A stretch of DNA of 64,000 nucleotides from Methanoplanus sp. FWC-SCC4 (lineage in GTDB: Archaea > Halobacteriota > Methanomicrobia > Methanomicrobiales > Methanomicrobiaceae). Under the pieces are notes generated by a model. It was given only the letters and a program-made list of their open reading frames with translations, made no database searches and was not told the DNA's origin. Positions 1-64,000 of the stretch are shown one piece after another; position 1 is the stretch's first letter; each line of letters starts with the position of its first letter. The position numbers and the translations under genes are program-made. The stretch covers positions 434,001 to 498,000 of the forward strand of contig NZ_CP043875.1 of the NCBI RefSeq assembly GCF_032878975.1, written 5' to 3'.

Positions 1-507
1 GAGACTATGATTCTGCCAAAAGGTACGGGAAAAGTTAATAAAATTGCCGTACTCGGAAAGGGAGATATCACCACGCAGGCAAAAGCTGCAAATGTTGATC
101 TCATCATCGGGCCAGAGGAAATAGAGCGTCTGGGAGGCGAACCACGTGAAGCAAGAAAGATGGCTGATGAATACAGATTCTTCCTTGCAGAAACCGCAAT
201 GATGCCACTTGTTGGTCGTTATTTAGGTACCAGACTTGGTCCACGTGGTAAAATGCCACAACCAGTTCCGCCACAGGTGGATGCAGGACCTATCATCGAG
301 CGTCTGCGCAATTCTGTAAAATTCCGTACAAAGGACAAAAAGACATTCCATGTCGCAGTTGGAACAACTGTAATGTCTGCGGAAGATATTGCTGAGAATA
401 TTGATGCAGTGATGAAAAAGGTCGAGGGAAACCTTGAAAGCGGAACAATGAACATTCGCTCAGTATATGTAAAGACATCCATGGGCCCTGCAGTGAGGTT
501 GATGTAA
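1..507 (+). CDS. rpl1: Large ribosomal subunit protein L1, 5' end cut by window
   Basis: Ribosomal protein L1 of the 50S subunit; it forms the mobile L1 stalk near the E site and in archaea also represses its own mRNA. The reading frame is open from base 1. The first visible in-frame ATG (base 7) lies inside the family motif IILPKGTGK, so about 45 N-terminal residues are missing to the left. The motifs GTRLGPRGKMPQP and FRTKDKKTFHVAVG are typical of archaeal L1. The stop codon shares one base with the ATG of the P0 gene, so the two are translationally coupled. L11 would be expected upstream. Confidence 0.95.
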   Translation, partial: ETMILPKGTGKVNKIAVLGKGDITTQAKAANVDLIIGPEEIERLGGEPREARKMADEYRFFLAETAMMPLVGRYLGTRLGPRGKMPQPVPPQVDAGPIIERLRNSVKFRTKDKKTFHVAVGTTVMSAEDIAENIDAVMKKVEGNLESGTMNIRSVYVKTSMGPAVRLM

Positions 508-1355
508 TGGCATTATTTACTACGCACCTGCCGCAGTGGAAGAAGGATGAAGTAGAGCAGATCAAAGAGCTCTCCAAAGAATATAAGCTTACAGGTCTTG
601 TAGATCTTCACGGTATTCCTGCAAGTCAGCTTCAGCAGATGCGCCGTGATCTTCGCGGCAACGCTGTGCTTAAAATGTCAAGGAATACACTCATTGAGCA
701 TTCATTTGGAGAACTTGGCGGTGACATCGAAGGTGTAAAAAAATACCTTGATGGACAGAGTGCATTGATTTATACAGATGCAGATCCGTTTAAGCTCTAC
801 AAGAAACTTCAGGATACCATGACCAAGATGGTTGCCAAAGCAGGGGACATTGCACCTGAGGACATTGTTGTTCCTAAGGGTCCTACCGCATTCCCGCCAG
901 GTCCTATTGTAGGTACCTTACAGCAGGCAGGAATCCCGGCAGCTATCGAAGGTGGTAAGGTTGTCATTCGTGACACCAAGACTGTAGTCAAAGCAGGTGA
1001 AGAGATAAACGCAAAGATGGCAGATGTTCTTGGAAAACTTGACATCAGACCAATCGATGTAGGTCTTAGCCTTCAGATTGCATTCTATGAAGGATCATTC
1101 TTTGAGCCAAGTGTACTGGCAGTTGATGAGACAGAGTACTTCAACAATGTTGTTCTCGCAGCACAGCAGGCATTTAACCTGTCTGTCAATGCAGCATATC
1201 CGACCGCCACAACTGCTGAAGCAATTATTGGCAAGGCAGTTCGTGAAGCCAGAAATATGGCTGTCGAAGCGGCAATCTATGAGAAAGATGTTGTTGATTT
1301 GATCATCGGACGCGCACAGAGGGACGCACTCGCGATAAACAGCATTGTCGAGTGA
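507..1355 (+). CDS. rplP0: Large ribosomal subunit protein P0 (L10), stalk base
   Basis: Archaeal P0/L10, the stalk base that binds 23S rRNA and carries L12 dimers for recruiting translation factors. Length is 282 residues. The N-terminal RNA-binding domain includes RNTLIEHSF, and the archaeal insertion KGPTAFPPGP is present. The protein ends at NSIVE and has no alanine-rich hinge or acidic GLF-type tail, which many archaeal P0 proteins carry, so here the factor-binding tail is supplied only by L12. The start overlaps the L1 stop by one base. L12 follows after 43 bases. Confidence 0.95.
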   Translation: MALFTTHLPQWKKDEVEQIKELSKEYKLTGLVDLHGIPASQLQQMRRDLRGNAVLKMSRNTLIEHSFGELGGDIEGVKKYLDGQSALIYTDADPFKLYKKLQDTMTKMVAKAGDIAPEDIVVPKGPTAFPPGPIVGTLQQAGIPAAIEGGKVVIRDTKTVVKAGEEINAKMADVLGKLDIRPIDVGLSLQIAFYEGSFFEPSVLAVDETEYFNNVVLAAQQAFNLSVNAAYPTATTAEAIIGKAVREARNMAVEAAIYEKDVVDLIIGRAQRDALAINSIVE

Positions 1356-1398
1356 GTGAATAATAATAAATTTATATATTAAATCATAGGTGAAAAAA

Positions 1399-1698
1399 AT
1401 GGAGTACATCTACGCAGCACTTATTCTGCACAACGCAGGAAAGGAAATTACTGAAGAAGCTGTTACAGGAATTCTGGGAGCAGCAGGTATCGAAGTTAAC
1501 GACAACCGTGTAAAGGCACTTATTGCAGCACTTGATGGCGTTGACATTGCAGAAGCAATTGAGAAATCAGCAGTTGCAGCAGTTGCAGCAGCACCGGCAG
1601 CAGCAGCCGAGGCAGCACCTGCAGAAGAAGCAGCAGAGGAAGAAGAAGAGGCAGACGAAGAGGGCGGCATGGCTGGTCTCGGAGCACTCTTCGGATAA
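1399..1698 (+). CDS. rpl12: Large ribosomal subunit protein L12 (P1/P2-type stalk protein)
   Basis: Archaeal acidic stalk protein L12, which dimerises, binds P0 and contacts elongation factors with its C-terminal tail. The family start [11 protein letters not shown] is at base 1399, preceded by AGGTGA at 1388-1393; a GTG at 1390 sits within that Shine-Dalgarno and is not the start. Residues 1-58 form the helical dimerisation domain. An Ala-rich hinge, a Glu-rich stretch and the terminal GALFG motif follow. Last gene of the L1-P0-L12 operon, followed by an oligo-T terminator. Confidence 0.96.
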
Positions 1699-1701
1699 AA
1701 C

Positions 1702-1709
1702 TTTTTTTT
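1702..1709 (+). terminator. Oligo-T terminator after rpl12
   Basis: A run of eight T begins four bases after the L12 stop, the usual archaeal intrinsic termination signal. It closes the ribosomal stalk operon. The following bases to 1931 are AT-rich and contain no gene. Confidence 0.7.
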
Positions 1710-1931
1710 ATTAATTAAAGAACCCTGATATTCCCTGTCTGTTTAATCAGGCCGGCGGATATGATAATTGCACTTCTGTAAATACAAATTTTTGAACAAT
1801 TCTATCTTTCCTAATCTAAGAATTTCCTATATATGTTGGATAATAAATGTAATTGCCAATTAATTTTGTAAAAATATAGATATTTTTAAATTATGTGTAA
1901 ACTAAAAAAAGAATGGTCATTGTGAGGGGAT

Positions 1932-2675
1932 ATGATCAGAGTTTTGATGATTGATGATGAACAGGTTGTTCTTGATGTAACGAAGATGTATCTTGAACAT
2001 TTTGGTCATATTAGTGTAGATTGCGTATTATCTGCCAATTTGGGTATTGAAAAATTAATGTCCGAACATTATGATGCGATAATATGTGATTATGATATGG
2101 ATGAAATTGATGGGATTTCATTTCTAAAAGCCATACGTGGGATCTATCCGGGAGTAAATTTGCCCTGCCCCGATATTCCGTTTATCATATTTACGGGAAA
2201 GGGTGATGAATGTGTGGTAATAGAGGCTTTAAACAGCGGTGCTGACTATTACCTGCAAAAAGGAAATGATCCCAAAGGTCAGCTTCTTGAATTGTGCCAT
2301 AAAATAGAGGATATTGTACAGAGAAGATGCACTGAAGAAATTGTTTCTGCTGCTTTTGAAAATACAGGGACATGTATGGTTTTGGTCGACAAAAAAGGAA
2401 TAATAGTCCGTGCAAACAACCAGATGGGAAAAATATATGATTGCCAGGTCGAATCTATAAACGGGCTGAAGCACTGGGAATCATTTGTTTTTAAAGAGGA
2501 TCATGGTAAAATTCATGAATTTTTGGAAAAAATATGTGAAAGTGCAAAAAGAACAAAATCAGATTGTGAATTTAAATTTGTCAGCAATAATGATTCTGTT
2601 TATCCGGCTCGTATGAATGCTTCATATATTCCTGGGAAAAAAATATGTGTGATGTCTATTGATGTAAGTGATTAG
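1932..2675 (+). CDS. Response regulator with REC and PAS domains
   Basis: Two-component response regulator of the REC-PAS type common in Methanomicrobiales; output is probably by protein contact because no DNA-binding domain is visible. REC spans residues 1-120 with acidic pair D8/D9, phospho-acceptor D53 (in ICDYDMDEIDG), T88 and K110. Residues about 125-245 look like a PAS fold (FENTGTCMVLVDKKGIIVRANN). ATG at 1932 is preceded by GAGGGG. No histidine kinase is adjacent, so the partner is unknown; the exported PEGA gene downstream is on the same strand but has its own promoter. Confidence 0.85.
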   Translation: MIRVLMIDDEQVVLDVTKMYLEHFGHISVDCVLSANLGIEKLMSEHYDAIICDYDMDEIDGISFLKAIRGIYPGVNLPCPDIPFIIFTGKGDECVVIEALNSGADYYLQKGNDPKGQLLELCHKIEDIVQRRCTEEIVSAAFENTGTCMVLVDKKGIIVRANNQMGKIYDCQVESINGLKHWESFVFKEDHGKIHEFLEKICESAKRTKSDCEFKFVSNNDSVYPARMNASYIPGKKICVMSIDVSD

Positions 2676-2842
2676 ATGGACATTATCTGTATTTTCAAAT
2701 GATATTTTTAGATTTTAAAAGCTCTAAGGTATTTTTTCTTTGATATTATCAAAATCAGGTTTGAATTCTCTGTTCAGGATTATTTAAAATATATGCTTAT
2801 GTTGAGGATAATCGTAAATTTATGAAATATTATTAGATAATC

Positions 2843-2850
2843 TTATAAAT
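2843..2850 (+). promoter_or_regulatory. TATA box for the PEGA-repeat gene
   Basis: TTATAAAT lies about 45 bases before the ATG at 2891. Archaeal initiation roughly 26 bases downstream would give a leader of about 17 bases that contains the GTGAT ribosome binding site. Inferred from sequence spacing only. Confidence 0.5.
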
Positions 2851-2890
2851 AAAGTGATTAAACTAACTTTATTACAAAAGAAGTGATTCT

Positions 2891-3571
2891 ATGAAGAAAT
2901 TATCAGTATATCTAATGACCTGTCTGGTTTTAATCGCACTAGTTCCTATGATGGCATCTGCAATGACAGTAGGCGGAGACCAGGCATGGTTTAATGTTCA
3001 TTGTAATGTTGACGGGGCTTCTGTTTATTTTGACGATGATTTTAAGGGTGAGATTGTCAGCGGAATACTCTCTGTTCCTGTTTATACCACAGCAACACCT
3101 TACAAGCAGATAAATGTTGAAAAGGCAGGCTACAATACCTGGAATGAGGAGATTAAGAATTATCCTGCAATGGGCGAAAAAGTTGATGTATATGCAACAT
3201 TAAACCCGATGCCCGAACCGGAACCGACACTGATTGGCGGGGATATGGGATATTACGTTGTTTACTGCAATGTTGATGGCGCAAAGGTCTATTTCAATGA
3301 TGACTATAAGGGAGATATTTCAAACGGTGAACTAACAGTTCAGGTTTATACAACCGGTACTCCTTACACCACCTACACTGTAAAAATGGACGGCTACACT
3401 TCATTCACAGCACAGGTAAGCGATTACCCTGCAAAAGGTGAGACAGTAAAGCTTCACTCAACTCTGACTCCTGAAACACAGCCAACCAAATCACCTGTTT
3501 CAATGTTTACAGTAATATTTGGTCTTTGTATTGCCGGAATCGGATTTATCTTTCTTTCAAAAAGAAAATAA
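2891..3571 (+). CDS. Exported PEGA-repeat protein with C-terminal membrane anchor
   Basis: Predicted surface protein of unknown function. Residues 1-24 form a Sec signal peptide (hydrophobic core then ASA). Two related repeats of about 80 residues follow, each with a WF/YY-V-CNVDGA-VYF-DD-KG core, PYTTY or PYKQI, and a closing DYPAKGE or NYPAMGE, typical of PEGA-like domains. A Pro-rich linker separates them. Residues about 203-226 are a membrane helix ending in SKRK. Such proteins are abundant in Methanomicrobiales and are thought to sit in the envelope. It lies between two response-regulator genes but has its own promoter and terminator. Confidence 0.8.
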   Translation: MKKLSVYLMTCLVLIALVPMMASAMTVGGDQAWFNVHCNVDGASVYFDDDFKGEIVSGILSVPVYTTATPYKQINVEKAGYNTWNEEIKNYPAMGEKVDVYATLNPMPEPEPTLIGGDMGYYVVYCNVDGAKVYFNDDYKGDISNGELTVQVYTTGTPYTTYTVKMDGYTSFTAQVSDYPAKGETVKLHSTLTPETQPTKSPVSMFTVIFGLCIAGIGFIFLSKRK

Positions 3572-3581
3572 TTGAAAAAAA

Positions 3582-3589
3582 TTTTTTTT
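3582..3589 (+). terminator. Oligo-T terminator after the PEGA gene
   Basis: Eight T in a row ten bases after the PEGA stop codon, preceded by an A-run. Typical archaeal oligo-T terminator. Confidence 0.65.
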
Positions 3590-3750
3590 GGCATTTATGC
3601 TAACATTCAATATAAGTCAAATCCAAAAATAATAATGATCGATAAAATCAATTGAGATTTTAATTCTGATAAGACAAACCTGAAGGTTAATCAGTGTTTG
3701 TTATAATATAAATTTAATCAGACAAAAGCAAATAAACAGGTCGCGGCACA

Positions 3751-4134
3751 ATGAATGATAAAAAAATCCTCTTGATGGATGATGAAGCACCTATTATTGA
3801 CATACTATCAGTTTTCCTTGGCAGGTTGGATTTTGAGGTATACAGTGCCGGTAATGGTACAGAGGCACTGAGAATTTTTAAAGAAGAATACGAAAAAGGA
3901 AATAAATTTTCGCTATCAATCCTTGATGTTTCCGTTCCCGGAGATCTCGGAGCAAAAGAGCTCATAGGTCCGTTAAAGGAGATAGATCCTGATATTAAAG
4001 TTATAATATCCAGCGGGGACTCTGTTCAGGGTGCCATGGAAAACCCTTTGGAATTTGGTTTTTCCGGTGCATTGAAAAAACCATTCCGCTCAGCCGATCT
4101 GAAAAAAGTTATTGATCGGGTTCTTAATCAATAA
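3751..4134 (+). CDS. Stand-alone response regulator (REC domain only)
   Basis: Single-domain receiver of 127 residues. The acidic cluster D10/D11, phospho-acceptor D59 (SILDVSVPGDLG), S87/S88 and K110 before P111 fit a functional receiver. No output domain is present, so it would act by binding a partner kinase or effector. It differs from the chemotaxis CheY encoded near 56 kb, so it probably serves another phosphorelay. A TATA-like TATAATATAAAT stands about 40 bases upstream of the ATG, implying a monocistronic mRNA. Confidence 0.85.
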   Translation: MNDKKILLMDDEAPIIDILSVFLGRLDFEVYSAGNGTEALRIFKEEYEKGNKFSLSILDVSVPGDLGAKELIGPLKEIDPDIKVIISSGDSVQGAMENPLEFGFSGALKKPFRSADLKKVIDRVLNQ

Positions 4135-4302
4135 ATCTCTTAGTCGCTTAATTTGGTTTATTTTTGCCATATAAGACACCTTTCCTAAAAATTCATCTCA
4201 AAAATTTCTGCACTATAGGCAGGTATTACTTTTTAAAATGATAATACTGATATTGATCTTTTAATTTTGAAATAATGAAACTTAATCGGAGAGACGAAAA
4301 AT

Positions 4303-5058
4303 ATGTATAATAAACGCCGGTGCATAAAAATTAATTCCGATGAATCGGCTGAAACCCAACAGGATCTGGTTGTTGAGGTTCCGGTCACTATCTATGTCAA
4401 TGGAAGGCAGGCCGTAACTGCGATGGCAAGTCCTGAAATGCTAAAAGAGTATGCAACCGGCTTTCTCGTAACCGAAAGCGTTGTCAATAATCCTGATGAG
4501 ATAGAGTCTGTACAGGTGGATGGAACCAAAGTGAGCATCATCACCTTAAATCCAAGAAAGATAATATTCTCTAAAAAAACCGTTCTTTCAGGCTGTGGGG
4601 GTACTGCAACTGTTATTGACTATTCACGCCTTCCTTTTGCACCAAAAGGGAGAATATTTGGGGCAAAAAGGATACAGGATGCCGTTTCTGAGATTAAATT
4701 ATCTGAGGAAAAGAAAGGTGCAGGTGAGATTCAGTACGCAGGGATTTTTTCGGCATCAGATACCATTGCAATAGCAGGGGATATCGGGAGAGACAATGCG
4801 CTCGACAAGTCTATCGGAGCAGCAGTTCTCAAAAAAACTCCGCTGAACGAATGCTTTGCGGTAATAAGCGGGAGAATATCATCTGAAATCGTCAGAAAAT
4901 GTCTTTATGCACAGATACCGGTTATTGTTTCCCGTGGGGCAGCGACATCACTTGCATATGATATAGGACTGGAAAGGGATATGACTCTGCTCGGTCTTGT
5001 GAGCGCTTCGAAGATGATTCTTTATACCGGTGGTCACAGGATTGTGGGGCAAATGTGA
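4303..5058 (+). CDS. fdhD: FdhD-type sulfurtransferase for formate dehydrogenase maturation
   Basis: FdhD passes persulfide sulfur from a cysteine desulfurase to the Mo/W-bis-MGD cofactor of formate dehydrogenase. Length is 251 residues. Family landmarks visible are LKEYATGFLVTE, VLSGCGG, the AGDIGRDNALDK motif, and ISGRISSEIVRKC followed by PVIVSRGAATSLA. Of the CxxC pair in well-studied bacterial members only the first cysteine (C98) is kept; the second position is Thr101. CGGAGAG at 4287-4293 is the ribosome binding site. The next gene downstream carries a cysteine desulfurase domain, which would be the logical sulfur donor. Confidence 0.9.
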   Translation: MYNKRRCIKINSDESAETQQDLVVEVPVTIYVNGRQAVTAMASPEMLKEYATGFLVTESVVNNPDEIESVQVDGTKVSIITLNPRKIIFSKKTVLSGCGGTATVIDYSRLPFAPKGRIFGAKRIQDAVSEIKLSEEKKGAGEIQYAGIFSASDTIAIAGDIGRDNALDKSIGAAVLKKTPLNECFAVISGRISSEIVRKCLYAQIPVIVSRGAATSLAYDIGLERDMTLLGLVSASKMILYTGGHRIVGQM

Positions 5059-5345
5059 TTAAAAAATTTCCAGACCATGGGTAAATGTTGGAAAAATTCT
5101 AAAAATGTGATTGAATATCTATACTATTTTTTAATTGGCAAATCTGTTTTTTCCAAAACAGTTTCCAGGCAAAATTTTTGATCTTACCACTGAAATATAT
5201 CTGTTGGAACAGAACATTTTGTTGAATAAAATATTGATAAATATACTCTGTTTTGATTATTGAAGGTCTATTTTTTGAAAAAGTTTTCTCTTTGAAAACA
5301 GCATAAGCGTTACTCTTATCCCTCAAAAACTCCCTTTTTATTGAT

Positions 5346-7985
5346 ATGATACATGACCCTCCTGTAAAAAAAGTATTATACTGGTGTAAAAAGTGCAATA
5401 TTCCCCTTCTTGGAAAAACATGCTCTTGTGGCAGTGAATCCAAAAGTATTCAGCTGCTCAAGCCTTATGAGCTCAGGCCGGCTCTATCAGCGGATCTTTT
5501 GCTCATTAAAACTCTTATCCGGGATAAATTTGGTCCTGTACCATTATCCGGTATAATACTTCTAAACAAATCCGGAGGCGCTGATAGGACTGATCTTGCC
5601 ATAATGAACGGCGAGCGGCTGGGCTGGCTCATATTTGATCCGGTTGAACGAAAATACAGATTTGATATTGCGGTAGAAGCCCTGCCTTTCATCCTAAGTC
5701 ATGTGACTAAGGGCATTGTTGATCTTTATACTGATACAGACCATTCCAAAGGGATGGGGAGGGTTGGCGGAAAAAGATTGCAGCTCACATCCCCTATGCC
5801 AAACGGAATGGTCATTGTAAAATATAAAAATAAATTTGGGACAGGGATCATAAAAGACAATAAAATAAAGGTTAAGGAACTTGTCGCGGTGGAACCGGTA
5901 ACAGTCCCCGATCCAAAGTGGAAAGATGTTATCCAGAAGAACAGAAAACATCTAAAACACCTTGAACATAAGGCAATCAGGACCATAAAGGACCATATCA
6001 ATGACCGTCCCACAGCAAATGTATCATTTTCGGGTGGCAAGGACAGCACAGTCGTTCTTCATCTTGCAAAGAAAGCAGGTGTAACAAAAGCATTTTTCAT
6101 CGATACCGGGCTTGAATTTCCTGAGACAATTGACTTTGTCCGTTCAAAAGGTGTGGAAATTATTGAGAAGGGAGGGGATTTCTGGCAGGCGGTGGAGAGA
6201 GCCGGACCTCCTGCGAAAGACAACCGCTGGTGCTGCAAACTCTTAAAACTGCATCCTCTCAAGGTATATCTCTCTGAAGTGGGCTCTTGTGTCACCATAC
6301 AGGGCAACCGCTGGTATGAGTCATGGAACCGTGCCGGTCTTGAAGAGACCAACCAGAATCCTGCAAATCCTCTCCAGCTTAATATATCCCCGATTCGCAG
6401 CTGGAGGGCACTTGAGGTTTATCTCTATTTGTGGTGGCAGAATCTGGAAATTAACCCCTTATATGAAAAAGGTCTTGAGCGGATTGGATGTTATCTCTGT
6501 CCGGCTATGCTTGAGAGTGAGTATGAAGACCTCCGTATGCTGCATCCTGATTATGCAGAGCGCTGGGATCAGTTTCTTGATCAGTGGGCTGATAAGAAAG
6601 GTCTCCCTGAAGAGTTTAGAAAATGGGGACTTTGGAGATGGCGTGCACTGCCTCCTAAAATGAGGGAGATTTGCAAAGAGAGAGGTATAGAGATCAATTA
6701 CGACTACACCTTAAAGACAGGGCCTGCAAGGGAAATAAGGACAAAAGAACCTGAGGTAATTAAGATAAGGCCTGAGGAGCAGGAGGCAGCTTTGGGAAAA
6801 CCGGCAGGTTACGATGTATCGGTGATACGAAAGGATTTCCCTATTCTAGGGGATGTCACTTATCTGGACAATGCGGCCACAAGTTTTTCACCTGAACCTG
6901 TAGTAGATGCCATAATTGATTTTGAACATAATTACCGTGCAAATATTGGCAGAGGGGTACACCGTCTGACCCAGATATCCTCCCAGCGCTACTGGCATGC
7001 ACATGAAAAGGTTGCAAAGTTTATCGGTGGTGAAAACGGCATAACCGTCTTTACAAAAAATACGACTGAGGCGATAAATATGGTTGCAGGGGGTATCTCA
7101 TGGAATCCGGGAGACAGGATTGTCACGACAGTTCTTGAACACCATTCCAATCTTCTTCCATGGAGGGCGCTTTCAAAACAGGGTGTTATTGTTGATGTAA
7201 TAGGAACAGACTCTTCCTATTCCCCTGACCTTTCTGAATTAAAGAGAGTAATCTGCCCTTCAACAAAACTTGTTGCCGTGACTTATGCGTCCAATGTACT
7301 TGGTGTTGTAACACCTGTCTGTGAGATTGCAAAAATCTGCCATGAAAACGGGATTAAGCTTCTTGTTGACGGTGCACAGGCTGTTCCCCACATGCCCGTG
7401 AATGTCTCGGATATTGGATGCGACTTTTTTGTTTTTTCAGGTCATAAGATGCTTGGACCTACAGGCACGGGGGTTCTCTGGATGAAAGAACCCTCCATTG
7501 AACCATTATTCCTTGGCGGAGGGATGGTTGAGTCTGTTACCAAAGACGGTTTCACCGCAGAGAGTGGTTATAAAAGGTTCGAGGCCGGCACTCCGAATAT
7601 TTCGGGTGGAATTGGTCTTGGGATTGCTGCGGACTATCTTGAAAAGATTGGTATGGGGGCTGTCCGGGAATACGAAGAGACTCTCACAAACAGGCTTATT
7701 GAAGGATTAAAGAAGATACCTGGTGTCACTGTTTATGCACCGGACTGCCCGGAGAATCGTATCGGAGTGGTATCGTTTAATGTTGAGGGTTTTCATCCTC
7801 ATGAAATTGCCCAGGAACTTGATGAAAACGCAGATATTATGGTGCGTTCAGGATTTCACTGCTGTCAGCCGTTGATGGAATATCTCGGGCTTAATGAAGG
7901 AACTGTCCGTGCAAGTATCGGCATGTACAATACCATGCATGAAATTGATCTTTTAATTGCGACAATTGAAGAAATTGTACAATAA
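5346..7985 (+). CDS. Fusion: zinc ribbon, PAPS-reductase-like domain, SufS-type cysteine desulfurase
   Basis: Predicted bifunctional sulfur-transfer enzyme of 879 residues. An N-terminal zinc ribbon has C14, C17, C26 and C28. A PUA-like region follows (about 100-185). The PAPS reductase/ATP-pyrophosphatase domain (about 205-450) has the PP-loop SGGKDS at 229-234 and four cysteines, C296/C297 and C382/C385, able to hold an Fe-S cluster. Residues 490-879 are a complete class V aminotransferase: His599/600, D675 in VDGAQ, PLP lysine K701 in SGHKMLGPTG, and catalytic C839 in RSGFHCCQP. PP-loop plus Fe-S suggests adenylation of a substrate such as tRNA or sulfate and thiolation using sulfur from the desulfurase half; the substrate is unknown. 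It lies 287 bases after fdhD on the same strand. No clear ribosome binding site precedes the ATG. Confidence 0.85.
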   Translation: MIHDPPVKKVLYWCKKCNIPLLGKTCSCGSESKSIQLLKPYELRPALSADLLLIKTLIRDKFGPVPLSGIILLNKSGGADRTDLAIMNGERLGWLIFDPVERKYRFDIAVEALPFILSHVTKGIVDLYTDTDHSKGMGRVGGKRLQLTSPMPNGMVIVKYKNKFGTGIIKDNKIKVKELVAVEPVTVPDPKWKDVIQKNRKHLKHLEHKAIRTIKDHINDRPTANVSFSGGKDSTVVLHLAKKAGVTKAFFIDTGLEFPETIDFVRSKGVEIIEKGGDFWQAVERAGPPAKDNRWCCKLLKLHPLKVYLSEVGSCVTIQGNRWYESWNRAGLEETNQNPANPLQLNISPIRSWRALEVYLYLWWQNLEINPLYEKGLERIGCYLCPAMLESEYEDLRMLHPDYAERWDQFLDQWADKKGLPEEFRKWGLWRWRALPPKMREICKERGIEINYDYTLKTGPAREIRTKEPEVIKIRPEEQEAALGKPAGYDVSVIRKDFPILGDVTYLDNAATSFSPEPVVDAIIDFEHNYRANIGRGVHRLTQISSQRYWHAHEKVAKFIGGENGITVFTKNTTEAINMVAGGISWNPGDRIVTTVLEHHSNLLPWRALSKQGVIVDVIGTDSSYSPDLSELKRVICPSTKLVAVTYASNVLGVVTPVCEIAKICHENGIKLLVDGAQAVPHMPVNVSDIGCDFFVFSGHKMLGPTGTGVLWMKEPSIEPLFLGGGMVESVTKDGFTAESGYKRFEAGTPNISGGIGLGIAADYLEKIGMGAVREYEETLTNRLIEGLKKIPGVTVYAPDCPENRIGVVSFNVEGFHPHEIAQELDENADIMVRSGFHCCQPLMEYLGLNEGTVRASIGMYNTMHEIDLLIATIEEIVQ

Positions 7986-8076
7986 AATTATATTTTTTGA
8001 TCGAAAGCCGGAGATGTCAGAATATATACCCTGCTTTGACCTCATGAGTGGCTACAAAAAATAAGAATTTATTATA

Positions 8077-10296
8077 TCATCTTTTTGACATTCCTGCAAT
8101 GATACATTGTCCAAATGAGATGCATCCGTCCCCTAACGGATAATCGCTGTTTATAATAAATTCAAGATCCGAACTAATAATTTCCTCTTTTATGGTTTCT
8201 CTAAATAGGTGGTTGTATGCAACACCGCCTGAGAGTGCAACTTTATGTATACCTGCCTCGTTTGCGGCATCAACAGCCATTTTTGCTATGCCTCTTGCGA
8301 GATTATATTCAAATGATGCGGCAATATCAGGTATTTTAGAAGAGTCCGTCTTATCAAACGCTGTCTGAATCAGGTCTTTGGTCGAGAATATCCGGCATCC
8401 GTCTTTTTTGTAATAGGTTAGATCCCATTTATCAGGTTTACCCGATGCACCCGCAGACTCAAGCTTCATTGCAGGCTCCCCGTCAAATGTTTTTTCACGA
8501 CAGATTCCAAGAAGTGCAGAGGCAGCATCAAGTATCCTTCCGGTGCTGCTTGTTTCTGCAACATTGAATTTCTTTTCAACCTGTTTTTCAAGAAGATTGA
8601 TCTCCATCTGCCCCCATCCGCGTGAAATCAGAAGATCTTTTACCCTTTCTTCAGGCATTATACCGTAAAGCATTCTTTCCGGGAATTTTGTTGCAAGATC
8701 ACCTCCCGGCATCATCACGTTTTCAAGGTGGGCTACCCGCCTTAAGTCTGTCAAAACTCCCGAAAAGATCTCTCCTCCCCATATTTTCCCGTCATCGCCA
8801 AGACCAACACCGTCTGTTGCAATTCCTACAACAGGTTCGTCGGGTTTATCTGCAACAGCTGCTGCAATATGTGCCCTGTGATGCTGGACGGCAACTGTTT
8901 CTGCGCCGGTCTCTTTTGTCATCTCCTTTGCAAATTTTGTTGATAGAAACTGCGGGTGCATGTCATGTGCGATAATATCATAATTCGCACCAGTAAGGGA
9001 TCCTATATTTTCCACAGTCTCAGCAAGGTATCTGAGGGTTGGCGGGTTTCTTACATTTCCAACATGAGGTGATGTATAGCAGAATCCTGATTTGTATATT
9101 GAAATATTTGAGTTTAATTCAGGCCCTGTCCCTAGTATGCAGAGATTACCTAAGTCAATCTCTTTTCTTTTTGGTGCATAGCCCCTTGACATCCTGATAA
9201 TATATCCTTCTCTTACAACGGAGTCGTCACACCTGTTTTGAATGAACCTGTTGTGAGTCAGAAAATAATCCACACAGTTATTCAGTTTAAGAACAGCCAT
9301 ATCCGTTTCGGTAACCATCGGGTTTCCCGGGGCATTCGCGCTTGTCATTATCAAAAGCGGATTTTTAAGCTTTGAAAATAAAAGATGGTGAAGTCCGGTG
9401 TAAGGAAGCATGCACCCTATTGTATTCATATTGCTGATATCAGGGTGCGACCCGTGATCCTTTTTATTTAATACAACTATCGGATGCTCCGGACTGTTTA
9501 GGGTGACTTTGTCCTCAGGTGTAACATATGCGATATTATTGATAGCCGTTTCTTTAGCCATTATTGCAAGTGGCTGCTCTGTTCTTCCAAGGCATTCCTT
9601 GAGCTTCCCGGCAGAGGATTCTATGCAGGATATATGAAATCCGCCGATCCCTCTTATGGCAACTATATGGCCCTTGTCCAGAAGCGATGCTGCCAGTTTG
9701 ACAGGATCATCTGTGCAAACCTGTTCTCCTTTTTTGTCGAGCAGGAATATTCCGGGTCCGCAGGAACTGCATGCAATAGTCTGTGCGTGATGCCTGCGTG
9801 ATTTTGGGCTTTCATATTCCAGCAGGCATTCTTTGCACATTGGAAATTTGTCCATGGTAGTTCTTTCACGGTCATAAGGGATGTCAGAGATTATGCTGTA
9901 TCTCGGTCCGCAGTTTACACACGATGTTGCCCAGTAATTTTCATATCTTCCGCCTTTTTGAAAAATGTCAGAGATGCAGTCATCACATATTGCAACATCG
10001 GGAGGTATGAATCCGGTTAGTTCACCTCTGCTGCTTTTTTCAATATAAAACGTACCGGGATTATTTCCTGTTACTTCCAAAACAGTTACGCTGTCAATTT
10101 TTGAAAGTGGTGTTCCTTTAGAGACCGCACATAAAAAATCTTCAAAATTATCTCCAAAAGCGTTTATCCTCACTTCACTACCAAGATTTTTGACATTTCC
10201 CGATATATTGAATCTGATGGCCTGTGAATAGACAAAAGGTCTGAATCCGACTCCCTGAACTATTCCCTTAATGATTATCTGTCCGCTGTTTCGCAT
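8077..10296 (-). CDS. hypF: Carbamoyltransferase HypF, [NiFe]-hydrogenase maturation
   Basis: HypF converts carbamoyl phosphate and ATP to a carbamoyl-adenylate and transfers it to the HypE cysteine, the first step in making the cyanide ligands of [NiFe] hydrogenases. Length is 739 residues, normal for the family. Domain order: acylphosphatase domain 1-90 with R19 in GVGFRPFV; zinc fingers with CxxC pairs at 104/107, 126/129, 154/157 and 176/179; a YrdC domain from about 195 to 380 (SANAPGNP, RNRCDDSVVRE-like residues); and a Kae1-like domain with QHHRAHIAA and ALSGGVAYN. It is convergent with the sulfur fusion gene; no other hyp gene is nearby. Confidence 0.95.
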   Translation of the reverse strand: MRNSGQIIIKGIVQGVGFRPFVYSQAIRFNISGNVKNLGSEVRINAFGDNFEDFLCAVSKGTPLSKIDSVTVLEVTGNNPGTFYIEKSSRGELTGFIPPDVAICDDCISDIFQKGGRYENYWATSCVNCGPRYSIISDIPYDRERTTMDKFPMCKECLLEYESPKSRRHHAQTIACSSCGPGIFLLDKKGEQVCTDDPVKLAASLLDKGHIVAIRGIGGFHISCIESSAGKLKECLGRTEQPLAIMAKETAINNIAYVTPEDKVTLNSPEHPIVVLNKKDHGSHPDISNMNTIGCMLPYTGLHHLLFSKLKNPLLIMTSANAPGNPMVTETDMAVLKLNNCVDYFLTHNRFIQNRCDDSVVREGYIIRMSRGYAPKRKEIDLGNLCILGTGPELNSNISIYKSGFCYTSPHVGNVRNPPTLRYLAETVENIGSLTGANYDIIAHDMHPQFLSTKFAKEMTKETGAETVAVQHHRAHIAAAVADKPDEPVVGIATDGVGLGDDGKIWGGEIFSGVLTDLRRVAHLENVMMPGGDLATKFPERMLYGIMPEERVKDLLISRGWGQMEINLLEKQVEKKFNVAETSSTGRILDAASALLGICREKTFDGEPAMKLESAGASGKPDKWDLTYYKKDGCRIFSTKDLIQTAFDKTDSSKIPDIAASFEYNLARGIAKMAVDAANEAGIHKVALSGGVAYNHLFRETIKEEIISSDLEFIINSDYPLGDGCISFGQCIIAGMSKR

Positions 10297-10480
10297 AAAC
10301 TGCTCTGCCCGGAAATCTTTCCAACTGAAAATATGACCTTCATGGGTTTAAAATGTGTTCGTTTTTGCATTTTATGGATATATACATATGTAGAAAAAGT
10401 ACAATTAGTAACTTTTTTTAGCTTTTTTCAGGTAAAAAAATCAGGAAAAATATTCCTAAAGTATGAATTAGGTTTATTTT

Positions 10481-10488
10481 GATATAAA
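10481..10488 (+). promoter_or_regulatory. TATA box placing transcription start at a TTG codon
   Basis: GATATAAA is centred about 27 bases upstream of the TTG at 10513, and no Shine-Dalgarno lies between. This geometry fits a leaderless mRNA that begins at or next to the start codon. Confidence 0.45.
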
Positions 10489-10512
10489 GCATATATTAAT
10501 TGGGTTTTTACT

Positions 10513-11028
10513 TTGACGGGGCATATTAGAATAGTAAATGATCCGGTTGATCTCGTTCCGCTTTTGATTACATTCAATAATTCGGATTTTAAAAAAGTAT
10601 ATGGTCTGATCAGCAAGAACTGGATGACTGACGAAGAATTGTCTGAAGAAGTGGAAATTGAGAAAGTACGGGAATGTATTGCTATTTTGAAAAAAGGAAA
10701 TCTTGTAGAGGAACAGTGGAGGATGCCGGAGCCTGGCAAAAAACCTTCAAAGGAATATAAAACAACATACAGCAGATTCAGGGCAAATTTCCAGTGTACT
10801 ATGGATGACCTGGGTGATCTTATAAACGTATCAATATCAACGGATGAGGTGCTCAGGGATCTTGTGGATGAAATCGATAAAAGTGTCCATTCCGGTAACG
10901 GTTCCGTAAATGACCTTGCCAGAAAATTTAGTGTAAGTCCAATATTTGTAAAGGGTCTTGCAAAACGTGTTCCACACCTTGAAGTAAAAGGACAGGGGCT
11001 GGTATCTCTTGAAAGCAAAGGAGAATGA
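10513..11028 (+). CDS. Winged-helix (ArsR-like) transcription regulator
   Basis: A 171-residue archaeal protein that reads as two helical, HTH-like segments. Residues 20-90 resemble a winged helix (VYGLISKNWMTDEELSEEV, then a basic wing with KKPSKEYKTTYSRF). Residues 110-165 contain a second region with SVNDLARKFSVSPIFVKGL. The target is unknown. It starts with TTG at 10513; related archaeal proteins also begin near IRIVNDPVDLVPLL. Its 3' end overlaps the next gene by 20 bases, and that gene overlaps the helicase, so the three are probably one transcript. Confidence 0.7.
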   Translation: MTGHIRIVNDPVDLVPLLITFNNSDFKKVYGLISKNWMTDEELSEEVEIEKVRECIAILKKGNLVEEQWRMPEPGKKPSKEYKTTYSRFRANFQCTMDDLGDLINVSISTDEVLRDLVDEIDKSVHSGNGSVNDLARKFSVSPIFVKGLAKRVPHLEVKGQGLVSLESKGE

Positions 11029-11818
11029 TCCTTTATACATTATTCTCAGAAGCAAAAGGGAAGCAACAAAATTTCAGATTCTTGTAGAAGTTGCCGAACA
11101 TCAGCCTTCGGTTCGTCAGCAGGAAATTGCGGAAAAGCTGGGGATAACCCCGCAGGCAGTTTCCGAGTATATCCGTGAACTTGTGGATGACGAGATGGTC
11201 AGATCCCAGGGCAGAGGCAGCTATACTATAACACACAAGGGCGTTGAATGGGTTATCAATAATGCTGAAGCGCTTGAATCATATGCAAAACACGTTACAA
11301 GAGACATTGTGCAGCAGGTTTCTGTATGGACAGCGATAGCTGACTGTAATATTCGCAGCGGTGATCTTGTCGGTGTATATATGAAAGACGGATTCCTGAG
11401 GGCATCTTACCGGGAAAAAAGTGCTATGGGTAAAGCGATAGCAAGTGCGAAAGGCGGTATGGATATTGGCATATCCAATCTCACCGGCATTATCGATCAT
11501 TCATATGGCCTTGTACATGTATGCAAGGTGCCCAGAATACAAAGAGGCGGTTCCCAGAAAGTATCAGCTGAAATCTTAAGGGATACTCTGGAAAAAGTCA
11601 GTTATGTCGGCGCGGTTGGCATTGAGGCTGATATTGCAGTCAAAAATGCAGGTATGGAACCGGATATATATTTCGGAGCACGTGAAGGAGTAATAGAAGG
11701 TGCAATACATGGCATGGAGTGTGCACTTGTAATAGTAGATGAGGATTTTACTGATTTTCTAAAAAGGCTTGAAACATCCGGTCTGCGTTATGTAATCCAT
11801 GATTTGATCACTCCATGA
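11009..11818 (+). CDS. Winged-helix DNA-binding protein with C-terminal sensor-like domain
   Basis: A 269-residue protein. Residues 12-75 form a MarR-like winged helix (ATKFQILVEVAEHQPSVRQQ, then EIAEKLGITPQAVSEYIREL). The rest, about 100-269, is an alpha/beta domain without a recognised catalytic motif, conserved among methanogens as an uncharacterised C-terminal module. The start is uncertain: TTG at 11009 inside the upstream gene gives MKAKENDPLY; an AGGAGA just after it could favour a slightly later non-ATG start. The stop overlaps the helicase ATG by four bases (ATGA), indicating translational coupling and perhaps regulation of the helicase operon. Confidence 0.65.
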   Translation: MKAKENDPLYIILRSKREATKFQILVEVAEHQPSVRQQEIAEKLGITPQAVSEYIRELVDDEMVRSQGRGSYTITHKGVEWVINNAEALESYAKHVTRDIVQQVSVWTAIADCNIRSGDLVGVYMKDGFLRASYREKSAMGKAIASAKGGMDIGISNLTGIIDHSYGLVHVCKVPRIQRGGSQKVSAEILRDTLEKVSYVGAVGIEADIAVKNAGMEPDIYFGAREGVIEGAIHGMECALVIVDEDFTDFLKRLETSGLRYVIHDLITP

Positions 11819-13845
11819 AGATAGTTATCAACCCGCAACGCGGGTCATACAAATTGTTTTTTTACGACAAAAGATCTGTTGTCGGTTATGGTATTGTAGA
11901 GCTTACAAAGACATCAAAAGGCGTACGTCCAAAGAATTATCTTTTTAAGTGGCTTGGAGAGAAGCATGCAAAGAAAACTCCGACAAAAGAACTAATCTCT
12001 CAGTTGAGAAATGCCGATGCAATAAGACTTACCATAAAGAGTAAGAATTTTGAAGCTTTTTTGGCTGATCTTCAGATAGGTTTCGGCTACCTGAAGGTAT
12101 GCAGAACCTGCATGCTTGAAGACAGAATTACTGTATTAAAGGGTAAGAATTCTGTAAAATACGGCCATGAGAATATCTGTCTTCACTGTGCAAAGAATGA
12201 ACTCCGCCGTGAGATGGGATATATCGGTGGATTGGGTGGCATGTCTTCAGATCATCTTGAAAAACTGCTTGAGCTCTATATGGATCTTGATAAAGTTCTC
12301 TCGATGGTTCAGCCCGAAAGGCTTGATCTTAAAAATACAATTTTTGACACCCTTGAAGCTCACAAATTAACGGAGACAAAGAAAATCTCTGAACTACCGC
12401 TCCCTGAAAAGTTTAAGGAATCAGTCAATGTGGAAAAACTGATGCCTGTACAGCAGCTTTGTGTTGATGCCGGACTCCTTGAGGGCAAAGATCAGCTTGT
12501 TGTTGCCGCAACTGCAAGCGGCAAAACCTTCATCGGTGAGATGGCCGGAGTTAAAAATTATATTGAAAAAAGAGGCAATATGCTCTTTTTGGTACCTCTG
12601 GTTGCACTCGCAAACCAGAAATACAGCAGGTTTACTGAAAGATATCCGTTTTTGGATGTATCCCTCAAGACAGGAGTGTCAAGACTCAACCTGCCCGAAA
12701 CACGTGTCAATGCAAGACGAAGTATTCGTTCAGGCATTATTGTAGGTACATATGAGGGCATTGATCACTATCTCCGCTGTGGAAAAGTACTCAGTAATAT
12801 TGGAACTGTGGTAATAGACGAGGTTCAGACGCTTGAAGATAAGGACAGGGGCCACAGGCTTGATGGTCTTATTGCAAGGCTGAAATACATTGCGCCGCAG
12901 GCGCAGTTTTTGTATCTTAGTGCAACAATCGGTTCTCCCCATCTTCTTGCAAAAAAGCTGAATTCCGAACTCGTCACATACAATGAAAGACCTGTACCTC
13001 TTGAAAGACATCTTATTTTTCTGGAGAGGAAGCAGAAAATACCGATGATAAAAAGTCTTGTAACGCAGGAGTTTCGGAAAAAGTCTTCCAAAGGCTATAA
13101 GGGGCAGACAATAGTCTTTACAAATTCAAGGGCAAGGTGCCATGAAGTTTCAGACGCGATAGGAAGCAGGTCGGAAGCCTACCATGCAGGACTTACCGCA
13201 AAGGAAAGACGAAATGTTGAGAAAAGGTTTGAAAAGGGAGAAATTTCTTCTGTTGTAACCACGGCCGCACTGGCGGCAGGGGTTGATTTTCCTGCATCAC
13301 AGGTTATTTTTGATTCACTTGCCATGGGTATTGAATGGCTGACAGTCCAGGATTTTTATCAGATGATTGGACGTGCAGGCAGACCTGATTATCATGATAT
13401 GGGCAAAGCTGTCATTTTAGCCGAACCCGGTGGAAGCTATTCCCGTGATTCCAAGATAACGGAAGAGGAGGTCTCAATAAATCTCTTAAAAGGTGAGATG
13501 GATGAGGTGGCGCCGGTATATGACATGGAAGGCTCTTCTGAGGAATACGCTGCTCACGTCGTTGTCAGTAAAGGTGATGAGAAGGCAATTGACGTTATGT
13601 GCAAAAGAATGGTCGGCGAGATTGAAGATATCTATCCTGTCTTAAGAAAGCAGGGGATTGTTGCCAAAAAGGGTGGAAAAGTGGAATTGTCTCCCTATGG
13701 CAGGGTGATGGCGGAGCATTTCATTGGTATTGACAGATTAAATAAGATAAAAGTTCTGGTTAAAAAAATGAAAAATCCTGTTGATATTGTTGCCGAACTT
13801 AATTGCAGCGATAATGAGGATTTGGAAAATAAGAGAAAAAAATAA
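11815..13845 (+). CDS. Ski2-like DEAD/DEAH-box helicase with zinc ribbon
   Basis: Predicted superfamily 2 nucleic-acid helicase of 676 residues. The N-terminal domain (1-200) carries a zinc ribbon with C96, C99, C122 and C125 and is an archaeal addition. The helicase core has Walker A AATASGKT at 231-238, a DEVQ version of the DEAH box, SATIGS (motif III), TNSRARC (motif IV region) and QMIGRAGRPDY (motif VI), as in Hel308/Ski2 enzymes. The C-terminal part is short and ends in a Lys-rich tail. Translation is coupled to two HTH proteins, so a role in DNA repair or RNA turnover under their control is possible. The substrate is not evident. Confidence 0.85.
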   Translation: MKIVINPQRGSYKLFFYDKRSVVGYGIVELTKTSKGVRPKNYLFKWLGEKHAKKTPTKELISQLRNADAIRLTIKSKNFEAFLADLQIGFGYLKVCRTCMLEDRITVLKGKNSVKYGHENICLHCAKNELRREMGYIGGLGGMSSDHLEKLLELYMDLDKVLSMVQPERLDLKNTIFDTLEAHKLTETKKISELPLPEKFKESVNVEKLMPVQQLCVDAGLLEGKDQLVVAATASGKTFIGEMAGVKNYIEKRGNMLFLVPLVALANQKYSRFTERYPFLDVSLKTGVSRLNLPETRVNARRSIRSGIIVGTYEGIDHYLRCGKVLSNIGTVVIDEVQTLEDKDRGHRLDGLIARLKYIAPQAQFLYLSATIGSPHLLAKKLNSELVTYNERPVPLERHLIFLERKQKIPMIKSLVTQEFRKKSSKGYKGQTIVFTNSRARCHEVSDAIGSRSEAYHAGLTAKERRNVEKRFEKGEISSVVTTAALAAGVDFPASQVIFDSLAMGIEWLTVQDFYQMIGRAGRPDYHDMGKAVILAEPGGSYSRDSKITEEEVSINLLKGEMDEVAPVYDMEGSSEEYAAHVVVSKGDEKAIDVMCKRMVGEIEDIYPVLRKQGIVAKKGGKVELSPYGRVMAEHFIGIDRLNKIKVLVKKMKNPVDIVAELNCSDNEDLENKRKK

Positions 13846-13884
13846 TCAGAACTCTTTAATCTTATAGAGAACTTTTTTAAGTAA

Positions 13885-13934
13885 TATTATACTATTTAGC
13901 ACTTAAGCCGTTGGCTTATTTTAATTGAGAGGTG
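13885..13934 (+). promoter_or_regulatory. Promoter and palindrome of the rubredoxin/superoxide reductase operon
   Basis: A TATA-like TATTATAC at 13885-13892 predicts a transcription start near 13914. Exactly there lies a perfect inverted repeat, TAAGCC-GTT-GGCTTA (13904-13918), followed by the ribosome binding site GAGAGGTGA at 13926-13934. A palindrome over the start site is where an archaeal repressor would act. No regulator is assigned. Confidence 0.5.
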
Positions 13935-13940
13935 AAATAT

Positions 13941-14111
13941 ATGAAAGTCTGGAAATGTAAAAAATGTGGTTATCTCTATGATCCAAGGATAGGGGACTCT
14001 TCAACAGGAATTCCAAAAAATACTCCCTTTGAAAATATTCCTTCTGACTGGAGATGCCCGCGTTGTGATGCGAAAAAGGACAAATTTGAGGCTATAGAGG
14101 TCGAAGGATAG
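13941..14111 (+). CDS. rub: Rubredoxin 1
   Basis: A 56-residue rubredoxin with one Fe(Cys)4 centre: C6-K-K-C9-G-Y-L-Y-D and C39-P-R-C42-D, plus the conserved aromatic residues Y11, Y13 and W37. It transfers single electrons in the cytoplasm, here presumably to the F420H2 oxidase or superoxide reductase encoded two and three genes downstream. First gene of the operon, preceded by AGGTGA. The stop codon is directly followed by the ATG of the second rubredoxin. Confidence 0.93.
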   Translation: MKVWKCKKCGYLYDPRIGDSSTGIPKNTPFENIPSDWRCPRCDAKKDKFEAIEVEG

Positions 14112-14270
14112 ATGGGTTTAAAAAAAATGAAATGTATGGTATGTGGTCACATCTATGATCCGGTGAAAGGAGATGTGGGGGCGGATGCAGGAACAGATTT
14201 TGAAGCATTACCTGCTGAGTGGCACTGCCCTGTATGTGGTACTAAAAAACAAAATTTTAAAGAGTTATAA
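14112..14270 (+). CDS. rub: Rubredoxin 2
   Basis: A second rubredoxin, 52 residues, with C8-M-V-C11-G and C39-P-V-C42-G and the usual Y15-D-P and W37 positions. It starts with ATG immediately after the stop of the first, and is two bases from the flavoprotein gene. The two copies differ clearly in sequence (IYDPVKGDVGADAGTDFEALP here against LYDPRIGDSSTGIPKNTPF), so they may have different potentials or partners. Confidence 0.93.
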   Translation: MGLKKMKCMVCGHIYDPVKGDVGADAGTDFEALPAEWHCPVCGTKKQNFKEL

Positions 14271-14272
14271 TT

Positions 14273-15457
14273 ATGGCAGTAAGAGAGATCACCCCTAATG
14301 TGTATTCCGTCGGTGTAGTTGACTGGGATCGTGAGATTTTTGATGAACTTCTTCCCCTCCCTGACGGAACGACCTACAATTCATATCTTGTTATTGGAAG
14401 TGAAAAAACAGCCCTTATTGATGCTGTTGATAGTGATTTTGAAGAAGAGTTCATAACTAATCTGGCTTGTTCAGGGGCAACCGGTATTGATTATCTTGTA
14501 GTAAATCATGCCGAACAGGATCATTCCGGTTCAATCCCTGTATTCCTTGAATTGTTTCCCAGTGCAAAGATTGTAACCTCTGAAAAATGCAAGGAACTTC
14601 TAATGAGCCTTCATTTCATACCTGAGTTCCGGATAATTGTTGTAAAAGATAATGAAACTCTCTCACTTGGAGACAAGACTCTGGAATTCATGGAAACTCC
14701 GTGGGCTCACTGGCCTGATACGATGCTTACTTTCCTTAAGGAAGACGGGATTTTATTCTCCTGTGATCTCTTTGGTGCCCATTATGCATCCAGCAGTCTG
14801 TTCATAGATGACGAGCATACTCACTACCTTCTTGCAAAAAGATATTTTGCAGAAATAATGATGCCTTTCCGTAAGAAAGTGAGTGAATATGTTGAAAGGG
14901 TCTCATCATATGACATACAAATTATTGCGCCGAGTCACGGTCCCATGTACAACAGGCCGGAGTATATACTTGACATATGCCGGAAATGGAGTTCAGACGA
15001 GGTAAAAAACAGAGTAATCATTCCTTATATCTCAATGCACGGAAGCACAAAAAAGATGGTTTCATATCTTACGGAATCGCTGATTGCCAGGGGTATTGAA
15101 GTACGTCCGTTTAATCTTGGAAAGACAGATTCCGGAAGGCTGGCAATGGAGCTGCTCGATGCCGCAACTATTGTGATCGCAACACCAACAGTTCTGTTCG
15201 GGCCGCATCCAAAAGTTGCGAATATCGCATTCATTTCAAACATTCTCAAGCCAAAAGCAAAGGCAGTCGGAATCATTGGTTCTTATGGCTGGGGTGGAAA
15301 AACAGTAAAGGATCTTAGTGACATGATCCAAAAACTTGATGTTGAACTCTTAGAACCGGTATATATAAGAGGTCTTCCAAACGAAGAGGCGTTCCTTAAG
15401 CTTGATGAGATGGCAGACGATATATTAAATAAACATAAGGAATACAACATCGCCTGA
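14273..15457 (+). CDS. fprA: A-type flavoprotein, F420H2:O2 oxidoreductase
   Basis: FprA-type flavodiiron protein that reduces O2 to water with reduced F420 in methanogens. Length is 394 residues. The N-terminal metallo-beta-lactamase domain carries the diiron ligands H79, E81, D83, H84, H146 region, D165 and H222 (VNHAEQDHSG; CDLFGAHY; PSHGPMY). The flavodoxin domain from about residue 248 has the FMN loop ISMHGSTKKM and IGSYGWGG. It lies in an operon with two rubredoxins and superoxide reductase, a complete oxygen and superoxide removal set. F420 specificity is inferred from the lineage. Confidence 0.92.
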   Translation: MAVREITPNVYSVGVVDWDREIFDELLPLPDGTTYNSYLVIGSEKTALIDAVDSDFEEEFITNLACSGATGIDYLVVNHAEQDHSGSIPVFLELFPSAKIVTSEKCKELLMSLHFIPEFRIIVVKDNETLSLGDKTLEFMETPWAHWPDTMLTFLKEDGILFSCDLFGAHYASSSLFIDDEHTHYLLAKRYFAEIMMPFRKKVSEYVERVSSYDIQIIAPSHGPMYNRPEYILDICRKWSSDEVKNRVIIPYISMHGSTKKMVSYLTESLIARGIEVRPFNLGKTDSGRLAMELLDAATIVIATPTVLFGPHPKVANIAFISNILKPKAKAVGIIGSYGWGGKTVKDLSDMIQKLDVELLEPVYIRGLPNEEAFLKLDEMADDILNKHKEYNIA

Positions 15458-15476
15458 TAGCAAAGGAGATTTGTAA

Positions 15477-15857
15477 ATGACAAAAACCAGAGATGTATAC
15501 AAGTGCGAAAATTGCGGTAATGTAGTATTTGTCGCAGATGCAGGGGAGGGGGAGCTTGTCTGCTGTGGTGAGCCGATGGTTCGTCTAATCGCTAAAACTG
15601 CGGATTTTAAGACCGAAAAACATGTCCCGGTCGTTGAGAAGACTGATTCCGGAATTAAGGTAACTGTTGGTTCTACTCCTCATCCAATGACTGAAGAACA
15701 CCACATTGTCATGATTGCAGTTTGTGAGGGGAATGAAATGATGGTTCACTGGTTAAATCCTGGTGATGAACCTGTTGCAGAGTTTTCGTGCACGGATGCC
15801 GGAGTCAGGGCATGTGAATACTGCAATGTCCATGGGTTGTGGACAAACAAAAATTAA
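15477..15857 (+). CDS. dfx: Desulfoferrodoxin, two-iron superoxide reductase
   Basis: Superoxide reductase reduces superoxide to peroxide without releasing O2. This 126-residue form has both iron sites: a desulforedoxin Fe(Cys)4 domain with C10, C13, C29 and C30, and the catalytic Fe(His)4Cys centre with H49 (EKHVP, with K48), H69, H75, C116 and H119 (CNVHG). Last gene of the rubredoxin-fprA operon, 19 bases after fprA with AAAGGAG upstream. Electrons would come from the rubredoxins. A nine-T terminator follows. Confidence 0.95.
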   Translation: MTKTRDVYKCENCGNVVFVADAGEGELVCCGEPMVRLIAKTADFKTEKHVPVVEKTDSGIKVTVGSTPHPMTEEHHIVMIAVCEGNEMMVHWLNPGDEPVAEFSCTDAGVRACEYCNVHGLWTNKN

Positions 15858-15864
15858 AATTTAA

Positions 15865-15873
15865 TTTTTTTTT
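15865..15873 (+). terminator. Oligo-T terminator of the oxygen defence operon
   Basis: Nine consecutive T eight bases after the superoxide reductase stop, followed by ATTTTG. It separates the operon from trkH, whose own TATA-like AGATATATGA lies at 15911-15920. Confidence 0.7.
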
Positions 15874-15949
15874 ATTTTGTTACATAAACAGAACGAAAGA
15901 TTATGCAAACAGATATATGATTGGGTAGTTTACCTTAAATGCATCTAAG

Positions 15950-17407
15950 ATGAATCGAATAGCACAGTTTTCTGTTATAGCGGATGACCTTGGCAATGTT
16001 CTGCGTTTCATCAGTATAGGCACCTGTGTTCCAATTTTTATTGCACTTATTTATCGCGAATGGGATATGGTTCTGCCGATGGCTCTGGTACCTGTTATCC
16101 TTTTTTTAATCGGAACGGGGTTTTTAAAGTTTCCGGAAAATAAAAGGGAAGCAAAATTAAGCCATGCACTCTTTTCAGTGGCACTTATCTGGCTGATTTG
16201 TGCGTTTGTGGGTGCACTTCCCTTTACAGTCGGGATTGGTATGCCTTATCTTGACTCTGTCTTTGAAGCAATGTCAGGCTGGACTGATACTGGACTAACC
16301 CTTCTTCCGGATGTCGACACCACGCCTTATACCCTTTTATTCTGGCGTTCAATGATGCAGTGGCTTGGAGGTCTTGGAATTGTTGCATTTACAGTTGTAA
16401 TGCTTTCAAGAACTGGTCTGAATCCTTCAAGATTCTATCGTTCGGAAGGCAGGACTGAAGCCTTCATGCCAAGTGTGGTGCAGCAGGGGCTTCAGATGTG
16501 GAAAATATATCTGATACTGACATTTTTTTCAGTTATTCTGATTCTGCTTTCCGGTGTTTCTTTGTGGGATGCATTAAATATTGCTATGGTTGCAATTGCA
16601 ACGGGTGGTTTTTCCGTTCATTCTGCAGGGATTCCTTTTTATGAAAATCCGCTTCTGGAGATGCTTATAGTCCCTGTGATGATTGCAGGGGCTCTTCCTT
16701 TTAAGATATACTATCTGTCATACCGCAAAAAGAAGCTCAGCTTTTTTAATGATGAACAGGCCTGGCTGTTGTTCTTTTTCGCAATTCTGGGATTTATTGT
16801 AATAGCCCTTGACCTTTTCATATTTACAGGTACGGACTCCCTTACCTCAATCCGGCAGGGGATATTTATGGCAGTTGCCGGTATTACAAGCACAGGTTTT
16901 CAGGTAACATCCCCTTCCACCTGGGCTCCTGTCACGGTTTTGTTCCTTATACTTTTGATGTTTATCGGTGGCTCTTCAGGCAGTACTGCCGGAGGCATAA
17001 AACTTTCAAGGGCGGCGCTTGCATATCGCGGAATTTTATGGTGGTTTAAGAGAACTTTTGTAAGCGGTAAGGTCATTGTTCCTTTCAGATTTGAGGGAAA
17101 GGTTATTCCAAAGAATGTTGCCGAAACAGAAGTTTCAAAAAATATGCTGATAATTATCCTTTATTTCCTTGTGATATTTTTCTCGGCAATACTGATTATG
17201 CATTTTGAAACACCAACACATGACACAAGCAATGTTCTGTTTGAAATTGTAACTGCAACCTGCAACAATGGTATAAGCACCGGATTTGTAAATCCTGATA
17301 TGACTCCTTATAGCAAGATTGTTTTCATATTTGCAATGTGGATTGGGCGTCTTGAAGTAATGCCTGTAATTGTCTTCTTTATGAGTATTTTAAAAGGATT
17401 TGAATAA
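15950..17407 (+). CDS. trkH: TrkH/KtrB-type potassium transport membrane subunit
   Basis: Integral membrane K+ translocating subunit of the Trk/Ktr/HKT superfamily, 485 residues with about ten membrane helices and four pore loops. The loop signatures are SGWTDTGLT, AIATGGFSV, ITSTGFQV and CNNGISTGF, each supplying the filter glycine. It normally needs a cytoplasmic TrkA nucleotide-binding partner, and none is adjacent. ATG at 15950 has weak Shine-Dalgarno support; a TATA-like element about 35 bases upstream suggests a short leader. Convergent with ndk, with oligo-T signals for both directions between them. Confidence 0.92.
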   Translation: MNRIAQFSVIADDLGNVLRFISIGTCVPIFIALIYREWDMVLPMALVPVILFLIGTGFLKFPENKREAKLSHALFSVALIWLICAFVGALPFTVGIGMPYLDSVFEAMSGWTDTGLTLLPDVDTTPYTLLFWRSMMQWLGGLGIVAFTVVMLSRTGLNPSRFYRSEGRTEAFMPSVVQQGLQMWKIYLILTFFSVILILLSGVSLWDALNIAMVAIATGGFSVHSAGIPFYENPLLEMLIVPVMIAGALPFKIYYLSYRKKKLSFFNDEQAWLLFFFAILGFIVIALDLFIFTGTDSLTSIRQGIFMAVAGITSTGFQVTSPSTWAPVTVLFLILLMFIGGSSGSTAGGIKLSRAALAYRGILWWFKRTFVSGKVIVPFRFEGKVIPKNVAETEVSKNMLIIILYFLVIFFSAILIMHFETPTHDTSNVLFEIVTATCNNGISTGFVNPDMTPYSKIVFIFAMWIGRLEVMPVIVFFMSILKGFE

Positions 17408-17428
17408 CAATTACAAATATTGAATCTA

Positions 17429-17435
17429 TTTTTTT
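17429..17435 (+). terminator. Oligo-T terminator after trkH
   Basis: Seven T in a row 22 bases after the trkH stop. Confidence 0.55.
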
Positions 17436-17484
17436 AGCAGCTCCCACGATGTAAAAGAACTGTAATTATACAAATAAAAAAGAC

Positions 17485-17492
17485 AAAAAAAA
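17485..17492 (-). terminator. Oligo-T terminator after ndk
   Basis: Eight A on the + strand (eight T on the transcribed sense strand) 12 bases beyond the ndk stop codon, with a second A-run at 17476-17481. Confidence 0.6.
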
Positions 17493-17504
17493 TTATTTTT
17501 TTGT

Positions 17505-17954
17505 TCACTCATAGAGGAACTTTTCATCGATTTTCTCAAATGAAACAATCTCTTCAGGTTTGAAGTGAATAGCGATCTCGCGATCTGCTGTTTCATCAGA
17601 GTCAGAACCGTGAATTACATTCATTCCAATCTCAAGAGCAAAGTCACCACGGATTGTTCCTGGGAGTGCCTCTGCAGGATTGGTTGCACCAATCATCTGA
17701 CGGGTAATGGATACGACATTTTTTCCTTCCCATACCATCAAAAAGCAGGGTCCGCTTGTGATGTATGCCTTAAGGCCAGGGAAGAACGGTTTGTCTTTGT
17801 GTTCTGCATAGTGCTCCATTACACGATCTTCGGGAAGCACTTCAAATCTGCCTGCAACCAGTTTCAGACCTTTCTTCTCAAAGCGTGCAATAATCTCACC
17901 GATAAGTCCGCGCTGAACTCCGTCCGGTTTGATCATAAGGAATGTGCGTTCCAT
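17505..17954 (-). CDS. ndk: Nucleoside diphosphate kinase
   Basis: Transfers the gamma phosphate of ATP to other NDPs through a phosphohistidine. It is 149 residues from the ATG at 17954. An upstream in-frame GTG at 17966 lies inside the Shine-Dalgarno and is rejected. Motifs: [11 protein letters not shown] at the N-terminus, [19 protein letters not shown], and the active-site histidine in NVIHGSDS. Its ribosome binding site GGAGTGA (17963-17969) contains the stop codon of the preceding rpl24e gene. Last gene of the rpl7ae-rps28e-rpl24e-ndk operon, an arrangement widespread in euryarchaea. Confidence 0.97.
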
Positions 17955-17962
17955 TTTAGGAT

Positions 17963-18154
17963 TCACTCCTTACCAAGAGCAATTTTGCCTGCCTTTGTCC
18001 ATGTGACACGGCGTGGCACTCTTTTAAGGCGGTAGTTGTTCTGACACTTTGAGCTGCAGAAGAAAAAGATTGAACCGTCTTTTTTGACAAACATTTTTCC
18101 TGTTCCCGGCTCAACCTGTTCGCCGCAGAATGAACAGACATATGTATCTACCAT
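17963..18154 (-). CDS. rpl24e: Large ribosomal subunit protein L24e
   Basis: Small zinc-binding 50S protein of 63 residues. Zinc ligands are the CSFCG pair (C7, C10) and the C33/C37 pair in [14 protein letters not shown]. The basic C-terminal part ([13 protein letters not shown]) fits rRNA binding. It is two bases from rps28e upstream, and its stop codon lies within the ndk Shine-Dalgarno. Confidence 0.96.
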
Positions 18155-18156
18155 TT

Positions 18157-18363
18157 TTAGCGCCTCGACAATTTCTTTGCTTCACGTTCGGTCTCGATGA
18201 GCATAAGCACATCGCCCTCACGGATTGGCCCCACAGTGTTGCGGGTAATAATCCTTCCTTTGTTTGAGCCATCAAGAATACGGCACTTTACCTGAAATGC
18301 TTCTCCGTGCATTCCTGTAGGACCGATGATCTCAATAACTTCTGCCGGCGTTGCATCTGCCAT
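18157..18363 (-). CDS. rps28e: Small ribosomal subunit protein S28e
   Basis: Archaeal/eukaryotic 30S protein, 68 residues, OB-fold. Motifs include [29 protein letters not shown] and the conserved end [15 protein letters not shown]. It follows rpl7ae by 11 bases with an AGGTGA-like ribosome binding site. Confidence 0.97.
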
Positions 18364-18374
18364 GAAAGGTCACC

Positions 18375-18743
18375 TCACTGTCTAAGTTCGGCGATCTGAC
18401 CGACGACTTCTTCAAGGAGTTCCTTTGCTTTACCAGGTTTTACGATTGCTGCTGCTGCTGAGCCTACGTCAAGGCCGCTTGCTGCACCGACATCGTTCTG
18501 CTGGTTTACAATTACGTATGGGCACTGCTTCTCGTCACAGAGAGCCGGAAGGTGCATTACAATCTCCTCAGGTTCAACATCGCCGCCAATTATGACAAGC
18601 TGTGCGACGCCTCTCTCAATTGCCTTTGTTGCTTCGTTTGATCCTTTCTTAATTCTTCCTGTGTCTCTGGAGATCTCCAGAACTTCCAGTGCTTTGTTCT
18701 GAATATCATCAGGAACTTCAAATTTTGCGTATACTTTTGACAT
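18375..18743 (-). CDS. rpl7ae: Ribosomal protein L7Ae, kink-turn RNA-binding protein
   Basis: L7Ae binds kink-turns in 23S rRNA, box C/D and H/ACA guide RNAs and, in archaea, RNase P RNA. Length is 122 residues. The RNA-contacting segment [14 protein letters not shown] and the loop VIIGGDVEP are both present. First gene of a four-gene operon, preceded by GGTGA. It has an unusually long, structured leader of about 90 bases. L7Ae is known in some archaea to repress its own mRNA through a leader kink-turn; whether this leader does so is untested. Confidence 0.97.
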
Positions 18744-18769
18744 AACTCACCTCATTCAGGAGCAAAGAG

Positions 18770-18799
18770 CCAAAAGAACATGTGAAACTGTTCTTCCGG
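18770..18799 (-). promoter_or_regulatory. Long hairpin in the rpl7ae leader
   Basis: On the transcribed strand, CCGGAAGAACA (18799-18789) can pair with TGTTCTTTTGG (18780-18770) through 11 base pairs, two of them G-U, around an eight-base loop GUUUCACA. It lies 26 bases upstream of the rpl7ae start codon, within the predicted leader. It may control translation or mRNA stability. A classical kink-turn bulge is not visible in the stem. Confidence 0.5.
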
Positions 18800-18853
18800 T
18801 TGTTTTTTGTTTGAGTTACTCCTTCATCACTCATCAGTCAGCGATTGATGTAG

Positions 18854-18862
18854 CTATATTAA
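18854..18862 (-). promoter_or_regulatory. TATA box of the rpl7ae operon
   Basis: TTAATATAG on the minus strand. Initiation about 26 bases downstream (near 18832) would give a leader of about 89 bases before the rpl7ae ATG. Confidence 0.45.
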
Positions 18863-18925
18863 TTCAACATGAAAATGGATAAAGGTTATTGAAATTATCA
18901 GAATTCCCCTGATGAACATTCCGGG

Positions 18926-18932
18926 AAAAAAA
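18926..18932 (-). terminator. Oligo-T terminator after the DUF2298 gene
   Basis: Seven T on the minus strand about 32 bases beyond the stop codon of the DUF2298 membrane protein. It separates this operon from the rpl7ae promoter. Confidence 0.5.
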
Positions 18933-18963
18933 GTATTTGTGTGGGATAAGATTGGGAATTGTG

Positions 18964-20967
18964 TCAGTTAAGCGCATAGATCTGAACATTATTTTTATTG
19001 TATATCAGTTTCAGTTTTTCTGCAGGGAGATTTAAATTGTATGTATCTCTCTCTGTATCTCCAACGTAAATATGCGTCATATTGTATTTCTTCATGAGAT
19101 CAAAGGATTCATCCCTGTTTTCGTATATTTTTCTGACATCATCTGTCCTCTGATACACAAGCGCATCATCGCCACGCCACATGTATTCATGAAAAGGCAT
19201 CCCGATGATTGTGGAAAATCCTGTAAATGAGGAAACCCTTGAGTAGTATTTGTAGTCTCCTCCTTCTGCCTCAACGATTGTTATGTCACCCTCTAATGTT
19301 CTCAGATAAGACAGTGCGTCATAGTCCCCTGGATGCATATTTGAAAGCCACTCCATTCCGTCAAGAGTCTTTCCCCCGTAGCCGTAATTTAAGTCAGGCA
19401 TGACAACAGGTACTGAAAAAAGAACACTCAGAATTACTGCAATAAAAACACTTCTTTTTCTGTTCTCCTGACAGGATCCGTAATTTCTCTTTTCAAGCCA
19501 TTTGCCTGCAAAGATCATTGAGGAAGTGCCCATCATCATCCATCCGATTAAGGAGAATTTAAAAACAGTATTCATGCGGTAATACTGATCTCCCATATTA
19601 TCTTTGAGGTACATTATTTCCGTAAATCCAATTATTAAAAGACCGATTGATGCCAGAATTTCTTCCGGCAGAAGACTTCTCCTGAAAATCAGGCATGCAA
19701 CAGGTATTGCCAGCAGGCCGGGACCAATATATCCTGCAAGTATGAACGGAATTCCAAATGCTATAAGGTATGGTCTTTCTTTAAGATCTTTGAAACACTC
19801 TGCATAGAATATTAATAAAAAGAATCCGTACACAAGTAAAAATGAAATAAGGTCTGTTGGTGTATTTACAATGCCTATGCCTTCAATTCCCCCTGCATTG
19901 AGCATCAAGTAAAAGGGAAGGTAAATTGCAACTGAAAATGCCGGGACAAGCACAAACAGTCTCCATGGTGATGTTCCTGAAATATTGTCTTTTTTTGTTT
20001 TCCACCAGATAAGTGCTGCAAAACAGAGCAGAACTGGTGCATATATTAAAACATCCCAGGTGTTTATGAGAGGCATTGAACCAAGGCTTAAGGATAAAAG
20101 ACCGGTTATTATCCATCTCCCGCTGTTTTTTAGATCATTCCATCTGAGGTACGCAAAGACAATTAAAAAGATGAAAAATGCCTGATTGAAAAGTGAAATC
20201 ACATGTGCATGAGGATCTCCCCATAACATTGAGAAGACAGGGAATTCGGTAATTGTATCCTGAATCGTTCTTGTGCTCTCCCACATCACAGTCGGCATGC
20301 TGTCCCCTGATAGTATATGGTATATAAATGAGGGGTTGACCAGAAACATGGTCAGGACAGGGAGCCATGCAAATCTCTTCAGGAGAAGTTTTCCTGTTGC
20401 ATATAGTGAAATCCCTGCATTTGCAAGTACGGTTGGAAGTATGAAATTGAATGCAACAACTGACTTTACTCCTGATACGACTGCAAGACACCCCATAATC
20501 CAGTGCCCAAGATAATAATATACATTCAGAAAACCTCCCGAGTACCATGGATCCTGTGGGGGAATTATTGGGTTGTTAATAACAGATGCGAGAAATGCAT
20601 GATCCATGAATTTTTCCGCATATGATATGGAAGGATTCAGGTATCTGACTTCAAGCATAAACAAAAAAAGCAGGAAGAAGACAAGGTCCCATTTCCACTT
20701 TCCCTGAAAGTTTTCCCTGCAGTATTCCTTTTTTATCAGGTAATATGCTAAAATTGCAGCAAAAGGAATTAGCGCTGTGTAAATTGTAACTCCGAGTATC
20801 CCGCAGTACCATGAAATGAGGCCGAATAAAAGAATTGATGCAGGATATGAAATACCGTATGAATATTCACCAAAACAGTTTTTTAAAGCAGGCCATATGG
20901 AGATCTGAATAAATTTCAGAATAAACATCCATAATATGACATATAAGATCTGAATCTCCGGTGTCAC
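18964..20967 (-). CDS. DUF2298 (YYY-type) polytopic membrane protein
   Basis: Large membrane protein of 667 residues and about 14-15 hydrophobic segments, of the archaeal DUF2298/YYY family, which resembles GT-C glycosyltransferases. Landmarks are AEKFMD at 117-122, PPQDPWYSGG at 136-145 and the name-giving YYY at 150-152 (NVYYYLGHW). A soluble C-terminal domain begins about residue 545. It probably transfers or flips a lipid-linked sugar. GTG start at 20967 with AAGGAG eight bases upstream, overlapping the preceding stop by four bases. Last gene of a four-gene operon with a GT2 enzyme and a flippase-like protein. Confidence 0.8.
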   Translation of the reverse strand: MTPEIQILYVILWMFILKFIQISIWPALKNCFGEYSYGISYPASILLFGLISWYCGILGVTIYTALIPFAAILAYYLIKKEYCRENFQGKWKWDLVFFLLFLFMLEVRYLNPSISYAEKFMDHAFLASVINNPIIPPQDPWYSGGFLNVYYYLGHWIMGCLAVVSGVKSVVAFNFILPTVLANAGISLYATGKLLLKRFAWLPVLTMFLVNPSFIYHILSGDSMPTVMWESTRTIQDTITEFPVFSMLWGDPHAHVISLFNQAFFIFLIVFAYLRWNDLKNSGRWIITGLLSLSLGSMPLINTWDVLIYAPVLLCFAALIWWKTKKDNISGTSPWRLFVLVPAFSVAIYLPFYLMLNAGGIEGIGIVNTPTDLISFLLVYGFFLLIFYAECFKDLKERPYLIAFGIPFILAGYIGPGLLAIPVACLIFRRSLLPEEILASIGLLIIGFTEIMYLKDNMGDQYYRMNTVFKFSLIGWMMMGTSSMIFAGKWLEKRNYGSCQENRKRSVFIAVILSVLFSVPVVMPDLNYGYGGKTLDGMEWLSNMHPGDYDALSYLRTLEGDITIVEAEGGDYKYYSRVSSFTGFSTIIGMPFHEYMWRGDDALVYQRTDDVRKIYENRDESFDLMKKYNMTHIYVGDTERDTYNLNLPAEKLKLIYNKNNVQIYALN

Positions 20968-21932
20968 ACCATATCTCCTTTATCAAGACCTTTTGAAAAT
21001 GCACGTTTTAAGAGATCAACTGACCACTCGCCGAATACATAGAGGGAAACTATACCTCCTGCAAGTGTTATCAGGTTTTTAACGAGATGATCAATTACTG
21101 CTATAAGAGTTGCAATCGCCGCCGGAGTCCCTGAAACTTCAAGAGTTAGTGCAACTGCAAGTTCATAAGTTCCGACGCCTCCCGGTGTCAGCGGAACAGC
21201 CTTCACAAGATTTCCAATAACTATTGCAAGAATAATTATAATGAAAGGGATACTTTGCTGAAACATCATGGCAATTACCCAGCAGATTGCGCTGTCAGTA
21301 AGCCATATAATAATTGATGAGACTCCCAGGATTCCTGTTGCATATAATCCAAGTGATGCCTGTTTCACCTCATTTAGCAAATTTAAGACGAGATTGATGT
21401 ATTTGTTTGTGGAGCTTAATTTCCCGAATGCAAAGAGGATGATTAAGAATAAAAAACACAGAACAAGTGTGAATGCAATAACAGTTGAAAACCATTCCGG
21501 CATGTTCAGTGCAAAAGGAAGGGCCATTGCGCCCAAAATTGCTATTGTGATTATATCAAAAAATCTCTCGACAACAAGTGATGAAAGGCCTTTGGAATAA
21601 GTTGCATCCACTTCATGTCTGAGGATGAGCAGCCTCACAAGATCCCCGAGACGTGCCGGTACAATCAGGTTGGCTGTCTGGGATACGTATATACACGCTG
21701 TGGACAGCCACATATTTATCCTGACTAAAAGTTTTTCAAGAATATACTGGTATCGAAAACCTCTCAAAAACCAGGCAAGTACACATATTACGACTGCCAG
21801 AATAAGATATGAGGGAGTTGCAGACTGTACTGCAACAATTAAATCATCCCATACTCTAAAGAGCATATATCCTATTATAAATGCGGCAATTATTGTCGGA
21901 ATAATTACTGCACCTGCTTTTTTCATATTCAT
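20964..21932 (-). CDS. Flippase-like membrane protein (LPG synthase TM / UPF0104 family)
   Basis: A 322-residue membrane protein with about eight helices, of the lysylphosphatidylglycerol synthetase transmembrane/AglD C-terminal-like family. Typical motifs are ANLIVPARLGDLVRLLILR, SSLVVERFFDIITI and KAVPLTPGGVGTYELAV. No tRNA-dependent transferase domain is attached, so it is more likely a lipid or polyprenol-sugar translocase or scaffold than an aminoacyl-lipid synthase. Four-base overlaps at both ends with the GT2 and DUF2298 genes show strict co-translation. Confidence 0.85.
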   Translation of the reverse strand: MNMKKAGAVIIPTIIAAFIIGYMLFRVWDDLIVAVQSATPSYLILAVVICVLAWFLRGFRYQYILEKLLVRINMWLSTACIYVSQTANLIVPARLGDLVRLLILRHEVDATYSKGLSSLVVERFFDIITIAILGAMALPFALNMPEWFSTVIAFTLVLCFLFLIILFAFGKLSSTNKYINLVLNLLNEVKQASLGLYATGILGVSSIIIWLTDSAICWVIAMMFQQSIPFIIIILAIVIGNLVKAVPLTPGGVGTYELAVALTLEVSGTPAAIATLIAVIDHLVKNLITLAGGIVSLYVFGEWSVDLLKRAFSKGLDKGDMV

Positions 21933-22633
21933 CTAAGCTTCCACCAGAGTTTCAGAATATCCGTTCCCATTGAAAAAACATCTTTAAATCTGACTGTCGT
22001 ACCCTCTCCTGTTCTCCAGTGGACAGGAAATTCAGAGATTTTGTATCCTGAGTGCTGCCCCCGGACAAGCACTTCAGTATCCCAGAACCAGTGTGTTGCG
22101 GAAACAGAAGGCAAAAGGGACAGCAGTTTTTCCTTATTAAATGCCTTGAATCCACACTGGTGATCGTGAAGAGAACTCCTCAGAAATAATCTTACAAGAA
22201 AATTGTATCCCCTGCTTGCGATTTCGCGATCTCTTGTTCGGACAATATCGCTTTTTGGCATCAGTCTTGAACCGGTTGCAAAATCGGCTCCGTTTCTGAT
22301 ACTGTCTATCAGTTCTTTAAGATGCTTCATATCTGTTGCAAGGTCGACATCATAATAACAGACAATTTCTCCTTTTGCAGATGAAAATGCCCTGTTTAAT
22401 GCATTCCCCCTCCCAAGCCTTTCATCACTGTGAAGGAGTTTTACCCTGCTGTCTTTCTTTTCCCATTCCAACACAAGTTCGCGGCTTTTGTCTGTGCTTC
22501 CGTCTTCTGCGATAATAAGCTCAAATGAATCTGAAATTTTGCTGAGTGTCTCAATGGACACCGGTATTGCAGTTTCAAGTGATTTTCTGTCATTATAAAC
22601 CGGAATAACTGCACTGATTTCTGTTTTATTCAT
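21929..22633 (-). CDS. GT2 family glycosyltransferase (dolichol-phosphate sugar synthase type)
   Basis: A 234-residue GT-A enzyme that likely transfers a sugar from a nucleotide sugar to polyprenyl phosphate on the inner membrane face. Signatures: AVIPVYND near the N-terminus, EDGSTD at 43-48, the metal-binding DVD at 95-97 (YYDVDLATD), and GSRLM followed by a CGFKAF acceptor-loop motif. There is no C-terminal membrane helix; the adjacent flippase-like protein may supply the membrane part, since AglD-type proteins fuse these two domains. Gap of three bases from the FAD oxidoreductase gene. Confidence 0.9.
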   Translation of the reverse strand: MNKTEISAVIPVYNDRKSLETAIPVSIETLSKISDSFELIIAEDGSTDKSRELVLEWEKKDSRVKLLHSDERLGRGNALNRAFSSAKGEIVCYYDVDLATDMKHLKELIDSIRNGADFATGSRLMPKSDIVRTRDREIASRGYNFLVRLFLRSSLHDHQCGFKAFNKEKLLSLLPSVSATHWFWDTEVLVRGQHSGYKISEFPVHWRTGEGTTVRFKDVFSMGTDILKLWWKLR

Positions 22634-22636
22634 GGT

Positions 22637-23878
22637 TCAGATTTCCTGCCTGAGATATTTTGTTTCAATAATTTCTGCAACTTCTTTTCCCGCAATGATC
22701 GATCCTTCCATGCTTCTCTCGGGATAATTTGGCCTTGAAAACATTCCTGCGACAAAAAATTTAGTGTCAGTTTCGTATTCCGGTATCTGTTTATTATAAC
22801 CTGTTGTGTACACCGGGCCTGCCCCTTTTTCTATTTTCATCCTGTGCCAGTTGATATCAGAATCACAAACTCCGAATCTTTTACAGAAATCATCCAGCAT
22901 TTTTTTATCCAGATTTTCAGGCGGTTTATCTTTGAAGTATGATGCAAGATATACTATGTGCTCCCCGTATCTTTCCTTTGGCACAAAATTTGTGTGTCCT
23001 ATAACTGCACCGTATGGTGCATTGTCTTTCATGTTCAGCCAGTAGATCCCGTTTGTAACCTCTTTTGAGAGTCCGATCATCATACATGCGGCCCCCTGAT
23101 ACTCAATACCGGAAATTTCGTGCGTACTGATCTTTTTTAAGCGTTCAGGGCTGGTTGTGGATATAACTATATCATATAATTTTCCGTTAACTTCCCACTT
23201 CTCATCTTTACGGATTATGGATCTGGCAGGTTCTCCTGTAAGTATACTGCAATCTGATTTTAATAATTCGTCTTCAAGGCTGTTAATAAGTGAAATATAT
23301 CCGTTTTTTAAGTATCCGAGTTTTTCTCCTTCAAGAGTTCTGTCCGATCTTATTGCAATTCTTGATACAAGCCATGCAGCAGATACTTCTCCTTTCATAT
23401 CTCCAAATTTGCTGTTTAAAAGCGGCTCAAAAAATGATTCATATACTTTTTTACCGCATTTTTCTTCAATGAAGTCCTTTGCAGGTATATTGTCAAGAAT
23501 CTCCCGGTCATATTTTTTTGACCGGATTGTGAGCATTCCCAGTCTGAATTTGTCCATAAATGACAGGTAAGGATATTTTAGGATCTCGACGGGAGTAGTC
23601 AGGGGATATATTTTGCCGTCTGCATAGTAGCCGGTACTTCCGCTCAGCCATTCAAGATCTTTTAAAAGATCGAGTTTCCCGAATAACCTGAGTAAATTTT
23701 TGTCTCCTGAAAAACAGTGGTGATAAAAATCCTCGGCAAAACCGTTTCCTGCTTTAGAAGATGAAAGACAACCTCCCAGTTTGCCGGATTTTTCATAAAT
23801 ATTGATATTGGCTTTTTCCTTTAGGTGATAGGCGGCTGAAAGTCCGGTTAAGCCACCGCCAATTATACAGATATCCAT
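22637..23878 (-). CDS. FAD-dependent amine-oxidase/protoporphyrinogen-oxidase-like protein
   Basis: A 413-residue flavoprotein. The FAD dinucleotide fold is at the extreme N-terminus (CIIGGGLTGLSAAYHLK, glycines 7-9 and 12), and a second FAD-binding stretch near the C-terminus reads FFVAGMFSRPNYPERSMEGSI. The substrate is unknown. Related proteins act on UDP-galactopyranose or polyprenyl and porphyrin substrates, and in this operon a modification of a lipid-linked sugar or polyprenol is plausible. First gene of the operon with GT2, flippase-like and DUF2298 genes. Confidence 0.8.
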   Translation of the reverse strand: MDICIIGGGLTGLSAAYHLKEKANINIYEKSGKLGGCLSSSKAGNGFAEDFYHHCFSGDKNLLRLFGKLDLLKDLEWLSGSTGYYADGKIYPLTTPVEILKYPYLSFMDKFRLGMLTIRSKKYDREILDNIPAKDFIEEKCGKKVYESFFEPLLNSKFGDMKGEVSAAWLVSRIAIRSDRTLEGEKLGYLKNGYISLINSLEDELLKSDCSILTGEPARSIIRKDEKWEVNGKLYDIVISTTSPERLKKISTHEISGIEYQGAACMMIGLSKEVTNGIYWLNMKDNAPYGAVIGHTNFVPKERYGEHIVYLASYFKDKPPENLDKKMLDDFCKRFGVCDSDINWHRMKIEKGAGPVYTTGYNKQIPEYETDTKFFVAGMFSRPNYPERSMEGSIIAGKEVAEIIETKYLRQEI

Positions 23879-24097
23879 TCATTCTAATGTATGTCCGATA
23901 TGCATTTCATATTTTTGATGCCCTCGTTATGATCGTCTTTGGTTTGTTAAATGAAATCACTATATTTTCTAAAGTCAAATCCAATAGTTATTTATTGTAT
24001 CGTCACCAAAATACTAAGGTTATACTGAAAAACGTGGATTTCAGGATTTTTTTTCAAAATACATAAGAAAGTTTTTGAAGTAATGAAATAATACATT

Positions 24098-24105
24098 TTT
24101 ATATC
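24098..24105 (+). promoter_or_regulatory. TATA box of the cetZ operon
   Basis: TTTATATC about 55 bases before the cetZ ATG. Predicted start near 24128 gives a leader of about 28 bases with GGTG at 24143-24146 as ribosome binding site. Confidence 0.45.
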
Positions 24106-24155
24106 CTGAAGTAGCGGGAAATAATCTTCACCCCCACTGGATGGTGTTTTGTTAA

Positions 24156-25328
24156 ATGAGAGTCTTTTTCATTGGATTTGGCCAGGCGGGCGGCAAAATA
24201 GTAGATATGTTCATAGAACAGGATAAAAAAGCCCCCGTACGAAGCTTTAGAGGAATTGCAGTCAATACTGCAAGAACCGATTTAATGGGTCTCGATAATA
24301 TTGATTTAAGAGATCGCATTTTAATCGGCCAGACCGTTGTCAAAGGGCATGGTGTAGGAACCGATAATGTTACCGGCGCAAAAATTACCGCCGATGAGAT
24401 TGACAGCATTATCAACACTGTCGATACAAGAGGAACACATGATATCGATGCATTTGTTGTAGTTGCAGGTCTCGGAGGAGGTACCGGTTCAGGTGGTTCA
24501 CCTGTTTTGTGCCGTCATCTAAAACGCATATATCGTGAACCTGTTTATGCCCTGGGAATTTTGCCGGCACCTGAAGAAGGCAGACTTTACTCATATAATG
24601 CAGCTAGAAGTCTGTCAACACTTGTAAATGAGGCTGACAACACCTTCATCTTTGATAATAGTGCCTGGAAAAATGAAGGAGAAAGCGTAAGATCAGCATA
24701 TGAACGACTGAATGATGAAATTGTTCGCAGATTTGGTGTTCTCTTCCGTGCCGGAGAGGTAGGAAAGACCGGTGTTGGAGAGATGGTTGTTGACTCAAGT
24801 GAGGTCATCAACACACTCCGTGGCGGTGGTGTCACATCAGTCGGATATGCAATAAGTGAGAAGGTCACAAAGAGCGTTAAGCAGAAAAAGGGACTTTTAG
24901 GGGGTCTTTCACTCAAGAAGAAAGAGACTTCCGAAGAAGTGCTGACCGGCGAAGACAAATCCGCAAAGGTAATTGGTCTTGTCAGAAGGGCAATGCTCGG
25001 GCGACTCACTCTCCCCTGTGATTATACAACAGCAGAGCGTGCTCTTGTGCTAATAGCAGGTCCTCCTGATGAGATGGATCGTAAAGGTGTTGAAAAATCA
25101 AAATCATGGGTTGAGGAAAACATAGCCGGTGTTGAGGTTCGTGGCGGTGATTATCCGCTTGAAAGTTCAAAGATAGCCGCAGTGGTTGTACTTGCGACAA
25201 TCGGTGATGCACCCCGTATCCGCGAACTCCTGGAAATTGCAAAAGAGACAAAAGAAGATGTAATTAAATCCAAGGAGCGCCGTGTTACAATGTTTGATGA
25301 TGAAGAAATTGATCCACTGTTTGAGTGA
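24156..25328 (+). CDS. cetZ: CetZ-type tubulin/FtsZ superfamily GTPase
   Basis: Cytoskeletal GTPase of the archaeal CetZ family, which controls cell shape and motility in haloarchaea. Length is 390 residues. The N-terminal MRVFFIGFGQAGGKIVD loop, AVNTARTDLMGLDNI, the tubulin signature GLGGGTGSGG at 105-114 and the C-terminal domain motif GRLTLPCDYTTAERALVLI are all characteristic. The tail DDEEIDPLFE resembles the acidic ends of haloarchaeal CetZ. It is distinct from cell-division FtsZ, which lacks the FGQAGGK start and ends differently. Six bases separate it from a membrane-anchored protein gene. Confidence 0.9.
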   Translation: MRVFFIGFGQAGGKIVDMFIEQDKKAPVRSFRGIAVNTARTDLMGLDNIDLRDRILIGQTVVKGHGVGTDNVTGAKITADEIDSIINTVDTRGTHDIDAFVVVAGLGGGTGSGGSPVLCRHLKRIYREPVYALGILPAPEEGRLYSYNAARSLSTLVNEADNTFIFDNSAWKNEGESVRSAYERLNDEIVRRFGVLFRAGEVGKTGVGEMVVDSSEVINTLRGGGVTSVGYAISEKVTKSVKQKKGLLGGLSLKKKETSEEVLTGEDKSAKVIGLVRRAMLGRLTLPCDYTTAERALVLIAGPPDEMDRKGVEKSKSWVEENIAGVEVRGGDYPLESSKIAAVVVLATIGDAPRIRELLEIAKETKEDVIKSKERRVTMFDDEEIDPLFE

Positions 25329-25334
25329 GGAAAT

Positions 25335-26447
25335 ATGAAAAAAGAAATTCTTTTTTTGATATCTATTGTACTGGCATTATGTCTGGTACACTCTGTTGGT
25401 GCAGCAAATTTTGACACTCCTGTTGTAAAATTTACACCAAGTCAGAATTCTTATTCCCCTGGTGATTCTGTATCAGTTAGTGTTGATGTAAAACTTGCAA
25501 GTTCGGGTGACAGTACGTTTCCCGCAGCTCATTCCCTTGAAGCTTATACAGAACTTGATGATCCAAGTTGGGAATATACGGTAAAGATTAACGGTCATGG
25601 TGAGAGTCAGTCATCCACAAGAAGCTTCCTTACATTAACAGGCTATCTTCTGGATTATCCCTCAGCTTCCAATGAAGTGATTGTAAGTTACCGCATGGAA
25701 GGGACTGTCCCTGAAGTTTCAAGTACCGGAGAGAAAATCTTTTTCCAGTTGTCACAGATTGACGGAAGCGGAAACACAGTTTCCGGAGGAGAAGTTGTCT
25801 ACAAGAAGCTTGTGTTAAATCCGGGAGACATTGACAAACTCAGAGGAATTGTTGAAACTTCACTTGCGACTTTTAACACCCAGATTCAGGATAAACTGAA
25901 AATTGGCGTTGACATAAAAGAAGCACAGGCAAAATATGACAGTGCAAGAGAGAAGTTCATAAAGTCTGCAACAGCATCCTATTCCGATGCCAACACCTAT
26001 CTCTCAGAAGCACAGACCCTGATTGATGAGGGGACGAATCTTCTGAATAAGGCATGGGCACAAAAGGCAATTGATGATGCCCAGGCAAAAATAGACAGTA
26101 CGGCATTTTATATTACGGATTTCAAGGTAAACCGCAGTATGAACAATGATGCCCGTGTAATCAACATTGAGACGAAGATTGAGTCTGCACAGTCATCATT
26201 GAACTCTGCAAAATCACTCATGAATGACGGGAACTATCCGCAAGCCTATACAGTTGCAGAATCTGCACATTCCAAGGCCAGTGAGGCACTCACAGTTTCA
26301 GAGGAGCTTTATGAGGAAGTCAGCAAAGGATTCATTCCTGACATTGGTGGAATAGGCATATTTGTTGTAATTGGAATCATTGTAATTATTGCAATTGTCG
26401 GAATAATTCTCTACAGGCGTCAGACATCCTGGGATGAACTTGGGTGA
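25335..26447 (+). CDS. Exported, membrane-anchored helical protein co-transcribed with cetZ
   Basis: Unrecognised 370-residue protein. Residues 1-23 form a signal peptide (hydrophobic core, cleavage near VGA-A). Residues 25-165 are beta-rich, with FTPSQNSYSPGDSVSVSVDVKL reading like an Ig or cohesin-like fold. Residues 170-325 form a helical, coiled-coil-prone region rich in Ala, Gln and Ser. Residues 338-360 are a membrane helix (IFVVIGIIVIIAIVGIIL) followed by a short basic cytoplasmic tail. It starts six bases after the cetZ stop with GTGAGG as ribosome binding site, so it is translationally coupled to cetZ. A link between the cytoskeleton and the envelope is an inference from position. 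Confidence 0.7.
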   Translation: MKKEILFLISIVLALCLVHSVGAANFDTPVVKFTPSQNSYSPGDSVSVSVDVKLASSGDSTFPAAHSLEAYTELDDPSWEYTVKINGHGESQSSTRSFLTLTGYLLDYPSASNEVIVSYRMEGTVPEVSSTGEKIFFQLSQIDGSGNTVSGGEVVYKKLVLNPGDIDKLRGIVETSLATFNTQIQDKLKIGVDIKEAQAKYDSAREKFIKSATASYSDANTYLSEAQTLIDEGTNLLNKAWAQKAIDDAQAKIDSTAFYITDFKVNRSMNNDARVINIETKIESAQSSLNSAKSLMNDGNYPQAYTVAESAHSKASEALTVSEELYEEVSKGFIPDIGGIGIFVVIGIIVIIAIVGIILYRRQTSWDELG

Positions 26448-26774
26448 AGTAGCATTTATCATCTGTTAGTTAATTCTGACAGACAAAATATCTTTTTTAA
26501 GAAAATTTGTTTTCTGAATTTAATTTTTATAAGATTTTGTGTAGTGATATTTTGCCGTGCAGTTCAGAAACGGCTTTGAAAACATCTTAAATGATTTAAA
26601 AATTAGCTATCTTTCATGCAACATATTTTAATTGTTTATCTGATTCATAATTCTTCAAAATAATTAATCTCTATTTATCTGAGAAACAAAGGGTCAAAAT
26701 TGATATAAACTATATCGAAAAAGTGAAAAAATATCAGATGTCTGAAAAATTATAAAAAATGTTTTAGATGTTTC
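26448..26774. other. 327-base AT-rich gap between convergent genes
   Basis: No open reading frame, RNA gene or strong inverted repeat was found. It holds T-rich stretches such as ATCTTTTTTAAG near 26490, which may terminate the cetZ operon, and the 3' flank of the nfnB gene. Confidence 0.5.
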
Positions 26775-28118
26775 TTATTCAAGCATTTTGTTGATTGCAG
26801 CAGCAGCCTTTTTTGCATTGCCCATGGCTTCAATAACGGTTGCAGCACCTGTAGCAATATCTCCTCCGGCAAATACATGCGGAATTGAGGTCTTGCCGTC
26901 TTCATCAACAATTACATTTCCTTTTTTACCACGCTCAAGATTATCCATCAGGGATACAAGCAGTGGATTGGGGCTCTGGCCTATTGCTTCAACAACAACA
27001 TCGACATTTAGTGTGAATTTTGCATCTTTTCCTTCCATAGGGACAGGACGCGGGCGTCCACTGTCGTCAGCATCGCACATTTCCATTCTGACACATTCTA
27101 TTCCGGAAACAGAGGGGCCGCCGGTTATTTTTGTCGGGTTCGCACAACAGACAAACTCAACACCTTCTTCAATCGCGTTTTTGACTTCCTCTTCCCTTGC
27201 AGGGAGGTCTTCTTCACGGCGCCTGTATATCAGGTAGACTTTTGCGCCCATTCTTCTTGCAACACGTGCTGAATCCATCGCAACATTTCCACCACCTATT
27301 ACTGCAACCCTGCTTCCGTTAATTACCGGAGTGTCATATTCGGGGAATCTGTTGGCATGCATAAGGTTGATTCTTGTCAGAAATTCGTTTGCTGAATAGA
27401 CTCCGTTCAGGTTCTCTCCTTCAATACCCATAAATGACGGGAGACCTGCTCCTGTGCCCAGGAATACTGCGTCATATGACAAAAGCTCTTCAACCGGAAT
27501 ACTTCTTCCTACTATATGATTGAGTTTGAGCTCAACGCCAAGTTTTAGCACCTGATCGATTTCGGCTCTGACGATTCCTTTTGGAAGTCTGAATGAAGGA
27601 ATACCGTAGGTTAATACACCGCCGGCAGCGTGCAGTGATTCGAAAATTGTAACCTTGTGTCCTGCACGTGCAAGTTCGGCTGCTGCCGTCAACCCTGCAG
27701 GACCGGATCCTACAACTGCCACTCTTTTTCCCGTATGTTTTGCAATATGTGGGGGCCTTGCTCCGTTCTTTCTTTCCCAGTCTGCAACAAATCTTTCAAG
27801 AGCACCGATTCTTACAGGCTTTTCCTTAATGCCAAGAACACATTTTCCTTCACACTGGTTTTCCTGAGGGCATACACGTCCGCATATTGCAGGCAGCATA
27901 TTGTCTTTTTTGATTATATTTGCTGCAAGTCTGAAATCTCTCTCGTTAATTGCGGCTATGAATCCGGGGATATCAATATTTACGGGGCATCCTTTAACGC
28001 AGAGTGGTCTTACACATTCCATACATCTTGAAGCTTCCAGTACTGCGTTTTGATCGGATATGCCCTGATCGACCTCATCAAAATCATGTATTCTGATTTT
28101 TGGATCTCTTTTACTCAT
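26775..28118 (-). CDS. nfnB: NfnB/GltA-type NADPH-dependent ferredoxin:NAD+ oxidoreductase large subunit
   Basis: Flavoprotein subunit of an NfnAB/sulfide dehydrogenase-like complex that moves electrons between NADPH and ferredoxin. The start is the ATG at 28118 (447 residues), preceded by GGAGG eight bases upstream. An in-frame ATG 45 bases earlier would extend it deep into nfnA and lacks a ribosome binding site. N-terminal cysteines CMECVRPLCVKGCP and CGRVCPQENQCEGKC hold two [4Fe-4S] clusters. FAD motif VAVVGSGPAGLTAAAEL and NADPH motif VAVIGGGNVAMDSAR follow. It overlaps the nfnA stop by eight bases. Confidence 0.9.
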   Translation of the reverse strand: MSKRDPKIRIHDFDEVDQGISDQNAVLEASRCMECVRPLCVKGCPVNIDIPGFIAAINERDFRLAANIIKKDNMLPAICGRVCPQENQCEGKCVLGIKEKPVRIGALERFVADWERKNGARPPHIAKHTGKRVAVVGSGPAGLTAAAELARAGHKVTIFESLHAAGGVLTYGIPSFRLPKGIVRAEIDQVLKLGVELKLNHIVGRSIPVEELLSYDAVFLGTGAGLPSFMGIEGENLNGVYSANEFLTRINLMHANRFPEYDTPVINGSRVAVIGGGNVAMDSARVARRMGAKVYLIYRRREEDLPAREEEVKNAIEEGVEFVCCANPTKITGGPSVSGIECVRMEMCDADDSGRPRPVPMEGKDAKFTLNVDVVVEAIGQSPNPLLVSLMDNLERGKKGNVIVDEDGKTSIPHVFAGGDIATGAATVIEAMGNAKKAAAAINKMLE

Positions 28119-28968
28119 GGTGGTGGCCTCCGCACTCACAGTAATGTTCATGGAACAATTCAAGTGACTGTTTTTCCTGTTCGGGATATATTCTCTGCCT
28201 GTTCATCAGTTCATCCCAGTCCACAAGATGAGCATCAAACTCCGGACCGTCAACGCATGCAAACTTTGTTTCGCCGTCTATTGTTACCCTGCATGATCCG
28301 CACATCCCCGTGCCGTCGACCATAATCGGGTTAAGGCTGACAAAAGTCTTTACATTGTAAGGTATTGTTGCCATTGATGTAATCTTCATCATAATTGCAG
28401 GGCCGATTATCCAGACTGCATCAATGTTTTTGTCTTCAAGTTTCTGCTTGAGAATGTCTGCCGGAAAACCGTGGAAACCGCGGCTTCCGTCATCTGTGCA
28501 TATTACGAGTTCATCACAGTTTTCTTCAAGTTCATCTGCCAAAAGAAGCAGTTTTTCATTTCGTGCTCCGATTATCCCGGTAACCCTGTTTCCTGCATCC
28601 TGTAATGCCTTTGCCAGAATTGGGAGACATGCAATACCGACGCCGCCTCCGATGACAACACAGTGACCCCATTCTTTTATTTCACTTGGGTGTCCGAGAG
28701 GGCCTGCAACATCAAGTATTTCATCTCCAACTTTTAATTTTGAGAGATATGTTGTGGTTTTACCAACTGTCATAAAGACGATTCTTACGAGATCTTCTTT
28801 TGCAGCAGAGATTGTCAGTGGTATTCTTTCCCCGCTGTCATCAATCCTTATGACTAAAAACTGGCCTGCATGTGCATTTTTTGCGACATGGGGCGCATTT
28901 ATCCATAATTCAAAAATATTATCAGCAATTTGGGTTGCTTTTTCGACTTTATATGCCAATACTGTCAC
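28111..28968 (-). CDS. nfnA: NfnA-type ferredoxin-NADP+ reductase small subunit
   Basis: FAD and [2Fe-2S] subunit of the Nfn-like complex, 285 residues. A ferredoxin-reductase FAD domain (GQFLVIRI, RIPLTIS), an NAD-binding segment (VVIGGGVGIACLPILAKAL) and the C-terminal cluster motif DGTGMCGSCR then C are visible. The C-terminal HEHYCECGGHHHE is a His/Cys-rich tail. Start is uncertain: GTG at 28968 lies in a GGAGTGA Shine-Dalgarno, and the TTG at 28959, five bases after it, may be the true start. It follows arcS by 29 bases. Confidence 0.88.
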   Translation of the reverse strand: MTVLAYKVEKATQIADNIFELWINAPHVAKNAHAGQFLVIRIDDSGERIPLTISAAKEDLVRIVFMTVGKTTTYLSKLKVGDEILDVAGPLGHPSEIKEWGHCVVIGGGVGIACLPILAKALQDAGNRVTGIIGARNEKLLLLADELEENCDELVICTDDGSRGFHGFPADILKQKLEDKNIDAVWIIGPAIMMKITSMATIPYNVKTFVSLNPIMVDGTGMCGSCRVTIDGETKFACVDGPEFDAHLVDWDELMNRQRIYPEQEKQSLELFHEHYCECGGHHHE

Positions 28969-28997
28969 TCCAGATTCAAAGAATTTGTGAATATAAT

Positions 28998-30629
28998 TTA
29001 TTCTTCCAACTTCTTTACTTTACGCACTCTCACAGCAACACCGCGTGATGATTTCAACATTTCATCAGCGCCCATAACTGCCTTCCCTGTCGCAATGGCT
29101 TTTTCTCCGGTAACCAAAACCTCATCGCCTTCCCTGATTTCAGGATCACAGTCAATGACTCCGGGCGCAAGAACATCTCCTTTTGGAATGAAGTTGTCAA
29201 TTGATATTTTGTATACCGGACTGATAAGATCCCAGCCTTCCAGAGTAGGACGGAAAAGACCTGTTTCATTGTCAATGCTGAAAAACTGCTTTTTCTTAAA
29301 AAGAACTTTTTCGCGTCTGAATTTGCCTTTAAGAAGAAGATTCTTTGTATCGATGTCTTTTCCAAACTGCCAGGAGAGTGTTCCTTTAATTAAATCAGGC
29401 TTTATTTTAGGGTAGCCTCTAAGTGCACTTTCAAGGGATTTTAGAGAATCCGATGATGTAAGTCTTTCAGTTGCTGTACATTCATACTCTGTGTTTGTTC
29501 TCTCAAGTGCCTCTTTTGCAATCTCAAACGAGTCCCCGTCAAGATGTACAAATACTTTTTCGTACCTGTTTTTTTCAAAGTACCTGGCTATCACATCTGT
29601 AATGAATGCCCTTTCCTCACCGTCCCAGTATCCTGTAACAGGTACATCATAGTGTCCTGCCGGATAAATTCGTTCAAGTTCGCGCGGAACTATGCCGAGT
29701 GGTGATGTGACAATAATTTCATGTGCCCTGTTTTGTATGGCAGACTGAAACTTCATGTGGCTTTGTGAGTTGGAGTATGGCTTTCTTGCAGAACAAGGTA
29801 TTAGCACTGCAACATCCGTTCTTGTAGGTACAAAGCGGTCAATTACTCTTTCAACAAAGCGTTTTACTTCAGCTCTCTTGAGCGACTCCCCTGAGTTTGC
29901 AAAAAGTCTTTTGGATCTGACTATTGGGATATATTTCTCAATTGTATTGTATGATTCGTCAAACAGGCGGAGAATTGCTACCTGTGATGCGGAATTTCTG
30001 CACCTTCTCTCTAAAAATTCCCTTATATGGCCGGATTCAATGAACTGTATTACAGTTGCAATTTCGCAGTCGAGGGCAATTCTGTTATGCATGCGAAGGT
30101 CGCCTTTTTTGCACCCTTCACACTGACAAAGGCCTTTTCCGGTAACATCTGCTGCTAAAAATTCCCCGTCAGGGGTGCAGAAAAATCCCTGTGCCGATTT
30201 GAGATCGACTGCACGATAGTCAAAGAGATCAAATCCTGCCGAAATAAGTGTTGCAACATTAGACGGCAGGGCAGCACCCGGAATATACCACATGGTATCG
30301 GGCGGAGTCCCTGATTTAAGTCCGGTTATTGTCTCAACGAAGAGTCTTGAATTTTCAAGAAGGGTATGAAAATTTGCTGCAAGGAGAACATCGCCTGATT
30401 TAAATTCCTGTTTGATTTCCGGATGAATCAGATGAATATTCTGATATGAGGGTGCATAGGCGGATACAAATTTTTCACCCTCCAACACAGGTATATTTGA
30501 AAAAGGGTGTTTATCAAGATCCGGGAAATATTCTTCAGGATCAACTGCAAGAGGGGTATTAAGGGAGATTTCTCCTTCTTTGTACAGTCCTGTTCTTGAA
30601 AAACCGTCTCTTTTTAAAACTTCAAACAT
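28998..30629 (-). CDS. arcS: Archaeosine synthase alpha subunit ArcS
   Basis: ArcS converts preQ0 at tRNA position 15 to the lysine adduct on the way to archaeosine, with the radical SAM partner RaSEA. It is a TgtA paralogue of 543 residues. The TGT-like N-terminal domain lacks the transglycosylase aspartate context. A cysteine cluster CQCEGCKKG follows, then the ArcS hallmark [14 protein letters not shown], and a C-terminal PUA domain (about 465-543, [18 protein letters not shown]). It overlaps tgtA by eight bases. RaSEA is not in view. Confidence 0.9.
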
Positions 30630-32073
30630 ATGAATACCTGCCTTCTATTCCTTTTAGCGCTTCTGATATTACGGATTTCCAACTATCACTGCACGAAATA
30701 TAAAATGAGGATTCTTCATTTGATTCTATGAGCTTTATGATGCCTTTACAGCCTGAGTTTACCATATCAAAATCCCATTCCGGAATTTCACTCTGACCGA
30801 CCGGATAGGTCTCGCCGAGTTCCGGAAGATAAGGGCCAAACGGTGGTTTAAATCCGAACACAGTATCATAATCTCCCTTTGTTTCTCTGTCAACTGAGAT
30901 CAGCACATTTTTTCCTGCAGGAAGTCTTGTGATCATCTCATGGTATCTTAAGACTTCAGTCCTCTGGCAGCTCTCACTTCCACGGTAGAAGAAGCGTCTT
31001 TTTGTAATTCTGTCAGACTTTTCCAGCTGATCTGTATATTTCAAAAGTTCCCTGTAACCTTCAAGGAGTCTCGGGTGGTTTCTGCATCGTTCATCTACAA
31101 GTTCCCAGAGGGTTCCGTCCAGAATAGACTGTCTTATTCTGGAGATTTCAGCAAGGGTTACGTACATATTATGAAGTGCCAGAAGCCTCTCTTTGTCAGG
31201 GGAATTCTTGAGCTCGGCTGCTGTATGTGTCCTGCAGACCTCGCAGGCACATGGCAGTTCATTTAATTCATTCAGTTTGTAACTTCCCTGAGGTGTCATG
31301 TATCGTCCCTCACGGGCATAAAGGGCGTATGCTGCCGAGTCAAACACGTCACATCCCATTGCAGCTGCAAGGGCAAACATCGACGGGTGACCGGCGCCAA
31401 ACAGGTGTATGCAGGAGGAAGGAGAAAGCTTTGATTTTGCGGCCATAACAACCTGTACAAGTTCCTTGTAGCGGTAACTTTCCATCAGCGGAACAACAGC
31501 ACCTATCGGGCAGAATATGATTCCAAGATCTTTTACCTGGCTGCCTGCACGTTTCCTAAGTTCAGTGTGAATCCCTCCCTGCACCGGTGCGCAGAGATGA
31601 CCGTCGTCAATAACGCTAAGAGCCTCTGTTATGCGCTCCATTGTTATCTTCAGCTCTTCTTCCGCTTCTTCGAAAGTTTTGTCAGGTCCGGTTGCAATAT
31701 CCATCGGGACAATTATCTCACTTCCAATGGCACGCTGAAATTTAATTGTGTCAATATTTGAGAAGTCGATGTCCCCATAGACAGAGTGTTGGAAAGCTCC
31801 GGAATCAGTCATTATGACGCCGTTGAAATCAAGAACCTTGTGAAGTCCCTCACTGACTGCTCTCTCGTGAAACTCCTCACTTTTATTAAAGATGTACGCA
31901 TTGGTAATCAGTGCCTCCACACCCATTTTTTCAAGTTCTTTTGGCTTTATAAGCTGAATGTGTGGATTTATTACCGGTAGCAGGAGTGGTGTTTTAACAG
32001 TTTTATCGCCGACTCTCAGCTTTCCTGTCCTGCCCATTATATCTTTGTGGATAACTTCAAAACTAATGCTCAT
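30622..32073 (-). CDS. tgtA: Archaeal tRNA-guanine(15) transglycosylase TgtA
   Basis: Exchanges guanine 15 in the tRNA D-loop for preQ0, the first archaeosine step. Length is 483 residues. Visible motifs: MTDSGAFQ with the catalytic-region aspartate, [14 protein letters not shown], and [20 protein letters not shown]. Zinc ligands are in CACEVCRTH and the downstream histidine. It ends before a PUA domain, which instead sits on ArcS encoded by the overlapping next gene. The preceding AMMECR1 gene is 11 bases away. Confidence 0.93.
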
Positions 32074-32084
32074 AATTTCCTCGT

Positions 32085-32639
32085 TTAATTAAATATCTGC
32101 CCTTCAAATGTCATTATTTCAAATTTTTCTTCCATCCAGCACCCTTTGGGAAGCCCTGCCTTTATACATGTATAATCTAAAAATTCCTTTGGGCTCCAGA
32201 CATACTCTGTTGCCACCTGTGGCAATAAAAGTCCGCTTGTTCCTGCGCCCCGGATAATCAGGCCGTGTTTTCCTATAATTACATGACTGTCTCTTTTTGA
32301 TGCAGGGCATGTAAGCCGGACTGGAGGAGTAAGAACTGTTACTTCAAATTCTATTTCTTCAAGTTCTTTTGATGTTACCGCCATAAAACGCGGGTCTTTT
32401 GTTGCTGCTGATACTGCTGCGTCTGATATTGCCTCTAAAAGAGGCAGAACGGGATATGGATAACCAATACATCCTCTTAATTCACCGTATTCTCTTATTG
32501 TTACAAATACACCTCTTTTTTCCTTGAAAATATCAGTTACCGGCGGACACTCTATATTTATACCCGCGACTTTTGAAAAAACCGCCTTTTTTGCTATACA
32601 TATCGCAGTCTTTCCTTCATCTTCATCCAGCAGCATCAT
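32085..32639 (-). CDS. AMMECR1 domain protein
   Basis: A 184-residue member of the AMMECR1 family, found from archaea to humans, with unknown biochemical function. The invariant LRGCIG motif is present ([12 protein letters not shown]), as are [19 protein letters not shown] and a C-terminal AGLPKGCWM. It is the first gene of an apparent operon with tgtA and arcS, which hints at a role near tRNA modification. Its start at 32639 is 36 bases from the RNase P RNA gene on the other strand, so the two share a short divergent promoter region. Confidence 0.9.
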
Positions 32640-32675
32640 TACCTACATATATTGCAGGCTGACAATAATAAGATT

Positions 32676-32997
32676 GAGAGAGAGAGTGCGGCTGACGGTG
32701 GCATCTATTTGCTGCTGAGGAAAGTCCCCACACTGACCGGAAGCGCAGCTGCATGTAAAGTGCGGATGGCGAGAGTCATGGCAATGGCACAGAAACGACA
32801 CGGCCTCAATTCCGAGTTTATGATGCAGGTTAAAACTGCTGAGACGTCTTTAAGGACTGAGGATTCGATGAAACGGTGAATCCCTGCGTGTGCAAGCCGA
32901 AGAGAGACATTTAAACAGCACCTCCGGGCTGGTCTCAGGTACGGCGCGTAGCTGAATGTCGCATAAAAACATAATGGGGCTTACTACTCTCACTCAT
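32676..32997 (+). ncRNA. rnpB: RNase P RNA (archaeal type A)
   Basis: Catalytic RNA of ribonuclease P. Conserved landmarks in order: GAGGAAAGTCCCC at 32717-32729 (CR I), GCACAGAAACG around 32788 (CR II-III core), the GAAACGGTGAATCCC block near 32868, and GCAAGCCGAA near 32891. Ends are set by helix P1: GAGAGAGAGT (32678-32687) pairs with ACTCTCACTC (32986-32995), 9 of 10 positions. Length of about 320 bases fits type A archaeal RNA. Exact ends are approximate. The archaeal enzyme also contains L7Ae, whose gene is near 18.5 kb. Confidence 0.93.
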
Positions 32998-33002
32998 TTG
33001 AT

Positions 33003-33773
33003 TCATGATTTAATTTTTAAGGGATAATTATCAGTTTCTTCATCAGGTATGATCAGTTTCAGAATTTTTTTGTTGATGTCATAGTCCTGATTCTTTTTTG
33101 GATTAAGATTCAGGTCGATGTAAAGAGCGCCGAAGATACTTTCCACAAGTGAGCCCTTGAGGTGAGCAATTTTTTTGGTATCCTGTGTTGTGATTTTCTT
33201 TAGTGTAACAGAATTTTCAAGAAGTTTCCATTTGTCTGATAAATTTGCGAGATTTGTGTTTTGCTCATATTTTTGTCTTTTAACTGTCAGAATGTCTGTA
33301 TTGATGTCTGCCATATTGCATATGTCAATATCGTCAAGGAGTGCGGATTTGATGACAGTATCTCCAATCCATGCGAGTGTTTTGGCAATTTCAGGAAGTT
33401 TTTCCAGATATTTCATTGTTATCCTGTCGATTCCCGAGTGATTGTAGCCATGGTATTCCTCGAGAATTTCCATATAAACATTTTTTGTATTGGACATGAA
33501 AAAAGCGGTTACAAGAAAATTGTGGTCATTAAACCTATATCCCAGGTCTCTTTCAATATCAGGGATAATGTTATTTTCTACCACCTCAATTTTTTTAACT
33601 ATATCTTCCAGCTGATGAATCCATTTCTTTTGTTTATCCTTATCTCTGGAGTTTTTTTCTCCCTTTGACTTTTCATTCAGCCATTTTGATATTGCCAGGA
33701 CTGCTGTTTTTATATCCTTATATTTGCATTTTGGGAAGAAAAGGAAAGACACAATGATTTTTAAAATGAGCAT
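33003..33773 (-). CDS. RNase III-fold protein, Mini-III-like active site
   Basis: A 256-residue divergent RNase III family protein. Residues 78-92 (GYRFNDHNFLVTAFF) match the first RNase III helix. Residues 132-147 (TLAWIGDTVIKSALLD) match the signature, with D138 but Ala at the first signature glutamate position. Residues 206-220 (KGSLVESIFGALYID) match the last helix with E211 but Ser at the usual aspartate. A D/E pair without the other two residues is also seen in bacterial Mini-III. No dsRBD is present. The N-terminus is hydrophobic and the start uncertain (no ribosome binding site). It lies next to RNase P RNA on the other strand. Confidence 0.65.
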   Translation of the reverse strand: MLILKIIVSFLFFPKCKYKDIKTAVLAISKWLNEKSKGEKNSRDKDKQKKWIHQLEDIVKKIEVVENNIIPDIERDLGYRFNDHNFLVTAFFMSNTKNVYMEILEEYHGYNHSGIDRITMKYLEKLPEIAKTLAWIGDTVIKSALLDDIDICNMADINTDILTVKRQKYEQNTNLANLSDKWKLLENSVTLKKITTQDTKKIAHLKGSLVESIFGALYIDLNLNPKKNQDYDINKKILKLIIPDEETDNYPLKIKS

Positions 33774-33834
33774 TATCTGATATAATAATTTCTGATAATA
33801 TGAACCATGTTAATATGGCTTAAAGAAATTAATA

Positions 33835-33843
33835 TTTATATAG
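33835..33843 (+). promoter_or_regulatory. TATA box for a leaderless HTH-CBS mRNA
   Basis: TTTATATAG centred about 29 bases before the ATG at 33868, with no Shine-Dalgarno in between. Fits a leaderless or nearly leaderless transcript. Confidence 0.5.
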
Positions 33844-33867
33844 CTTTAATGATTATGAGTAATAATA

Positions 33868-34425
33868 ATGCACATTCCTGATTCCGTAGAAATAAGGGAC
33901 AAAAGAGTTGAACTCGGTCTTACCCAGGCAGAGGTTGCTGAAAAGGCCGGATTAAGCCAGTCAATGATTGCAAGAATAGAATCTGGCACTGTTGATCCAA
34001 GGGTGAGCACACTTAGAAAAATTGTTGAAGTTCTTCAGCGTGCCCAGAGTTCGATGATTACAGCGGCAGATATGATGAAAAGTCCGGTAATAAGTGTTCA
34101 GGCAAAAGAGACTGTTGCAAGTACTGTTTCAATAATGGAAAATTACGGTATATCACAGATTCCTGTACTGGATATGGGAGTGCCTGTAGGCTGTATTTCC
34201 GAATCTGCGATAATAAATGCGATGGATGAGGGCAGAATCCAGAAAATACAGTCTCAGGTTGTTTCTGATTTTATGGAGGAGGGTTTTCCAACGATTCCTA
34301 AATCTACTGATATGGATACGATAATACATATGCTTCATAATCATCATGCGATTCTTGTTGTTGATAAGGGAATTGTGGAAGGCGTTATCACAAAACATGA
34401 CCTGATTGCAATTATTTCAAGATAA
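33868..34425 (+). CDS. XRE-type HTH regulator with two CBS domains
   Basis: A 185-residue archaeal transcription regulator. Residues 8-60 are a Cro/XRE helix-turn-helix (RDKRVELGLTQAEVAEKAGLSQSMIARIESG). Residues 66-120 and 128-183 are a CBS pair (MMKSPVISVQAKETVASTV; DFMEEGFPTI) likely to bind an adenine nucleotide or SAM. So DNA binding is probably tuned by cell energy or metabolite state. Similar proteins occur throughout methanogens. Targets are unknown. It is monocistronic and convergent with tpiA. Confidence 0.85.
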   Translation: MHIPDSVEIRDKRVELGLTQAEVAEKAGLSQSMIARIESGTVDPRVSTLRKIVEVLQRAQSSMITAADMMKSPVISVQAKETVASTVSIMENYGISQIPVLDMGVPVGCISESAIINAMDEGRIQKIQSQVVSDFMEEGFPTIPKSTDMDTIIHMLHNHHAILVVDKGIVEGVITKHDLIAIISR

Positions 34426-34544
34426 AATAATTCTAAAGCATTTTTGATAAATTATTGAAAAAAGTACATGAAATGAATTTTTAGGCTCTGTCTGATGAAA
34501 AGAGCATTAATATATTTTTATGTAAAATTTGATGAAGTCTTAAA

Positions 34545-35219
34545 TTATATTTTTGATACAAGTGATCTTAATACCTTTTCAGGATCATCTGCCTTAACAA
34601 CACCTGATGCTAGTAGTACACCGTCTGCACCAAGTTCAATTGCCCTTTTAACGCATTCTCCTGTGCTTATGCCTGCACCTGCAAGAACCCTTATACTGCT
34701 GTTTTTTTCTTTCACTGCAGTGACTGAATTCTCAATAATTTCAGGATCTGCCGTTGCAACAGATATGCCGCTTCCGATAAGTTCGGGAGGTTCTATTGCA
34801 ATAAAATCCGGTGAAAAGGATGCTGCTGCTGCACTTGTCAAAATATCATTTGTGCAGACGATTGTCTGAAGATTTGCTTCTTTTGCTGCCTTTACAGATC
34901 CGGAAATATCCGCAAGTGTGAGACGCCTCTCCGAGTGATTAATGAGAGTGCCGGTTGCCCCTGCTTCACGCACAGCGCCTGCAAGAATGTGGCCTGTGTG
35001 TGCACCGGGATTTATTGCATCTATGTGTTGGGCATAGACCGGAAGATTGTAGTGATTTGACATAGGGTGAATATCCATATACCCCGGAGCAATTCCTATC
35101 AATACTCCTGATTCCATTGATACATTTAAGGCAGCCTGTGCAATACTGTGTGCCCTGTGACCGTAACCTTCCTTGTATGCCTTAAAATTAATTATTATTG
35201 TAGGGAATTTTTCAGGCAT
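34545..35219 (-). CDS. tpiA: Triosephosphate isomerase, archaeal type
   Basis: Interconverts dihydroxyacetone phosphate and glyceraldehyde 3-phosphate. The 224-residue length is the short archaeal form. Active-site residues: N11 and K13 in [10 protein letters not shown], the histidine in LINHSERR, and the glutamate in [13 protein letters not shown] phosphate loop follows (AGAGISTGE, then [12 protein letters not shown]). It is 13 bases downstream of the aMBF1 gene and probably in the same transcript. Confidence 0.95.
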
Positions 35220-35232
35220 TTTTTCATCTCTT

Positions 35233-35739
35233 TCATTTATTTCTCTTGATTTTCATCACATCGCCCAGAGTAGGGGTAATATGGCCGGTTTTTCCGGTAT
35301 CCTGACTTGATTCCATAGACTCAAGAAGGTTTATTTCAAGTTCGGATTCCAGTTTTTTTCTGACATTGTCTTCAGGAATCATTCCTTTTTCAATCTTTTT
35401 TATAAGTCCCTCTTTTTCTTTGATTTTAAGTGCAAGTTCTTTTTGTGACAGATTTCTGCTGATACGTGCTTCACGGATGCGTTCGCTGAAGTCTTCAATT
35501 ATTTCACCATCCATTAAGTCAAACACATCGCGTGTACGTTTTTTTGGTGCAGGTGTCATACCTGGGGCAGAAACTCTTGATATTTTCCCTATATTCTGGT
35601 TTCGGGCATTTATTCCGGGTTGCTGTATTTCTGTGCCCAGTTTGGAGCATTTTTGGCATACCCGCATTTTTGCACCGCCAATTGAAACTAGAATTGATTT
35701 TCCGCGGATAATTTCCCCGCAAACCTCACATTCTGACAT
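35233..35739 (-). CDS. mbf1: Multiprotein bridging factor aMBF1
   Basis: Archaeal MBF1 homologue, a zinc-ribbon/HTH protein that binds the small ribosomal subunit and may bridge to transcription. It is 168 residues from the ATG at 35739 (MSECEVCGE). An in-frame ATG at 35754 would add five residues, but the TATA spacing favours 35739. Zinc ligands are CEVCG and CQKCS. A disordered linker precedes the HTH at about 85-140 ([22 protein letters not shown]). It diverges from a PAN gene, and the two promoters are interleaved. Confidence 0.9.
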
Positions 35740-35755
35740 GTTAATCGCAAACATC

Positions 35756-35780
35756 TATATATTGAACTATCCCTATATAA
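35756..35780. promoter_or_regulatory. Interleaved divergent TATA boxes (aMBF1 and PAN-1)
   Basis: For the + strand, TATATATTG near 35756-35763 predicts a start about 35785 and a 12-base leader with GAGG before the PAN-1 ATG. For the minus strand, TTATATAG at 35780-35773 predicts a start near 35751 and a short leader before the aMBF1 ATG at 35739. The two genes therefore compete for one 57-base region. Confidence 0.45.
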
Positions 35781-35796
35781 CTATTTGAGGAAGCGG

Positions 35797-37032
35797 ATGC
35801 CAGAAGGCCGAAAACCCGAATCAGATTCAAACACTGAAGAAGTTACAAGATATCTTCTTGACAGAATTTCCAGTTTGGAAAACAGGAATATAGAACTTAG
35901 AGAAGAGAACAGACAGGTTGAATCTGAGAAAAAGTTTTTGGAGAGTCAGAAAACCCGCTATGAGAGAGAGATCCGAAAACTCAAAGGTGAAATTGAGAAA
36001 TTAAGGAGTCCTCCTTTAATAATCGGAAAAATAACCGATGTTGCCGGTGATAACAGGTATGTTGTCCAGTCAAGCGCAGGTCCTGTATTTATGGTACGTG
36101 CATCCGGTTTTATTGAGCCTGAAGACTTAAAAGCCGGAGTCAGGTGTACTCTTAATCAGCAGTCCCTGGCAATAGTTGACCTGCTGCCTCAGACTTTTGA
36201 TTCCCAGGTTTACGGGATGGAAGTGGAAGATCCACCTGTTGAAAATTATTCTGATATAGGAGGGCTTGAAGATCAGATTCTGGAGATTAAGGAAGCTGTT
36301 GAGCTCCCGCTTTGCAAGCCTGAACTGTTTGAAAAAGTCGGAATTTCCCCGCCCCGCGGTGTATTGCTTCACGGCCCCCCTGGTACCGGCAAAACTCTTC
36401 TTGCAAGAGCCGTTGCGCATGAAACCAATGCCAAATTTTTAAGGGTTGTTGGTTCAGAACTTGTCCAGAAATATATTGGTGAAGGTGCAAGACTTGTCAG
36501 GGAGCTTTTTGAACTTGCAAAGAGGGATGCTCCATCAATAATATTTATTGATGAAATAGATGCAATCGGGGCGCAGAGGACAGAAAGCCTCACCTCGGGA
36601 GATCGCGAAGTTCAAAGGACACTTATGCAGCTTTTGGCGGATCTGGACGGCTTTAAGAACCGTGGCGATGTAAAAATAATCGGTGCCACCAACAGAATTG
36701 ATATTCTCGACCCGGCGCTTCTAAGGCCCGGCAGGTTTGACAGAATGATTGAGATACCAGAACCCGATGTTGACGGAAGGTATGCAATTTTAAAAATTCA
36801 TTCAAAAAACATGAGCCTTGGAGAAAGTATTTATCTGGAAAATATTGCTGAGCTGACTGAAAGAATGAATGGTTCAGATCTCAAATCAATATGCACAGAG
36901 GCCGGAATGTTTGCCATTCGAGATGACAGGGATACAATAGAAATGGCCGACTTTGTAATGGCAATTGATAAAGTCAGGCATAATCAAAAGGGCAGTGTAA
37001 GTGAACTTTCAGACGGAGCAATGTTCGCCTGA
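35797..37032 (+). CDS. pan: Proteasome-activating nucleotidase, paralogue 1
   Basis: AAA+ unfoldase that feeds the 20S proteasome. It is 411 residues from the ATG at 35797, with GAGG six bases before; a TTG at 35785 is less likely. An N-terminal coiled coil (about 12-70), an OB domain, Walker A GPPGTGKT at 193-200, Walker B IIFIDEID near 248-255, and pore loop KYIG are visible. The C-terminus ends AMFA, so the HbYX docking motif of PAN is replaced by Met-Phe-Ala. This may weaken 20S gating or select a different partner. Convergent with a second PAN paralogue's operon. Confidence 0.92.
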
Positions 37033-37051
37033 ATAGATCAAAAATTTACTA

Positions 37052-37489
37052 CTACTCCTTTTCAGATTCGCTGCACCAGACTTCAAAAACAATATCATTG
37101 GAATCTACAAAATCCGGATAATCCTCTTTTGAAGAATGTGATTCCATCCAGATCTCATCAGAGATGATATTCTCTTTTATTCCAATTAATTTGGAGAAAT
37201 CCCATGTTTCACCCAATTTAATGTCACGCTCATATATCTCAAGAGCAAATTTGTGTGAACAGTAAAGTTCGGGTGATATCTCATAAAGGATCTCGGAAAC
37301 ATAACGCCTGATGTACCATTTAAGCTCTGATACAAGGGATAATGCACTACCCAAAGTGGCATTTTCAATTATTATCCCGTATTCTGTTTCTTTTGGTTTG
37401 TAAAAACGGAGAATATTTCTGCTTGTCTCAGATGAAACAAGTGTTTTGTATAACAAAACACCTTCCTTTTGAACAAACAGAAGATTCAT
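37052..37489 (-). CDS. DUF5804-like conserved archaeal protein
   Basis: A 145-residue protein of unknown function. The segment SSETSRNILRFY, followed by GSALSLVSELKWYIRRYVSE, matches my recollection of the euryarchaeal DUF5804 family, also present in haloarchaea. No catalytic motif, membrane segment or signal peptide is visible; the C-terminus is acidic. It lies five bases downstream of PAN paralogue 2 on the same strand, so a role in PAN or proteasome function is possible by association only. Confidence 0.65.
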   Translation of the reverse strand: MNLLFVQKEGVLLYKTLVSSETSRNILRFYKPKETEYGIIIENATLGSALSLVSELKWYIRRYVSEILYEISPELYCSHKFALEIYERDIKLGETWDFSKLIGIKENIISDEIWMESHSSKEDYPDFVDSNDIVFEVWCSESEKE

Positions 37490-37494
37490 GATTC

Positions 37495-38670
37495 TCAGAT
37501 ATACATTATATCTTCAGTTTTGTTTTTCTTTCTTACCTTTAAGACGGCATCTTCAAAGTTTTTCATTGTGACATAATTCAGGTCTTTTCTGACTGCAATC
37601 ATTCCTGCCTCACGGCATATTGCCTGAATTTCCGCCCCTGTGGTATTTTCTGTTAATTTGACAAGATCCAGGAGATCCACGTTCTTCATGTTAAGTTTTG
37701 AAGAGTGAATCTTGAGGATTTCAAGTCTTGCACTTTCATCAGGGAGTGATACTTCCAAAATCCTGTCAAATCTTCCCGGACGAAGGAGTGCGGGGTCAAG
37801 CATGTCAACACGGTTTGTGGCTGCCATTATCCTGACATTTCCGCGGTTGTCAAAACCGTCCATCTCTGCAAGCAGCTGCATTAATGTTCTCTGTACTTCA
37901 GCACTTCCTGAAGTGCCATCCTGAGTACGCATACTTCCTATTGAATCTATTTCGTCTATGAAGACAATTGCCGGGCTTCTTTCACGGGCGAGTGTAAAGA
38001 GATCCCTGACAAGCTGTGCGCCTTCACCAATGAACTTATGCACAAGTTCACTTCCCGACATCCTTATGAATGTGGCGTTTGCCTGGTTTGCAACTGCCTT
38101 TGCAATAAGGGTTTTTCCTGTTCCGGGAGGTCCGTACAGCAGAATTCCTTTTGGAGGTTCAACTCCTATTCTTTCGAATACCTCCGGTTTTGTCAGAGGA
38201 TATTCAACTGCTTCTCTTACTTCTTCAATCTCTTCTTTGAGACCTCCAACATTTTTAAAGGATACATTTGGTGACTCCTCGAGTTCCATTACCCGTACCC
38301 TTGTATCGAAGGTATTGCCAATAATTTTCACGATTGATAAAGCGTTATTGACGGCGACTTTCATTCCGGGCCTTAACTGACCCTGAAGTGCTTCAAGAGA
38401 ATGTGTAATATATTCCTGATTGTTTCCCTGCTGACGCAGGTAAACTTCGCCGCTTTCAAGAATGTCGACTACTGCTGCAACAAAGAGTGGAGGACGCTTG
38501 AGTTGGTTATTTTCTTTTTTAAGCTGAGCATTATCTTTTTCAAGGCGGCTCACTTCTCTGTTGAGGACTTCGACCTTCATCCTCAGGTCCTGGACCTGTT
38601 CGTTTAATTCCTGAATCCGGGGCTTTGAAATATTATCTTCATCCGGATTATTGAAGATGGTCTCATCCAT
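37495..38670 (-). CDS. pan: Proteasome-activating nucleotidase, paralogue 2
   Basis: Second AAA+ proteasome activator, 391 residues. N-terminal coiled coil (about 15-58), OB domain, Walker A GPPGTGKT at 180-187, Walker B IVFIDEID, pore loop KFIG and second region of homology RPGRFDR are all intact. The C-terminus DIMYI is a proper HbYX (hydrophobic-Tyr-X) motif, so this is the paralogue best equipped to dock on and open the 20S gate. It starts an operon with the DUF5804-like gene and diverges from the aconitase-X small subunit gene across only 37 bases. Confidence 0.93.
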   Translation of the reverse strand: MDETIFNNPDEDNISKPRIQELNEQVQDLRMKVEVLNREVSRLEKDNAQLKKENNQLKRPPLFVAAVVDILESGEVYLRQQGNNQEYITHSLEALQGQLRPGMKVAVNNALSIVKIIGNTFDTRVRVMELEESPNVSFKNVGGLKEEIEEVREAVEYPLTKPEVFERIGVEPPKGILLYGPPGTGKTLIAKAVANQANATFIRMSGSELVHKFIGEGAQLVRDLFTLARERSPAIVFIDEIDSIGSMRTQDGTSGSAEVQRTLMQLLAEMDGFDNRGNVRIMAATNRVDMLDPALLRPGRFDRILEVSLPDESARLEILKIHSSKLNMKNVDLLDLVKLTENTTGAEIQAICREAGMIAVRKDLNYVTMKNFEDAVLKVRKKNKTEDIMYI

Positions 38671-38675
38671 GTTAC

Positions 38676-38684
38676 TTTATATCT
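38676..38684 (+). promoter_or_regulatory. TATA box of the AcnX small subunit gene
   Basis: TTTATATCT centred about 28 bases before the ATG at 38708, in a 37-base divergent region shared with PAN-2. Predicts a nearly leaderless mRNA. Confidence 0.45.
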
Positions 38685-38707
38685 TAATCTTACAACATTT
38701 ATTAGGT

Positions 38708-39109
38708 ATGTCTTTTACAATTAAGGGTAGAGGTATTTCAAAAGGTGAAGGTAAAGGTGCTCTTCTGGTCAGCCCTGAGCCTATATCCTTTCTGTCCGGC
38801 GTAGATCCCGAGACGGGGATAGTAATAGAAAAAGGACATTTTCTGGAAGGAAAATCTATTGCAGGGAAAGTACTTGCTTTTCCTTACGGCAAAGGGTCAA
38901 CGGTTGGTTCTTATGTCATGTATGCCCTTAAAAGAAACAATAAAGCTCCTGCTGCAATAATCAATGAAGAAGCCGAAACTATCATTGCAACAGGGGCAAT
39001 AATTGCCGACATTCCAATGGTTGACAAACCACAGAAGTCTCTTTTGGATATGGCTGACGGTACAAGTGTATCAGTTGACGGAAATACCGGTGAGATAATA
39101 GTAGAATGA
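38708..39109 (+). CDS. Aconitase X small (swivel) subunit, phosphomevalonate dehydratase type
   Basis: DUF126/aconitase-X swivelling-domain protein of 133 residues. In archaea the two-subunit AcnX acts as phosphomevalonate dehydratase in the archaeal mevalonate pathway. The start at MSFTIKGRGISKGEG (38708) fits family length; an upstream in-frame ATG adds a hydrophobic 19-residue run encoded inside the promoter and is rejected. Motifs: PISFLSGVDPETG, FPYGKGSTVGSYV and the conserved PMVDK. The large subunit is not in this window. Confidence 0.85.
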   Translation: MSFTIKGRGISKGEGKGALLVSPEPISFLSGVDPETGIVIEKGHFLEGKSIAGKVLAFPYGKGSTVGSYVMYALKRNNKAPAAIINEEAETIIATGAIIADIPMVDKPQKSLLDMADGTSVSVDGNTGEIIVE

Positions 39110-39158
39110 ATCTTTTTTCATTATCAACCTAAAATCTATAATATTTTGGAGGCGTGCA

Positions 39159-40283
39159 TTGCATTACTTCGTTTTACTTACTGATGACTGTAATTTGAAC
39201 TGTTCATACTGTCGGGGAAAAATTTTTGAAGTACCTGACTTTGATTTTCAGAGTATCGACATTGACGAAACTCTTCCCTGTGAAGCCAGCTTCAATCCCG
39301 GGACACTATATTCCTTTCTTTCAAAGGATGAAGAAGCGGTTTTAACATTTTACGGAGGAGAACCCCTCTTAAGAGACGATCTCATAAAAGAGATGATGGA
39401 CAACGCACCGGTAAAGGATTTTATGATACATACAAACGGGACCCTTTTAAACCTTCTTCCATCATCGTATATCAACCGTTTCAGGTCAATATTCGTCTCA
39501 ATAGATGGTAACAGGTCTCTAACCGACATGTGCAGGGGAGCCGGCACTTATGAAAGGATAATAAATAATCTTGTAGATATTTCAAAAAATGGCTATAAGG
39601 GTGAAATTATCGGGAGAATGACTGTCACGGAAAATACGGATATATACGAATCTGTGAGGTTTCTATCTTCAAACGATGATTTTTCTTTTTCTTCTATTCA
39701 CTGGCAGATTGACGGAAACTTCTGGAATGATTATTCTCTCAGGGAAAATTTTTCCAGATGGGTACATGATACGTATAATCCCGGGATATCAATGCTTATC
39801 AGGTACTGGGTAAATGTGATGGAAGAAGAAGGCAGGGTTTTAATGTGGTATCCATTCGTTGGAACTATGGGTGACCTGTTATCCGGCTATAAGAAATCAC
39901 CTCTTAGATGCGGGAGCGGATTTGCGAATTATAGTATTATGCAGGATGGGAGTATTGCTCCCTGTCCCTGTATGGCAGGCATGAAAGATCACTATTGCGG
40001 ACATATAGATACGTCTTCCCCCTGTACAGCTAAAAAAGAGTGCATCTCAGGAGAGTGTCTCAAATGTGATATTCTGGATTTTTGCGGAGGCAGATGTCTT
40101 TATTCAAATATTACCCGGCCATGGCCTGATGAAGGCAGAAGGGCAGTATATGAGACTGTAAAAAATCTGAAAAATTGCATTGAGTCGGAACTTCCAAGGG
40201 TAAAAGGGCTGATTGAGGAAGGGGTTGTTTCGCCGGAATCCTTTGAGTATATAAAATACAATGGCTGTGAGATAATTCCATAA
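39159..40283 (+). CDS. Radical SAM/SPASM protein, AF0577-like family
   Basis: A 374-residue radical SAM enzyme with a SPASM-type C-terminus. C11, C15 and C18 (CNLNCSYC) hold the SAM cluster; LTFYGGEPLLR is the SAM-binding GGE motif. Auxiliary cysteines are spread over about 265-330 (LRCGSGFANY, APCPCM, CGH, CISGECLKCDILDFCGG). It resembles the archaeal AF0577 family, thought to modify peptides or proteins; no small peptide gene is visible nearby. It starts with TTG at 39159, six bases after a strong GGAGG. 25 bases separate it from a second radical SAM gene. Confidence 0.8.
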   Translation: MHYFVLLTDDCNLNCSYCRGKIFEVPDFDFQSIDIDETLPCEASFNPGTLYSFLSKDEEAVLTFYGGEPLLRDDLIKEMMDNAPVKDFMIHTNGTLLNLLPSSYINRFRSIFVSIDGNRSLTDMCRGAGTYERIINNLVDISKNGYKGEIIGRMTVTENTDIYESVRFLSSNDDFSFSSIHWQIDGNFWNDYSLRENFSRWVHDTYNPGISMLIRYWVNVMEEEGRVLMWYPFVGTMGDLLSGYKKSPLRCGSGFANYSIMQDGSIAPCPCMAGMKDHYCGHIDTSSPCTAKKECISGECLKCDILDFCGGRCLYSNITRPWPDEGRRAVYETVKNLKNCIESELPRVKGLIEEGVVSPESFEYIKYNGCEIIP

Positions 40284-40308
40284 AATTTCAGGACAGAACT
40301 GATTATAC

Positions 40309-41430
40309 ATGAAGGTTAACTGGAGAAACATAAAATGGGCCAGGAATTCCTATGCAGTTTTGTATGCTGCATGTGAGAAGAACAATATTACATTAAATCC
40401 GGTTGACCATCCTGAAGATGATGTTACCTTATACAGTCTTAATTCAATTAATGCCGGTCAGTATCTTGATGAGATGAAAGATGCCGGGTGTATTACAATA
40501 GCCGGAGGGCCTCATCCTTCGGCCAGATATGAAGATATCCTGAATTATGCTGACTATGTTATTGTTGGTGAGGGTGAACATACTCTTCCTGCTCTTTTAA
40601 AGGCAATTGAGAATAATTCCCCTGTTCTTCCAAGAGGTGTGGCAACAAAGGGACAATACATAAAATGTGACAAATGCGTATTTCTTGATGCCTATGAACC
40701 GTTTACCAGGGTGAAAGGTTACATAGAAGTTTCCCGTGGTTGTCCTTTCGGGTGCGGCTACTGTCAGACCCCTCGTCTTTTCGGAGGTCACATGAGGCAC
40801 CGGTCAATTGATGCAATAGTCAGGGCATCTGAGGCTTACAGTGATGTTCGTTTTTTGACACCGAATGCACTTTCCTATGGTTCGCGTGATGGAAGAAAAC
40901 CGGCATTTGAAAAACTAAAAAAACTCCTTGGAAGTTTTGACAGGGATAAAAATCTCTATCTGGGTACTTTTCCAAGTGAGGTAAGGCCTGAATTTGTTAC
41001 GGATGAATCTGCAGAGATAATTGTTGATTTCTGCAAAAACAAAAAACTGCATTTTGGTGCGCAATCAGGCAGTGAAAGGGTATTAAAAGCAATAAACCGT
41101 GGCCATACAACTGAAGATGTCATAAATGCGGTAGAAAAATGCAAAGATTATGGGATATTTCCAATAGTTGACTATATAGTAGGTCTTCCTGGTGAAACAA
41201 AAGAGGATCAAAAAGAAACCATTGAGCAGATAAAATGGGTTTGCAGGTTTGGAAAGGTGCATGCCCATTATTTTACGCCGCTCCCCGGTACCCCTCTTGC
41301 AGATGAAAAACCTGCGCCCCTGATTCCTGAAATTGAAAAAACTCTTGGGAGGCTTTCACTTGCAGGCCGTGCAACAGGTTCGTGGATGAATGCTGAGTTA
41401 AGATTTTTTACAAAGAACAAAAATCAATAA
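40309..41430 (+). CDS. B12-binding-domain/radical SAM protein, MJ1487-like family
   Basis: A 373-residue radical SAM enzyme. The N-terminal half (1-130) is a degenerate cobalamin-binding fold with AGGPHPSA and GEGEHTLPALL. C145, C149 and C152 (CPFGCGYC) ligate the SAM cluster. Downstream motifs FGAQSGSERVLKAINRGH and DYIVGLPGETKEDQ are typical of the Elp3/MiaB-like core. It looks like the MJ1487 family of unknown substrate, possibly a methyltransferase or methylthiotransferase. The phosphoesterase gene follows after three bases. Confidence 0.8.
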   Translation: MKVNWRNIKWARNSYAVLYAACEKNNITLNPVDHPEDDVTLYSLNSINAGQYLDEMKDAGCITIAGGPHPSARYEDILNYADYVIVGEGEHTLPALLKAIENNSPVLPRGVATKGQYIKCDKCVFLDAYEPFTRVKGYIEVSRGCPFGCGYCQTPRLFGGHMRHRSIDAIVRASEAYSDVRFLTPNALSYGSRDGRKPAFEKLKKLLGSFDRDKNLYLGTFPSEVRPEFVTDESAEIIVDFCKNKKLHFGAQSGSERVLKAINRGHTTEDVINAVEKCKDYGIFPIVDYIVGLPGETKEDQKETIEQIKWVCRFGKVHAHYFTPLPGTPLADEKPAPLIPEIEKTLGRLSLAGRATGSWMNAELRFFTKNKNQ

Positions 41431-41433
41431 TCA

Positions 41434-42075
41434 ATGATGAAAGTTCTTGTGCTGACTGATCTTCATGGTCAGTATGGCAAAGTTGGTTCATTTATGGATT
41501 TAGGGCCTGACATGGTCATAATTTCCGGTGACCTTACTGATATGGGTCCCCTGGAACCGGTCATCCCGATGCTTGATGAGATAGATGTCCCATGCTTTGC
41601 AGTTCCCGGGAACTGTGATCCAAAAGAGATTATTGAAACGCTTGAGGAATCCGGCGCAGTTTCTCTTCATGGCTCTTCGCTGACTTTGGGAAAGATTACG
41701 CTTGTCGGAGTCGGAGGCTCAAATCCTACCCCGTTTAACACACTCTTTGAACTGAATGAAGAAGAAATTGATTCAATTCTGACCACGGCGGAAAAAAGAG
41801 TAAAACCCAATGTACACAATATTCTTGTTTCTCATGCTCCCCCTCTTGGAACACTTGACAATGTAGGGGATGCAAATGTTGGGAGCAGTTCGCTAAAAGA
41901 GCACATGAAAAAATACGATCTCATATGCTGCGGACATATCCATGACGACTACGGAGTAAAAGAGATTGACGGAACAATTGTTGTGAATCCGGGTCCCGCA
42001 GCTGATGGCAGGTGTGCCCTTGTAACTCTTGGAGATGAGGCAAAGGACATCAAAGTTGAGCTTATAACAGTCTGA
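41434..42075 (+). CDS. Calcineurin-like metallophosphoesterase
   Basis: A 213-residue YfcE/MJ0936-like phosphodiesterase. All five metal-binding blocks are visible: TDLHG, SGDLTDMG, PGNCD, VSHAPP and CGHIHDDYG. The substrate is unknown. ATG-ATG tandem start at 41434; the second ATG (41437) is equally possible. It lies three bases from the preceding radical SAM gene and is convergent with the CYTH gene. Confidence 0.88.
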   Translation: MMKVLVLTDLHGQYGKVGSFMDLGPDMVIISGDLTDMGPLEPVIPMLDEIDVPCFAVPGNCDPKEIIETLEESGAVSLHGSSLTLGKITLVGVGGSNPTPFNTLFELNEEEIDSILTTAEKRVKPNVHNILVSHAPPLGTLDNVGDANVGSSSLKEHMKKYDLICCGHIHDDYGVKEIDGTIVVNPGPAADGRCALVTLGDEAKDIKVELITV

Positions 42076-42113
42076 AAATATTTTTTTTATGTGTATGAAG
42101 GCGGTTCATGTCT

Positions 42114-42647
42114 TCATATGGAATTTTCTTTTTCAAGTACCATTTCAAGATATGATTTTGTGATATGGTCTCCAATAATTCCAAGCTCATTTTTTGCCTT
42201 TTCAATTAAGGATAATGCATTTTCATTATCATCTGTCACGACTTCAATCTCTACAAAAGTTCCGATGCCCGAAATATCGTCAAGTGCAATTGTTGTGCCC
42301 ATGAATCTGTATTCCTCTCTTGTTTTAATCACAGTCTCTGATTTTCTGTAACCAAGCCTGAGAAGAATTTTTTCAAGGGTTTCTGGGTCATTAAAAGATA
42401 TATTGAACTCCTCTCGTGCCTTTGCGGAACTTCCCTTTAGTTTTGGCCCTTTATATGTGATTTCCGTATTATCATCTGTTACCCTTATGCGAAGTGCCTC
42501 ATCTGTTTTTGCAAAGTCTCTGTCCGGGGCATTGAAGTACATGTCCTTTTGGACGCTTTTACCAAGAGATTCTGCCTTTTTATTCACTAATAACTCCTTT
42601 ATCGGAAGATGTGAGTTTACCTTAATTTTTGCTTCGACTTCAAGCAT
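42114..42647 (-). CDS. CYTH domain protein (class IV adenylate cyclase-like)
   Basis: A 177-residue triphosphate tunnel enzyme. The ExExK signature is at the N-terminus (E3-V-E5-A-K7), with further tunnel residues in ALRIRVTDD, ITYKGPK, REEFNI and FVEIEVVTDD. Archaeal members are annotated as CyaB-type adenylate cyclases, but thiamine-triphosphatase or tripolyphosphatase activity is equally possible. Monocistronic, diverging from the FKBP gene. Confidence 0.88.
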   Translation of the reverse strand: MLEVEAKIKVNSHLPIKELLVNKKAESLGKSVQKDMYFNAPDRDFAKTDEALRIRVTDDNTEITYKGPKLKGSSAKAREEFNISFNDPETLEKILLRLGYRKSETVIKTREEYRFMGTTIALDDISGIGTFVEIEVVTDDNENALSLIEKAKNELGIIGDHITKSYLEMVLEKENSI

Positions 42648-42702
42648 CCTGCATCACTTATATAGGTTGATTTAACCAACTAATATAGACAGGTGTAATT
42701 AT

Positions 42703-43407
42703 ATGGCAATAAAAGAAGGAGATTTTGTCAAACTGAATTATACAGGTTCAGTCGAGGGTACTATATTTGATACTACCTCTGAGGAAGTTGCGAAAGAAAA
42801 CGGTACATTTTCCGAAGGAAAGGAATACAAGCCTATTGTAATACGCGTAGGTGGAAACCACGTAATCCCCGGACTTGACGAGGATCTTGCCGGAAAAGAA
42901 GCCGGACAGGAATATGAAATCGTAATCCCTCCTGAAAAGGCATATGGAGATCACGACTCATCACTTGTAAAGTCTGTTCCAACAAACGAGTTCAAGGAAA
43001 AACCTGCAGTCGGAATGCGTGTTACAGCAGACGGACGTCAGGGTGTTGTTGCAAATGTTGTCGGAAAGCGTGCAGTAATTGATTTTAACCACATGCTTGC
43101 AGGCCAGACTCTCAACTACAAGTACACCATTGAAGGAGTTGTAGAGGATTCAGTTGAGCAGGCAGGTGCTGTTTTTGACCTCTTTGTAGGACGTGAACTT
43201 GAGATGAGCCTTGAAGACGGTGTTTTAACAGTAATTCTCCCTCCGGGCATCACATATGATCAGCGCTACATGATGGGCAAGGGAATGGCTGTTCATCAGA
43301 TCTTTGAGTTTGTAGAAGAGATCAATGAAGTTGTGTTAAAAGAATCATTCAAGAGGCCTGAAAAAGCAGAGCCTGTTGAAGAAGCAGCTGAAAAATCAGA
43401 AGAGTAA
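42703..43407 (+). CDS. FKBP-type peptidyl-prolyl isomerase, archaeal long SlyD-like form
   Basis: Prolyl isomerase and chaperone of 234 residues. The FKBP domain (4-90 and 130-150) has VKLNYTGSVEGTIFDTT, VIPGLDEDLAGKEAGQ and IPPEKAYGDH. An inserted IF chaperone domain (about 88-130) precedes FNHMLAGQTLNYKYTI. A long C-terminal domain (about 155-220) and an acidic tail rich in Glu and Ala complete the archaeal long form. Cytoplasmic. An oligo-T terminator lies 13 bases after its stop. Confidence 0.93.
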   Translation: MAIKEGDFVKLNYTGSVEGTIFDTTSEEVAKENGTFSEGKEYKPIVIRVGGNHVIPGLDEDLAGKEAGQEYEIVIPPEKAYGDHDSSLVKSVPTNEFKEKPAVGMRVTADGRQGVVANVVGKRAVIDFNHMLAGQTLNYKYTIEGVVEDSVEQAGAVFDLFVGRELEMSLEDGVLTVILPPGITYDQRYMMGKGMAVHQIFEFVEEINEVVLKESFKRPEKAEPVEEAAEKSEE

Positions 43408-43420
43408 ATAAAGAATACTC

Positions 43421-43427
43421 TTTTTTT
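43421..43427 (+). terminator. Oligo-T terminator after the FKBP gene
   Basis: Seven T in a row 13 bases after the FKBP stop codon. Confidence 0.55.
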
Positions 43428-43449
43428 AAAAATTCTATTCTAAAAAAAG

Positions 43450-43476
43450 GTGCGTGAAAAGAAAATTTTCAGGCAC
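43450..43476. repeat. Hairpin between convergent FKBP and pelota genes
   Basis: GTGCGTGAAAA and TTTTCAGGCAC (43450-43460, 43466-43476) form an inverted repeat with 10 of 11 positions paired around GAAAA. It lies 43 bases after the FKBP stop and 93 bases beyond the pelota stop. A bidirectional terminator or mRNA 3'-end stabiliser is likely. Confidence 0.5.
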
Positions 43477-43569
43477 TCTATGATAATAATCACAAATTGA
43501 TTTCTATTAAAAATAATTTGTTATCTGTTACATTAACAGATTATACGGGATATTTCTGAGATAAATAAT

Positions 43570-44595
43570 TCATGCAATTGCAAATCTTAAAAGTGCAGCA
43601 ATTCCTCCGAGTGCATCAAGCTGTCTGCCCGGATCAAATTCCGTTGAGAGAACAATCACAGATGCCCGCATATTTTCTGCCTTTTCAAGTATCTCTTCGG
43701 TTTTTCTGTCACGAAGAAGTCTGTCACAGACTAAAATGTGCTCAACCGCACCAAAGTCAACAGCCGATGAAACTTCCGAGAATCCGTATGCGGCATTTCC
43801 ATCGGATGATAATCTTTTTATTAGTTCTTCCATGGCCTCTACTTCACGTCTGAGCTGTATGTCTTCAGTTATTTTGTCAAGCACTCCGAGACCTATTACT
43901 TCCTGTACTGCACCTCTGCCGATACGGCGTGTTTCTGCCGTAATGCATCTTGCTGCAACTTCGGGGTTTTTGGAATTTGCAAAGGCCATAAAGTCATCCT
44001 TAACAAACCCCGGTCCTGCAATAACCACAGGGCCTGTAATATGAAGCATATTATCCAGGATATCAGCGAAAAATGCCTGACGGTTATTTAAGCCTTCACG
44101 TTTTCCTGTGCCGCTTATGATACCGGTTACAAGCTCAGGGCCGTACTGCCGTATCCTGAATATTTCAGCTTCTCCTTCTTCCACTGTGATGATGTGAATC
44201 AGACCTGTTGTGGATGCCTTCACGGCTCTCTCAATTCTTTCAAGATCTGTTTGTCTCCAGTTTTTGACAACCGAGATTTCATGGCCTGCCTCGACATTAA
44301 GAGTATGGTAAAATCCTGTATCCGGGCCGTATTCTATTACCCCTGAAACTCTCAGCCTGTTGGCATTATGGTGGAACTCAACTTTTTCCACTCTGATTCC
44401 CAGTCTTACAGGTTTTTTCTCAGTTTTTTCCGGTCTTGCCTTGTCAGTTGCACTGTCAAGACTTCTGAAAGTCGTTGCATATGAGAGATCTCCATAGGAA
44501 ATCAGATGCTGGAGGTGCCATAAATCATCGATATTTTCAGGAAAAAGTTTAATCTCTCCGAATGATTTTTTCAGATCACCATATTCAGCCTTCAT
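43570..44595 (-). CDS. pelA: Pelota (aPelota/Dom34), stalled-ribosome rescue factor
   Basis: Archaeal pelota is an eRF1-like protein that enters the A site of stalled ribosomes with aEF1A and, with ABCE1, splits the subunits. It is 341 residues from ATG at 44595; the GTG at 44601 lies inside the Shine-Dalgarno. Motifs: the Sm-like N-domain (GDLSYATTFRSLDS, RLGIRVEKVEFHHNANRLRVSG), the central VVIAGPGFVKDDF segment, and AVDFGAVEHILVCDRLLR in the eRF1-like C-domain. There is no GGQ motif, as expected. It is coupled to rqcH: the rqcH stop lies in its GGAGTGA. Confidence 0.95.
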   Translation of the reverse strand: MKAEYGDLKKSFGEIKLFPENIDDLWHLQHLISYGDLSYATTFRSLDSATDKARPEKTEKKPVRLGIRVEKVEFHHNANRLRVSGVIEYGPDTGFYHTLNVEAGHEISVVKNWRQTDLERIERAVKASTTGLIHIITVEEGEAEIFRIRQYGPELVTGIISGTGKREGLNNRQAFFADILDNMLHITGPVVIAGPGFVKDDFMAFANSKNPEVAARCITAETRRIGRGAVQEVIGLGVLDKITEDIQLRREVEAMEELIKRLSSDGNAAYGFSEVSSAVDFGAVEHILVCDRLLRDRKTEEILEKAENMRASVIVLSTEFDPGRQLDALGGIAALLRFAIA

Positions 44596-44597
44596 AT

Positions 44598-46508
44598 TCA
44601 CTCCTCAATAATATCCGATCCGCCCGGCGGTATGAAAGCAGCGATCCCTTCAGTATTAAGGATTTTTTTAAGGCTTTTCTGCTCATCGGCAGGTATTTTT
44701 TCCTTTATGGCTTTTAAGACCTTTTTTGCCGCATCATTTGATTCATATGTGCCCGGTTTTAACTCAACATAGTATTTTGCACGCTTTTTAACGGCAGAAA
44801 CAGGTCCGCCGATAACACCAAGGGAAGGTTCGTACTGAAGGCCTATTGCGACTCCCAGGGGAACATCGCGGAAATATTTTCTCTCTCCCCTTATTACAAA
44901 CGCTCCTCTTGCAACATATTCCCCTGACTCGGCAGTTTTGGATACCTGTTCACGGTTTGCAACATATACATCGCCTTCAAAATGTCCTGCTTTCCATATG
45001 TTTGAATATGATGCGGCAAACTGTGCCACTTCATCCATGCATTCGGTATCTCCCTTTATGATGACGACACTTCCTCCATGGACATCGGCATGTGCAAATC
45101 TGTCGTTCCCTTCAAGGTATTTTTTAACAATTTCTTCATTTGTTCCGGCATCCCTGCCGCCGATAACCAAAACCCCGTCACTTGTGAAAAACCACCTGAA
45201 GCGGTGATACCATTTCGGTTTAAGGAATACAAACTCTTTTTTCTTTTTTGGAGGCTCTTTTTCCACAAATCTTTCCATTGCAGCGAGAGCTCCGGTCTTC
45301 TTCTTTTTGTATTTCTTGATTTCGTTGTAATACCTGTTGGCATTCGATTCAAGACTTTCATGTACATAAATCCTTATGCGGTTTTCATCCAGATTGATAT
45401 CAACCGATGAATCCTGTGGATAAACTCTTAGAATATTCTTTGTTGAAGGACTGTCGCTTTCTTTAAGAATTTTCTCAATATCCTGCCATGAATGGGATTT
45501 GCTTGCTTTGTCAAGGACTTCAATTATATTTGATAAAAGCTGGTAATTTGCATATATTGAGTTAACTTTTTTCTGCAAATCTTCAACTTTGGCGTCAAAA
45601 CCAATAATAGCCTGTTTCTGACGGTTTCTGATGATCTCTGACTTTGAGAGTCCCTGTAATTTATTTCCCTTTGCCGATTTTTTGGACTCTGCAGTTTCTT
45701 TTAAAGCCGGGTAGAATAATTCGAGAGCTTTATTGTAACTTTCAAAATCATTCAATTTCTCTTCATCTGACAGCAGAAACGGCCAGCAGCCGGATTTTGT
45801 GATTACTGCGTTTATTCCTTCTTCCGATTCGTGAATAATTTCATTATAAGCATCTAAAATTACCTTTGGATCTGCTTTATCTGAAGAAATCAGCTTATCA
45901 GAATCAGCCCTTTTACAAATTTCCTCTGCATATTTCCCACCAGTCATAAGGTCGGAAGCAATCGTTCTTACAAGATCTTTTTCTGATGAAGAAAGAATTT
46001 CCCTGAGTTTTTCTTCAGTTAGATCTTTCAGACTCTCTCCGGGGAATACATATAATTCGCCCGGGAAAATTTTACGATCCTTAAATCTGTGATTTTTCAG
46101 GGGATTGATTATAATGTATTCCTCATCACAGAGTACTGCATTACCCTCATCAAAGAGTTCAAAGATTAGATGATACCGTTTTTCAGTTTTGCCGATAGTA
46201 AAGTCGAGAATTCTTTGAAGACCATACTGGCTTATATCCAAAATTCTTCCGCCCGAGAGATATTTTCTTAAAAACATTGAATATCCTGACGGGCTTGGAG
46301 GTGATGGCGGCAGATTTTCAGTGAGGTGGGCGCGCCGTCCACACTCCACAAGAAAACTGAATTTCTGGCGGTCATCTCCATTGAACTTAAAACCGAAAGT
46401 ACTCCCGTTATACTGGTAAACTTTGCCAATCCATAAAGGGAGGCAGGATTTTAGTTCAAAGAGCATTGAGTGTACATCTATGCCGCTCATTCCTGTTTGT
46501 GTTGCCAT
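44598..46508 (-). CDS. rqcH: RqcH (NFACT/NEMF family), ribosome quality control factor
   Basis: Archaeal RqcH binds the 50S subunit carrying an unreleased nascent chain; bacterial RqcH and yeast Rqc2 add C-terminal tails. The start is ATG at 46508 (636 residues, MATQTGMSGIDV). Upstream in-frame codons run into the divergent gene. NFACT-N residues 1-180 include FLRKYLSGGRI. A coiled-coil middle (about 290-440) ends in KKKKTGALAAMERF, and the NFACT-R domain has WYHRFRWFFTSDGVLVIGGRDAGTNE and HADVHGGSVV. At the position of the conserved Asp-Arg pair the sequence is Q98-R99 (QYGLQRI). It is the first gene of the operon with pelota. Confidence 0.93.
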   Translation of the reverse strand: MATQTGMSGIDVHSMLFELKSCLPLWIGKVYQYNGSTFGFKFNGDDRQKFSFLVECGRRAHLTENLPPSPPSPSGYSMFLRKYLSGGRILDISQYGLQRILDFTIGKTEKRYHLIFELFDEGNAVLCDEEYIIINPLKNHRFKDRKIFPGELYVFPGESLKDLTEEKLREILSSSEKDLVRTIASDLMTGGKYAEEICKRADSDKLISSDKADPKVILDAYNEIIHESEEGINAVITKSGCWPFLLSDEEKLNDFESYNKALELFYPALKETAESKKSAKGNKLQGLSKSEIIRNRQKQAIIGFDAKVEDLQKKVNSIYANYQLLSNIIEVLDKASKSHSWQDIEKILKESDSPSTKNILRVYPQDSSVDINLDENRIRIYVHESLESNANRYYNEIKKYKKKKTGALAAMERFVEKEPPKKKKEFVFLKPKWYHRFRWFFTSDGVLVIGGRDAGTNEEIVKKYLEGNDRFAHADVHGGSVVIIKGDTECMDEVAQFAASYSNIWKAGHFEGDVYVANREQVSKTAESGEYVARGAFVIRGERKYFRDVPLGVAIGLQYEPSLGVIGGPVSAVKKRAKYYVELKPGTYESNDAAKKVLKAIKEKIPADEQKSLKKILNTEGIAAFIPPGGSDIIEE

Positions 46509-46515
46509 TATATAC
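46506..46515 (+). promoter_or_regulatory. TATA element overlapping the rqcH start codon
   Basis: TTATATAC at 46508-46515 begins within the antisense of the rqcH ATG and is centred about 51 bases before the EMC6-like ATG, predicting a + strand start near 46537. Only 54 bases separate the two start codons, so the divergent promoters must overlap. Confidence 0.4.
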
Positions 46516-46562
46516 CAAACTACATATTGTCTGAAAACCAAAAAATAACCACTGGTGTCTTG

Positions 46563-46931
46563 ATGAGTGAGGAAAATATTGTTGAAAGCATAGAAGAGAC
46601 AACAAAAGCGGAGGATGTGCAAAAGACTCCTGAAGACAAGATGAAAGGACACCGCGAGCGAATGTTGCGGACAGGTGTTGCCTGCTTCATGGGAATTATT
46701 ACCGGAGTTATATCTTTTATTGTAATAGGAGATCCTACATCAGTAACGGGAGAACCAAAAGGTATACTTGGTGTTCTGCTATTGCTTGCAGGAATTGTGT
46801 TTCAAAAACATGCATTCATTGCCCTTAAAATAGATCTCTCCGGACTTGGAGGAAAAGACTGGTTTTATCAGGGATTTATGGCATTTGCTTTCTGGTTTAT
46901 TTCATGGACAATTCTTCTTTCACTACAATAA
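46563..46931 (+). CDS. EMC6-like small membrane protein
   Basis: A 122-residue protein with three membrane helices: about 48-68 (VACFMGIITGVISFIVIG), 78-100 and 107-122 (FAFWFISWTILLSL). The layout, with RT before helix 1 and FW...W in helix 3, resembles eukaryotic EMC6 and its archaeal relatives, part of a membrane insertase. The cytoplasmic N-terminus (1-47) is acidic then basic. The start MSEENIVE at 46563 has GGTG five bases upstream; an earlier in-frame ATG at 46470 lies in antisense to rqcH and is rejected. ABCE1 follows after 36 bases. Confidence 0.6.
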   Translation: MSEENIVESIEETTKAEDVQKTPEDKMKGHRERMLRTGVACFMGIITGVISFIVIGDPTSVTGEPKGILGVLLLLAGIVFQKHAFIALKIDLSGLGGKDWFYQGFMAFAFWFISWTILLSLQ

Positions 46932-46967
46932 TACTTAACCAATAATTGATTTTTTAAGGATGATTTT

Positions 46968-48743
46968 ATGCGAATAGCAGTAGTTCATAAAAACAGATGC
47001 CATTCCAAAAAATGCGGTAAAGAATGTATATTATACTGCCCGCGTGTAAGAACCGGTGATGAAACAATTGTTATCGGTGAGAACGGAAAAGCGGTAATTT
47101 CAGAGGAGCTTTGTGTGGGTTGTGGTATTTGTGTCAAAAAATGCCCGTTTGAGGCTCTGGATATAATCACTCTCCCCCAGGAACTGGACTATCCCACCCA
47201 CAGGTATGGTCAGAATGGTTTTGCACTCTATGGAATAGCGATACCACTTGAAGGAAAAGTAACAGGTATTCTTGGTGCAAACGGTATCGGTAAAAGTACG
47301 GCGGTCGGAATATTATCAGGCCAGCTGATACCTAATCTTGGAAATATTGAGGAAGAGCCCACGTGGGAAGGGATATTAAAGGAATACACCGGAACCGAGC
47401 TTTATGATTATCTGAATATGGTTGCCGGAGGCAATGTAAAAGTTGCTGTCAAACCCCAGTATATCGATCACATCCCAAAGGTATTCAAGGGAAAGGTAAG
47501 GGATCTCCTATCTTCAGCAGATGAAAGAGGCGTCCTTGAGAGCTATGCGGCAGAACTTAAGCTTGAAGCAATACTTGACAGGGAAATTGGAAAAATATCC
47601 GGTGGAGAACTTCAGCGCATTGCACTGGCCGCCTGCCTTTCACGTAATGCGGATTTTTATTTCCTTGATGAAATTACTCCTTACCTTGATATATATCAGA
47701 GAATGGCAGCTGCAAAACTTATCCGCGAGGTTGCAGAAGAAAAACCTGTCATGATTGTAGAGCACGACCTTGCGATACTTGATATGCTTGCAGATAATGT
47801 TCATGTTGCATACGGAAAGCCCTCGGTTTTTGGTATAATCACAAGGCCAAAAGGTGTCAGAGTTGGTATAAACCAGTATCTTGAAGGTTTCCTTCCTGAA
47901 GAGAATGTTCGTTTCAGGGATTATTCGGTAACCTTTGAAACAAGAGCTCATACGCGTGATTCCGACAGACAGACTCTGTTTGAATTCCCTGCAATGAGTA
48001 AAAGCTATGATGGCAAATTTACATTGAATGTCAGAGGCGGGGATATCAAAGCCGGAGAAGTTCTCGGACTTGTTGGTGCAAACGGTATTGGAAAGAGTAC
48101 TTTTGCAAAACTTCTTGCAGGTGCCGAAAAACCTGACAATGGGGAGCTTGAGACAACACTAAAGGTTGCATATAAGCCCCAGTATATTAAATCCGACTCA
48201 TCCGATACGGTTGAATTTCTTTTAAGAAGAACAACAAGCAGGTTTGACACTTCCTATTACCAGCATGAGATAATCGAGCCCCTGTCCCTTGATACGATCA
48301 TGCAGTCACAGGTTGATCATCTCTCCGGTGGAGAGCTTCAAAGGGTTGCAATAGCACTTTGTCTTTCCCAGAGTGCAGACCTGTATATTCTGGATGAACC
48401 AAGCGCACACCTTGATGTCGAACAGCGTGTGAAACTAGCCCGTGTATTAAGGCGGCATGCGGAAGGTAGTGAGTCGGGTGTTTTGGTAATTGACCATGAT
48501 ATCTATCTAATAGACATGATAAGTGAGCGTCTTTTTGTATTTGACGGGCAGCCCGGCGTATCCGGAGAGGCTGTCGGGCCTTTTGACATGAAAGACGGCA
48601 TGAACTATTTCCTCAAGGAACTGGAAGTTACTTTCCGCAGAGATAAGAGCGGAAGACCCAGAATAAACAAACCCGGAAGCTATTTGGATCGTGAGCAGCG
48701 TTCCATTGGCGAATACTATTATGCTGATATTAGCAAAACATAA
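46968..48743 (+). CDS. abce1: ABCE1/Rli1 ribosome-recycling ATPase
   Basis: Twin-ATPase iron-sulfur protein that splits ribosomes after termination or pelota binding. Length is 591 residues. Two [4Fe-4S] clusters lie at 1-75 (NRCHSKKCGKEC, YCPRV; CVGCGICVKKCPFEAL). NBD1 has GANGIGKST and ISGGELQRIALA; NBD2 has GANGIGKST and LSGGELQRVAIAL. Walker B of NBD1 reads FYFLDEITPYLD (Ile after Glu where Pro is usual); NBD2 has ILDEPSAHLD. The hinge and C-terminal motif are present. It forms a transcription unit with the EMC6-like gene and diverges from rqcH-pelota, whose products act with it. Confidence 0.97.
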   Translation: MRIAVVHKNRCHSKKCGKECILYCPRVRTGDETIVIGENGKAVISEELCVGCGICVKKCPFEALDIITLPQELDYPTHRYGQNGFALYGIAIPLEGKVTGILGANGIGKSTAVGILSGQLIPNLGNIEEEPTWEGILKEYTGTELYDYLNMVAGGNVKVAVKPQYIDHIPKVFKGKVRDLLSSADERGVLESYAAELKLEAILDREIGKISGGELQRIALAACLSRNADFYFLDEITPYLDIYQRMAAAKLIREVAEEKPVMIVEHDLAILDMLADNVHVAYGKPSVFGIITRPKGVRVGINQYLEGFLPEENVRFRDYSVTFETRAHTRDSDRQTLFEFPAMSKSYDGKFTLNVRGGDIKAGEVLGLVGANGIGKSTFAKLLAGAEKPDNGELETTLKVAYKPQYIKSDSSDTVEFLLRRTTSRFDTSYYQHEIIEPLSLDTIMQSQVDHLSGGELQRVAIALCLSQSADLYILDEPSAHLDVEQRVKLARVLRRHAEGSESGVLVIDHDIYLIDMISERLFVFDGQPGVSGEAVGPFDMKDGMNYFLKELEVTFRRDKSGRPRINKPGSYLDREQRSIGEYYYADISKT

Positions 48744-48768
48744 TCTTTAATTTTATAGAGATTGACTA

Positions 48769-48791
48769 TTTTTTTTAATTATTATTTTTTT
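48769..48791 (+). terminator. Double oligo-T terminator after abce1
   Basis: Two T-runs (48769-48776, eight T; 48785-48791, seven T), the second directly before AGGTGA, the ribosome binding site of the next gene. Termination here may be partial. Confidence 0.5.
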
Positions 48792-48801
48792 AGGTGAACC
48801 A

Positions 48802-49998
48802 ATGCCAAGAGGGGAAAAATTAACTGATGCAATAAGATACGAAAAGGTGGATGGGCTTAAAAACGATCTTTTTGCTTATATTGACAACAGTCCGGATAAA
48901 ATCTCTGCAAATCTGCCTGTTTTTTTTGGCCATGTGATGTCTGCTCTTGATCATGCTTTCCCCGATATTGACAATAATGCCTATGATGAATTTATTGATG
49001 CTATTGCATACAGGCTGATGGTTTCCAGCAAGGATGCAAATAAGGTTGATTTCGTTGAAAATATTATAAAAAACGCTCTTCGCTGTAAAAGGAAAAAATC
49101 AGGAAGATCGACTCTCCGAATTCTATCCGGCATAAAGATGATGGAGATTGGAAGGTACAGGGAAGCAATTGGATATTTTGGTGAATACTGGAAATATGAT
49201 GCAAGAATCGGGATCTATATTGCCTACTGTAATTACTGTATGTCGGAGATAGAAGGAAAAAGAAACGGAAGTTCCGTTTCTGGCGGGGCTCCTTCACGAT
49301 TTGAGCTTCAGGCGAGAGAATCGCTTCTTGAACTTGCAAGAGTCCAGCCCCCCGTTGCAAGATTAAAACAGCTTGATATGAAGGACAATGAAGTGATGGA
49401 ACGTGCCTTTTGGGTAATAATCCGTAAATCACTTGAATGGTTCCCCACAGAGCGCTGGTTCCTGAAAATCGGCATTCAGAAAGCTAAAAATGATAATAAT
49501 GATGAGAGAAGAGCCCAGCTTTTGAGTTATGCAATTGATAAATATTACAATGACCAGGACTTTCTCAGAGAAAATTTCTACCTGAAACTTGAGAAGCGTG
49601 ACGGGGTGGGTGCTTCAGGTGTTGTAAAGCAGATGATACAACAAAACCCGGACAGTCTTGAACCTTTATACTATGGAATTAAATTATCCTTACTCTCAAA
49701 CAGTAAAGGGCTGTACAATGAATACCGTGATACTGCGCTTGATAAAGGGATGCCCCATTATCTTATTCAGCTGTTTGATCTTGCCCTTTTTATCATGAGG
49801 GATGAAAAGCATGAAGCAGAATTGCAGTTAAAACATCTGAAAAAGAGATTTAAATCTTTGAGTTTTTACTTAATTACAATTGATTATCTGATTAAGGACA
49901 TATTTTCAGAAGAAAACGGGCGGAAAAAAGTTTCAAAAAATGCTTTTTTTGAATCACTGGATCGCTATGCGGTTCAGGTTATAAAAATTCAGGAATAA
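48802..49998 (+). CDS. Uncharacterised helical-repeat protein
   Basis: A 398-residue protein I do not recognise. It appears all helical, with TPR-like spacing in GIKMMEIGRYREAIGYFGEYW (about 115-135) and later segments such as SLEPLYYGIKLSLLSN. No signal peptide, membrane helix or catalytic motif is visible. A low-complexity loop (GKRNGSSVSGGAPS) lies near 155. AGGTGA is the ribosome binding site. It follows abce1 across a short gap with T-runs. A scaffold role is possible; the function is unknown. Confidence 0.6.
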   Translation: MPRGEKLTDAIRYEKVDGLKNDLFAYIDNSPDKISANLPVFFGHVMSALDHAFPDIDNNAYDEFIDAIAYRLMVSSKDANKVDFVENIIKNALRCKRKKSGRSTLRILSGIKMMEIGRYREAIGYFGEYWKYDARIGIYIAYCNYCMSEIEGKRNGSSVSGGAPSRFELQARESLLELARVQPPVARLKQLDMKDNEVMERAFWVIIRKSLEWFPTERWFLKIGIQKAKNDNNDERRAQLLSYAIDKYYNDQDFLRENFYLKLEKRDGVGASGVVKQMIQQNPDSLEPLYYGIKLSLLSNSKGLYNEYRDTALDKGMPHYLIQLFDLALFIMRDEKHEAELQLKHLKKRFKSLSFYLITIDYLIKDIFSEENGRKKVSKNAFFESLDRYAVQVIKIQE

Positions 49999-50106
49999 TT
50001 ATCTTTTTAAATATTCAGAAGTTCACATTCACATGAGTTTGTTTATTTTTAAAATTGTTAAAAAGTTAAAAATTTTAAGGTATGATTTGCAGAATTTTGT
50101 AAGTTT

Positions 50107-51150
50107 TTAAAAATTCAAACTGTCAAAATATTGAAATTCTATTGATACGAGTGGCTCGAATTCTTTTTCATAATAATAGCCTGTAAGAATTTTATTTACA
50201 AACCACCATCTGCCGTCAGCATCCACGAATACTTTTTTTATATTATTTTCTTTTAGATCTTTTCTGGAGAGGTGTTTTAAGATAATTCCTTCTTTCCATG
50301 CATATAGGCCGTAATTGGTTCCTATAATATATTTCCCGTCTTTTGTGGAATATACATCATTGATATTGTGCACATCCTCTGAGAGGTCTGTAACATTTAA
50401 TATATTCACAGCACCTGAAATTTCATTATAATGCACTATATCAGTCTCATTAAAGAAATACACGCCGCCTGAAGGATCTGAACGTACATTTTGCATATCT
50501 TTTGATATTTTATGGGATATTATTTCATCAAAACCTGGATTGTCTGATGTAACATTCAGGATATATTGTCCTTCATTATCAGATGCAAGGACAAGAGCAC
50601 CTGTTGAATAGTCAACCGCCATTGAAACAATGCGGTTTGCTCCGGGACTTTTATCGGTATAAGGCTGAAACCACTTCCATTCGCCTTTAGAGTAACAGTA
50701 AACACCACTGTTGCCTGTTGCAACCCACATTTCATCAGAACGTGCCTGAAGGTCATTTATGGAATAGATGATTAATGTCCTTTCAGGATATCTCATGGTG
50801 CGTGGTTTTGTATATCCGTCATAAATCTGTATACCGTCCGAATATCCCAGCCACAAATTGCCGTAAATGTCATATTCTGCATCAAGAACATAGTCATTCA
50901 GGGGGATTCCTTCAAGATAACCCCTCCTGTCCCTGGCTTTGGAATGTAAAATTTCCCAGTTTCCATCGTTGAAAATGGATATACCGTTGGTAGTCGCGAA
51001 AACAAGACTTTCTCCCGGAGCATTGGTAATGTCTTTAATATCACTGGTTCCGATTGAATCCTCACCCGGCCAGTATAAAATGACTTCTCCTGAAACGGGG
51101 ACTATTGTCAGGATTAAAAGAGTAAGTAATAATATTAAATATCTATGCAT
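50107..51150 (-). CDS. Exported beta-propeller protein at the end of the chemotaxis operon
   Basis: A 347-residue protein with a signal peptide (residues 1-21, LILLLTLLILTIVPVSG). The rest is repeats of the two-component-regulator-propeller type: YDIYGNLWLGYSDGIQIYDG, SDEMWVATGNSGVYCYSKGEW and TKDGKYIIGTNYGLYAWKEG, about six or seven blades. There is no membrane anchor or kinase domain. It lies outside the cytoplasm, yet its ATG is inside cheD (16-base overlap), so it is the last gene of the arl-che transcript. It may sense a ligand or contact the archaellum base or a chemoreceptor; this is inference from position. Confidence 0.75.
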   Translation of the reverse strand: MHRYLILLLTLLILTIVPVSGEVILYWPGEDSIGTSDIKDITNAPGESLVFATTNGISIFNDGNWEILHSKARDRRGYLEGIPLNDYVLDAEYDIYGNLWLGYSDGIQIYDGYTKPRTMRYPERTLIIYSINDLQARSDEMWVATGNSGVYCYSKGEWKWFQPYTDKSPGANRIVSMAVDYSTGALVLASDNEGQYILNVTSDNPGFDEIISHKISKDMQNVRSDPSGGVYFFNETDIVHYNEISGAVNILNVTDLSEDVHNINDVYSTKDGKYIIGTNYGLYAWKEGIILKHLSRKDLKENNIKKVFVDADGRWWFVNKILTGYYYEKEFEPLVSIEFQYFDSLNF

Positions 51151-51623
51151 GTTCCATCTGCTCTTCTGACCGAGATAATGCCTTTTTTTGCAGGATCGTA
51201 AGTGATGGAGCGTCCAACATTTCCGCCTACATCTTCTGCAACAAGGGGAATGCGGTATTCTTCAAGAGCTTTTTTAATTGCCTCAACATTCCGTCCTCCA
51301 ATATCGAGATTGCCCTTGAACTGCTTAAACATACTTGATCCCCCTGCAATTTTTGCAGTTATATCTCTTTTATTGCTCCCCTGCTTTAACAGTTCGGCAT
51401 AAAGTGTAGGTATTGCAGTATCTGCAAATTTACCTGGTCTTTCTTTTTTTCCGTTACTCTCAGGAAGCATGATATGCGCAACTGCCCCCATGGAATGTTT
51501 ATTGTCGTGAAGTATCAGAGCAACACATGAACCCAGACCTATTGATGTCATCAGGGACTGACCAATGTGGTATTCCCCAATACCTACATTGACTCCTTTT
51601 GTTGCCGGGGGCTTGTCTGTCAT
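51135..51623 (-). CDS. cheD: Chemoreceptor glutamine deamidase CheD
   Basis: Deamidates glutamines on chemoreceptors and binds CheC and CheF in archaea. Length is 162 residues. The catalytic C33 is in SIGLGSCVALILHD and H50 in GAVAHIMLP. Ribosome binding is weak, suggesting dependence on coupling within the operon. It follows cheC by 18 bases and overlaps the propeller gene by 16 bases. Confidence 0.95.
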   Translation of the reverse strand: MTDKPPATKGVNVGIGEYHIGQSLMTSIGLGSCVALILHDNKHSMGAVAHIMLPESNGKKERPGKFADTAIPTLYAELLKQGSNKRDITAKIAGGSSMFKQFKGNLDIGGRNVEAIKKALEEYRIPLVAEDVGGNVGRSITYDPAKKGIISVRRADGTCIDI

Positions 51624-51641
51624 TTTTTCAACCAGGGTAAA

Positions 51642-52256
51642 TTACTGTGGTGATTTTACAAGGTCTTCCAGGATTTTTAAAATCTGTTCAAGTGTTCCTT
51701 CATCAGGAAGCATAACAATTGTGCTTTCGATGTCATGCATTTTTGATTTGAGCTCTGTTCTGAACAGTATAATCTGGTTTATATCGACTGCAACCATCGA
51801 AACAACATTTGCAAAAGCTGCATGTGCCATATCTATTGCTATTGCCGGAGGTGACGGAAGCATTACAATTCCGAGCAGTGTTGCTGTTGCATCAAGGAAT
51901 TGTGAGACCATAATATTTCCAACCTCTAACAGGGCACTTTCATCCATTTCATTGAACTCCCTGTCCATATCTGTTGAACCAAGCATGGTATTTGTAAGTC
52001 TGATTGCGGACTTTTTTGGAAGATGCAGTACTACATATCCTCCGGGATGGAGTTCTCCCTGGATTTCAAAGACCACCAAAGCAGAGATTTCATCGCCAAA
52101 ATATTCGGAAATATCTGCAATGTCGACAATTCGTGCTTCCGGGACTGTCATCTCTATTTCAGACATCAGCATTGTTGAAAGGGACGTTGCCGCATGTGAT
52201 GCACCGATATTTCCAAGCTCTTTCATCGCATCAAGCTGAGTTTCATTTAATTCCAT
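51642..52256 (-). CDS. cheC: CheY-P phosphatase CheC
   Basis: CheC-family phosphatase of CheY-P, 204 residues, also a CheD partner. The first active-site motif is in ELNETQLDAMKELGNIGASHAA; the second in NEMDESALLEVGNIMVSQF, each with the E-x3-N core. GAGGAT is the ribosome binding site. Gene order cheA-cheC-cheD matches other methanogens. Confidence 0.94.
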   Translation of the reverse strand: MELNETQLDAMKELGNIGASHAATSLSTMLMSEIEMTVPEARIVDIADISEYFGDEISALVVFEIQGELHPGGYVVLHLPKKSAIRLTNTMLGSTDMDREFNEMDESALLEVGNIMVSQFLDATATLLGIVMLPSPPAIAIDMAHAAFANVVSMVAVDINQIILFRTELKSKMHDIESTIVMLPDEGTLEQILKILEDLVKSPQ

Positions 52257-52280
52257 TTTTATAATCCTCTTAATTTAAGG

Positions 52281-54608
52281 TTAAATTATCATTGTGTTTA
52301 CATCCAGAATCGGCAGTACATCGCCATCTCCCGGTATTGTTACTCCTCCGACACCAGGACAGTTGCCGATAATGTTACTGACCGGTTTTACAACAACTTC
52401 CTGCTGTCCTTCTACCACATCAACAGGTATGCAGCATTTTGTTCTTTGGTACTGGACTATCACTACAATGCCGCTTTCTTTTGCAGGGCCGAACATTTCA
52501 TCCAGGCGGTTTATCTGAACTACCTCATCCCTTAGAAGAATTGCTTCCGTTTTACCGATGTGACTTATTTCATTTAAGTCAACTTTTGCAACTTCAACAA
52601 CCGCGTTAATTGGGATTGCACATCTCTTGTTGTTAATCCTGACCATCATCACTTCAATAATGGCCATTGTCGGTGGAAGTGTAAGTGTGAATTTACTGCC
52701 TTTTCCCTCTTCTGAATCTACTTTTATTGAACCTTTAAGAGATTCTATGGCACTTTTAACGACATCCAGACCTACTCCCCTTCCACTGATATCTGTGATC
52801 TCTTCAGCAGTTGAGAAACCGGGCTGAAAGAGGAAATTCGGGACATCCTCATCAGGAACGGCTGATGCTTCTTCGGCAGATATAAGTCCTCTTTCAATTG
52901 CTTTTTTAAGAACCTTGTCGCGTTTTATTCCTGCACCGTCATCTGAAAGTTCAATTATTACATTGCCCTGATCACGCCAGGCTGAAAGTTTTACCGTTCC
53001 TTTTCCGCTCTTTCCTGCTGCGACTCTCTCTGCAGGTGTTTCTATACCATGATTTACGCCGTTTCTGATAAGGTGAAGCAGAGGATCTCCGAGACCGTCT
53101 ATAACACTTCTGTCAAGTTCGGTCTCGCCACCTGTCATTATAAATTCGACCTCTTTTCCATCATGATGTGCAACATCTCTTACAACACGTGGGAAGCGGT
53201 TGAAGATCTGGTTTAAAGGAATCATTCTGATATACATCATCAGGTTTTGAAGATCTGATATCGAGCGGCTGACCATGTTTAAGGCTTCATCCATATCCTT
53301 AATCTGGTGTTCCTTTGAGATCTGTTTGAGGCGGCCGCCGTTTATTACAAGATCTTCAACGAGATTCATCATCTGATCCAGTCTGTGTATATCAACCCGT
53401 ATATTTTTAACTTCACGTTTTTTAGATGAAGATTTGGGTCTTTCCTTTTTTTCTGTTTCATGATCACGGGTTTCTGTCCTCTCATCGTGGATTTCTTCTT
53501 TTAAAAGAACCTGTTCTTTCGATTCTTTTGTCTCAGAAATTAAGCTGTAATCTGAAACGGTTGCTTTTAAAATGTCAGGTCCTGTAACAGCTTTTAATAA
53601 GTTCTCTTCTGATTCTGACCCTGAAAAGATGATTTCAAGTTTGTCTTCAATTTTACCTTCATCAATCTGTTCAAATGTTGGACTGGATGATATTATATTA
53701 CCCCTGCTTTCAAGATTCTGAAGAATAATCATTGCCCTGATATCCTTCATCGTACATTCAGGTGAAAATTCAATATTTATTGTATATGCAGGAGTTGTTG
53801 AGGTGACATCATTTCCTTCTTTTGTAATTTCTATTTCTGAGATATCGGTTACAGAAGCCGCACTTTTTAATGCCTCTTCACCTGCATCACTTTCAATTTC
53901 AACAGTCAGGGTGTCATCAATTATTCCCTGATCAAGCTCATCCATTGTAGGGGTGCTTTTGATAATCTGTCCAATATCCTCGAGATTTTGGAGGACGATC
54001 ATTGCCCTAACATCTTTCATACCGCAGTCTTTTGCAAGAGTGACTTTTAAGCGGTATTTCTGGATTTGCGTGATTAATGGAACTTCAGTCAAAATATTTT
54101 CCTTGTCCTCCGTACTCACCTGAATATCGGAATCATAAGTTTCCTTGTTATTGATGATATCAGACCCGGATTCGCCTGTCAGGTTACTTATTTCGGTTAC
54201 AGTGGACTCTTTATGAGTATCTTCAATGCTGCTTTCAATTTTTTTGAGTTCCTCAATCAGATCTTTTGAGCCTATTGATGAACTGTCTCCCCCGTTTTCA
54301 ATATCCTCAATCATTTCTTCTATCCTGTCAGTGCAGGCTAAAAGCAGGTCTGTGAGGTTGGGAGAAATTTCTATTTCACCGCTTCTGATTGTATGAAATA
54401 TATCTTCCATCTTGTGGCAAAGGTGCTCCATTTCGGAATAACCCATCGAGGCTGACATACCCTTAAGTGTATGGGCCGAGCGAAAGATTTCGTCAATAGC
54501 AGCATCGTCAGAACCTTCTTCAAGAATGAGAATATTTTTTACAATGTTCTCGTGGTTTTCAATAGATTCTGCAACAAAGAGTTTTCTGTATGAATCCTCG
54601 TCTGACAT
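52281..54608 (-). CDS. cheA: Chemotaxis histidine kinase CheA with duplicated P2 domain
   Basis: CheA autophosphorylates and passes phosphate to CheY and CheB. It is 775 residues from ATG at 54608; the GTG at 54620 lies in the GGAGTGA ribosome binding site that also holds the cheB stop. P1 has H46 (FRSAHTLKG). Two P2-like CheY-docking domains follow (about 180-258 and 269-347), sharing MKDVRAMIVLQNLE against MKDIRAMIILQNLE. P3 has DQMMNLVEDLV. P4 has the N box HLIRNGVNHG, G1 DDGAGI and G2 GRGVGLDVVKS. The C-terminal P5 is CheW-like. Confidence 0.95.
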   Translation of the reverse strand: MSDEDSYRKLFVAESIENHENIVKNILILEEGSDDAAIDEIFRSAHTLKGMSASMGYSEMEHLCHKMEDIFHTIRSGEIEISPNLTDLLLACTDRIEEMIEDIENGGDSSSIGSKDLIEELKKIESSIEDTHKESTVTEISNLTGESGSDIINNKETYDSDIQVSTEDKENILTEVPLITQIQKYRLKVTLAKDCGMKDVRAMIVLQNLEDIGQIIKSTPTMDELDQGIIDDTLTVEIESDAGEEALKSAASVTDISEIEITKEGNDVTSTTPAYTINIEFSPECTMKDIRAMIILQNLESRGNIISSSPTFEQIDEGKIEDKLEIIFSGSESEENLLKAVTGPDILKATVSDYSLISETKESKEQVLLKEEIHDERTETRDHETEKKERPKSSSKKREVKNIRVDIHRLDQMMNLVEDLVINGGRLKQISKEHQIKDMDEALNMVSRSISDLQNLMMYIRMIPLNQIFNRFPRVVRDVAHHDGKEVEFIMTGGETELDRSVIDGLGDPLLHLIRNGVNHGIETPAERVAAGKSGKGTVKLSAWRDQGNVIIELSDDGAGIKRDKVLKKAIERGLISAEEASAVPDEDVPNFLFQPGFSTAEEITDISGRGVGLDVVKSAIESLKGSIKVDSEEGKGSKFTLTLPPTMAIIEVMMVRINNKRCAIPINAVVEVAKVDLNEISHIGKTEAILLRDEVVQINRLDEMFGPAKESGIVVIVQYQRTKCCIPVDVVEGQQEVVVKPVSNIIGNCPGVGGVTIPGDGDVLPILDVNTMII

Positions 54609-54616
54609 TTTGATTA

Positions 54617-55639
54617 TCACTCCATATTGGAAATTGTTCTCATGATATCCCGGGGAATGGACTTTAACGGCAGTACTTTATCAACACAGTCTCTTTCAAG
54701 TGCTGAGCGTGCCATGCCATAGACCAGGCAATCTTCTTCTCTCACTAAAATAGTTCTGCCGCCGCTTTCCTTTATTGCGGCCATGCCTTCTCCGCCATCG
54801 CTGCCCATTCCGCTTAATATTGCAGCGACAGTATTTGGTCCGAATACTTTTGATGCGGACTGAAATGTTTTGTCAACTGCAGGTCGTACAGCATGCACAG
54901 GAGGTGCCTTGGAGTGCGTTATTCTTCCTCCTTTCCTTCCGGAATTATCAAGGGTTGCAGAAATAACTGTATGGAATCCTCCTTTTGAAACATAGATCCT
55001 GCCATTTTGCAGGAGATCGCCGTTTGCTGTCTCTTTTACTTCAAGCGGGGAGATCCTGTCCAGTCTTTGAGCAAGTGATGCGGTAAAACCTGCCGGCATA
55101 TGTTGTGTAATTACAACTGCGGCATTTAGATCCGGTTTTAATGCTGATACAATAATATCAAGCATAGGAGGGCCTCCTGCAGATGAACCAATTAATACAA
55201 CCCTTTTTGCAGGAATTTCTTCAACTGTTACTTTATTAGAGACCTTCGGGATTGTAATGAGATGTTTTATCTTTGTAATAAGTTCTTTTTCGATACCCCT
55301 GACAGTACCAAGGTTTCTTGGTTTTAGCATGAAGTCATCTGCACCAAGTTCAAGACCTTTTTTTGTTAGTTCAGCATCTTTTGAAGTAAGGGTGCTGAGC
55401 ATAAGGATCTTTGGTGGATCTTCAGATGACTGAAGCTTTTCAAGCATTTCGATGCCGTTCATTTTAGGCATCTGGATGTCAAGGGTAATTACATCCGGAG
55501 ATAATTCTTCTATCTTCTTTAATGCCTGAAGACCATCTTCCGCTGTTCCAACGACCTCTATTGAAGGGTCTTTACCAAGAAGATCAATGAGTACCGTACG
55601 CATGAATACGGAGTCATCAACAATCAGAACTCTGATCAT
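54617..55639 (-). CDS. cheB: Protein-glutamate methylesterase CheB
   Basis: Phosphorylation-activated receptor methylesterase and deamidase, 340 residues. The REC domain has D8/D9, phospho-acceptor D54 (TLDIQMPKMNG) and K106. The esterase domain has the triad S153 (IGSSAGGPP), H180 (ITQHMPAGF) and D281 (SGMGSDGGEG). Its start lies four bases after the cheY stop; its stop is embedded in the cheA ribosome binding site. The matching methyltransferase CheR is not in view. Confidence 0.96.
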   Translation of the reverse strand: MIRVLIVDDSVFMRTVLIDLLGKDPSIEVVGTAEDGLQALKKIEELSPDVITLDIQMPKMNGIEMLEKLQSSEDPPKILMLSTLTSKDAELTKKGLELGADDFMLKPRNLGTVRGIEKELITKIKHLITIPKVSNKVTVEEIPAKRVVLIGSSAGGPPMLDIIVSALKPDLNAAVVITQHMPAGFTASLAQRLDRISPLEVKETANGDLLQNGRIYVSKGGFHTVISATLDNSGRKGGRITHSKAPPVHAVRPAVDKTFQSASKVFGPNTVAAILSGMGSDGGEGMAAIKESGGRTILVREEDCLVYGMARSALERDCVDKVLPLKSIPRDIMRTISNME

Positions 55640-55643
55640 CTTT

Positions 55644-56006
55644 TCAGGAGTTTAGAACATTATTTACTTCTTCAAGAACTTTAGGTGCCTGGAACGGTTT
55701 TACTATGTATCCTTTGGCTCCTGTCTTGATTGCCAGTTTAACCATCTGTTCCTGTCCCACAGCTGTGCACATGACAACCTTTGCATTGGGATCTTCAGTC
55801 ATAATAGCCTTCAATGCTTCGATACCGTTCATTTTAGGCATTACAACGTCCATTGTAACAAGGTCGGGTTTAAGCGCCTTGTACTTCGTAACGGCGTCTT
55901 CACCGTCTTCTGCTTCACCAACAATGTCATGAGAGCCGGAAAATAAAATATTTTTCAGAAGTGTTCTCATGAACATTGTATCGTCAACAACAAGAATCCG
56001 TCCCAT
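55644..56006 (-). CDS. cheY: Chemotaxis response regulator CheY
   Basis: A 120-residue receiver with D8/D9, phospho-acceptor D53 (TMDVVMPKMNG), T81 and K103 (YIVKPF). In archaea CheY-P acts through CheF on the ArlC/D/E platform of the motor. A 148-base gap precedes it after cheF and may contain a separate promoter. Confidence 0.95.
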   Translation of the reverse strand: MGRILVVDDTMFMRTLLKNILFSGSHDIVGEAEDGEDAVTKYKALKPDLVTMDVVMPKMNGIEALKAIMTEDPNAKVVMCTAVGQEQMVKLAIKTGAKGYIVKPFQAPKVLEEVNNVLNS

Positions 56007-56035
56007 TGTGAATCAGTAATATTTCTTAAATTAAT

Positions 56036-56057
56036 CATATTAAGACTATCGAATAGT
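56036..56057 (-). promoter_or_regulatory. Possible internal promoter and palindrome before cheY
   Basis: In the cheF-cheY gap a TATA-like TTAATATG (minus strand, near 56036-56043) would start transcription close to the cheY ATG. A perfect palindrome ACTAT-CGA-ATAGT lies just upstream at 56045-56057, where an archaeal activator could bind. This may let che genes be expressed separately from the arl genes. Confidence 0.35.
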
Positions 56058-56154
56058 TTAGCGAAATAAATAGACCCCTTTTTAAACTGGCGTTAAAATA
56101 TGAAAAATATGTATAAATTTTAAGAAAATAATGTGTTTTAATCTGTTCCTGTTT

Positions 56155-56949
56155 TCAGGTTTTTACCGCTTCACTTACAAAGCGCACCCCTTTGGTTGTA
56201 AGTTTTACTTCACGTCTTGTCATTACAACTTCCACAAGGCCGGTTTTAATCAGCTTATCATATATGGATTCAATTTGCTTGTTTGAGATATTTATCATAT
56301 TTTCTATTGCATGTGTATCCATTCCGCTGTAAACAAGCATTGCAACCTGTGCAGAAACGGGATCTAGCTCTCCCGCTGATACATCAAGATCCTTTGTCGT
56401 GTCTTTTAGATAATTGAATAGTATCTGCAGGGTTGTTAGAGGACAGAGAACAAAACTTGTGACAACCTCATCATTTTCAATGTGGTTAATCTGGACAACA
56501 TCGCTTTCTTTACCCTGTACTTCCCTTTTTGTCAGATCTATTCCGGAAACTTCATCAAGAGGAATACAGATCTGTTTTTCTTTGCTTACAAACCATATTC
56601 CGGTATTTAGTACTGCAATTGCTCCTTTTTCCCATTTTGCAGAACTTATCATTACTCCGCCTCTGATAGCCGGAGACATAAAATATGCGGTTAATCTGTA
56701 TGCGGAACAACCCATCAGGATAATTCTTTTTAAAATTAGCAGAACCTTTGGAACTGATGCAAGTTTGAAATTTTTATTATTTTTTGTACTTATTATAAGC
56801 ATGTTCTTTTTTTCTTCGATATCGTCAATGGACTTTATTTTTATTTCTTCTGATATTGGTTCGGGAATAATTATTTTGTCCTCTTCAAAGCCAATTTTTA
56901 GCGACATCCATTTTCCATTATGTTCTAATTTTACCGGAACCTGTTTCAT
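56155..56949 (-). CDS. cheF: Taxis adaptor CheF (DUF439)
   Basis: Archaea-specific adaptor linking CheY-P, CheC and CheD to the archaellum motor. It is 264 residues from ATG at 56949, with GGAGGAT 9-11 bases upstream; a TTG at 56970 would extend it without a ribosome binding site. The central AYFMSPAIRGGVMISSAKWEKGAIAV segment and a C-terminal winged-helix-like end (VYSGMDTHAIENMINISNKQIESIYDKLIKTGLV) fit the family. It lies between arl and che genes. Confidence 0.85.
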   Translation of the reverse strand: MKQVPVKLEHNGKWMSLKIGFEEDKIIIPEPISEEIKIKSIDDIEEKKNMLIISTKNNKNFKLASVPKVLLILKRIILMGCSAYRLTAYFMSPAIRGGVMISSAKWEKGAIAVLNTGIWFVSKEKQICIPLDEVSGIDLTKREVQGKESDVVQINHIENDEVVTSFVLCPLTTLQILFNYLKDTTKDLDVSAGELDPVSAQVAMLVYSGMDTHAIENMINISNKQIESIYDKLIKTGLVEVVMTRREVKLTTKGVRFVSEAVKT

Positions 56950-56989
56950 ATCAAATATATCCTCCAACAAATAACAAATTAATATATAA

Positions 56990-58342
56990 TTATGATTCTT
57001 CCTCAGTTATCTCTTCTTCTTTTTTTGTTATCTCTATTCCGAATTCTTTCATGATTTCTTCAAGTTCCCCTATAAGTTCTGTACTATCTATTTTGGTATC
57101 TTTCAGATTACGGACAAGGCTTACTTCCTGTATAGCTACAGCCTTTTTAGTATCCGATTTTAGCATTGCAAAGAGATCATCTTCATCATTCCCCCCTCCA
57201 AACGCCATTGATACCGGTTCGTCAAAATTACTTTCTGCCTCCTCTTTTCCTAATACTCCGCTAAGAGAGCTTTTCTGCTCCCATTCTTTTGGCGGTGCTG
57301 ATAATATGTCTTCTTCATCAGTTGGAGCTAATGCAGGCACTTCTTCTATTTCTGAATCAGAGTCTCCTATTTCAATTTCTTCAAATGAATCATCATCATC
57401 ACCAATTTCAATCTCATCTTCGGTTTCGATTTCATCAAGATCGATTTCATCAAGCTCTCCCAAATCATCATCTTCAAAATCAAAACCTGAGATATTACTA
57501 TCTAAATCATCTATATTTTCCAGACCGGAATCAGGAATTTCGCTGTCTTCGTCATTAGTATTGTCAATTGATGCCGGGAAATCACTATCATCCAATTCAA
57601 GTTCAATTCCCTCTTTTGCAAGTATATCGGCAATTGCAGAATCCGGGATCTCTTCTTCCAGAGCTGCTCCCGGGAAATCCTCTGCGCTTTTTGGAATTGT
57701 TATGTCTCCCTCTTCCTCTTCAGAATCAAGTCCAAGATCAAAATTATCAAAATCTGAAAAGTCATCATCGGATGAATTATCTTCAGAATTATTTTCATCA
57801 GAGGCATTTGATACGCCTTCTCCTGAGAGGGCCTGATCAAGCAATGTATCAATTTCCTTTATTTTTTCTTCTGATTTACCAGATTTAGGTATTTTGCTTT
57901 TTAGTGAAGAAAAGCCTGCGAATAAAGATTTTTTTGTGGTTTCGGAATCTTTTTTGGTAATTTTTTCTGCTTTTTCTTCTTTCTTTTTTGAAAATATTCC
58001 TTTTAATGAGTCTAAAAGGCCGGGTTTACTTCCCTCTTTCGTTTTAGAATCTGCTTTAAAAGTTTCAGATTCAGGTTTTTTCTCACCTTTTGATTTATTT
58101 TGTGTTTTATCTGTTTTTTTGAGGCTTATTGGCTGATCAAGCTTATTTTTTAGATTAGACAGATCCGACTTGATTTCATCCAATGTAATCATCTGTAATG
58201 CAAACAGCATCACGACTCCGATGGCAACTGCAATAAATAATACAATAATTGGACTTAATTCCAGGAATGTTACAGCTGAACCTGCTAAAATGATGGTTAG
58301 CATCATTAGAAGTCTTCTTTTGGAATCACTCATCTTTGTCAT
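56990..58342 (-). CDS. Membrane-anchored, highly acidic low-complexity protein in the archaellum operon
   Basis: Unrecognised protein of about 450 residues. Two membrane helices near the N-terminus (about 8-27 and 29-50) lead into a Lys-rich coiled region (about 55-160), then a long Asp/Glu/Ser-rich disordered segment (about 175-350). A conserved-looking C-terminal patch follows (VAIQEVSLVRNLKDTKIDSTELIGELEEIMKEF). The start ATG at 58342 has GAGG nine bases upstream; a TTG at 58357 within arlJ is less likely. It sits between arlJ and cheF and may tether motor and signalling parts at the membrane or help polar placement (inference). Confidence 0.65.
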   Translation of the reverse strand: MTKMSDSKRRLLMMLTIILAGSAVTFLELSPIIVLFIAVAIGVVMLFALQMITLDEIKSDLSNLKNKLDQPISLKKTDKTQNKSKGEKKPESETFKADSKTKEGSKPGLLDSLKGIFSKKKEEKAEKITKKDSETTKKSLFAGFSSLKSKIPKSGKSEEKIKEIDTLLDQALSGEGVSNASDENNSEDNSSDDDFSDFDNFDLGLDSEEEEGDITIPKSAEDFPGAALEEEIPDSAIADILAKEGIELELDDSDFPASIDNTNDEDSEIPDSGLENIDDLDSNISGFDFEDDDLGELDEIDLDEIETEDEIEIGDDDDSFEEIEIGDSDSEIEEVPALAPTDEEDILSAPPKEWEQKSSLSGVLGKEEAESNFDEPVSMAFGGGNDEDDLFAMLKSDTKKAVAIQEVSLVRNLKDTKIDSTELIGELEEIMKEFGIEITKKEEEITEEES

Positions 58343-58343
58343 G

Positions 58344-59942
58344 TTATAGTGCCTCAAATCCCGGAATGGAGAACATTAGATCTACAAATACAGGAGTTGT
58401 AATATATATTATTCCGGTCAACCCAAATAAAATACTACCAAAGAAATAAAACATATAGCGATCTCCTCCTTTCACAATTTTACCTGCAAGTATATTCGCA
58501 ACAGTCACAATTAGTATACTGATTACCAGAAACATCTGCATTTTATCTTCAGGGAAATTGGCAAAAATGTTTATTGAGCCAACCATTGATCCCCCTATTG
58601 ATGTGGAACTGGAACTCAGTGCGGATGCAGTATCCGAAAAAGTGGTCATGACACTTTTAATTGCACCCGCCATAGTCAGAAGAATATGGAACAGGAAACA
58701 AAAAATTCCAATCATGGCCATATGCATTGGTATCAAAAGTACTATGAAACCTGTTGAGAGCATTTCTCTTTTTTGTCTTAGGAGAGTCTGTTCAAGCATT
58801 GAGGTACTTACAATGTGTGCCACCTCAGCAGGCCCTGCTCCGAGTTCAACTGAATCCCTGAAAATACCCAGATATTTGTAAATCAGGTTACTGCCGGTAT
58901 CCCTTATGAATTTGTTCCATACAAGTCCCTCATCAAGACCTATATTCATCTTTGAATAAACTGAATCTATAAAGTTCTGAAGGACAACAAGAGATTTACG
59001 ATCTACTTTTGCCAGTGCGGGAGTGACTGTCATTCCCATTCCTCCCATAATTGAGCCAAGACCCCTTATGAAGACCGTAAAATCCTCATCTCTTGCAATA
59101 ATGTTTTTATCATCACGGTATCCAAAAATTCCCAGGGGTGCAAGAAGAATTCCTGAAAGAATGCATATAAGACCAAAATTAATTCCTGATATAAACAGAA
59201 TGAGACTTACCAGCACTGTAACAGGTACGATAAATCTTTCCATTTTTCTTACCATATTCTGTTCATAACTTCCGCTACCACTGAGATTGTGGCATTTCTG
59301 ATCATCAGGAATTGATTTGTACATGGTAATTATGCCAAACGCTGAAACTCCTATTGTTAGAAAATATGATGAATTCAGGGTAGATTCGAGATCGTCAGGA
59401 GCATAAATTGCAACTGATACCATGATAATAATACTTACAATGGTTGCAGAAAGCATCAGGGCGATATATGCATCACCCCACTTTTTTAGCATTTCAACTC
59501 CCTGCTCAAATGTATTTCTGAAGATGTTTCTTACAGTTCCCAGTTCCTCATTTAGAAAGATATTATCCGGGACACCTGATTCTATTGAGTTTCCAAAACG
59601 GTTCAAAAGACTTTCGACAAGAGGATTTCTTGCTCTTTCTGCGACAACTCTCAGGCCTTCCGCATAGCTGTAATTCCATCTTTTAACAAAGCATTCGACT
59701 CTTTTAATGTATCTTGCAGGGATGTATTCTTTTCTCTCAGAGGTGTATGCAAAAATTTCAGGTCTTGATACATTGGCGTTTGTAATGGATGCCATGTATG
59801 TTATCATAAACAGGAGATCGTTTCCCATTTTTTTATTATCACGAATGTCCGATATTTTATTGCGGAGCTCAGCAATATTGTCCTCAAACGGAAGTTTACC
59901 TCCGTTTTTCTCCCTGATGTTTTTTAGCTGAGTATCGAACAT
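58344..59942 (-). CDS. arlJ: Archaellum platform protein ArlJ (FlaJ)
   Basis: Polytopic membrane core of the archaellum motor, related to PilC/GspF. Length is 532 residues with about 7-9 membrane helices and two cytoplasmic GspF-like domains. Motifs: RVVAERARNPLVESLLNRFGNSIESG, DFTVFIRGLGSIMGGMGMTVTPAL, and GIFRDSVELGAGPAEVAHIVS. It follows arlI by 15 bases. ArlI drives its conformational changes for assembly and rotation. Confidence 0.95.
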   Translation of the reverse strand: MFDTQLKNIREKNGGKLPFEDNIAELRNKISDIRDNKKMGNDLLFMITYMASITNANVSRPEIFAYTSERKEYIPARYIKRVECFVKRWNYSYAEGLRVVAERARNPLVESLLNRFGNSIESGVPDNIFLNEELGTVRNIFRNTFEQGVEMLKKWGDAYIALMLSATIVSIIIMVSVAIYAPDDLESTLNSSYFLTIGVSAFGIITMYKSIPDDQKCHNLSGSGSYEQNMVRKMERFIVPVTVLVSLILFISGINFGLICILSGILLAPLGIFGYRDDKNIIARDEDFTVFIRGLGSIMGGMGMTVTPALAKVDRKSLVVLQNFIDSVYSKMNIGLDEGLVWNKFIRDTGSNLIYKYLGIFRDSVELGAGPAEVAHIVSTSMLEQTLLRQKREMLSTGFIVLLIPMHMAMIGIFCFLFHILLTMAGAIKSVMTTFSDTASALSSSSTSIGGSMVGSINIFANFPEDKMQMFLVISILIVTVANILAGKIVKGGDRYMFYFFGSILFGLTGIIYITTPVFVDLMFSIPGFEAL

Positions 59943-59957
59943 AAAAGATATTTCCGC

Positions 59958-61820
59958 CTAAAATTCAATCTTTAAAAGTCCCTGCTTTTTTACTTTTGTC
60001 ATCATGTGGTATAAATCCCAAAAACCCATATAACCTGCTTTGTGCAGCCTTTGAAGAATTTTTGCTCGCTTTTCAACTTCAAAGTACATCTCGGATTTTT
60101 TATTGTCAGGAATACCAAGTAATGTTCCGATTTTATTTTCCAGAAGATAGCTGCTGCCTTTTCCCGGGAAATCAAATTCATCTGTTACAGGATTCCAGAC
60201 AAACATTGATACAAATGAAAAACCGCCTGTCTCCGGATCATATCCGACAAGCTCATTTATGCTCAGCATCCGTCTCACAGTGCTGCCATCGGGTCTTCTG
60301 ACAGCACTTTGAATAATCACAAGATTAAGGTTGTCCACGTGTGTCATTGGAATATTAATTGGATCACTGCAAAGACGCTGGATTAGTTTTTCAACCGATG
60401 CAGCGTGAAAGGTGCTCATGACGGGGTGACCTGTCTGCATTGCACCAAAAGCCACAGCTCCTTCTGAACCACGTATTTCACCGACAAGGATGTAGTTTGG
60501 ACGCTGACGGAGTGCGGCACGAAGAAGATCGAACATGGTAATGTCGCCTCCGTCTCCCTCACCTTTTCCTTTTCCCTTTGATACCTGCCTTGTCCAGTTT
60601 TTATGAGGTACCTGAAGTTCAGGAGTATCCTCGATAGTTACAATTTTACTTTCCGGAGCAATGAACGATGTGAGTGCATTCAGGCTTGTTGTTTTGCCGC
60701 TTGCTGTTTCTCCGCTCATGAACAGTGACATTCCAAATTCAATACAGATCCAAAGATATCCCGCAACCATGTAGTCAGTGGTTTTCCATTCAATTAATGC
60801 AAGAATGCTTGGCGGATCTTCTGCAAACTTACGAATGGTAAAATTACTGCCGTGTTTTGAGATCTCAGTTCCATATACGATGTTTATACGGGAACCGTCA
60901 GGCAGGGTTGCATCAACAATCGGGTTTTTGTATGTGATTGGCCTTTTTATGCGTTCTGCCATTTTGATTACAAATTCATCAATTTCCTCTGAATATTTGA
61001 ATTCCACAGCAGATTTGAGGCCTTTAAATATTTTGTGCTCTACAAAAATCGGGCCGACACCGTCACAGGTAATATCTTCATTATAGGTGTCGGCAAGAAA
61101 CGGATTTAAAATACCCATTTCTATTTTGTCCCTTATTAACAGATATTCAATTGAGCGGTATTCTGCCATTGAAAGGATAACTTTCCCATCAGGAGTCTGG
61201 GAAATTTTCGACCCTGCCAGTTCACCTGTTTCTTTTTGTGCTGTAAAATCAGTATTTAAAAATTTTACAATCTTGTCTTTGAAACCTGTTTTGCCTGTTT
61301 CTGCCTCCCCTGTGAGCATGGCAATATTTTCATCAGGCTTTTTTATGTATATTACTTCTTTTAAAACCCTTTTTAAGACCTCTCTTCTTTCTTCTTCTGT
61401 AATAGGGTCCTCTTCGAGAACATCTATAAGGTCTATTAGTTTTTTCTCAATCAGGGGCATTGCATCCGAAACCGAATGCATAAACGAGGGTTCAATTGGA
61501 ATATAATAATTCCTGACATCCTCGGGATCTGAAAAAATATGAATGAATGTAAATTCATTTACAGGATAGATTACATTCGGGTTTTCCAGTCCTTTTAGTT
61601 CTCTTTTAAGCTCTGAGAAGAAAAGGGGTATTCCGTGAATGTTTACCGGAAACATCTGGAGATATTCTAAAAGGTGAGGACTGTGTGCAACATATTCTTT
61701 TGCGTTTGCAGGCAGCATTCTGTATAATGCTGAGGATTCATAGTTAGAATATATATCATCCTCCTCATCGAGTTCTTCGGGCTGAAATGGAAGATTGATA
61801 TTTGCACTAAGTGATCCCAT
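59958..61820 (-). CDS. arlI: Archaellum motor ATPase ArlI (FlaI)
   Basis: Hexameric secretion-superfamily ATPase that powers assembly and rotation. Length is 620 residues, longer than many homologues because of an insertion at about 140-215. The core has PNPIVDATLPDGSR-like residues, Walker A GETASGKT at 370-377, the Asp box IEDTPELQ, Walker B ILVGEIRGSE and the His box MQTGHPVMSTFHA. The inserted segment has a second Walker-A-like GEAETGKT at 171-178. AAGGAG ribosome binding site, 14 bases after arlH. Confidence 0.96.
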   Translation of the reverse strand: MGSLSANINLPFQPEELDEEDDIYSNYESSALYRMLPANAKEYVAHSPHLLEYLQMFPVNIHGIPLFFSELKRELKGLENPNVIYPVNEFTFIHIFSDPEDVRNYYIPIEPSFMHSVSDAMPLIEKKLIDLIDVLEEDPITEEERREVLKRVLKEVIYIKKPDENIAMLTGEAETGKTGFKDKIVKFLNTDFTAQKETGELAGSKISQTPDGKVILSMAEYRSIEYLLIRDKIEMGILNPFLADTYNEDITCDGVGPIFVEHKIFKGLKSAVEFKYSEEIDEFVIKMAERIKRPITYKNPIVDATLPDGSRINIVYGTEISKHGSNFTIRKFAEDPPSILALIEWKTTDYMVAGYLWICIEFGMSLFMSGETASGKTTSLNALTSFIAPESKIVTIEDTPELQVPHKNWTRQVSKGKGKGEGDGGDITMFDLLRAALRQRPNYILVGEIRGSEGAVAFGAMQTGHPVMSTFHAASVEKLIQRLCSDPINIPMTHVDNLNLVIIQSAVRRPDGSTVRRMLSINELVGYDPETGGFSFVSMFVWNPVTDEFDFPGKGSSYLLENKIGTLLGIPDNKKSEMYFEVEKRAKILQRLHKAGYMGFWDLYHMMTKVKKQGLLKIEF

Positions 61821-61834
61821 GGTTTATTCTCCTT

Positions 61835-62584
61835 TTATACTCTTGCAGTTGACATTGGAATAATCTTCATACCGTAACCAGGATGTACTTCAAAAGAAAC
61901 GACATTTCCTGTTGTTTTTCTGGCACCTCTGACTTTAATAACTTCCATTACCATTACATATTTGTCGCCGATAAGAGCTTTTTTCATGAATAAATGTGCA
62001 TCACAAATTGATCTGATTCTGACAAGTGTATCTTCCTCAAATGCATATGTGTGGAGTGTAATCAGTATTGTTTTACCATGATCAACAAGGTTTTTGCAGT
62101 TTGTCAGGAATGCCAGCAGATCACTCTGAGATGTTGATTCGGTCAGGAGTGTCAGTGAATCAATGATTATTACTTCAGATTTGCTTGTCTGTATTTTTCC
62201 GATAATTCTTTTTAAAATACCGTTCATTTCTTCTTCACCCCATTCAAAACCAATTGTGTGCATGGGGTATATTTTCAGATATCCCCATGCAAAATAATCA
62301 GAAATATCCAGACTCATTGAATCCATCTGTGAAAGAAAACTTTTTGCAGTGTTTTCTGAAGTATAGAGATCCACGTTCATGCTGCCTTTCATCGCACCCC
62401 AGATGATCTGCTGGGTCATTACACTTTTTCCTGTATCATTTTCTCCTTCAATAAGAGTTAATGATTCAAGTGGAAGTCCGTCTGCGAGTTTTTTATCAAT
62501 TTCCGGATTTCCGGTTGAGAGGATGTGTCTGTCATCTCCCCCTAACAGATCACCAAGACCGGGACTTTCTTCATCTTCAAACAT
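61835..62584 (-). CDS. arlH: Archaellum RecA-like ATP-binding protein ArlH (FlaH)
   Basis: KaiC/RecA-like ATP-binding protein that forms a ring with ArlX or ArlC/D/E and regulates ArlI. Length is 249 residues. Walker A GENDTGKS at 47-54, and a Walker B-like VIIIDSLTLL. The catalytic glutamate after Walker B is not obvious, in line with ArlH binding more than hydrolysing ATP. GAGGT ribosome binding site. Confidence 0.95.
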   Translation of the reverse strand: MFEDEESPGLGDLLGGDDRHILSTGNPEIDKKLADGLPLESLTLIEGENDTGKSVMTQQIIWGAMKGSMNVDLYTSENTAKSFLSQMDSMSLDISDYFAWGYLKIYPMHTIGFEWGEEEMNGILKRIIGKIQTSKSEVIIIDSLTLLTESTSQSDLLAFLTNCKNLVDHGKTILITLHTYAFEEDTLVRIRSICDAHLFMKKALIGDKYVMVMEVIKVRGARKTTGNVVSFEVHPGYGMKIIPMSTARV

Positions 62585-62606
62585 ATTTTTACCTCATTAA
62601 TTTTTT

Positions 62607-63080
62607 TTAGGTGTAAGCTGATGCTGAAACCCCGTTTGGAGTTGTTATCTGTATCCAGGCAGGTGCTTCACCGGAATATCTTACAGAAATGTTCATGATT
62701 TCCTGTGGATCAAATTGTTCGGGGTTTATTATATCAGGTTTTATTGAGACAATATTCCATTCACCGGTACCATCTCCTTTTTGATAATAGACAGGTGTTT
62801 TTGATGTGTTGCTTCCGGTGTAAATATCAAAGTATTCGAAGTCGGATATTGTCGTTTTTCCATCATTTATTACTTCAACATAAAGTGTTTCAGGAGGAAG
62901 AACTGATGTCTGGTTGATTCCTATTGATGTTCTGATTCGTAATTCCTGCTGGTTTATTTGTTCGCCCTGTGCCATTGAAACAACCTCGGCTGTTGTCAGT
63001 ACTACTCCTACCAGAAAGTAGGCAGTGATCATAAGAAGAATCAGTGCAAATGCTGTTGCGACGATTGTTGCACTTCCCAT
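62607..63080 (-). CDS. arlG: Archaellum stator-type protein ArlG (FlaG)
   Basis: A 157-residue protein with one N-terminal membrane helix (about 5-32) and an extracytoplasmic beta-sandwich. With ArlF it forms filaments that bind the S-layer and anchor the motor. Motifs: the linker QELRIRTSIGINQ and an IG-like domain (LYVEVINDGKTTISDFEYFDIYTG). Its start codon abuts the arlF stop. Confidence 0.9.
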   Translation of the reverse strand: MGSATIVATAFALILLMITAYFLVGVVLTTAEVVSMAQGEQINQQELRIRTSIGINQTSVLPPETLYVEVINDGKTTISDFEYFDIYTGSNTSKTPVYYQKGDGTGEWNIVSIKPDIINPEQFDPQEIMNISVRYSGEAPAWIQITTPNGVSASAYT

Positions 63081-63581
63081 TTAACCACTCGCTGTAAAGG
63101 TTTTAGCAAGATTCACTCCGTTTGGAAGGGCTATACTGAAATATACATAATCACCTTTGGTAACAGGTATTTTACTGGATTTTATACTGATTTCAAGAGT
63201 TTCCCTCGGGTCCCAGTAATCATTTGTATCCGTTTCAATGACTGAATAATTCCATTCGCCATTGGAGGGTATATCTGTAAGATCAAGTGATACAAGGGTA
63301 AAATCTCCTTCTGCCCCAATGAATACATCAGACATGTTTATACTATTCTTGCCGATTCTTGCGCTTCCAATATTTTTTATCCAGACTCTTGCATCCGGGC
63401 TATCTGCAAATGTATTGATGACTTTGATGTCAGTTCGCAATCTTTCATCCGCAGAACTGGAGGATTGGGTAAAAGTTGAAGTTGCCTGATATATTATTGG
63501 AAAAAAGGCATTTACAAGTACTGCCGCAGCGACGATCGCTGTAATCAGGAAAATGGCTGTAGCAAATGTTTCACTTGACAT
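63081..63581 (-). CDS. arlF: Archaellum S-layer-binding stator protein ArlF (FlaF)
   Basis: A 166-residue protein with an archaellin-like N-terminal helix (about 5-30, IFLITAIVAAAVLVNAFFPIIY) and a beta-sandwich domain outside the membrane (VWIKNIGSARIG; EGDFTLVSLDLTDIPSNGEWNYSV). It binds the S-layer and, with ArlG, keeps the stator fixed. It lies nine bases after the arlD/E-type gene. Confidence 0.9.
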   Translation of the reverse strand: MSSETFATAIFLITAIVAAAVLVNAFFPIIYQATSTFTQSSSSADERLRTDIKVINTFADSPDARVWIKNIGSARIGKNSINMSDVFIGAEGDFTLVSLDLTDIPSNGEWNYSVIETDTNDYWDPRETLEISIKSSKIPVTKGDYVYFSIALPNGVNLAKTFTASG

Positions 63582-63590
63582 ATTTTGTGT

Positions 63591-64000
63591 TCAGACTTTT
63601 TCAAGCATTTCGATCCAGTCTTCTTCATAACTCTCTTCTTCAGACAGTTTTGCTAATAATGGATCTTTTGAAGTTCTTTTTTCCATTATGACTTCTATCA
63701 TTTCCCTGTCCAGAGAGGAGTCATCAGGTATCAGTATTCTGTTTAAAACATAGAGTTCCGCAACAAATTCTTCAGAACTGATCTCATTACATTCACCTGA
63801 TGATTCAGGCATCAGTTTTGAAATTTCCTTAATTTGTCCAGCTGCCTCTTCTGAAATATATCCCATTGTTACATAGGATTCGGTCATAATTCTGAGTCTG
63901 TCGTGACCGTATTTGTTCACCATTCTGCTGACCCACTCAAAGAGTCTGTGAAGTTTTTGTAGTCTGGGCCTGTCTGATGTTTTTGTTTCAGGCGGGATTT
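63591..64000 (-). CDS. ArlD/E-type archaellum switch protein, N-terminus beyond window
   Basis: C-terminal part of an ArlC/D/E (FlaC/D/E) family protein that carries chemotaxis signals from CheF to the motor. The first ATG in view is at 63923, but the frame stays open to the window edge and reads RLQKLHRLFEWVSRMVNKYG, a family-typical segment, so the gene extends past base 64000. Visible motifs: WVSRMVNKYGHDRLRIM, YVTMGYISEEAAGQI, and ELYVLNRILIPDD in the C-terminal half. Whether it is ArlD, ArlE or a fusion cannot be decided here. Confidence 0.85.
   Translation of the reverse strand, partial: IPPETKTSDRPRLQKLHRLFEWVSRMVNKYGHDRLRIMTESYVTMGYISEEAAGQIKEISKLMPESSGECNEISSEEFVAELYVLNRILIPDDSSLDREMIEVIMEKRTSKDPLLAKLSEEESYEEDWIEMLEKV

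Follow-up and report, generated by a model that had tools for sequence, protein, structure and literature searches.

A zinc ribbon/PP-loop/SufS fusion protein of Methanomicrobiales, linked to FdhD, as a candidate built-in sulfur relay

INTRODUCTION

Pairs of a cysteine desulfurase and a PP-loop protein are known from several sulfur-transfer systems. In type 4 BREX, a cysteine desulfurase supplies the sulfur and a PAPS-reductase-like protein, BrxP, puts it on DNA; BrxP contains an extra α+β domain followed by a ferredoxin-like region, and the same pairing of desulfurase and PP-loop protein is found in the Dnd and Ssp systems (PMC12839542). The tRNA thiolases TtuA, TtcA, NcsA and archaeal ThiI are PP-loop ATP enzymes with a cysteine-bound cluster, and they use separate sulfur donors. 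The assimilatory APS/PAPS reductases (CysH) have, outside their cluster, a conserved catalytic cysteine in a C-terminal ECGxH motif. Desulfurases also serve FdhD, as E. coli IscS hands sulfur to this protein (PMC6239281).

A chain joining a CysH-like protein and a desulfurase has been noticed twice: cluster 536 of one survey is a CysH–SufS fusion restricted to Methanomicrobiales (PMC11237513), and another described putative APS/PAPS reductases that carry a desulfurase domain at the C-terminus (PMC6286981). Thus the fusion as such is already in print, and the meaning proposed for it is what is new here, as the two surveys gave it only these labels. In the present study we analysed a copy in a window of 64,000 nucleotides (bases 434001–498000 of a single-contig 2.31-Mb genome of the order Methanomicrobiales) together with its relatives.

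RESULTS AND DISCUSSION

Domain order and active sites of the fusion protein

The fusion gene encodes one chain of 879 amino acids without an internal stop (Table 1). The chain starts with a zinc ribbon of the form WCxxC...CxC, whose four cysteine residues were found in all of the 110 full-length fusions in our conservation alignment (window protein included), as well as in both paralogs and the ferredoxin-bearing orthologs. The SGGKDS stretch (residues 229–234) was likewise unchanged in 110/110, giving the intact SGGxDS signature of an adenylating PP-loop ATP pyrophosphatase. The four cysteine residues of the putative cluster motif, arranged as in APS reductases, were also invariant in all 110 sequences. 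An AlphaFold model built with an alignment of relatives consisted of two well-folded halves (mean pLDDT 90 for the N half and 86 for the whole chain), separated by disorder at about residues 466–487. In the C-terminal half, the PDB matches were SufS and CsdA (SufS down to 1e-95), and the best desulfurase model was TIGR01979 (SufS), with 416.7 bits, below its cut-off of 475.1. The sequence contains the PLP lysine, the active-site histidine and the persulfide cysteine in RxGxHC of a group II, SufS-type enzyme; judged by these residues, the desulfurase half is a complete SufS-type cysteine desulfurase. Thus the arrangement of a zinc ribbon, a PP-loop domain with a four-cysteine motif and a complete desulfurase in one chain, put forward in the original prediction, was borne out, although a PUA-like segment between the ribbon and the PP-loop domain had been overlooked.

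Table 1 Features of the fusion gene and of its upstream neighbour (positions in the window)
Feature	Position	Strand	Evidence
fdhD, sulfurtransferase/chaperone for formate dehydrogenase, upstream partner	4303..5058	+	Pfam FdhD-NarQ 5e-53
Fusion gene: zinc ribbon / PUA-like / PP-loop-FeS / SufS-type cysteine desulfurase	5346..7985	+	ORF, Pfam, kept in relatives
Zinc ribbon, residues 11–30 (C14, C17, C26, C28)	5376..5435	+	Four Cys invariant
PUA-like segment, shortened, residues about 123–186	5712..5903	+	In-register alignment with PUA of L009 and L226
PP-loop domain, residues 225–387	6018..6506	+	Pfam PAPS_reduct 3e-36; AlphaFold and Foldseek; BrxP best among profiles tested
PP-motif SFSGGKDS, intact, residues 227–234	6024..6047	+	Invariant
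C296-C297, first half of putative CC...CxxC cluster motif	6231..6236	+	Invariant; aligned with tandem Cys of APS reductases 2goy/7lhr
C382-x-x-C385, second half of putative cluster motif	6489..6500	+	Invariant; aligned with GCxxC of APS reductases
Flexible linker, residues about 461–490	6726..6815	+	pLDDT <50 at 466–487 (AlphaFold)
SufS-type cysteine desulfurase domain, residues 505–870	6858..7955	+	Pfam Aminotran_5 1e-123, TIGR01979, PDB SufS/CsdA matches
H600, second His of active-site EHHSN motif	7143..7145	+	110/110 fusions
K701, PLP lysine (SGHK)	7446..7448	+	109/110; lost only in L132
C839, persulfide cysteine (RSGFHCCQPL)	7860..7862	+	109/110; lost only in L132

Distribution and losses of the fusion

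The same domain order was present in at least 90 of the 150 Methanomicrobiales genomes, related genomes whose counts are not independent of each other, and in named isolates, namely Methanogenium marinum, the nearest named relative (82% identity over the whole protein), and Methanoculleus sediminis. The fusion is therefore not an assembly artefact. When 247 genomes of the phylum were scanned, roughly 200 of which do not belong to the order, no fusion was found beyond Methanomicrobiales, in agreement with the restriction of cluster 536 (PMC11237513).

The chain has also come apart in a few lineages. The desulfurase half was gone and the N half kept in genomes G001, G025, G037, G060 and G091; one clade of Methanomicrobiaceae has lost the desulfurase and has a basic tail instead; and one copy (L197) has undergone fission. 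In one further protein (L132, genome G002) the N half was kept but the desulfurase site was destroyed (H599D, H700D, K701R and C839D), and this genome has a separate sufS–fdhD operon 11 kb away. N-only or SufS-only matches due to contig ends or frameshifts (L161/G109, L101, L077 and L110) were excluded from domain loss.

The N-terminal half belongs to an older family

Two stand-alone relatives of the N half are encoded in the window genome. The closer one (L011; 461 amino acids, class B) is 50–51% identical and lies beside purH and grpE-dnaK-dnaJ, and the other (L009; 496 amino acids, class C) is 33% identical, has a clear PUA domain (1.8e-19) and has no desulfurase. Of the 54 good genomes of the order, 53 have a class C protein. 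In the other families of the phylum there are two paralogs per genome, of 618–828 amino acids, which contain an additional domain plus a dicluster ferredoxin, and these orthologs match the uncharacterized NCBIfam PRK13795 models (NF010366/NF010368) above cut-off. A search of control genomes with NF010368 was non-discriminating, its ferredoxin and PP-loop parts matching everywhere. The fusion is homologous to the PRK13795 family over the full length of its N half, with the ferredoxin part replaced by the desulfurase, and it scored 412 bits against a cut-off of 745. The N-terminal enzyme is thus part of a long-established family of methanogens, represented by two paralogs in each genome and annotated as APS/PAPS reductase, whose members we regard as more probably nucleic-acid thiolases related to BrxP. 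In Methanomicrobiales one of the paralogs was fused, apparently on a single occasion, to the desulfurase of a sufS–fdhD operon.

A PUA domain could not be assigned to the fusion by profile, as Pfam gave no match and a profile–profile comparison of the segment alone was not significant, and that assignment was dropped. The segment was kept as a shortened PUA-like one on the basis of its alignment with relatives, among them an A/B-type ortholog (L226) with a PUA match (1.7e-5) above gathering at the same position.

The desulfurase half and its link to FdhD

The fused desulfurases, plus a few split or truncated copies, formed one clade (SH-aLRT 98) inside the clade of FdhD-linked SufS proteins, in quick trees with SH-aLRT as their sole support. 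This nesting indicates that the desulfurase half derives, apparently by a single event, from a sufS–fdhD operon. Such operons, in which fdhD comes about 80 bp behind a separate sufS, were found in at least 14 of the genomes tallied, and similar pairs also occur in families outside Methanomicrobiales and in Methanolobus. Among the matches listed, no genome had both an fdhD-adjacent fusion and a separate sufS–fdhD operon, which is suggestive only. The difference from the SufS of these operons, and from the IscS–FdhD pair of E. coli, is that here the desulfurase is joined to a PP-loop enzyme.

The fdhD gene of the window lies about 300 bp upstream of the fusion on the same strand. Among 46 loci of relatives with at least 3 kb of sequence on both sides of the fusion, fdhD was within 3 kb in 28, in four gene arrangements, compared with a chance of about 0.7% per locus (a formal p-value overstates this, as the loci are kin). 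Together with the descent from sufS–fdhD, this proximity shows that the link of the fusion to FdhD is genuine. The association foreseen in the original prediction thus lies far above chance and has a phylogenetic basis, but it is not constant: fdhD was not near in the other 18 loci and the link was lost in several genera. The accompanying premise of a lack of other donors was not supported for this organism, since the window genome has at least two further intact desulfurase genes, one IscS-like (L002) and one desulfurase-like (L004); an explanation by a methanogen without other desulfurases was rejected for the same reason.

A proposed sulfur relay

We propose, with a probability of roughly 0.52, that the fusion is a built-in two-step relay in which the desulfurase passes sulfur to a PP-loop/Fe-S thiolase acting probably on RNA, while also serving FdhD. 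The desulfurase half would take sulfur from cysteine at K701 and C839, giving a persulfide on C839, and the flexible linker would allow this persulfide to swing to the CC/CxxC site of the N half. ATP bound at SGGKDS may adenylate or otherwise activate the acceptor, either a base or a carrier, as the motif suggests, and the PP-loop enzyme, with a putative [4Fe-4S] cluster, would then carry out the sulfur insertion. For the acceptor we consider RNA most likely, with the zinc ribbon and the PUA-like segment holding it; RNA is preferred to DNA because PUA domains occur in the family. In many species the same C839 persulfide may be offered to FdhD, as gene neighbourhood and ancestry point to. Direct hand-over of sulfur from the desulfurase, part of the original prediction, was kept as the likeliest mechanism. 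The relay is favoured by the presence of both active sites in 109 of the 110 fusions. It is also favoured by the single clade of fused desulfurases within the FdhD-linked group, the nearness of fdhD, the invariant ATP-type PP-motif, the lack of any invariant cysteine beyond ribbon and cluster motif, the match of the PP-loop half to BrxP, the PUA matches of L009 and L226, the Lys/Arg-rich tails of relatives, the separate enzymes for s4U8 and s2U34 and the absence of ATP sulfurylase. Points against it are that the N half outlives loss or inactivation of the desulfurase, that M. jannaschii homologs are reported to act as APS/PAPS reductases, that such reductases are also the nearest PDB folds, and that the fusion's PUA-like segment, taken alone, gives no significant match.

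Alternative explanations

The annotation implies that the N half is an assimilatory APS/PAPS reductase to which the fused desulfurase is an accessory. This would fit the Pfam label PAPS_reduct, the APS/PAPS reductases as closest PDB folds in Foldseek (followed by CysD, FAD synthase, TtuA and LarE), the CC...CxxC motif shared with CysH and the ferredoxin on orthologs; moreover, the ordinary M. jannaschii homologs MJ0066 and MJ0973 are reported to reduce APS/PAPS in vitro (PMC10322725, PMC3448663), with low Vmax and kcat reported for MJ0973 (PMC3448663). However, ATP sulfurylase was absent from all of the 150 genomes of the order that were searched, so that PAPS/APS chemistry, considered in the original prediction, fails as the job of the fusion. 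No CysD-like gene was recognized among the PF01507 matches of the window genome, which were the three relatives plus apparent NcsA/TtuA-like and GMP-synthase sequences, and the source of APS/PAPS was called unclear in PMC6286981 itself. The PP-motif is of the intact ATP type, whereas the APS reductase 2goy has SFSGAED at this position. Beyond the ribbon and the cluster motif, alignments of classes A, B and C contained no invariant cysteine, leaving none in the N-half family for a thiosulfonate/S-sulfocysteine step (C443, present in 102 of the 110 fusions, is absent in L011). The curated models PRK02090 (cysH, phosphoadenylyl-sulfate reductase; 70 bits, cut-off 154) and TIGR02055 (APS reductase; 60 bits, cut-off 235) were not reached, and a donor of sulfane sulfur has no role in sulfate reduction. 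The reductase label of the N half is thus doubtful, and we consider this explanation quite improbable. A housekeeping enzyme for phosphorothioation of the DNA (or RNA) backbone, akin to BrxP/DndC with a DndA-like donor fused, would account for BrxP being the best of the profiles tested on the PP-loop half (135 bits, and 132–185 bits for paralogs and orthologs) and for the profile matches to both members of the Dnd/Ssp/BREX-4 donor pair, a PP-loop sulfurtransferase and a desulfurase (DndA 175 and SspA 180 bits). Like the fusion, BrxP works with a cysteine desulfurase, and the succession of its parts, the PP-loop followed by the extra domain and then the ferredoxin-like region, is seen again in the methanogen orthologs outside Methanomicrobiales. 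BrxP, however, is encoded within a mobile defence operon and its target is DNA. The fusion gene, by contrast, is part of the chromosomal core; its product contains a zinc ribbon and a PUA-like segment, has no ferredoxin and includes the desulfurase in a single chain. The DndC and SspD profiles were weak (24 and 45 bits), the family is near-universal in the order rather than island-like, and PUA points to RNA. No partner gene (DndDE, SspBC or PglZ/BrxL) was recognized by Pfam and ORF inspection beside the window copy; the flanks of relatives were compared by clustering, which identified few families. DNA phosphorothioation was therefore rejected, and this reading as a whole is very improbable.

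Two further explanations were considered. The fusion might be a sulfur hub for cofactors, with the desulfurase feeding FdhD (Mo/W cofactor) and the synthesis of thiamine, and the PP-loop half, in the manner of ThiI or LarE, activating a carrier protein or the precursor of a cofactor rather than RNA. Beside the nearness of fdhD described above, this agrees with thiM and thiE directly downstream on the same strand in many Methanoregula, where fdhD is not adjacent, and with the fold matches of the PP-loop domain, which include LarE and TtuA. Against it, fdhD is missing at more than a third of the loci, thiM is a salvage gene for which no sulfur step is required, a separate ThiI exists, and PP-loop relatives with zinc ribbon and PUA lie beside other genes (hisH in some, purH-grpE-dnaK in others); we regard a cofactor hub as unlikely. 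Alternatively, the halves might be independent and merely co-produced, the desulfurase working for FdhD and the N half in a separate reaction. The long disordered linker, the universal paralog L009 without a desulfurase, the fission in L197, the dead desulfurase of L132 and the clade without this domain all speak for independence, and the last two, the first of them a natural knockout, show that sulfur delivery in cis is not essential. However, at least 90 of 150 genomes have retained the fusion with its two active sites undamaged, and a desulfurase is likewise paired with a PP-loop protein in Dnd, Ssp and BREX-4 (PMC12839542). Mere co-production therefore seems improbable to us, and the two-step relay remains our preferred reading.

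Candidate acceptors and implications

If the relay acts on tRNA, its targets may be narrowed by the enzymes already present. All 54 good genomes of the order have ThiI, and the window genome has one NcsA/TtuA-like gene, so s4U8 or s2U34 was rejected as the primary job and the candidates are the thiolations without an assigned enzyme, s2C17, s2C32 and s2U33. The archaeal enzyme for s2C32 is listed as 'to be determined' (PMC5372739), and s2C17 and s2U33 have been seen in M. maripaludis (PMC7668247). TtuA, TtcA, NcsA and ThiI differ from the fusion family in PP-loop subfamily and cluster motif. Tentatively, and with more doubt than for the relay itself, we suggest that the zinc ribbon/PUA/PP-loop-FeS family holds missing archaeal tRNA thiolases, such as those for 2-thiocytidine (s2C17 or s2C32) or 2-thiouridine (s2U33), and that the Methanomicrobiales fusion may be a self-sufficient cysteine-to-tRNA thiolase; assigning these particular nucleosides to the family is a hypothesis.

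Should the relay be correct, a methanogen-wide gene family would have been misannotated as sulfate assimilation in organisms that cannot activate sulfate, and methane-cycle models counting it as sulfate reduction would be wrong. The fusion would then act as a Rosetta stone, revealing cysteine-derived sulfane sulfur as the material that the family works with, and thereby its function. It would supply candidates for the archaeal tRNA thiolations named above, and the desulfurase serving FdhD in these methanogens would be identified.

The exchange of ferredoxin for desulfurase between lineages is informative about function, as are the basic tails: long Lys/Arg-rich N-terminal tails were present on several orthologs, and Lys/Arg-rich tails were also found on relatives without the desulfurase.

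Origin and loss of the desulfurase half

Throughout the order Methanomicrobiales, the class B paralog (L011 in the present genome), a stand-alone relative of the N-terminal half, is located between purH and grpE-dnaK-dnaJ. At locus L050 of a relative, this usual position is occupied by the fused gene, which suggests that it may be the place of the fusion's origin. The split arrangement L197 is nested within the fusion clade and represents a fission, or a frameshift, that followed the fusion. Furthermore, the desulfurase domain has been lost in the fusion-type (class A) proteins L159, L160, L162, L163 and L164, which end in a Lys/Arg-rich C-terminal tail, and no desulfurase remnant was found downstream of them.

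In the fusion L132, the desulfurase site is destroyed (H599D, H700D, K701R and C839D) with the N-terminal half intact, and a separate sufS-fdhD operon lies on the same contig. L132 is a natural knockout of the desulfurase half. The IscS-like protein L003, adjoined by an IscU-like gene, carries SSNDMYG as its PLP lysine motif and HVNAT at the PLP Asp position, and is probably a desulfurase that has lost its cofactor and retained the cysteine loop.

Coordinates of the genes discussed
Feature	Genome	Position	Remark
L011, class B paralog	G000	C1:1515335-1516693
fdhD	G000	4303-5058	in the window
L003, IscS-like protein	G000	C1:509295-510380	outside the window
L132, fusion	G002	L181:15346-18012; C7:238848-241481
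L197	G029	C2:317395-319955	halves as separate adjoining genes in different frames

Gene neighbours and ferredoxin-bearing paralogs

Whereas bacterial FdhD has a CxxC motif, FdhD of the window contains a single cysteine, in SGCGG, and the motif is missing from 97 of the 98 FdhD ORFs at the relatives' loci. At Methanoregula-type loci (L046, L047, L048, L049, L052, L069, L089 and others), thiM and thiE take the place of fdhD; they follow the fused gene directly downstream and share its strand.

Elsewhere in the phylum, in families outside the order, genomes carry two paralogs each (L220–L227) with an extra domain and a dicluster ferredoxin, a layout similar to that of BrxP, the BREX-4 PP-loop protein. 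One of them, L225, bears a basic repeat, ASRNPDNK, at its N-terminus.

Follow-up and report, generated by a model that had tools for sequence, protein, structure and literature searches.

The window, i.e., the whole 64,000-nucleotide stretch of DNA analysed here, contains four neighbouring genes for pelota, RqcH, an EMC6-like membrane protein and ABCE1, and their arrangement goes beyond chance: clusters of these genes recur across the whole order to which the window belongs and extend to several further families of its phylum. This old, widespread cluster has as its conserved units two separate pairs, rqcH–pelA and emc6–abce1, with the divergent junction between them as a third, more fragile link. 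The more surprising result, and an unexpected one, is an order-wide change in the "DR" motif of RqcH; a sequence-only reading of the window had assumed a standard RqcH, but as judged from the alignment, the order's RqcH is non-standard at this tRNA-recognition motif. Neither the cluster nor the DR change turned up in earlier reports within the literature searched, which mostly lay outside subscription papers.

Pelota acts on stalled ribosomes by occupying their empty A site, ABCE1 splits the subunits, and RqcH then holds the 50S subunit with its peptidyl-tRNA. ABCE1 also works in ordinary recycling and in initiation. Ribosome rescue in archaea is poorly studied, and the conserved cluster both names players and offers one short promoter for testing.

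Organization of the gene cluster

Positions 43570–48743 are filled by four intact, full-length genes in two divergent pairs (Table 1), with a gap of exactly 54 bp between the ATG of rqcH (46508) and that of emc6 (46563), which confirms the two-and-two layout described by the sequence-only reading. The gene identities proposed there hold as well, all four products scoring far above the curated cut-offs of their own families. Matches in the PDB are Pyrococcus and yeast ABCE1 for the window ABCE1, and human NEMF (E 3e-52), yeast Rqc2 and B. subtilis RqcH for the window RqcH. Each pair looks like an operon, because the rqcH stop overlaps GTG 44601, the first possible pelA start, and because a gap of only 36 bp, with a ribosome-binding-like GGATGA ahead of abce1, separates emc6 from abce1. 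The likelier start of pelA is ATG 44595, in view of the GAGGAG preceding it, rather than GTG 44601. An RqcH reading frame of 684 residues beginning at GTG 46652 was dismissed as merely a mechanical extension, because the alignment of homologues begins at ATG 46508 or at an MSG start further downstream.

Table 1 Features of the pelA–rqcH–emc6–abce1 region (window coordinates)
Feature	Position	Strand	Evidence
pelA (pelota/Dom34), stalled-ribosome recognition	43570..44601	-	TIGR00111 289.6 bits vs cut-off 177.65; PF03463 and PF03465
rqcH (NEMF/Rqc2 family)	44598..46508	-	NF041120 683 bits vs 400; NFACT_N (PF05833), NFACT-R_1 (PF05670)
Altered DR motif of RqcH, Gln98-Arg99, codons CAA AGA	46212..46217	-	Alignment of 74 RqcH and three references
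Predicted bidirectional promoter spacer, 54 bp	46509..46562		Alignment of 36 order sequences; identity above third codon positions
EMC6-like membrane protein (archaeal EMC6 family)	46563..46931	+	PF19094 101 bits vs 26.7; three predicted transmembrane helices
abce1 (RLI), ribosome-splitting ATPase	46968..48743	+	NF009945 910 bits vs 469; Fer4_RLI, Fer4, two ABC domains

The pelota score of the window protein also exceeds its aRF1 score (56, with an aRF1 cut-off of 234.7). The central domain gives no match to Pfam eRF1_2; the TIGR00111 match spans residues 9–342, and the PGF motif is present. Throughout the order, pelota has lost many positions that are invariant elsewhere in the phylum, e.g., E35, D118, Q119 and R238.

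On the 3' side of abce1, positions 48802–49998 encode a 398-residue, all-helical protein that is TPR-like by a low-confidence model and has no significant Pfam family. Among the families surveyed below, this gene follows abce1 only in f1, f2 and one f5 genome. It sits between the cluster and an adjoining set of chemotaxis (CheD, CheC, CheA, CheB, CheY, CheF-like) and archaellum genes on the minus strand (51135–63923), of which CheF was confirmed by Pfam and the others were named by eye.

A conserved spacer at the divergent junction

The 54-bp spacer is conserved, unique in the genome and predicted from its sequence to act as a bidirectional promoter. Across 36 order sequences, a set of blocks (TATACCAA, TAC.ATAT.G, AC.AAAAAA.TA and ACTGGTG) is kept in fixed order, with the pattern TATACCAA..TAC.ATAT.G followed by AC.AAAAAA.TA...ACTGGTG. 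Within the window's family, spacer identity to the window is 72–96% compared with 34–56% at third codon positions (taken at identical abce1 residues), and for most other families of the order the values are 50–71% and 32–42%, respectively; f4, G032 and G158, whose junctions are inverted, interrupted or diverged, fall outside this pattern. Each motif half occurs once at full match in the genome, which argues for a locus-specific promoter. A regulon motif was ruled out, as there is no second good genomic copy and the remaining matches are at control level, and a search of the spacer for a structured DNA element found none (z 0.88).

The shared divergent promoter region of the sequence-only reading thus reappears as a conserved, single-copy spacer. 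Its further proposal, coordinated dosing of the whole pathway, is a fair inference with this conserved promoter behind it, but the four genes can do without co-control, because Methanosarcina-like, Haloarchaea-like and other lineages no longer have the junction. Nor does the dosing of ABCE1 need to follow rescue, given its additional duties in ordinary recycling and initiation.

Linkage inside and outside the order

The survey comprised 80 EMC6-centred stretches from 24 families (f1–f24), with 24 loci from the window's order and 56 from elsewhere in the phylum. When named loci were included in an ABCE1 tree, those of Methanocorpusculum, Methanoregulaceae and a further Methanomicrobiales genome fell inside f1–f6, which identifies the window's order as Methanomicrobiales; Methanosarcina groups with f8, an ANME-1 genome (Methanophagales) lies within f10, and a Haloarculaceae genome groups with f13/f17/f20/f22. 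From tree position, our guess is that f9 represents Archaeoglobi and f15 Methanonatronarchaeia. The ABCE1 frame at L205 (G148, f24) is interrupted by a single TGA and sits on a long branch.

EMC6 (PF19094) is present in 39 of 40 relatives and in 137 of 138 phylum genomes, nearly always as a single copy. The emc6 and abce1 genes are adjacent and co-directional at all 24 order loci, and at 36/56 loci (14 of 18 families) outside the order. Within the order, rqcH adjoins emc6 in all families, except for f4, where pelA lies in between, and G032, where a few kb are inserted; the rqcH–pelA half is inverted yet still adjacent in f4, and all four genes are co-oriented. Outside the order, rqcH adjoins emc6 at nine loci from five families (f7, f11, f15, f16 and f19), seven of these loci also having pelA, and pelA joins rqcH–emc6–abce1 in f11, f15, f16 and f19 (in f16 with one gene between rqcH and pelA). 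The gene-neighbourhood survey proposed by the sequence-only reading thus finds linkage in distant genomes, not limited to close relatives.

Elsewhere the cluster is looser. Genome-wide searches place rqcH and pelA as neighbours far from emc6–abce1 in f8, f13, f14 and part of f12, and as close or loose neighbours, likewise far from emc6–abce1, in f17, f20 and f22; each pair is kept in Methanosarcina-like and Haloarchaea-like genomes, though the cluster as a whole has come apart. Linkage is absent in ANME-1-like f10 and also in f18, f23 and f24, and emc6–abce1 is patchy in f9. Parsimony on a concatenated tree, with hand-coded states and small gaps counted as adjacent, requires few changes: six for emc6–abce1, five for rqcH–pelA and four for the junction. 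Within 8 kb of ABCE1, EMC6, RqcH and pelota were all absent from the Asgard, Bathyarchaeota, Thermoprotei, Nitrososphaerales, Woesearchaeota and Thermoplasmatota loci, some of which are on short contigs.

Several release factor relatives were met in the survey. The "pelota" matches beside EMC6 in f10, and near EMC6 in f17 and f22, are really aRF1, and the lone weak match near ABCE1 in the Thermoplasmatota locus L116 is an aRF1 relative. This relative (L116:5306–6394) is similar to newly named ribosome hibernation factors and is located about 1.6 kb upstream of abce1. In a Haloarchaea-like f13 genome, a diverged protein of the aRF1 superfamily directly follows abce1 (L077:10878–12092); it falls below the aRF1 cut-off and shows weak similarity to acVLRF1, and may be a further release factor encoded next to the splitting ATPase.

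The EMC6-like protein, its gene neighbours and its predicted partner

By its profile score and its three long modelled helices (residues 23–55, 66–87 and 97–121; mean pLDDT 76.7), the window protein is a member of the archaeal EMC6-like family. For homology to eukaryotic EMC6 we depend on the published HHpred result (PMC8675477), because the top fold match of the window protein, yeast EMC6, is not significant (E 2.6, TM about 0.3), and a sequence search of the PDB gave no EMC6 match. The same paper describes a predicted heterodimer of the archaeal EMC6-like protein with YidC in M. jannaschii (MJ0606/MJ0480), YidC being a ribosome-linked insertase. A YidC-type gene (PF01956) is present in the window genome, 111 kb from emc6.

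The conserved partner of emc6 is abce1, not rqcH. Because the two pairs outlive the divergent junction, EMC6 is tied to abce1, and elsewhere to thrS or aRF1 neighbourhoods, and not to the rescue genes as such. In f9 (L055–L061, L063), emc6 lies directly downstream of a thrS-like gene encoding 615–627 residues (named by eye), with abce1 next in some genomes. In ANME-1-like f10 (L064, L066, L068, L069 and L071), emc6 is found within a few genes of aRF1, and in most of these loci Csl4-like and RpoL-like genes (named by eye) are in between. These two settings suggest a tie to translation generally more than to stalling. In a study of conserved archaeal membrane proteins (Makarova 2015, PMC5898192), EMC6, RLI and pelota are not mentioned, and no publication joining ABCE1, EMC6 and archaea was found in the literature searched. 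The stable emc6–abce1 pair provides a lead on a possible connection between membrane insertion and ribosome recycling in archaea.

An order-wide change in the DR motif of RqcH

As for domain composition, the window RqcH has both NFACT-N and NFACT-R and exceeds its equivalog cut-off, whereas the DR motif for tRNA selection and tailing is replaced by QR (the coordinates in Table 1 take 46508 as the start and were confirmed on the sequence). On this evidence, homology to RqcH/NEMF/Rqc2 is not in doubt, but canonical tailing activity is. The DR motif of bacterial NFACT-N contacts the tRNA anticodon, and in B. subtilis the D97A/R98A variant loses its specificity for tRNA-Ala, while a comparable variant of yeast Rqc2 binds the large subunit and does not support CAT tailing (PMC8373112). 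The motif altered by evolution across a methanogen order is the one mutated in the laboratory to turn tailing off, and the order-wide change amounts to a natural experiment that asks if quality control can do without tailing.

Among 25 full-length RqcH sequences from the order, the Asp position is occupied by Gln in 13 and by Glu in 12; 17 further order genomes agree, giving Gln or Glu in 42 of 42. Asp is found in all 49 RqcH from other families of the phylum, and in those of B. subtilis, yeast and human. In the alignment of 74 RqcH and the three references, this Asp is the one residue that never varies among the references and the RqcH of other families yet is replaced order-wide. Parsimony on the tree places the replacement as a single event on the stem of the order, after which Glu and Gln have switched at least five times with no other residue accepted, a pattern that makes the site look re-tuned rather than decayed. 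The substitution suggests that C-terminal tailing by the order's RqcH is altered or lost, although Glu may make the same anticodon contact as Asp, in which case the change could be mild. A tentative but bolder possibility is that ribosome quality control in Methanomicrobiales has been naturally re-tuned, and that RqcH, expressed from a bidirectional promoter that also serves the splitting factor and an insertase partner, would operate without canonical alanine tailing and either only cap the 50S–peptidyl-tRNA complex or recruit a different tRNA.

Proposed function and alternative explanations

We favour, with moderate confidence, an old rescue and recycling cluster in which two operons on one compact bidirectional promoter would keep the factors in proportion, EMC6 would be co-expressed as a partner of the YidC-type insertase, and the order's RqcH would have changed its tRNA selection. 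The single promoter would hold pelota, RqcH and ABCE1 in proportion, an important balance since harm would follow from splitting without capture or from capture without splitting. Co-expression of EMC6 with ABCE1 would reflect a need for this insertase partner that rises with translation, and not an action of EMC6 on stalled chains. The order's RqcH would still bind the 50S–peptidyl-tRNA complex, while with Gln or Glu in place of Asp, the usual tRNA selection would be gone and tailing either lost or carried out with another tRNA.

That the linkage merely reflects descent among close relatives, or chance, is hardly credible. Complete four-gene clusters are indeed densest in the window's own order, but they recur outside it in f11, f15, f16 and f19, with f15 far off in the tree, and the baseline neighbours of the window have decayed: its FKBP, CYTH, phosphoesterase, TPR-like, ORF347 and che genes are near EMC6 at 0/56 loci outside the order, and its two radical-SAM genes give one and two matches among the 56. 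The same decay of other neighbours weighs against a plain housekeeping neighbourhood, where highly expressed translation genes share promoters and operons without any pathway meaning and EMC6 merely belongs to a translation-linked operon. This explanation, which we consider rather unlikely, gains from the position of emc6 directly behind the thrS-like gene in f9 and a few genes from Csl4–RpoL–aRF1 in f10, and from the persistence of the pairs without the junction, each half with its own conserved order. However, three of the four genes act at consecutive steps of one process, and in f4 even the inverted half remains adjacent.

A more specific role for EMC6, in the quality control of stalled membrane-protein synthesis, passing 50S-trapped chains between RqcH/ABCE1 and the insertase, appears improbable. 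Such a role would fit with emc6 being kept close to abce1 and, in several lineages, close to rqcH, as it would with the predicted partnership of the archaeal EMC6-like protein with YidC (PMC8675477). Yet when the cluster splits, EMC6 stays with abce1 and not with rqcH–pelA; it is near-universal even where unlinked, YidC is encoded at a distance of 111 kb in the window genome, and no domain or motif ties EMC6 to stalled ribosomes.

Comparison with known systems

Inference from gene context has been applied to Dom34/aRF1 relatives (PMC6514570), and our approach is similar; the portion of that study consulted mentions neither the rqcH–pelA–emc6–abce1 cluster nor the rqcH–pelA pair. With the archaeal EMC6-like/YidC system (MJ0606/MJ0480), the window shares a member of the archaeal EMC6 family and a YidC-type PF01956 gene in the genome. 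There, the consulted portion of PMC8675477 places EMC6-like genes outside the ribosomal-protein/SecY/YidC cluster and does not mention linkage to abce1 or rqcH.

Bacterial ribosome quality control, as exemplified by alanine tailing through RqcH–RqcP in B. subtilis, has in common with the window an RqcH homologue with NFACT-N, NFACT-R and the Arg of the DR motif. The equivalent of Asp97 is however Gln or Glu order-wide, and the splitting factors in the window are pelota and ABCE1. The tailing partner in archaea and eukaryotes has been called yet to be discovered (PMC8373112). The likeness to eukaryotic no-go decay and ribosome quality control (Pelota/Dom34–Hbs1, ABCE1/Rli1, NEMF/Rqc2 and Listerin) lies in the full-length Pelota, ABCE1 and NEMF-family proteins encoded in the window. 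Unlike that system, the window has its genes clustered on one predicted bidirectional promoter, and an RqcH in which the Asp of the DR motif has been replaced.
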